From: a virus
Direction: 5' to 3' (one strand)
Length of the DNA stretch: 23,048 nt
Virus record (IMG/VR): IMGVR_UViG_3300031857_001463
Coordinates: 1 to 23,048 of that record
In this document: positions 1-23,048 of the stretch, piece by piece
Position numbering within the stretch: the first letter of the stretch is position 1
Layout: each line of letters opens with the position of its first letter
Notes under the pieces: generated by a model
Seen by the model: the letters and a program-made list of their open reading frames with translations, nothing else
Databases searched by the model: none
What the model was told of the DNA's origin: nothing
Translations under genes and position numbers: made by a program

Positions 1-561
1 ACATCTTCAGGTATCCACGCTTGGCATAATGATTATTATATCAGAAGAGTTAGAGTTGGAAAGAACGAAGCAATTTATTCACACTTAAAGACTCATCACC
101 CTGAATTAGTTGAAGACGAATACTTCAGACCACATGACACAGCGGTTATCGGAATTCCACAAAAAGCACCTGAGGGGTCAATCTTAAGAAACGAATCACC
201 AATTCAATTATTAGAGAGAGTGAAGAAAGTTCAACAAGAGTGGATTAAACCCGGACACAGAAATGGAAACAACGCACACAACGTATCGGCAACTATTTCA
301 ATAAGAGAACATGAGTGGCCAGCGGTTGGTGAGTGGATGTGGGATAACAGAGAAGCTTATAATGGACTATCAGTTCTTCCATACGATGGAGGAACGTATA
401 TCCAAGCACCATTTGAAGATTGCACAAAAGAAAAGTATGAAGAACTTATGGAAACACTCAAAGATGTTGACTTATCTAAAATTATTGAAATGGATGATGA
501 TACTGATTTGAGAGGTGAAGCGGCTTGTGCTGGAGGAGCTTGTGAGATTACATTGGTATAA
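1..561 (+). CDS. nrdJ: Class II (B12-dependent) ribonucleoside-triphosphate reductase, 3' part
   Basis: The 5' end lies outside the window; the visible 186 codons are the C-terminal part of a monomeric adenosylcobalamin-dependent ribonucleotide reductase, which makes deoxyribonucleotides for phage DNA synthesis. Seen in the sequence: the segment around YYIRRVRVGK (residues 12-21 of the fragment), a KAPEGS stretch, a GHRNGNNAHNVS stretch, the family-typical LPYDGGTYIQAPFEDC block, and a terminal CAGGAC pair (C176 and C181). The Cx4C spacing matches the C-terminal shuttle cysteines that re-reduce the active site in the Lactobacillus-type enzyme. The catalytic cysteines and the glycyl/cobalamin core are not in view. 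The ATG at 220 is internal, since homology continues upstream in the same frame to base 1. A cellular origin cannot be excluded, but the baseplate genes just downstream favour a phage-borne enzyme. Confidence 0.92.
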   Translation, partial: TSSGIHAWHNDYYIRRVRVGKNEAIYSHLKTHHPELVEDEYFRPHDTAVIGIPQKAPEGSILRNESPIQLLERVKKVQQEWIKPGHRNGNNAHNVSATISIREHEWPAVGEWMWDNREAYNGLSVLPYDGGTYIQAPFEDCTKEKYEELMETLKDVDLSKIIEMDDDTDLRGEAACAGGACEITLV

Positions 562-562
562 G

Positions 563-751
563 ATGGAAACACAAAATATAAAAAGGGAGAAGCCAAAACT
601 TCTCCCTTCTCATTTTTATGAGGAAAACGGAAGAAAAGTTTTTACAGAGGAATATCATATAGAAAGAGGATATTGTTGTGGTAATGGTTGTAGACATTGT
701 CCTTTTGAACCAAAGGCTCAAAAGGGTAATATCTATTTAAGAAAAAAATAA
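563..751 (+). CDS. Small cysteine-rich protein, DUF5522-like
   Basis: This 62-aa protein starts one base after the reductase stop codon, so the two are likely co-transcribed. Residues 23-49 hold a VFTEEYH block followed by YCCGNGCRHCPF, with C38, C39, C43, H45 and C46 clustered as in a metal-binding knuckle. That pattern is what I recognise from DUF5522-type proteins of Bacteroidota; their function is unknown to me. The frame stays open back to an ATG at 515, but that start would overlap the reductase by 47 nt, so 563 is preferred. No Shine-Dalgarno sequence is visible. A terminator-like hairpin overlaps codons 7-16. The C-terminus is Lys-rich (LRKK). Metal binding is inferred from the cysteines only. 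Confidence 0.8.
   Translation: METQNIKREKPKLLPSHFYEENGRKVFTEEYHIERGYCCGNGCRHCPFEPKAQKGNIYLRKK
583..616 (+). terminator. Terminator-like hairpin inside the small cysteine-rich gene
   Basis: AAGGGAGAAG (583-592) and CTTCTCCCTT (599-608) are perfect 10-bp inverted repeats around the 6-nt loop CCAAAA. A T-rich run (CTCATTTTT) follows. This has the form of a Rho-independent terminator and sits 22 nt after the reductase stop codon, but it lies within the coding sequence of the next gene. It may act as partial attenuation, as an mRNA 3'-end stabiliser, or be coincidental. Confidence 0.4.
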
Positions 752-757
752 TCCAAG

Positions 758-767
758 TATATTTATC
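758..767 (+). promoter_or_regulatory. TATTTAT motif before the gp25-like gene
   Basis: ATATTTAT followed by 5 nt and then the ATG at 772. The same arrangement (ATATTTAT, 5 nt, ATG) occurs before the fibre gene at 19676. Its position where the metabolic segment gives way to the structural genes suits a late promoter, but an unstructured A/U-rich ribosome leader would look the same. Confidence 0.35.
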
Positions 768-771
768 ACAT

Positions 772-1245
772 ATGGCAGATGGAGTTACATATGGATTGAA
801 TTTCCCATTTCAGGATTCTACGAGAGGGGACTATTTACAACTAACCGAATTTCAAAGACAAGAAATTAGGGCTGACTTAATTCATTTATTGTTAACAAGA
901 AAAGGTTCAAGATATTATCTTCCTGATTTTGGAACAAGACTTTATGAATTTGTATTCGAACCCTTTGACGGATTAACGTTTAGTGCTATTGAGGCTGACA
1001 TTAGGGATTCTATCCAAAGATACATGCCAAATCTATTAGTTAATAAAATAACCATAGAACCTGCTGACCCAGCAAATGAATCAGATACTCAAACAAATAC
1101 TGTAACAGTTGGTGATGCTAAAATGTATGACATTTATAGATTACCCGGTAAGGGAACTGCAGATTACACTGCAAAAATCAAAATAGATTATGCAACAAAT
1201 TCACAAACATTTAGTGAGAGTGATTTTATAATTATCAATATTTAA
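772..1245 (+). CDS. Baseplate wedge protein, T4 gp25/GpW family
   Basis: This 157-aa protein matches the gp25-like (lysozyme-like) family that forms the inner wedge of contractile-tail baseplates and initiates sheath assembly. Residues 44-63 hold the hallmark G-S-R-x-x-x-P-D-F-G-T-x-L-x-x-x-x-F-E-P pattern, preceded by a helix (residues about 26-42) with EIRADLIHLLLTRKG. It is slightly longer than T4 gp25 (132 aa), with the extra length in a residue 98-125 insertion rich in Asp and Thr. It is followed after 5 nt by the gp6-like gene; adjacency of gp25-like and gp6/J-like genes is the usual arrangement in contractile phages and supports the call. The start has no Shine-Dalgarno sequence; a TATTTAT motif precedes it. 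Confidence 0.92.
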   Translation: MADGVTYGLNFPFQDSTRGDYLQLTEFQRQEIRADLIHLLLTRKGSRYYLPDFGTRLYEFVFEPFDGLTFSAIEADIRDSIQRYMPNLLVNKITIEPADPANESDTQTNTVTVGDAKMYDIYRLPGKGTADYTAKIKIDYATNSQTFSESDFIIINI

Positions 1246-1250
1246 CATAG

Positions 1251-3089
1251 ATGGCAAACCGTAAAATATCATATACTACAAGAGATTATCAGGCAGTAAG
1301 AACCGAACTTCTCAATTACGTAAGAACGTATTATCCTGAATTAATTCAAGATTTTAATGACGCCTCAGTATTCTCGGTTTTCATTGATTTGAATGCGGCG
1401 ATTGCGGATAACCTTAACTACCAGATTGATAGAAGTATCCAAGAAACTGTTCTTCAATATGCACAACAAAAATCATCAATCTATAACATCGCCAGAACCT
1501 ATGGTTTAAAAATACCGGGACAAAGACCATCCGTTGCTTTGGTTGATTTCTCAATTACAGTTCCAGCGTTTGGTGATAAAGAAGATGAGAGATATTTGGG
1601 AACATTATTAAGAGGTTCTCAGGTTATTGGTGCGGGTATCGTTTTTGAAAATGTAAACGATATTGATTTTGCATCACCTTACAACTCAGAGGGATTTCCT
1701 AATAGACTTAAAATACCAAACTTTAATGCCAACGGAGTTCTTATCAACTACACAATAACAAAAAGAGAAGTTGTTGTTAATGGTATTACAAAAGTATTCA
1801 AAAGAGTTATTACACCAAACGATGTAAAACCTTTCTTCGAATTATTCTTACCTGAAAAGAACGTATTAGGTATCACAAGTGTGTTGTTGAAAAACGGAAC
1901 ACAATATACCAACGTTCCAACAACCGCTGAATTCTTAGGATTAGAGAACAGATGGTATGAAGTAGATGCTTTAGCGGAAGATAGAGTATTTGTTGAAGAC
2001 CCAACAAAAGTATCAGACCAACCAGGTATTAAAGTTGGTAGATATATTCAAACTCAGAATAGATTTATAACAGAATTTACACCTGAAGGATTTAAGAAAA
2101 TGACTTTTGGTGGAGGAACGAACACAGCACAAGATGCTTTAGACCAATTCACAACAGTTGGTGCAACATTGGACTTACAAAAATATTCAAATAACCTTTC
2201 ATTAGGTTCTGCGTTGACACCTAACTCAACACTGTTCGTTCAATATAGAGTTGGTGGTGGTTTAGCGACAAACTTAGGAACTAACATTATCAACCAAGTT
2301 GGAACAGTAACTTTCTTTGTTAATGGACCTTCAGAGAATACAAACTCTGCGGTGGTAAACTCTTTAAGATGTAATAACGTTACAGCGGCTATCGGTGGTG
2401 CAGGTGTTCCTTCTTTAGAAGAAATTAGAAACTACGTCTCTTTTAACTTCGCGGCACAGAAAAGAGCGGTAACAGTTCAAGACTATGAGTCAATATTGAG
2501 AAACATGCCATCACAATACGGTGCTCCTGCTAAGGTATCAATCACTGAAAACGATAATAAAATTTTGATTCAAATATTATCATATGATACATCAGGTAAG
2601 TTAACGAGTATTGTCTCGAATACTTTGAGACAAAACATAGCAAACTATCTTTCTAACTATAGAATGATGAATGATTATATTTCAATCTTAAGTGCTGAAG
2701 TTATTGATTTGAGTGTGGATGTTTCAATTGTTTTAGACTCCGCACAAAACTCAGGACAAGTTATTTCTGACGTAATCGATAAAGTCTCATCTTACTTTAA
2801 CCCACAGACAAGACAACTTGGTCAGAACGTATATCTATCAGAGCTGAAGAGTATAATACAAAATTCAAATGGAGTATTGACTGTTACAAGTGTTGATGTG
2901 TTTAATGAGGTTGGAGGACAGTATTCATCTGCTGAAACATCAATGGTATATTCTAACCCTGAAACAAGGGCAATTGGTCCTGTCGATGATACAATTTTCG
3001 CACAACCAAATCAGGTATATCAAATAAGATACCCTAACAAAGATATCAGAGTATCAGTTAAGAACTTCCAAACAGTAACATTATCTTAA
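1251..3089 (+). CDS. Baseplate wedge protein, T4 gp6 / baseplate J-like
   Basis: This 612-aa protein is close to the size of T4 gp6 (660 aa), the wedge component that forms the ring around the baseplate hub and whose core is shared with Mu gp47 and P2 gpJ. The N-terminal 90 residues have the typical TTRDYQAVR start, a helix with DFNDASVFSVFIDLNAAIADNLNYQIDR-type sequence, and an ARTYGL segment. Near residue 405 is RAVTVQDYE, the conserved J-like motif that opens the C-terminal ferredoxin-like domains. It begins 5 nt after the gp25-like gene and ends before an 87-nt gap, so the two probably form one unit. In T4 the gp6 dimer assembles with gp7; the best gp7 candidate here is nearly 10 kb downstream. 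Confidence 0.9.
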   Translation: MANRKISYTTRDYQAVRTELLNYVRTYYPELIQDFNDASVFSVFIDLNAAIADNLNYQIDRSIQETVLQYAQQKSSIYNIARTYGLKIPGQRPSVALVDFSITVPAFGDKEDERYLGTLLRGSQVIGAGIVFENVNDIDFASPYNSEGFPNRLKIPNFNANGVLINYTITKREVVVNGITKVFKRVITPNDVKPFFELFLPEKNVLGITSVLLKNGTQYTNVPTTAEFLGLENRWYEVDALAEDRVFVEDPTKVSDQPGIKVGRYIQTQNRFITEFTPEGFKKMTFGGGTNTAQDALDQFTTVGATLDLQKYSNNLSLGSALTPNSTLFVQYRVGGGLATNLGTNIINQVGTVTFFVNGPSENTNSAVVNSLRCNNVTAAIGGAGVPSLEEIRNYVSFNFAAQKRAVTVQDYESILRNMPSQYGAPAKVSITENDNKILIQILSYDTSGKLTSIVSNTLRQNIANYLSNYRMMNDYISILSAEVIDLSVDVSIVLDSAQNSGQVISDVIDKVSSYFNPQTRQLGQNVYLSELKSIIQNSNGVLTVTSVDVFNEVGGQYSSAETSMVYSNPETRAIGPVDDTIFAQPNQVYQIRYPNKDIRVSVKNFQTVTLS

Positions 3090-3094
3090 CAGGT

Positions 3095-3102
3095 TTATTT
3101 AT
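3095..3102 (+). promoter_or_regulatory. TTATTTAT motif after the gp6-like gene
   Basis: First of two TATTTAT copies in the 87-nt gap 3090-3176. It lies 5 nt after the gp6-like stop codon and far from the next start, so it is a weaker candidate than the copy at 3156. Confidence 0.2.
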
Positions 3103-3123
3103 TTTATTATTAAGTTATAATTC

Positions 3124-3153
3124 TAATGTGTGTTCCCAAAAAAATTCACATTA
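3124..3153 (+). terminator. Inverted repeat in the gp6-1768-aa gene gap, possible weak terminator
   Basis: TAATGTG (3124-3130) and CACATTA (3147-3153) form a 7-bp stem around a 16-nt A-rich loop. It is AT-rich and has no T-run after it, so it is a poor intrinsic terminator; it may mark the 3' end of the gp25-gp6 transcript. Confidence 0.22.
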
Positions 3154-3154
3154 A

Positions 3155-3164
3155 CTATTTATAA
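3155..3164 (+). promoter_or_regulatory. AACTATTTATAA motif before the 1768-aa gene
   Basis: CTATTTATAA ends shortly before the ATG at 3177, with exactly 14 nt between TATTTAT and ATG. The 12-mer AACTATTTATAA with the identical 14-nt spacing recurs before the gene at 12066, which makes a functional transcription or translation signal plausible. There is no Shine-Dalgarno sequence. Confidence 0.45.
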
Positions 3165-3176
3165 CTAAACATCTTA

Positions 3177-6100
3177 ATGGGTCAATCGTATAGGATTAGG
3201 ACCGAACTCGGTGTTAACAAGACGATAAACGTTCAAATAGACCAAGAGTTCGAATTTCTTGAGATTTTGTCTCTCAAACTTCAACAGGAAGACATATACG
3301 TTAGAGCTTGCTCTGATTATGGTGTTCTTGTGGGTAGAGTTACTGCCAATAATGGATTAGGTGTTCCTAATGCCCGAGTTGCTGTTTTTATCCCTATCGA
3401 TGTCGTTGACCAATCGAATCCAATCATAACGTCAATCTATCCTTATAAGTCAGTTGATGATAGAAATGAGGACGGTTATAGATATAACTTACTACCATAT
3501 GAGAAATCATATTCAAAACATGCGGCGACAGGGACATTACCCTCAAGAATAGATGCATTGACTGCCACAACTGTTGTAGATATCTACGACAAATATTATA
3601 AGTTTACTGCCAAAACAAATGAAAGTGGAGACTACATGATTATGGGTGTTCCACTTGGTATTCAAAATATCTTGATGGATGTGGATTTATCTGACATAGG
3701 TGAATTCTCATTAACACCACAAGATTTAATCAGGATTGGTTTAGCAACCGATGCCCAAGTTGCTGGAGACACTTTTAAAACCTCAACAGACTTAAATTCA
3801 TTACCACAAATTATTTCGATAAATAAACAAATTGAAATTTCACCTCTTTGGGGTGAACCATCAATATGTCAAATAGCCATCAACAGATTAGATTTTGATT
3901 TAAGAGATGATGCGAACGTTGATATCCAACCTACTGCAGTGTTCATGGGTTCAATTTATTCGACACCTGACACATATAGAATCAAAGGAGGTAAAACTGG
4001 TTTAGGTGCAAAACTTAGAGATGATTTCGGAAATCTTTGTCAACTACAGGCGGGACCTGGTCAAATATTAGCGATTAGACAGACAATACAAATTGATGAG
4101 GACGGTAACCCAATTTTAGAAGAATATAAATTAGAACAAAGTGGAAACATAATAGATGGTAATGGTTCTTGGTTAACTGAGTTACCAATGAACTTGGATT
4201 ATATTGTTACCAATGAGTTCGGAGAGAAAGTTTTATCAAACGACCCAACGATTGGAATTCCAACTAAGGCAAAATATAGATTTAAAATTAAATGGCAACA
4301 ATCTAACGAGTTATCTGAACAAACAAGAAGACCATACTACTTGGTTCCGAATGTTAGAGAGTATGGTTGGTCGAATAGTGCGTCAGACCCTAACCTTACA
4401 GGTGGAAATGATAGATTGGCAAGTTCATATTATTTTGGTTTAGCTTGGTCAGGATATACAAAAGGCTTTACAACAACACAAAGAATAAAGAAGTTGGATG
4501 AAATGATTGATTGTCAAGATACTTTCTATCAATTCAATTTCAACCGAGTGTATACAGTATCAGCTTTAATCGACCAATATAAAAGTGGAGGTAGAAGTAA
4601 ATTTGTAGGGATTAAAGAAATTGATAGTAACGAGTGTGCTGATTCAGTTAATAAATTTCCTGTAAACGAAGGATTCAGAAATTTTGATTTTCTATATTTC
4701 TTGTTTGCAATCATTTTCCAAGTCATACAAATAATCGGTATACCATTATTGGTTCTTTATCATTTCGTTGCTTGGTTATACAACAATTTTGCGGTGGTAG
4801 TAATTGGGGTCTTAATAGGTTTTGCAACAAAGGCGTTAATTCAAACAGGAATTGAAGGGTATGCATTCGTTTCCGCGGCGGTTGGAAATCCATTTACTTG
4901 GAATATGGTTTTGGCTGCGGGTTCAATTTTTTTGAGACTAGTGTTTTATACATTCCTAATACAACAATTAATTAAAAACTTTGGTAAATTAACTTCTTAC
5001 AATTTTGACCCTATAAAATTGGCGATGATACAATATCCCGACTGTCAAGCATGTCAGTGTAATAATGGTAACATCACACCTGTCACTAAAAATACAGAAG
5101 ATGTGCCACCCACACCTTCACAAATGACCCAAGTTTCGGGAACCGAATCATATCTTCAAACCATAGAAGGTTATTTAGCAACGAGACCACAAATAACAAA
5201 TATTACGAATCAAAGTGATGAAAATTATGACAGTATTTTAAATACTGTTGCTAGTGCTAATGGCCAGGCATTGTCAGGCGTACCAGGAAACGCTAAGAAT
5301 CCTAAAATTTATCATACAACTCGTTCACAAATATTCGGAAGAGCGAATGGTGATAGTCAAAGTGAAATGTTTGGACTTAGTTTAGACTTACCAATTGGTG
5401 AGAGAATAAACATTTATAATCTCAGGTCAAAGTTTTTCGATAATACAAACAAGATAAAAGTAACTTTTGCTGCTGACCAAAACCAAGGGTTTCATTATGA
5501 TAATACTCTAACAGTATTAACATCGGGTGATTATAATCCTGGTGATTTAATAACTTTTGTGAATCCTGCTTTGTCCCAAGACCCTAACTATAGATGGACA
5601 GGGACAACGATGGGTGGAAAAGTGATTAATGGTCTTACAGGAAAAGTGCCAACAGGAATTATACCAATAACTGTTAACTATGCGACTTCTCAAACAACAG
5701 ATGGCACCACAAATTATACATTACCTACAGGTTTTACTCCTACTTGTGTTACTAGTGTGACGATTAATGTTACAGAATCTGGTACGACTTCTTATTTGAC
5801 TTGCTATGGAGCAAAAAGTGCGTTGACTAAAACTGTTGGAACACATACAATCACTGACGTTGACTGTATTCAATTGAGTTCTTTGGGTGGAAGTGCAACA
5901 TATACTGTCACAGGTTATGGTGATGAATGTAGAGGGTATGATTATCCGATGGATATTGAATATTATCAAGTTCTTACTGCAATAACAATCACCAAGAGAG
6001 TTGTTAACAACTCTCCAATTTATTCTTTACCAAGCTTAGCCCCTGTCAACTCTAATGGTATAACCGCTAATCCAAGTTTTTGGAATCAATTAATACAACC

Positions 6101-8483
6101 TTCAACAATCATTACTTTTGATAAATGCAGAAGTGATTTTTGGGGGACAAATCCAACAACTGATAGAAATTTCATGTATTCTGAAAAATTGAATGCTACT
6201 TACCTCAATGAATTTGAGTCACAAAAAGTTCTCATATTGCAGAGAGGAGTTGACCCATATTCCCCACAGTATAATAACAAATATGGTATTGGAAGAATAT
6301 TGGGATATACAAATGAAGATGATGTAGTTATAACTGCATCAACAAGAATAAATGTTCCAATACAAAAACTACCAGCGGGGTCAACAACATCAGTTCAACA
6401 ACATAATGTTCAGAGTAACATATTTTTTCAATCTAATTTCTTCCGACCAATAAATCCACCTGTAAGCACACCAGGTCTAACTTTTAGTGGATTTTCAACT
6501 CCACTTGTAGGTTTTTACGGAGCTCTTGATAGTAACACAAGGTCAATTACAGCACTAGGAAATTCATATTATTCTAATAATTACGTGACTATTACATCGA
6601 ATGGAGGTGTTATTAGTAAACCAAATAACGTTTTTGTTCAGGTCAATTACAATCCTCCAAAATATCCAACAGGATTTTTCAATGGGACAACGGAAACAAA
6701 ATATAACAACTCTGATGATTTATCAGGGGGTGCAATTCTAAATGGTGGATACGGTTTTGTAGATGGTGACGATTTACCTTATGTTTTTGTCCGTTGTAGG
6801 TCTGCATCTTATACTCGGTATAACTCTGTCACAGAACAACTTTATTTTAGTCCATCTTTACTACCAATATTTAGTGCTACACCATTAAGTATAACAACTG
6901 CTCAAACTGTTATGAGAACTGATAGATTACCTTCATCTGATTATGCAGATAATGGTGGTAATTGGAGTGGAAGTGTTTCACTGTTACAACAAAATTTAGG
7001 GTTTCAAGTATATAATTTAACTTCAGGAGACGGAGTTGCTGGTATTACATTCAGTCAAGGGGCTGAAACAATCACTGCAGACATTGAAGGACAATACGCG
7101 GCCGGAAATGTCTTGGCATCCTTAAATGATTGTGATAGAATGGTTGGGCTTACCTGTTATTCAGGTGATGGAACTAATTTCGGAATTGAATTAGGTTGTG
7201 AGGAAAGTGATTCAATTGACAATGGATGCTATGTAATGGTTAGAAAACCGTTAACGGACTTGTTCAATGGTAAAGATTTTAAAACATTTGCGGAGTGGGG
7301 ATTCAGATATAGATTCTTCTATGCTTTATGTAGAGGGGTTTTAGCTCAAACCTTTACCAACAACTGGGTGAATGGTTCTTTATTTATGTTCCCAATTCAA
7401 GTGGACAGATACTTTAATAGTCAGAATAAGCCAGAACCACCTGTATTCCCAAAAAAATTAATCTATTTTGATTCTGATACAAATAATTTTTATTTCAGAA
7501 GTTCACCTTACATACCAACATCTGTATCGAATCCATTTATAGGGAGACCAACAACAGATGATACAAACCCAATAAATAACAGAAATCTTTTATTCCCAAC
7601 AACTATAGTCAATTTAGGGATGAAGGACTCATTTTATGATGAGATAACTTTCGAACCATCGACAGCGTCTTATGTGATGAGTAATTTGAATCCAACAAGT
7701 TATTCGGATACTTCAGATATCGTGAATCTTTTTGTGATTAGTAGAATTACTGATGAAAAGTTTTTACAACAATTAATCCCTTTAGGAGACAATTCTCTTA
7801 ATCAATTATTCAATAGATATGGAACAGGGCTATCAACGTTACCAAGACAAAGAATTGATGCAGATTTGGCTCAAATGATGTCTATCAATTCCGAGTTTGG
7901 AGTTATTCCTTTTTCACCTGAGTTTTATCCTTCGAATGGTAATCCTACTGACCCAATTAAAGTTGTTGGACCACCTGGCAATCCAACCATGGGAATATTT
8001 TTCTCATCAACAACAGCTAATCTACAAGATAAAGATTATATATCCCCTGGAGTTATAAACTTCAGACCCGACCCAAATCAAACCGCTGTAACCTATGAAT
8101 TTGGTATAAAATCACAATTGGTTCCTTTTTATCAATGGAGTCTTAGACAAGGTGGAGTTTCAAATATCTTCGGAAGTGAAAAAAATAACTGGGCGACTAC
8201 AATTAGTGACATTACAGAGTATCCATATCAAGCTTTAAGTAGAAGAAGAGTTGCTAATCCTAATTATTATTATGGTAATAATACGTCATACGATATATTC
8301 CAAAGAGGATATATTTTCAGCGTAACGAACACTAGTACCCCACAAAACACGACATACGATACATTCACTCTTTCTCAAAGCAGTAAGTTTTTAGTTGGAG
8401 CACCATATCATTTTTACTTTGGATTAATTAAAGGAGAAACCGCTTTGGATAAATTCAAAACTAAGTATGGAGCAAATGAATAG
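3177..8483 (+). CDS. Giant virion/baseplate-region protein with three hydrophobic segments, function unknown
   Basis: A 1768-aa protein that I cannot assign to a named family. Residues about 50-185 resemble a carboxypeptidase-regulatory/transthyretin-like beta domain: a VGRVTANNGLGVPNARVAVF strand pair, then TNESGDYMIMGVPLG with the usual G-x-Y and VP-x-G features, interrupted by an insertion. Residues about 505-605 are strikingly hydrophobic, with three likely membrane segments (about 505-535, 538-556 and 578-602). A CxxCxC cluster follows at C623, C626 and C628. The remainder is long, Asn/Thr/Ser-rich and beta-like, ending in a short charged tail (DKFKTKYGANE). It sits just after gp6-like in the baseplate cluster, so a structural role is inferred. 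It starts its own unit after an 87-nt gap and overlaps the next gene by 17 nt or 8 nt. Membrane segments are unusual for a baseplate part; a role in host-envelope contact is speculation. Confidence 0.9.
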   Translation: MGQSYRIRTELGVNKTINVQIDQEFEFLEILSLKLQQEDIYVRACSDYGVLVGRVTANNGLGVPNARVAVFIPIDVVDQSNPIITSIYPYKSVDDRNEDGYRYNLLPYEKSYSKHAATGTLPSRIDALTATTVVDIYDKYYKFTAKTNESGDYMIMGVPLGIQNILMDVDLSDIGEFSLTPQDLIRIGLATDAQVAGDTFKTSTDLNSLPQIISINKQIEISPLWGEPSICQIAINRLDFDLRDDANVDIQPTAVFMGSIYSTPDTYRIKGGKTGLGAKLRDDFGNLCQLQAGPGQILAIRQTIQIDEDGNPILEEYKLEQSGNIIDGNGSWLTELPMNLDYIVTNEFGEKVLSNDPTIGIPTKAKYRFKIKWQQSNELSEQTRRPYYLVPNVREYGWSNSASDPNLTGGNDRLASSYYFGLAWSGYTKGFTTTQRIKKLDEMIDCQDTFYQFNFNRVYTVSALIDQYKSGGRSKFVGIKEIDSNECADSVNKFPVNEGFRNFDFLYFLFAIIFQVIQIIGIPLLVLYHFVAWLYNNFAVVVIGVLIGFATKALIQTGIEGYAFVSAAVGNPFTWNMVLAAGSIFLRLVFYTFLIQQLIKNFGKLTSYNFDPIKLAMIQYPDCQACQCNNGNITPVTKNTEDVPPTPSQMTQVSGTESYLQTIEGYLATRPQITNITNQSDENYDSILNTVASANGQALSGVPGNAKNPKIYHTTRSQIFGRANGDSQSEMFGLSLDLPIGERINIYNLRSKFFDNTNKIKVTFAADQNQGFHYDNTLTVLTSGDYNPGDLITFVNPALSQDPNYRWTGTTMGGKVINGLTGKVPTGIIPITVNYATSQTTDGTTNYTLPTGFTPTCVTSVTINVTESGTTSYLTCYGAKSALTKTVGTHTITDVDCIQLSSLGGSATYTVTGYGDECRGYDYPMDIEYYQVLTAITITKRVVNNSPIYSLPSLAPVNSNGITANPSFWNQLIQPSTIITFDKCRSDFWGTNPTTDRNFMYSEKLNATYLNEFESQKVLILQRGVDPYSPQYNNKYGIGRILGYTNEDDVVITASTRINVPIQKLPAGSTTSVQQHNVQSNIFFQSNFFRPINPPVSTPGLTFSGFSTPLVGFYGALDSNTRSITALGNSYYSNNYVTITSNGGVISKPNNVFVQVNYNPPKYPTGFFNGTTETKYNNSDDLSGGAILNGGYGFVDGDDLPYVFVRCRSASYTRYNSVTEQLYFSPSLLPIFSATPLSITTAQTVMRTDRLPSSDYADNGGNWSGSVSLLQQNLGFQVYNLTSGDGVAGITFSQGAETITADIEGQYAAGNVLASLNDCDRMVGLTCYSGDGTNFGIELGCEESDSIDNGCYVMVRKPLTDLFNGKDFKTFAEWGFRYRFFYALCRGVLAQTFTNNWVNGSLFMFPIQVDRYFNSQNKPEPPVFPKKLIYFDSDTNNFYFRSSPYIPTSVSNPFIGRPTTDDTNPINNRNLLFPTTIVNLGMKDSFYDEITFEPSTASYVMSNLNPTSYSDTSDIVNLFVISRITDEKFLQQLIPLGDNSLNQLFNRYGTGLSTLPRQRIDADLAQMMSINSEFGVIPFSPEFYPSNGNPTDPIKVVGPPGNPTMGIFFSSTTANLQDKDYISPGVINFRPDPNQTAVTYEFGIKSQLVPFYQWSLRQGGVSNIFGSEKNNWATTISDITEYPYQALSRRRVANPNYYYGNNTSYDIFQRGYIFSVTNTSTPQNTTYDTFTLSQSSKFLVGAPYHFYFGLIKGETALDKFKTKYGANE

Positions 8484-10167
8484 ATTTACACTCATACCAA
8501 GCTCTCAACAATATAAGTCAGCTCCTGCTAATGACCAAGAAGTATCGCTTACTTTAGAGCAAAAACAACAGGAACTTACTGAATATGATAGGAGTTCTAC
8601 AGTAAGTTTGGCGGATGTTTATGACAGTGAAAGACAGGGATGCACAATTTTTAGACCTACATTCAAAGTAACTTATTTATATGGTAACGTAATTACGGGA
8701 ACGACCGAATATCTACCTTTCAAAAATAATATGTTTTATGTCGGTGCAGATGCTTCAATTCAAAATGGAGTATGGAAAGGATACCCTCAATACTATGAAT
8801 TTGATTTTTTTAGACCAAACATAAATGACCAACATTTAGATTATAAAGCTAAAAGTGCATACACATATAATTGGACATATTATGTTTCTTATGCTTTTGA
8901 GAATGATGAAAATAAAAAGTTATATACAACTTTATCAACTCAGAATAATTGGATTGCTAAAGATGGTATTCCATTTACAATTAGTAATGCTCAGTCAAAC
9001 GGTAGTAGGGTTATTAGATTTGAATGTGTTGCACCTCATGGATTAAGTATTGGTGAGTTTGTTCAATTATCTTTCAGTTATAAACAGAATAATATTTTTG
9101 AGGTATATTCTTTAGGAAATGACACTTTTTATAGTCAACCATATGTTTTCAATATATTCAACAATGGTTACACTGGAACAACATTTTTAAATGGTAAAGT
9201 TGGGACTTTCAAAAGAGTTATCAATCCTGATAATTTATTGGAGACAACTTCGAAGTATTATGTAAGAAAACATAAAATCATAACTAACTTAGATGATTTG
9301 ATTATCACCAAGGCAGGTTTTGAAAAGAACGTCTTCAATGAAGAGAAAAAAATTGAATTGAGTTCATTGACACCCAATAATGTTACAAGAATCAGTCAAA
9401 AGACAAGTAGTAACGCCTATAATATTTCATCGGCAATTGACTTTAATTTTAGCGGATATACCGATAATCAACAAAGACCTCTTTCAGAAATATTTTTAAC
9501 CATAGTATTCAAAGGGTATACAGGTTGGTTTAATGAACCATCTAATGGAGTTGGGTTGAAACAAGGGTGGAAATTTAATTTGACATCATCTCCCAATTTT
9601 TATTGGAACCAAAGTTTCGTCGCTTCGAACACAACGATTCCTTTGTCTTCATATACAAAAACAAATGGAGTTACAAAAACTTTTTACTACAATGGAAATC
9701 TCAAGAAGGGTGATATCATGGATGGCGATTTTTGCGAGTGGAATAACTATGAGCAGTTGGAAAGAGTCATATCACCTTATATTCATAAGATTAAATTCAA
9801 CCAAAATATATTTTCAACAACTCAATTTCCTGATACAAATGCTCCGGGGTATTATTATGAACCACATAATAGTATGACACTTAGAACATTTTCTGATTAT
9901 ATCGAAACAGGAAATGTTGGACAAGTTGAAAATGTTCCATCATATTGTTTCTTTTCAAATGCAGACCAACAGTTTAGATGGAGAGATTTATATACTTATG
10001 GTTTTGTAGATAACTTAGGAAGGGGAGTTGACTATCCATTTTTGAACAGCGCCCATTACCCATATCAAGGGATAATATTTAGATTAATACCTGAAGGTTC
10101 CAATTACAATGGAAATCTCCTTGGTATTGCTTACCCAGAAAAACCACTTATCGATGGATGTGAATAA
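8467..10167 (+). CDS. Putative baseplate/virion structural protein, family unknown
   Basis: A 566-aa protein, soluble in character, with no signal peptide or membrane segment. It is rich in Tyr, Phe and Asn (for example YYEFDFFRPN near residue 100 and YNWTYYVSYAF near residue 135), as is common in beta-rich phage structural proteins. A GDIMDGDFCEWNNYEQLERV stretch at about residues 417-436 looks conserved in character and would be a good search seed. The gene overlaps the end of the 1768-aa gene; an alternative start at 8476 (MNRFTL) gives an 8-nt overlap and follows GGAG at 8469-8472, so the true N-terminus may lie there. The overlap implies translational coupling and a role with its large neighbour. 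I do not recognise the family. Confidence 0.85.
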   Translation: MEQMNRFTLIPSSQQYKSAPANDQEVSLTLEQKQQELTEYDRSSTVSLADVYDSERQGCTIFRPTFKVTYLYGNVITGTTEYLPFKNNMFYVGADASIQNGVWKGYPQYYEFDFFRPNINDQHLDYKAKSAYTYNWTYYVSYAFENDENKKLYTTLSTQNNWIAKDGIPFTISNAQSNGSRVIRFECVAPHGLSIGEFVQLSFSYKQNNIFEVYSLGNDTFYSQPYVFNIFNNGYTGTTFLNGKVGTFKRVINPDNLLETTSKYYVRKHKIITNLDDLIITKAGFEKNVFNEEKKIELSSLTPNNVTRISQKTSSNAYNISSAIDFNFSGYTDNQQRPLSEIFLTIVFKGYTGWFNEPSNGVGLKQGWKFNLTSSPNFYWNQSFVASNTTIPLSSYTKTNGVTKTFYYNGNLKKGDIMDGDFCEWNNYEQLERVISPYIHKIKFNQNIFSTTQFPDTNAPGYYYEPHNSMTLRTFSDYIETGNVGQVENVPSYCFFSNADQQFRWRDLYTYGFVDNLGRGVDYPFLNSAHYPYQGIIFRLIPEGSNYNGNLLGIAYPEKPLIDGCE

Positions 10168-10957
10168 GTATACAATGACCACAAACCAAGGACAGGATAG
10201 ATTAATAAATATCCCTGTGCAACTATCATGGGATTATTTAGGTAACGACCAAAGTATTGAGGTATATGAAGAAGAGGTTATTACAGAGGTAATTGGCGTG
10301 GGTAGAGATTTTGAAGTATCAAGATTTGCGAACCAAGCATATACAGGGTTGACTCAAATTATTACAGAAATTAATTATGAGTTTTATTTCTATTCGGGAG
10401 GGACTCTCAATTCATCTGCGAATTGGAAAATGGATTATACATTCGAAGGTTTCAGTGTTCAAGACATATATTATTACAATAATAATTTTACCAATTCATT
10501 TTTCAAGTTAGACTTCTACGATAGTAGGGATGAGAAGAGTCAAGTTAACTATTTAACGATTATCATTCCAACCCAACAAGGATATAAGATGCCTGCGATG
10601 ATGCAAAGAACCCCTGTTGAAATCAAAATGCCGAAGTTCACTTTAGATTATGTTGGAGATAAAGAAGGGTTTTTTATTTATTGGTTGAAGAAAAGAACGT
10701 TTTTAAATATTGACACATTCTTCATGACAGCCAAGTTCTTTAATGCGGAAAAAGGATATTTTGTAAAGATGATTAATCAAGGACAATTCAACATAGTTGC
10801 AAATCCTTTCAACTTGGATACCCTAACAAATTTTTATTATCCCGTGAAATTGAATTACGACACACAAACTTATGAGGTGTTTAATTCAACAAGTCAGAGA
10901 GTTGGATTAGCAACCAACCCGATAAAATGGTATGAATATGTTAACCCACCACAATAA
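10154..10957 (+). CDS. Putative baseplate/virion structural protein, family unknown
   Basis: A roughly 267-aa protein of unknown family. The frame is open back to 10109, but the start at 10154 (MDVNKY, 14-nt overlap with the upstream gene) or 10175 (MTTNQG, 7-nt gap) fits the short overlaps used elsewhere here. The sequence is acidic near the N-terminus (EVYEEEVITEV) and then aromatic and beta-like, with FIYWLKKRTFLNIDTFFMTA in the C-terminal half. No membrane segment or catalytic motif is visible. The stop codon overlaps the next start by one base (TAATG at 10955-10959), so the two are probably co-translated. Its size and place in a wedge gene cluster would suit a gp8-like component, but I see no sequence support for that. 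Confidence 0.82.
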   Translation: MDVNKYTMTTNQGQDRLINIPVQLSWDYLGNDQSIEVYEEEVITEVIGVGRDFEVSRFANQAYTGLTQIITEINYEFYFYSGGTLNSSANWKMDYTFEGFSVQDIYYYNNNFTNSFFKLDFYDSRDEKSQVNYLTIIIPTQQGYKMPAMMQRTPVEIKMPKFTLDYVGDKEGFFIYWLKKRTFLNIDTFFMTAKFFNAEKGYFVKMINQGQFNIVANPFNLDTLTNFYYPVKLNYDTQTYEVFNSTSQRVGLATNPIKWYEYVNPPQ

Positions 10958-12042
10958 TGGATTATAACTTTATAATATCACCCGAGAACATTCAAGGAGA
11001 CCTTGTAACTGTTGATTACAAAAATGAACCTGTAGGTGTATATTCAGGAATGAGTCAAATTTTGTCTGCTGGTCCTAATGGAAGTTCAATTCTGACAGGG
11101 TTAAGTGTGAATATTCTTTTGACGCAGACTGCGGTTGATGCTGGATATTATTCACCATTTGACGGAGCGATTTTACAAAAAGATATTGTTGCTAATTTCA
11201 TATTCTCCTCCACAACAGGAAACCCATACACTTATTATGTTTATAATACCTCTAATGATTTCCAAAAGTTTTTAGAGTTATCGCAATATTCAATTGATTG
11301 GGGAGATGGTTCACAGATTCAAGCTTTCCCACAAAGAACACCTAATTACATCTCACATCAATACCCAACCAACACACCTAATCAATACAAAATTACTGTG
11401 AGACAGATAAACCCATGGGGGATTACTGTTGTTGAAAAAACTGTCACTACGCCATACACTGAAGTTGTTGCACCTAACCCACAAGGAACTGCTTACTTTG
11501 TTTCAAACAACGGAAGTTGGAGTGCAACACCTGTGAGTTACAACTACATATTCTCAGGTGATGCTGTTAACGAAGTTCAACCTCAATTGTCGTATAACTA
11601 CGTAACAGTTCCATATACAATTTCAGGTTTAACTGTTTCAAGACTTAATGAACTTACGCCATATGGTAATCTTACACCACAACAAAGAATTGGATTACCA
11701 ATTATCCAAAATGGACAAATTTGGGGAACAATTACAAACATTGACCCTCTCTTCACAGCATATACAATTAACACAGTAGATTATTATGATTTCAGTGGAG
11801 GGACAACAATATTTTTTGAACAATCTTCAGGATTTACAAGTGATAATATGACCGCAGTTCCAATCACAAAAAATGAAGCACTTCTCAAGGTCATGGACCA
11901 ACCACAAATTCAAACTGATGTGTTCGTTGAAAGAGGTAAGAACAGTGCATATGAGAGAGTTCAAAGGTTAGGAGAGGTTGACAACTTAGGAGATATGATT
12001 AATTATGGATATGGATTTTTTAACGTTGAAAATAAGGACTAA
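10957..12042 (+). CDS. Structural protein with PKD-like domain
   Basis: A 361-aa protein. Residues about 110-165 look like a PKD (Ig-like) domain: SIDWGDGS (W115-S119), then a HxYP turn, YKITVRQIN and a closing VVEKTVTTP strand. PKD domains are common in surface and adhesion proteins and in phage virion proteins, where they mediate protein or glycan contacts. The C-terminal 60 residues (KNEALLKVMDQPQIQTDVFV, then ERGKNSAYERVQRLGEVDNL) are helical and charged, unlike the rest, and may attach the protein to the baseplate. It starts on a TAATG overlap with the gene before it and is followed by a 23-nt gap with a TATTTAT motif. The exact role is unknown. Confidence 0.86.
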   Translation: MDYNFIISPENIQGDLVTVDYKNEPVGVYSGMSQILSAGPNGSSILTGLSVNILLTQTAVDAGYYSPFDGAILQKDIVANFIFSSTTGNPYTYYVYNTSNDFQKFLELSQYSIDWGDGSQIQAFPQRTPNYISHQYPTNTPNQYKITVRQINPWGITVVEKTVTTPYTEVVAPNPQGTAYFVSNNGSWSATPVSYNYIFSGDAVNEVQPQLSYNYVTVPYTISGLTVSRLNELTPYGNLTPQQRIGLPIIQNGQIWGTITNIDPLFTAYTINTVDYYDFSGGTTIFFEQSSGFTSDNMTAVPITKNEALLKVMDQPQIQTDVFVERGKNSAYERVQRLGEVDNLGDMINYGYGFFNVENKD

Positions 12043-12043
12043 A

Positions 12044-12053
12044 CTATTTATAA
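12044..12053 (+). promoter_or_regulatory. AACTATTTATAA motif before the 302-aa gene
   Basis: CTATTTATAA lies in a 23-nt gap, with 14 nt between TATTTAT and the ATG at 12066. It repeats both the 12-mer and the spacing seen before the gene at 3177. The A-rich leader after it has no Shine-Dalgarno sequence. Confidence 0.45.
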
Positions 12054-12065
12054 AAAAACTAAAAC

Positions 12066-12974
12066 ATGGCAATAGGCTCATACGGAACAATTAGACCAAG
12101 TGATGTTTCACCCGAAGATGTGGAAATACAAATGGTCTATACACCATCAAGAGATGTGACAGAAGATTTCACATTAACAACACTAGATGCACCGACAATA
12201 TTAAGACCATACTTCAATAACTCTGTGACAGGTGGAAACGCTGGTGTTGAAGTTCTTGGTGGTTTATACAATCTTACATTACCAGCCGAACAATTTAACG
12301 CAGTTGGAATTTACACATTATATCTAAGACCTGCACAGATTAGAACTGTGATTACAGATTGCGGTGTCTTAAATGCACTTCCAAATGTTAAAGGTATTAT
12401 TATTGACGTCACAAACGTCCCAACTGAATTCCAAAATAACTTTGTTCCTCAAGGTCTTGTTGGTTTCAGAGTTGAATATTTGAATACTGACGGAACAAAA
12501 ATACCAAATTTCTTTAGAGTGGTTACTTCGTGTTTCTTTTGTGAACCAGTTGTAACAAATGAAGTTAATACAACACAAAAGGCGATTAGATATAGATATG
12601 TTGATGGTTCAGCTAACTTATTATTTTTAACATTATCACCTTCATCATCACCAACTAATAACCCAAATGCTACACCATTTATCGGACAGCCTGACCAAAG
12701 CATTATTATTTCAAACACATTCTTTAACCCTGTATCTATTGAGATTGAAATGGTTGAATACGATATATCATCTCTTGCAATTGCTCTTTATGGTAATCAG
12801 ACTAAATCTATTGATGATGGTATCTACACAATCTACGATTCTGAGAACAATATCTACAGACAATACAACCTTTATGAAATTAGAGACCAATATAACGCTC
12901 TTCTTTATGAGGTTAGACAAAACCGTGGAAATAATATCGATTTCAGTAAAAACTTTACAACAATTACTAGTTAA
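12066..12974 (+). CDS. Putative baseplate/virion protein, family unknown
   Basis: A 302-aa protein with no recognised domain. The first 180 residues alternate hydrophobic and polar strands (for example GVEVLGGLYNLTLPAEQF and LVGFRVEYLNTDGTKIP). A paired-cysteine SCFFCEP motif follows near residue 158. The C-terminal 50 residues are helical and charged (YNLYEIRDQYNALLYEVRQN), which suggests an assembly tail. It begins a new short unit after a TATTTAT-bearing gap and its stop codon overlaps the start of the gp7-like gene by one base (TAATG at 12972-12976). That coupling suggests the two products are made in step and may interact in the wedge. No enzyme motif is seen. Confidence 0.85.
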   Translation: MAIGSYGTIRPSDVSPEDVEIQMVYTPSRDVTEDFTLTTLDAPTILRPYFNNSVTGGNAGVEVLGGLYNLTLPAEQFNAVGIYTLYLRPAQIRTVITDCGVLNALPNVKGIIIDVTNVPTEFQNNFVPQGLVGFRVEYLNTDGTKIPNFFRVVTSCFFCEPVVTNEVNTTQKAIRYRYVDGSANLLFLTLSPSSSPTNNPNATPFIGQPDQSIIISNTFFNPVSIEIEMVEYDISSLAIALYGNQTKSIDDGIYTIYDSENNIYRQYNLYEIRDQYNALLYEVRQNRGNNIDFSKNFTTITS

Positions 12975-15958
12975 TGGCAACATCAAGAAGCAAATATTTT
13001 TACCCTCCGAGACCAGGTAATGGTGCGGGGACATTTTCCGATAACATTGTTGGATTACAAACAGTTAATGGAGGGGGTCTTACGCTTGGAACATTTGACT
13101 TCAACACAGTTGTAACTGAAAAAGTTAATAGATTCTTCAATGTAGGAGCGTTTTCTGAACTAATAAGTTTGGAAGGGCTCGGTATTGATGATTTGACTGA
13201 AAGTAGGAGAATTCAGGCGACACAATTCAGAGTTTATCCAAACTATGATGTGTCTCAAGTTCTTAATTTTACTATGTATGGTTCACTATCTAAAAGATTC
13301 AGTGTTTCCATAACTAAAATTATCAATTATTTCCCAGCATCACTTGATGTTCAGTATGAAACAGAAAACTTCTTAACAGGAGAAACTGCCGTTAATATTT
13401 CATACAATGCTTTGGAAGATGAAACCTTCTTTAGAGTAAACCTTGATAGAATATTCAATCCGTTCGGTATTGATTACACAATAAGTGCAACCACTAACCT
13501 GTCTTTGAGAGAGATAGTCGTTTCACCACTCAGAAACTTGACTGAAACCTACCTTGACTATGTTATCAATCTTAGTGGTATGTCTTACCCTGTAGTTTCT
13601 TTCAATCCTTCGGATTCACTAACTTCGGGTTACATTGAATTTTATGTTTCGGGTGCACCTTTCGGGACAAGCGCAACAACCTTTGAAGATAATTTCACAA
13701 TAAGACCAAGTGACTACATTGTTGATAAAAGCTTTGGAGAAAACTTTGATGAGGTTGAAAGGTTCTTATTGAATAGACTTGTAGTGCCAGAATATACCGC
13801 GTTTTTCCAAGTCCCACAACAAAACGAGGCGGGACAGTATTATACTCAATATACTCAAGTAACTTGGCCAAAAGAAGGTCCTTGGAACTTGAATATCCGT
13901 GGAATATCTTTCGACAATTATCTTACACAACTTCAAGAAATTGCTGTGAATCTTGATTCATTCAAAACGAATTTGATTTCAAGATTTTTGGTAACCGATT
14001 CGTTGAAAGAGTTTGATACTTTGGGTCAAAAAGTTGAAAAAATATTCCAAATATATGGAAGAAGTTTTGACCAAGTAAAACAGTTCATCGATACGTTGGG
14101 ATACATGAACTCAGTAAATTATAATGCTGGAAATGATATACCCTCTCAACTATTAGTTAACCTATCTCAAACGTTAGGCTGGCAATCAAATTTTTCTCCG
14201 ATAACTGAGGAGGATTTTCTGACTTCTGTTTTCGGAAACCAAAGTAATACAAACTATCCTGGTTATGCAAGAGCCTTAACACCAACAGAATTAAATTATG
14301 CTTATTACAGAAATTTAATCTTGAACGCAGCTTACCTTTTCAAATCAAAAGGAACAAGAAGGTCTGTTGAATTTCTTCTTAGATTAATTGGGGCACCTGA
14401 TTCTTTGATTGAATATAATGAACACATTTATTTAGCCGACCAAAGAATTGATTTAGAAAGATTTGATACTCAATGGGCTCAAATCTCTGGTGGAACATAT
14501 GTTGAACAAACACCGTCATACCTACCAGGGACAACCTTCAAAATCAAAGGACAGACATTTAGTGCATATACATCAACAACAACTTACCAAACTGCCAGAA
14601 TACTAAGAAGTGATTACCCAATTGATGTGGAAGGATATCCACAAGCACCAAGAGACACAGAAACTTATTTTTTCCAAATAGGTTCTGGTTGGTATGAAAC
14701 AACGCCACAACACAGAAGTCCTGACGAAGTTCAAGTTACAGGAAATGTCTTCACAGGACAAAACTATAATATTCAGACTCAATTACAACCGTTTACCTAC
14801 GGTCAACCATATCTTGACAGATATACTGATTTCCCATACATGACTGAAGGGTTCAAGTTAAGAAAGGTTGTAGACAATAATAAATCATGGTTGTCGGATG
14901 ATGAAAAGATTAGAGTTTCAACTCAAGGAGACTACAACGCTTATTACTATGTTTCCAATGAGAAACTAGTTCTTAACGTGAAGAATGTTGATTTATTTCT
15001 GAATCCAGCACAAGGTTTTGTTTATGATGTTTGGAAGGAATCAGTTAAGTATGATTACCCTATTCCTGAATCAGGATTGACAGTAGGTTATCCTGTTCCT
15101 GGCGGAGTTGATTGGACTTACATAAATCCCGAGCCAAAGAAAAAAACGTTTTTTGAATTCTCACAAACTTTTTGGGAAAACATGATTAACGTTAGAAACA
15201 GACAATACATTACTGATGGTAAAACAGGTGGATATCCCGTATTACAATCTATCTTTTGGAAATACTTGGAGTCAGAACAAACAGTTGGTATACCAAACAA
15301 CAAATACACATATCAAAAATTAATTGATTATGTTGTAAACTTGGGGCCTTATTGGACAAAGTTGGTTGAACAAATGGTTCCAGCAACCACAATTTGGATG
15401 GGTGGAGTTAAATACGAAAACTCAATTTTCCATAGACAAAAGTTTGTCTATAGAAGACAAAGAGGTTGTCAGTTTGTTCCTGTTCCAAAATTACCATGTG
15501 TGGTGGCTGCTGAGGTATTTCCAACGGACGGAGCAGTTGAATATGTTGATTTTGCAATATATCCTTGGCTCAATGGTAACACACAAGTTTCTAGTTTTGA
15601 GGCAATACTAAATAATGTTTTGTCAAATTACTTTACAAGTCAAGGACTATTATCGACTCAATGTGATTTAAATTCTGTTGTATCTACTTGGTATGTTGAT
15701 TTGAAAATTGGTTCTAACACAATTATTCAAGAAGCATTCTTCACAGGATATGGTAATACTGATGTTCCAACAACAACAGAATGGAAAAACGCTTTGTTAC
15801 AATATCTACCTAATTTATACAATTATGGGTATACTTTTTTCATTGAGGGTAATATAATAAAAATTATGAGTATGACCGCAACACCTATTTATATTGATGA
15901 AGTTATCAGTTTGAATGCGGGAATTTCATTCACAATTAATTGCACGACAATATCATGA
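12974..15958 (+). CDS. Baseplate wedge protein, T4 gp7 / P2 gpI-like
   Basis: A 994-aa protein close in length to T4 gp7 (1032 aa). The diagnostic part is residues about 445-480: AAYLFKSKGTRRSVEFLLRL, then IGAP and a run of acidic residues. T4 gp7 has a comparable STKGIEASYKFLF segment, and P2 gpI-type tail proteins share the R/S-KGT motif; these proteins join the gp6/gpJ dimer as the core bundle of the baseplate wedge. The assignment is by motif and size, not alignment. The N-terminal 300 residues are beta-rich and variable. Residues 897-990 form a distinct C-terminal domain that recurs at the end of the next protein. The start overlaps the previous stop by one base, and the stop overlaps the next start in TGATG. 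Confidence 0.85.
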   Translation: MATSRSKYFYPPRPGNGAGTFSDNIVGLQTVNGGGLTLGTFDFNTVVTEKVNRFFNVGAFSELISLEGLGIDDLTESRRIQATQFRVYPNYDVSQVLNFTMYGSLSKRFSVSITKIINYFPASLDVQYETENFLTGETAVNISYNALEDETFFRVNLDRIFNPFGIDYTISATTNLSLREIVVSPLRNLTETYLDYVINLSGMSYPVVSFNPSDSLTSGYIEFYVSGAPFGTSATTFEDNFTIRPSDYIVDKSFGENFDEVERFLLNRLVVPEYTAFFQVPQQNEAGQYYTQYTQVTWPKEGPWNLNIRGISFDNYLTQLQEIAVNLDSFKTNLISRFLVTDSLKEFDTLGQKVEKIFQIYGRSFDQVKQFIDTLGYMNSVNYNAGNDIPSQLLVNLSQTLGWQSNFSPITEEDFLTSVFGNQSNTNYPGYARALTPTELNYAYYRNLILNAAYLFKSKGTRRSVEFLLRLIGAPDSLIEYNEHIYLADQRIDLERFDTQWAQISGGTYVEQTPSYLPGTTFKIKGQTFSAYTSTTTYQTARILRSDYPIDVEGYPQAPRDTETYFFQIGSGWYETTPQHRSPDEVQVTGNVFTGQNYNIQTQLQPFTYGQPYLDRYTDFPYMTEGFKLRKVVDNNKSWLSDDEKIRVSTQGDYNAYYYVSNEKLVLNVKNVDLFLNPAQGFVYDVWKESVKYDYPIPESGLTVGYPVPGGVDWTYINPEPKKKTFFEFSQTFWENMINVRNRQYITDGKTGGYPVLQSIFWKYLESEQTVGIPNNKYTYQKLIDYVVNLGPYWTKLVEQMVPATTIWMGGVKYENSIFHRQKFVYRRQRGCQFVPVPKLPCVVAAEVFPTDGAVEYVDFAIYPWLNGNTQVSSFEAILNNVLSNYFTSQGLLSTQCDLNSVVSTWYVDLKIGSNTIIQEAFFTGYGNTDVPTTTEWKNALLQYLPNLYNYGYTFFIEGNIIKIMSMTATPIYIDEVISLNAGISFTINCTTIS

Positions 15959-18105
15959 TGGCCGTACCACCAAATATTAACCCTTTAAATTATACAATAT
16001 CAATAACAGGTGATTGTAGTAATAATGCTTCAGGTATTATTTCTATTTTTGTAAGTGGAGGAACTCCACCTTATTCATTTGAATGGCAAGATTTCTCACC
16101 GTGTGTAAACTCTTTGGGTTTATGTGAAAAATTTGGATTGACTAGCGGAATTTATGCTGTCAGAATCAACGATAGCTCTTTACCTCAAAATAATCAGTTT
16201 ATTGTAAACATACCTGTATCTGATGGTGTTTGTGCATCAATAGTGCAAGTTCAAAATACAACTTGTAATTTTTTCAATGGGGCAGTAACAGGTTCTTCAA
16301 ATTCAGAATATTCCTCAACATTATTTTATCTTGTTGATTCAGGAGACTCATTTTTACAATCAGCAACAACAGCGGTTCAAGACGTCGTTTTCACTAATTT
16401 AAGTGCGGGAACTTACAATTTGATAGCATTTGATTTAGGTGGGTGTAGTGCAAGAACCCAAAGTTTCATTGTTGATAACTCACCTACTTTAGATTTTGGT
16501 TTTTATATTGTTCCTAACTCGAATTGTGGCTCGAATCAAACCAATGGTAAGTTATTCGTCACAGGTGTTACAGGAACACCACCGTTTACATATAATTGGA
16601 GTGTCGGGACATCAACAGGTTCAACTCTTACAGGATTGACCGCAGGAGTTTATTCTTGCACAGTCACAGACGCTTATGGATGTCAAGCTAGCAAATCCGC
16701 AGAGGTAACAACAGTTAATCCGTTGGCTTTTGGTTATTGGTCAGCAACAACTCCAACATGTTTCAACAGTGACGGGTCTCTTACATTATATATTACAGGA
16801 GGAACTGCACCATATTATTATTCTGCTTCAACAGGAAACGTCGAAGTTAGTTATCTACAACAGTTTACATTAAATTCAATTCCTTCAGGAACATATAGTG
16901 TTTCAGTAACGGATGCCGGCCTTTGTAATATTAATGTAACAACAAGCCTACAGTCACCACAGAGTATAGCCTCAGTTGACATATCATCAACAAATTCAAA
17001 TTGTTCCTCAAATGATGGTTCAATCACAGTCGCAGTATCACAAGGTAGCACACCATACACATACACGTTAGTCAAACCGAATGGAGATACCGTCACCACA
17101 CAATCGGCTCAACCTTTACAAGTTTATACAGGACTACAAGAAGGAACTTATACAGTCTTTGTATCAGACGCCACGGGTTGTGGAACAAGTCAAGAAGTAT
17201 ATATCTTAGCTCAAGACACATTCACAATTTCAACGTCTATTACAGGAACAACTTGCGGTGCGAATAACGGAGTGGTTCAGGTTTTCAGAACTACAGGTGG
17301 AACAGGTCCTTACGACTTTTCTTTGGATGATGACCAAATTATATTAGACACTTCTTTATCGGCAATAACATTCTCGAATGTTTCTGCTGGACAACACACA
17401 ATTACTGTTACTGATTCCACAGGTTGCACACAAACACAACAAGTTGTTGTCTCTGCTCAACCCTTGTTAACTTTCTCACTTTATTCTCAAGGATGTGGAA
17501 CAGGAGATGAAGGAGTTTTAACCGCATTCATCTCGTCAGGAACTCCGCCGTTCACATTCGATTGGTCAAACAATGTTACAGGAAATCCTCAACAAATATC
17601 AGTTTCAGGATTAAGTGCGGGGACATACACTTTGACCATTGTTGATGCGAATGCTTGTTCATACCAAAGAACTGCTGTCATATCTTGTAACGCCAATTTT
17701 GTTTCATATCAAACATATTTGATGGGCTCAGAAGCTTTAACAGTTCAATCTCAATCTAAGCGAGGATTGTTACAAATGTTGAATGATGGTTATCAAGATT
17801 TGGTTGATGGTAATCCTAATTGTAATTTAGTTAGTGCCGTTTATATTGCAAAAGTTTCGACAGACCCTGGTGGACTTACAAATCAACAAGCATTCTTCAC
17901 AGGAACAACACTCAACATAGCACCATCGGACAACTTATGGTATGATACAGTTAAGAGTTTGTTGCTAACAATACCAGGTATTTCGAATGTTGTAATTGAC
18001 CCAATAAACAATTCATTATCAATTTCTACAGACCCTAATAACACAAGTATTATTACGGAAAAAATCATTATAGAGTTGATAATCAATTATGATATAAATT
18101 GTTAG
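15958..18105 (+). CDS. SprB-repeat surface/fibre protein
   Basis: A 715-aa protein using the start MAVPPNIN at 15958, which overlaps the upstream TGA by one base; in-frame ATGs at 15940 and 15955 are less likely. Residues 14-576 are seven tandem SprB-like repeats, each with a Cys near the start, a G-T-P-P-Y/F-x-F/Y core, an L/S-A/S-G-T-Y turn, and a V-T/S-D-x-x-G-C strand. Such repeats are known from long adhesins of Bacteroidota, including the gliding adhesin SprB. Residues 622-715 form a non-repeat C-terminal domain shared with the gp7-like protein. I infer an elongated tail-associated adhesin or baseplate-attached fibre that contacts the host surface. There is no signal peptide, as expected for a virion protein. 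Confidence 0.88.
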   Translation: MAVPPNINPLNYTISITGDCSNNASGIISIFVSGGTPPYSFEWQDFSPCVNSLGLCEKFGLTSGIYAVRINDSSLPQNNQFIVNIPVSDGVCASIVQVQNTTCNFFNGAVTGSSNSEYSSTLFYLVDSGDSFLQSATTAVQDVVFTNLSAGTYNLIAFDLGGCSARTQSFIVDNSPTLDFGFYIVPNSNCGSNQTNGKLFVTGVTGTPPFTYNWSVGTSTGSTLTGLTAGVYSCTVTDAYGCQASKSAEVTTVNPLAFGYWSATTPTCFNSDGSLTLYITGGTAPYYYSASTGNVEVSYLQQFTLNSIPSGTYSVSVTDAGLCNINVTTSLQSPQSIASVDISSTNSNCSSNDGSITVAVSQGSTPYTYTLVKPNGDTVTTQSAQPLQVYTGLQEGTYTVFVSDATGCGTSQEVYILAQDTFTISTSITGTTCGANNGVVQVFRTTGGTGPYDFSLDDDQIILDTSLSAITFSNVSAGQHTITVTDSTGCTQTQQVVVSAQPLLTFSLYSQGCGTGDEGVLTAFISSGTPPFTFDWSNNVTGNPQQISVSGLSAGTYTLTIVDANACSYQRTAVISCNANFVSYQTYLMGSEALTVQSQSKRGLLQMLNDGYQDLVDGNPNCNLVSAVYIAKVSTDPGGLTNQQAFFTGTTLNIAPSDNLWYDTVKSLLLTIPGISNVVIDPINNSLSISTDPNNTSIITEKIIIELIINYDINC
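15997..17685 (+). repeat. Seven tandem SprB-like protein repeats
   Basis: Repeats of about 70-78 codons at protein residues about 14-87, 95-172, 181-250, 259-331, 340-417, 424-499 and 505-576. They are divergent in DNA and protein, so the expansion is old, unlike the near-identical units in the fibre gene downstream. Repeats 1 and 2 are the least canonical. Confidence 0.85.
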
Positions 18106-18106
18106 T

Positions 18107-18442
18107 ATGGTTCAGGTAAGAATAGAAGGAATAAGCGGGGCAACATATCCAGTTTCAGTTTTCATTGCTGACTATTATGGGAATAACCAAACCTTGATTG
18201 GAACCATACCCTCAGGTCCCGTTCCGCCACAAGTAAGTTATAATACAAGTATTCCAAGTTTATTTTATACGGCACCTCAGATTATGCTCATTTTGAGAGA
18301 CTCTGTAGGTTGCGAAACTTTCCAATTGTTAGATTGCACATTTGGTTGCACATTTCAAATCACAATACAGGAAGCAAATTGTGTTGTTAATATTTCTATT
18401 GATGAAGCTGTTTGTGGTTTTAATATTGTCACCACAACATAG
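18107..18442 (+). CDS. Small Cys-containing protein, possible SprB-related fragment
   Basis: A 111-aa protein that starts one base after the SprB-repeat gene. The first half is strand-like (VQVRIEGISG, then YPVSVFIADYYGNNQTLIG). The middle has LILRDSVGCETFQLLDC, which resembles the closing V-x-D-x-x-G-C strand of the SprB repeats upstream. The last 35 residues add three more cysteines. The N-terminal part also resembles in layout residues 28-75 of the 369-aa protein downstream (a VRL strand, then a PF/YP-x-V-x-V/I-D strand), but this is a visual match only. It is probably a small accessory structural protein; its function is unknown. An 84-nt gap with an AT-rich inverted repeat follows. Confidence 0.75.
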   Translation: MVQVRIEGISGATYPVSVFIADYYGNNQTLIGTIPSGPVPPQVSYNTSIPSLFYTAPQIMLILRDSVGCETFQLLDCTFGCTFQITIQEANCVVNISIDEAVCGFNIVTTT

Positions 18443-18463
18443 TATCAAAAAACTTTATTGTAA

Positions 18464-18481
18464 AAACTTATAATTAAGTTT
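18464..18481 (+). repeat. AT-rich inverted repeat after the 111-aa gene
   Basis: AAACTTA (18464-18470) and TAAGTTT (18475-18481) form a 7-bp stem with a TAAT loop in the 84-nt gap 18443-18526. It is AT-only apart from one C-G pair and has no T-run, so any terminator role is weak. Confidence 0.25.
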
Positions 18482-18502
18482 ACTGAAACAATATATCTGC
18501 GG

Positions 18503-18509
18503 TATTTAT
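18503..18509 (+). promoter_or_regulatory. TATTTAT motif before the 369-aa gene
   Basis: TATTTAT is followed by an A/T-rich leader with 17 nt before the ATG at 18527. It is the fourth member of the set found in intergenic gaps, with slightly longer spacing than the others. Confidence 0.33.
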
Positions 18510-18526
18510 TTAATAAAAATTCGCGG

Positions 18527-19636
18527 ATGCCATTATATTCCATAATAGTAACTAACAACGCACCTGGTTGCGGAACAGAAATCGAACAACAACTTACGGT
18601 TACTGCCTGCACAACTTACATTGTAAGACTTACTTCCAACTCAAACGCTATCGGTCCTTTTAATGTTTATGTAGATACTACAGGGTCAACACCTGTGTGG
18701 TCTGCACAGACAAGAACTCAAATGATTAATGGTGTTGAAGTTCAACTTGGACCATGTGCTACGCCAACACCAACACCTACTCCGACCGTAACACCAACAA
18801 CTCAGACTCCAACACCAACTCCAACTATAACAGATACGCCAACACAAACACCAACAACAACCCCTACACCTTCAGTCACATCTACTGAAACACCTACACC
18901 GACAGTGACTCCGACAGTCACACAAACTCCTGGTGCGTCAACAACGCCAACACCGACAGTAACTGAAACTCCAACAGAAACACCTACGAATACACCTACA
19001 CCTACAGTAACAGGGACACCTAACGCCACTATAACACCAACACCAACAATCACACCAACGGTAACTCCAACAGTTGGAACAATTACGATTACATTATTAG
19101 GTCAATTCTCACCAGGTTCGATTAATGCATATTATACCGCGACAGCAAATGCAATTCTAAATGTTGACACGGAGATTTCTTTCGTTGATACTTTAGGTTC
19201 ATTTACAGGCTCTCCATATGTTCTGAGTGGTTCGGTTGTAATTGTTTCGGGTCAAAGTTTTGGTGATGCAAATTATCAAATACCTGGAGACTATTTTGAT
19301 TTGGATAAATCAAGTTCTTATACATCAGTAAATCAAACATTTACAGGTTCTCCAACTAATACATTCGTAATTAATACATTATCGGAATTTGATGTGACAC
19401 CAACTCCAACTCCGAGTGTGACAGCAACACAAACACCAACACCAACTGTTACTGAGACAGAAACACCAACACCTACTGTAACACCAACTGTTACTGAGAC
19501 AGAAACGCCAACACCAACTCAGACACCTACTCCTACCTCAACTCCAACAATATTTGAGATATACATTATAACTCAAGATGGACAAGAAATAATAACCCAA
19601 GATGGTTTGCAATTAATCGCACAACAAACACCATAA
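18527..19636 (+). CDS. Fibre-type protein with two Thr/Pro-rich linkers
   Basis: A 369-aa modular protein. Residues 1-78 form a small beta domain with three or four cysteines ([20 protein letters not shown], then GPFNVYVD). Residues about 79-182 are a linker built from TPTPTPT, TVTP and TETP units. Residues about 183-290 are a second globular beta domain. Residues about 291-341 are a second Thr/Pro linker. The last 28 residues contain a tandem ITQDG pair ([19 protein letters not shown]), likely a compact oligomerisation or capping element. Thr/Pro linkers keep domains apart and can carry O-glycans; glycosylation is not shown here. The gene stands between the SprB-like protein and the Gly-X-Y fibre, so a role in the host-contact apparatus is inferred. 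It has its own upstream motif and no Shine-Dalgarno sequence. Confidence 0.85.
18761..19072 (+). repeat. First Thr/Pro-coding low-complexity tract
   Basis: Degenerate tandem repeats of ACA/ACT/ACG-CCA/CCT/CCG codons encoding about 104 residues of Thr/Pro-rich linker. Synonymous codons are heavily mixed, so DNA identity between units is low while protein periodicity is kept. Confidence 0.85.
19398..19550 (+). repeat. Second Thr/Pro-coding low-complexity tract
   Basis: About 51 codons of Thr/Pro-rich linker. It includes two near-identical copies of a unit encoding [12 protein letters not shown], separated by PTVT, which suggests a recent short duplication. Confidence 0.8.
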
Positions 19637-19663
19637 AAAAACTGAAAAACCACTAAGATAAAA

Positions 19664-19671
19664 TATTTATA
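19664..19671 (+). promoter_or_regulatory. TATTTATA motif before the collagen-like fibre gene
   Basis: ATATTTAT is followed by 5 nt and then the ATG at 19676, the same arrangement as before the gp25-like gene at 772. It is the only candidate signal in the 39-nt gap 19637-19675. Confidence 0.38.
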
Positions 19672-19675
19672 AGCT

Positions 19676-22600
19676 ATGGCAACAACAAGAATAACCGACT
19701 TACCTATAGTATCAGGAGCGTCCCCTCAAGATATACTATATATTGTAACAGATTTCACTGGAGGAACATCAGGAACTTCAGGACAGATAACTTTTTCGGC
19801 ATTAACAGCCTCCATTACGGGAGGAACTAGTGGTTCATCTGGCACTTCAGGTTCAAGTGGAACAAGTGGTGTAGATGGTAGTTCAGGAACCTCAGGCATT
19901 GATGGTTCATCAGGAACTAGCGGTGTAGATGGTAGTTCAGGAACTTCAGGAACTGATGGTTCATCAGGAACTAGTGGAACCGACGGGTCATCAGGAACAT
20001 CTGGTTCAAGTGGAACAGATGGTTCATCAGGAACTTCGGGTATCGATGGTTCATCAGGAACTTCAGGTATTGATGGTTCAAGTGGAACAAGTGGTGTTGA
20101 TGGTAGTTCAGGAACTTCAGGTATTGATGGTTCAAGTGGAACAAGTGGGACAGATGGTTCATCAGGAACTTCAGGAACTGACGGGTCTTCAGGAACTTCA
20201 GGTATTGATGGTTCTTCAGGAACTTCGGGTATCGATGGTTCATCAGGAACTTCTGGTATTGATGGTTCATCAGGAACTTCTGGTATTGATGGTTCATCAG
20301 GAACAAGTGGGACAGATGGTTCAAGTGGGACTTCAGGAATAGATGGTTCATCAGGAACAAGCGGGACAGATGGTTCAAGTGGGACTTCGGGAATTGATGG
20401 TTCTTCGGGGACTTCAGGTATAAGTGGTGTTGATGGAACTGATGGTAGTTCAGGTTCTTCGGGAACTTCAGGGACAGACGGTAGCTCAGGCACAAGCGGT
20501 ATAGATGGTTCTTCAGGGACAAGTGGAACAGATGGTTCATCAGGAACTTCAGGAGTAGATGGTTCTTCAGGAACAAGTGGAACAGACGGTTCAAGTGGAA
20601 CCTCAGGAATTGATGGTTCTTCAGGAACAAGTGGAACAGATGGTTCATCAGGAACTTCAGGAGTAGATGGTTCTTCAGGAACAAGTGGAACAGACGGTTC
20701 AAGTGGAACCTCAGGAATTGATGGTTCTTCAGGAACCTCAGGAATTGATGGTTCTTCAGGGACAAGCGGAACAGATGGTTCTTCAGGAACAAGTGGAACA
20801 GATGGTTCGTCAGGAACTTCTGGTTCATCAGGAACTGACGGTTCAAGCGGAACCTCAGGCTCTTCAGGAACTGACGGTTCATCAGGGACTTCGGGTTCAA
20901 GTGGAACAGATGGCTCATCAGGAACTTCTGGCTCTTCAGGAACGGACGGTTCATCAGGAACTTCTGGTTCATCAGGAACAGATGGTAGTTCAGGAACGTC
21001 AGGCTCTTCAGGGACAGATGGTAGTTCAGGAACATCAGGCTCTTCAGGAACAGATGGTTCATCAGGGACTTCTGGTTCAAGTGGAACAGATGGTAGTTCA
21101 GGAACTTCTGGTTCTTCAGGCACAGATGGCTCTTCAGGTACTTCAGGTATAGATGGCTCTTCAGGAACTTCTGGTTCATCAGGAACGGATGGTAGTTCAG
21201 GAACATCAGGTTCAAGCGGAACATCAGGTAGTTCAGGTTCTTCAGGAACATCAGGTAGTTCAGGTTCTTCAGGAACATCAGGTATAGACGGTTCTTCAGG
21301 AACTTCAGGTATAGACGGTTCATCAGGAACTTCTGGAACTTCAGGTATAAGTGGTGTAAATGGAACTAGCGGAAGTTCTGGTTCAAGTGGAACTTCTGGT
21401 TCTTCAGGAATTTCTGGAACAGACGGTAGTTCAGGAACATCAGGTTCAAGTGGAACTGATGGTAGTTCAGGAACTTCTGGTTCTTCAGGAACAGATGGTA
21501 GTTCAGGGACTTCGGGTTCTTCAGGGACGGATGGTAGTTCAGGGACTTCGGGTTCTTCAGGGACGGATGGTAGTTCAGGGACTTCGGGTTCTTCAGGAAC
21601 AGATGGTAGCTCAGGAACTTCTGGTTCTTCAGGGACTTCGGGTTCAAGCGGAACAGATGGTAGTTCAGGAACTTCTGGTTCTTCAGGAACAGATGGTAGC
21701 TCAGGAACTTCTGGTTCTTCAGGAACTTCTGGTTCTTCAGGAACGGATGGTAGTTCAGGGACTTCTGGTTCAAGTGGAACATCAGGTTCAAGTGGAACAG
21801 ATGGTAGTTCAGGAACATCAGGAATAGATGGTTCTTCTGGCACATCAGGTTCAAGTGGAACAGATGGTAGCTCAGGAACTTCTGGCTCAAGCGGAACAGA
21901 CGGTAGCTCAGGAACATCAGGTTCAAGTGGAACAGATGGTAGTTCAGGAACATCGGGCTCTTCAGGAACTGATGGTTCAAGCGGAACTTCTGGTTCTTCA
22001 GGAACTGATGGTTCAAGCGGAACTTCTGGTTCTTCAGGAACTGATGGTTCAAGCGGAACTTCTGGTTCTTCAGGAACTGATGGTTCAAGCGGAACGTCTG
22101 GTTCTTCGGGAACAGATGGCTCTTCAGGGACATCTGGTTCTTCAGGAACATCAGGTTCAAGTGGAACGGATGGTAGTTCAGGAACTTCTGGTTCTTCAGG
22201 AACAGACGGTAGCTCAGGAACTTCTGGCTCAAGTGGAACAGATGGGTCTTCAGGGACTTCAGGTTCTTCAGGAACAGATGGTTCGAGTGGGACGTCTGGT
22301 TCTTCAGGAACAGATGGTTCTTCTGGCACATCAGGTTCAAGTGGAACGGATGGTTCTTCTGGCACATCAGGTTCAAGTGGAACAGATGGTAGTTCTGGAA
22401 CATCAGGTTCAAGTGGAACGGACGGTTCATCAGGAACTTCTGGCTCAAGTGGAACAGATGGCTCTTCTGGCACATCAGGTTCAAGTGGAACAGATGGTAG
22501 TTCTGGAACATCAGGCTCAAGTGGAACAGATGGCTCTTCTGGCACATCAGGTTCAAGTGGAACAGACGGTAGCTCAGGAACATCAGGTTCAAGTGGAACA

Positions 22601-23048
22601 GACGGTAGCTCAGGAACATCAGGCTCAAGTGGAACAGATGGTAGCTCAGGAACTTCAGGTTCATCAGGAACAGATGGTTCAAGCGGAACTTCAGGTTCAT
22701 CAGGAACTTCTGGCTCAAGTGGAACTTCTGGTTCATCAGGAACTGACGGTTCAAGCGGAACTTCTGGTTCATCAGGAACAGATGGTAGTTCAGGAACTTC
22801 TGGTTCATCAGGAACAGATGGTTCAAGTGGGACTTCTGGTTCATCAGGAACAGACGGTAGCTCAGGAACTTCTGGTTCATCAGGAACATCAGGTTCATCA
22901 GGTAGTTCAGGAACATCAGGTTCATCAGGTAGTTCAGGAACAGATGGTTCAAGTGGGACTTCTGGTTCATCAGGAACAGATGGCTCAAGTGGGACTTCAG
23001 GTTCTTCAGGAACATCTGGTTCTTCAGGAACATCTGGTTCAAGTGGAA
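19676..23048 (+). CDS. Collagen-like (Gly-X-Y) tail fibre protein, 3' end outside window
   Basis: An open frame of at least 1124 codons from ATG 19676 to the window edge with no stop codon. Residues 1-45 (MATTRITDLPIV, then PQDILYIVTDFTGG and QITFSAL) match the short N-terminal attachment domain common to phage tail fibres. From residue 50 on the protein is an unbroken Gly-X-Y array built almost only from GSS, GTS, GTD, GID and GVD triplets, with no proline. Collagen-like regions in phage fibres form rigid trimeric stalks; without proline the stability must come from other contacts, which is inference. A receptor-binding or trimerisation tip is expected beyond the window. Long antisense frames here are by-products of codon composition. 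Because the array is repetitive, its true length in the genome may differ from the assembled length. Confidence 0.9.
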   Translation, partial: MATTRITDLPIVSGASPQDILYIVTDFTGGTSGTSGQITFSALTASITGGTSGSSGTSGSSGTSGVDGSSGTSGIDGSSGTSGVDGSSGTSGTDGSSGTSGTDGSSGTSGSSGTDGSSGTSGIDGSSGTSGIDGSSGTSGVDGSSGTSGIDGSSGTSGTDGSSGTSGTDGSSGTSGIDGSSGTSGIDGSSGTSGIDGSSGTSGIDGSSGTSGTDGSSGTSGIDGSSGTSGTDGSSGTSGIDGSSGTSGISGVDGTDGSSGSSGTSGTDGSSGTSGIDGSSGTSGTDGSSGTSGVDGSSGTSGTDGSSGTSGIDGSSGTSGTDGSSGTSGVDGSSGTSGTDGSSGTSGIDGSSGTSGIDGSSGTSGTDGSSGTSGTDGSSGTSGSSGTDGSSGTSGSSGTDGSSGTSGSSGTDGSSGTSGSSGTDGSSGTSGSSGTDGSSGTSGSSGTDGSSGTSGSSGTDGSSGTSGSSGTDGSSGTSGSSGTDGSSGTSGIDGSSGTSGSSGTDGSSGTSGSSGTSGSSGSSGTSGSSGSSGTSGIDGSSGTSGIDGSSGTSGTSGISGVNGTSGSSGSSGTSGSSGISGTDGSSGTSGSSGTDGSSGTSGSSGTDGSSGTSGSSGTDGSSGTSGSSGTDGSSGTSGSSGTDGSSGTSGSSGTSGSSGTDGSSGTSGSSGTDGSSGTSGSSGTSGSSGTDGSSGTSGSSGTSGSSGTDGSSGTSGIDGSSGTSGSSGTDGSSGTSGSSGTDGSSGTSGSSGTDGSSGTSGSSGTDGSSGTSGSSGTDGSSGTSGSSGTDGSSGTSGSSGTDGSSGTSGSSGTDGSSGTSGSSGTSGSSGTDGSSGTSGSSGTDGSSGTSGSSGTDGSSGTSGSSGTDGSSGTSGSSGTDGSSGTSGSSGTDGSSGTSGSSGTDGSSGTSGSSGTDGSSGTSGSSGTDGSSGTSGSSGTDGSSGTSGSSGTDGSSGTSGSSGTDGSSGTSGSSGTDGSSGTSGSSGTDGSSGTSGSSGTDGSSGTSGSSGTSGSSGTSGSSGTDGSSGTSGSSGTDGSSGTSGSSGTDGSSGTSGSSGTDGSSGTSGSSGTSGSSGSSGTSGSSGSSGTDGSSGTSGSSGTDGSSGTSGSSGTSGSSGTSGSSG
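20519..20736 (+). repeat. 108-nt period direct duplication within the fibre array
   Basis: Positions 20519-20628 and 20627-20736 read identically by eye, with a 108-nt period equal to four 27-nt units (36 residues). The identity includes synonymous sites, so the duplication is recent. Confidence 0.8.
21497..21604 (+). repeat. Near-identical 36-nt tandem units in the fibre array
   Basis: Three consecutive 36-nt units (21497, 21533 and 21569) encode GSSGTSGSSGTD; the first two are identical and the third differs at the GGG-ACG/GGA-ACA codons. Confidence 0.78.
21956..22099 (+). repeat. Four near-identical 36-nt tandem units in the fibre array
   Basis: Units starting at 21956, 21992, 22028 and 22064 encode GSSGTDGSSGTS. 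The second and third are identical; the first differs by GGC for GGT and the fourth by ACG for ACT. This indicates recent slippage or unequal recombination. Confidence 0.82.

Follow-up and report, generated by a model that had tools for sequence, protein, structure and literature searches.

Genes and features of the locus

The window, meaning the whole stretch of DNA analysed here, is the 23,048-base virus record IMGVR_UViG_3300031857_001463, and the features that concern us are collected in Table 1. Homologues of gp25 and gp6/J are followed, across five unassigned genes, by the gene for a 994-aa wedge-type protein, and directly after it comes a gene for a 715-aa SprB-repeat protein. A 1768-aa protein (3177-8483), encoded after gp6 and ahead of the remaining baseplate genes, matched no PHROG at E 1 and no Pfam family at E 0.01. 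At the upstream edge lies a 78-aa DUF5522 protein (515-751, E 4.3e-18) that overlaps the end of a truncated frame; the C-terminus of this frame presumably resembles class II ribonucleotide reductase, and the frame had no Pfam match at E 0.01.

Table 1. Positions of the genes, domains, overlap and cysteine codons discussed in the text.
Feature	Coordinates	Strand	Basis
gp25 homologue	772-1245		profile/domain match
gp6/J homologue	1251-3089		profile/domain match
Wedge-type baseplate protein, 994 aa	12974..15958	+	ORF; downstream of gp25 and gp6/J; weak core likeness
Domain copy 1, wedge residues 852-991	15527..15946	+	hhalign (A3 columns 21-160); AlphaFold2 pLDDT 82.3
Cys897 codon	15662..15664	+	Cys in 67/67 wedge rows; pairs with Cys622
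Cys990 codon	15941..15943	+	Cys in 67/67 wedge rows; pairs with Cys715
TGATG, wedge stop and SprB ATG overlapping by 1 nt	15956..15960	+	sequence
SprB-repeat protein, 715 aa	15958..18105	+	PF13573 E 8.4e-23, 5 stretches
SprB-repeat arm, N-terminal of the domain (limits approximate)	15958..17682	+
Domain copy 2, SprB residues 576-715	17683..18102	+	hhalign; AlphaFold2 pLDDT 72.3
Cys577 codon	17686..17688	+	Cys in 69/69 SprB copies
Cys622 codon	17821..17823	+	Cys in 69/69 SprB rows
Cys715 codon, final residue	18100..18102	+	Cys in 69/69 SprB rows

Downstream of the SprB gene are genes for a small, cysteine-containing protein of 111 aa (18107-18442), a 369-aa protein with PTPT linkers, and a very long GSSGTSG collagen-like protein (19676-23047; Pfam Collagen E 9.7e-154) whose gene leaves the window and whose long antisense frames look like by-products of the repeat. 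Two look-alikes of the small protein were seen by eye in a distant relative, L092 (8441-8995 and 13049-13708), where they run on into PTPT linkers, which suggests that these small proteins are a reused connector module.

The 994-aa protein had been described as gp7-like in the first-pass annotation, a name for which comparison with T4 gp7 by hhalign and PHROG gave no support. An alignment of 101 wedge-family rows against 22 T4-type gp7 sequences reached a best hhalign probability of 0.6 over 22 columns, and 16 rows against T4 gp7 alone reached 0.2. Among 16 family members scanned, the best PHROG match had E 0.013 and none fell to phrog_964, the family matched by the T4 gp7 control, while Pfam gave nothing better than E 0.081. 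What can be claimed is a wedge role, based on position beside the gp25 and gp6 homologues and on a core weakly common to the wedge-position protein of Microcystis phage Mel-JY01 (hmm 301-484, E 9.1e-9) and, more faintly, of Flavobacterium phage immuto (E 0.0059 for the whole protein, 0.026 for the best stretch); gp7 serves as a positional label only. The neighbouring protein clearly belongs with the SprB-repeat proteins (PF13573, 80.2 bits against a cut-off of 28) and looks adhesin-like.

A domain shared by the wedge and SprB C-termini

Both proteins had been proposed to end in the same 94-residue domain, bounded by cysteines. The landmarks given for it were exact: Cys 897 and 990 of the wedge protein and Cys 622 and 715 of the SprB protein each span 94 residues, AFFTG starts 24 (wedge) or 23 (SprB) residues past the first Cys, and in both copies the seventh and twelfth residues after AFFTG are Pro and Trp, with INC at the domain end. 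The span is thus real, but the shared unit is larger, about 140 residues (852-991 and 576-715), because the alignment of the two families starts about 45 residues ahead of the first Cys of the core. Similarly, AFFTG is present in both window copies but is not kept literally across the family, the wedge-copy consensus at this site being FYTGYG and the SprB copies having an invariant F and T and a variable G. Over 30 rows of both copy types the invariant columns were C, P, I and C.

Homology was assessed with family alignments built from the best 80 of 406 and the best 80 of 288 IMG/VR matches; among the matches of the whole wedge protein the best 80 of 224 were taken as relatives, 11 SprB-domain relatives were confirmed among 20 candidate stretches, and the most distant wedge protein, used as a query, returned two IMG/VR loci, one of them its own record. 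The two C-termini of the window gave a pairwise BLOSUM62 local score of 58; 2000 shuffles averaged 33.2 +/- 6.0, and 0.2% of them reached 58. The family profiles (67 wedge rows and 69 SprB rows) aligned end to end over 136 columns with a score of 40.1, a probability of 85% and an E of 6.1e-6, the latter being the value for one comparison. Both alignments are shallow (Neff 2.6 and 3.0), and the probability grew from 41 to 73 to 85 as they were deepened. Controls against the wedge-copy profile fell far lower: the SprB profile, column-shuffled 300 times, had a mean of 13.3 and a maximum of 22.3, the reversed SprB profile scored 10.2, windows of the SprB body ahead of the domain scored at most 14.4, and windows taken within the body of the wedge protein did not exceed 16.9. 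In an HMM cross-search of six-frame ORFs from 93 sequences, the best listed matches of the wedge-domain HMM outside its own family were SprB C-termini (iE 2.7e-4 and 3.2e-4; next unrelated protein 0.11), and those of the SprB-domain HMM were wedge C-termini (iE 0.014 to 0.48; next unrelated ORF 0.88). The wedge and SprB C-termini carry homologous domains. This domain matches no recognised family in Pfam, PHROG or the solved structures: residues 852-991 and 576-715 had no Pfam or PHROG match above cut-off, the nearest approaches being sub-threshold matches of the SprB copy to HMA (E 0.0066) and phrog_32986 (E 0.2), and sequence searches against solved structures gave nothing usable.

AlphaFold2 models made with the family alignments agree with this relationship. 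The wedge copy was predicted with a mean pLDDT of 82.3 and a pTM of 0.73, and the SprB copy with moderate confidence (72.3 and 0.71), its first 17 residues and residues 26-34 lying mostly below a pLDDT of 50. The comparison of models that had been suggested as a check gave the same order of elements in both copies, strand-helix-strand-strand-helix-strand-strand-strand, with one extra strand (26-30) in a low-confidence stretch ahead of the first helix of the SprB model. Secondary-structure state agreed in 71% of the 135 residue pairs of the profile alignment, dropping to 44-61% when the alignment was slid by 3-6 residues and to 22-35% when slid by 10-25. We read the fold as probably ferredoxin-like alpha/beta with an added hairpin, a common arrangement that is uninformative on function.

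Because the arrangement is common, we considered whether the two C-termini could have converged on it without shared ancestry. Structure searches do return many unrelated proteins at middling Z: the best VIA-align match of the SprB copy was yeast Pol eta (Z 7.7, rmsd 3.5, 112 aligned) and that of the wedge copy the T7 tail chain 9jyz_P 146-239 (Z 5.3, rmsd 3.8, 89 aligned), values in a range (5.3-7.7) that may reflect merely a common arrangement. T7-type tail tubular proteins and sheath proteins came up repeatedly as weak matches and were not taken as evidence of function, and Foldseek found no match in the PDB at E <= 0.001 for either copy. Against BFVD, the first-ranked Foldseek match of the wedge copy was itself a 'SprB repeat' protein of an uncultured Caudovirales phage, A0A6J5LD72 (714 aa; E 3.3e-6, probability 1.00, TMq 0.59, rmsd 6.9 over 145 columns, the aligned part of the target being unspecified), and the second was an uncharacterised 985-aa protein, A0A6J5L8T1 (E 2.4e-3). 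The lengths of the two match those of the SprB and wedge families here, so they probably represent these two families as carried by further phages of the group and not an independent kind of protein. With an SprB protein ranking first among predicted viral structures, a profile score far beyond the shuffled, reversed and body-segment controls, and a full-length, collinear alignment in which three Cys columns match, convergence is very improbable.

The matching cysteine columns pair, in wedge and SprB copy numbering, as 66-55, 159-148 and 22-10, where Cys66 and Cys159 of the wedge copy (A3 numbering) are residues 897 and 990. In 62 of the 67 wedge rows the column aligned with Cys577 holds Cys, with Gly in the window, and two further wedge cysteines ahead of the domain (Cys1 and Cys11, A3 numbering) were likewise Cys in 67/67 rows. 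In the models, Cys 66/55 fall where the second strand begins and Cys 159/148 where the last one ends, positions that make a disulfide or other structural role possible; the invariant cysteines may form disulfides or be buried in such a role. In Milano phage, disulfides occur within the baseplate and to its receptor-binding proteins, which is a precedent (PMC10811340).

Pairing, age and divergence of the two copies

Among 255 sequences, a redundant set that includes the window and in which contigs recur between scans, 233 carried both copies. The other 22 carried the wedge copy alone and stop 5-1803 bases past the wedge ORF, too early for a full second copy, and none of the 255 had the SprB copy alone; as loci were retained by similarity, phages lacking the domain could be missed. 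A combined profile found two clear copies, in adjacent wedge and SprB genes, in each of 16 long records (102-326 kb) that were picked by length from the related loci and may be incomplete; since several score identically, they represent fewer than 16 independent phages. Four of these records (G001-G004, from L028, L149, L154 and L226) are 317-326 kb long, so that some members of the group, at least, are jumbo-sized phages.

The possibility that the domain also sits on other baseplate proteins, raised in the first-pass annotation, was not borne out: the 16 long records held no clear third copy, with a single additional hit, 40 columns long (E 0.003), to a 1797-aa ORF in one of the records. Profile comparison with the families of nine other window proteins gave a best score of 19.2, below the shuffling maximum of 22.3, the gp25 and gp6 families being represented in this search by 2 rows each. 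A 361-aa protein (10957-12042) was rejected as a candidate, its weak hits (iE 0.11 and up) being without profile support.

In tblastn searches of annotated phages the wedge protein had no match at E <= 1e-5 and the SprB domain none at E <= 1, and the distant L092 wedge protein had one hit, to Mel-JY01, at E 0.5. A scan of genome contigs confirmed no relative. Three phages were reached through gp6, namely Mel-JY01, immuto and an uncultured phage of 484 kb; by HMM the shared domain was not seen in them, where a diverged copy may lie beneath the reach of the HMM.

A tree of 15 wedge and 15 SprB domains was divided by one branch into the two types, with support of 100/100, placing the duplication before the diversification of the sampled group. 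In the window, the wedge copy and its neighbouring SprB copy share 21% identity, within the 16-24% seen when that wedge copy is compared with SprB copies from 14 other phages. On these identities and the single-branch split, gene conversion between the copies was rejected; as judged from the sequences, the history is one duplication, older than the sampled group, with no later homogenising. The earlier proposal that a module was duplicated onto two neighbouring tail proteins is in this way backed by profile, predicted fold and phylogeny alike.

The two genes are tightly linked. Across 94 distinct pairs, the SprB gene's first ATG overlaps the wedge stop codon in 76, by 1 nt in 70 and by 4 nt in 6. 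Overlap of start and stop codons is an established pattern of coupled translation, and the arrangement favours translational coupling of the two genes. No more than 13 residues trail the wedge copy in any of the 255 ORFs. In the SprB protein the domain match begins at ORF residue 550-579 in 233/233 ORFs (redundant loci included), so the length of the arm ahead of it is near-constant. The domain is not always the SprB terminus, as 31-422 residues trail it in 15 of the 233 ORFs. These belong to 9 distinct relatives (L009, L012, L022, L025, L057, L097, L161, L024 and L027), whose proteins have a TPT-rich linker past the domain and, in 7/9, more sequence after the linker; five of the C-terminal extensions were scanned and had no Pfam hit at cut-off. 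The arm could thus carry the SprB copy at its outer end.

Chain-end positions such as these would be expected of a self-contained capping or homo-oligomerising module that serves each protein separately, the copies making no contact. A parallel exists in T4, where the neighbouring genes for gp10, gp11 and gp12 give superimposable baseplate proteins of related fold, thought to be of common origin (PMC3004832), but those three are peripheral trimers, whereas here one partner is a wedge protein. A capping function by itself leaves the pairing of the copies in adjacent, mostly overlapping genes unexplained and fits less well with the modules found past the SprB copy in some phages, and we regard it as possible but rather doubtful.

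Median identity across 92 distinct phages was 69% for the wedge copy and 80% for the 699 residues preceding it, which brings the wedge copy nearer to the SprB arm (60%) and the SprB copy (63%). Faster evolution than the preceding stretch, together with an adhesin-like partner, is what might be seen if both proteins showed the domain to the host surface as a ligand- or receptor-binding module. The C, P, I and C columns are nonetheless invariant over both types, the arm ahead of the domain is near-constant in length, and the length-variable parts lie elsewhere, in the C-terminal extensions and downstream genes, making direct receptor binding an unlikely role. In pairwise distances across 91 phages the two copies were each other's best partners among 27 other segments (Pearson r 0.88), with other fast-evolving segments reaching 0.86. 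By rank correlation the wedge copy followed two segments of the 361-aa protein, encoded two genes upstream of the wedge gene, slightly more closely (0.802 and 0.794) than the SprB copy (0.793). The co-divergence of the copies therefore gives weak backing to docking between them, and the rank values give less than the Pearson values.

A possible joint between wedge and arm

The reading that we prefer, and that we rate at close to an even chance, combines the ancestral duplication with a paired docking module, by which the SprB arm would be held through its C-terminal end at the baseplate periphery. A domain of about 140 residues was duplicated in an ancestor of the phage group, leaving the wedge protein and the SprB protein encoded next to it with paralogous C-terminal copies. 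The two copies would pack together at the periphery as a pseudo-symmetric hetero-oligomer, and this hetero-pair would anchor on the wedge the C-terminal end of an Ig-like SprB arm of fixed length, with the N-terminal SprB repeats facing outward. We infer the physical contact of the copies and the orientation of the arm, the hetero-pair being the most economical reading of the gene overlap, the constant arm length, the divergence and its correlations, and the precedents in T4 and XM1.

The proposed arrangement would resemble the contact of the C-terminal part of T4 gp10 with a domain of gp7. In the available part of the T4 account, a residue in that part of gp10 contacts gp7 domain B, and a conserved gp10 cysteine lies there (PMC3004832). 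As in the T4 gp7-gp10 pair, a wedge protein of about 1000 aa would be joined to a separate peripheral protein through the C-terminal part of the latter. The two systems differ in that neither the wedge protein here and T4 gp7 nor the shared domain and T4 gp10 have a detectable sequence relation, and the same portion of that account describes no domain common to gp7 and gp10. A second precedent comes from XM1, in which flexible parts of gp17, orthologous to gp7, take part in binding the tail spike and domain I of gp17 is homologous to domain I of its partner gp16 (PMC10457771). The (gp6)2-gp7 and XM1 (gp16)2-gp17 assemblies, as presented there, thus show homologous parts of different wedge proteins in one bundle; their homologous part is the helix-turn-helix domain I, in contrast to the C-terminal alpha/beta domain found here, which is common to a wedge protein and an adhesin-like one. 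The open-access library searched yielded no paper on SprB repeats in phage baseplates and none on duplicated wedge domains.

A more specific form of this docking model, which we consider somewhat unlikely, is that the paralogous copies, as members of a new domain family, form a pseudo-symmetric, cysteine-braced, lock-and-key joint in a common group of large, uncultured phages; the joint would couple host sensing by the arm to opening of the wedge, would evolve faster than the wedge and would keep arm and wedge matched to each other.

To our knowledge, the attachment of adhesins to contractile baseplates has been described in atomic detail for few phages. A domain carried once by the wedge protein and once by its adhesin-like neighbour in every untruncated member of the sampled group would amount to a compact two-part joint, and the pair of domains may serve as a sequence marker for wedge-adhesin pairs in metagenomes.
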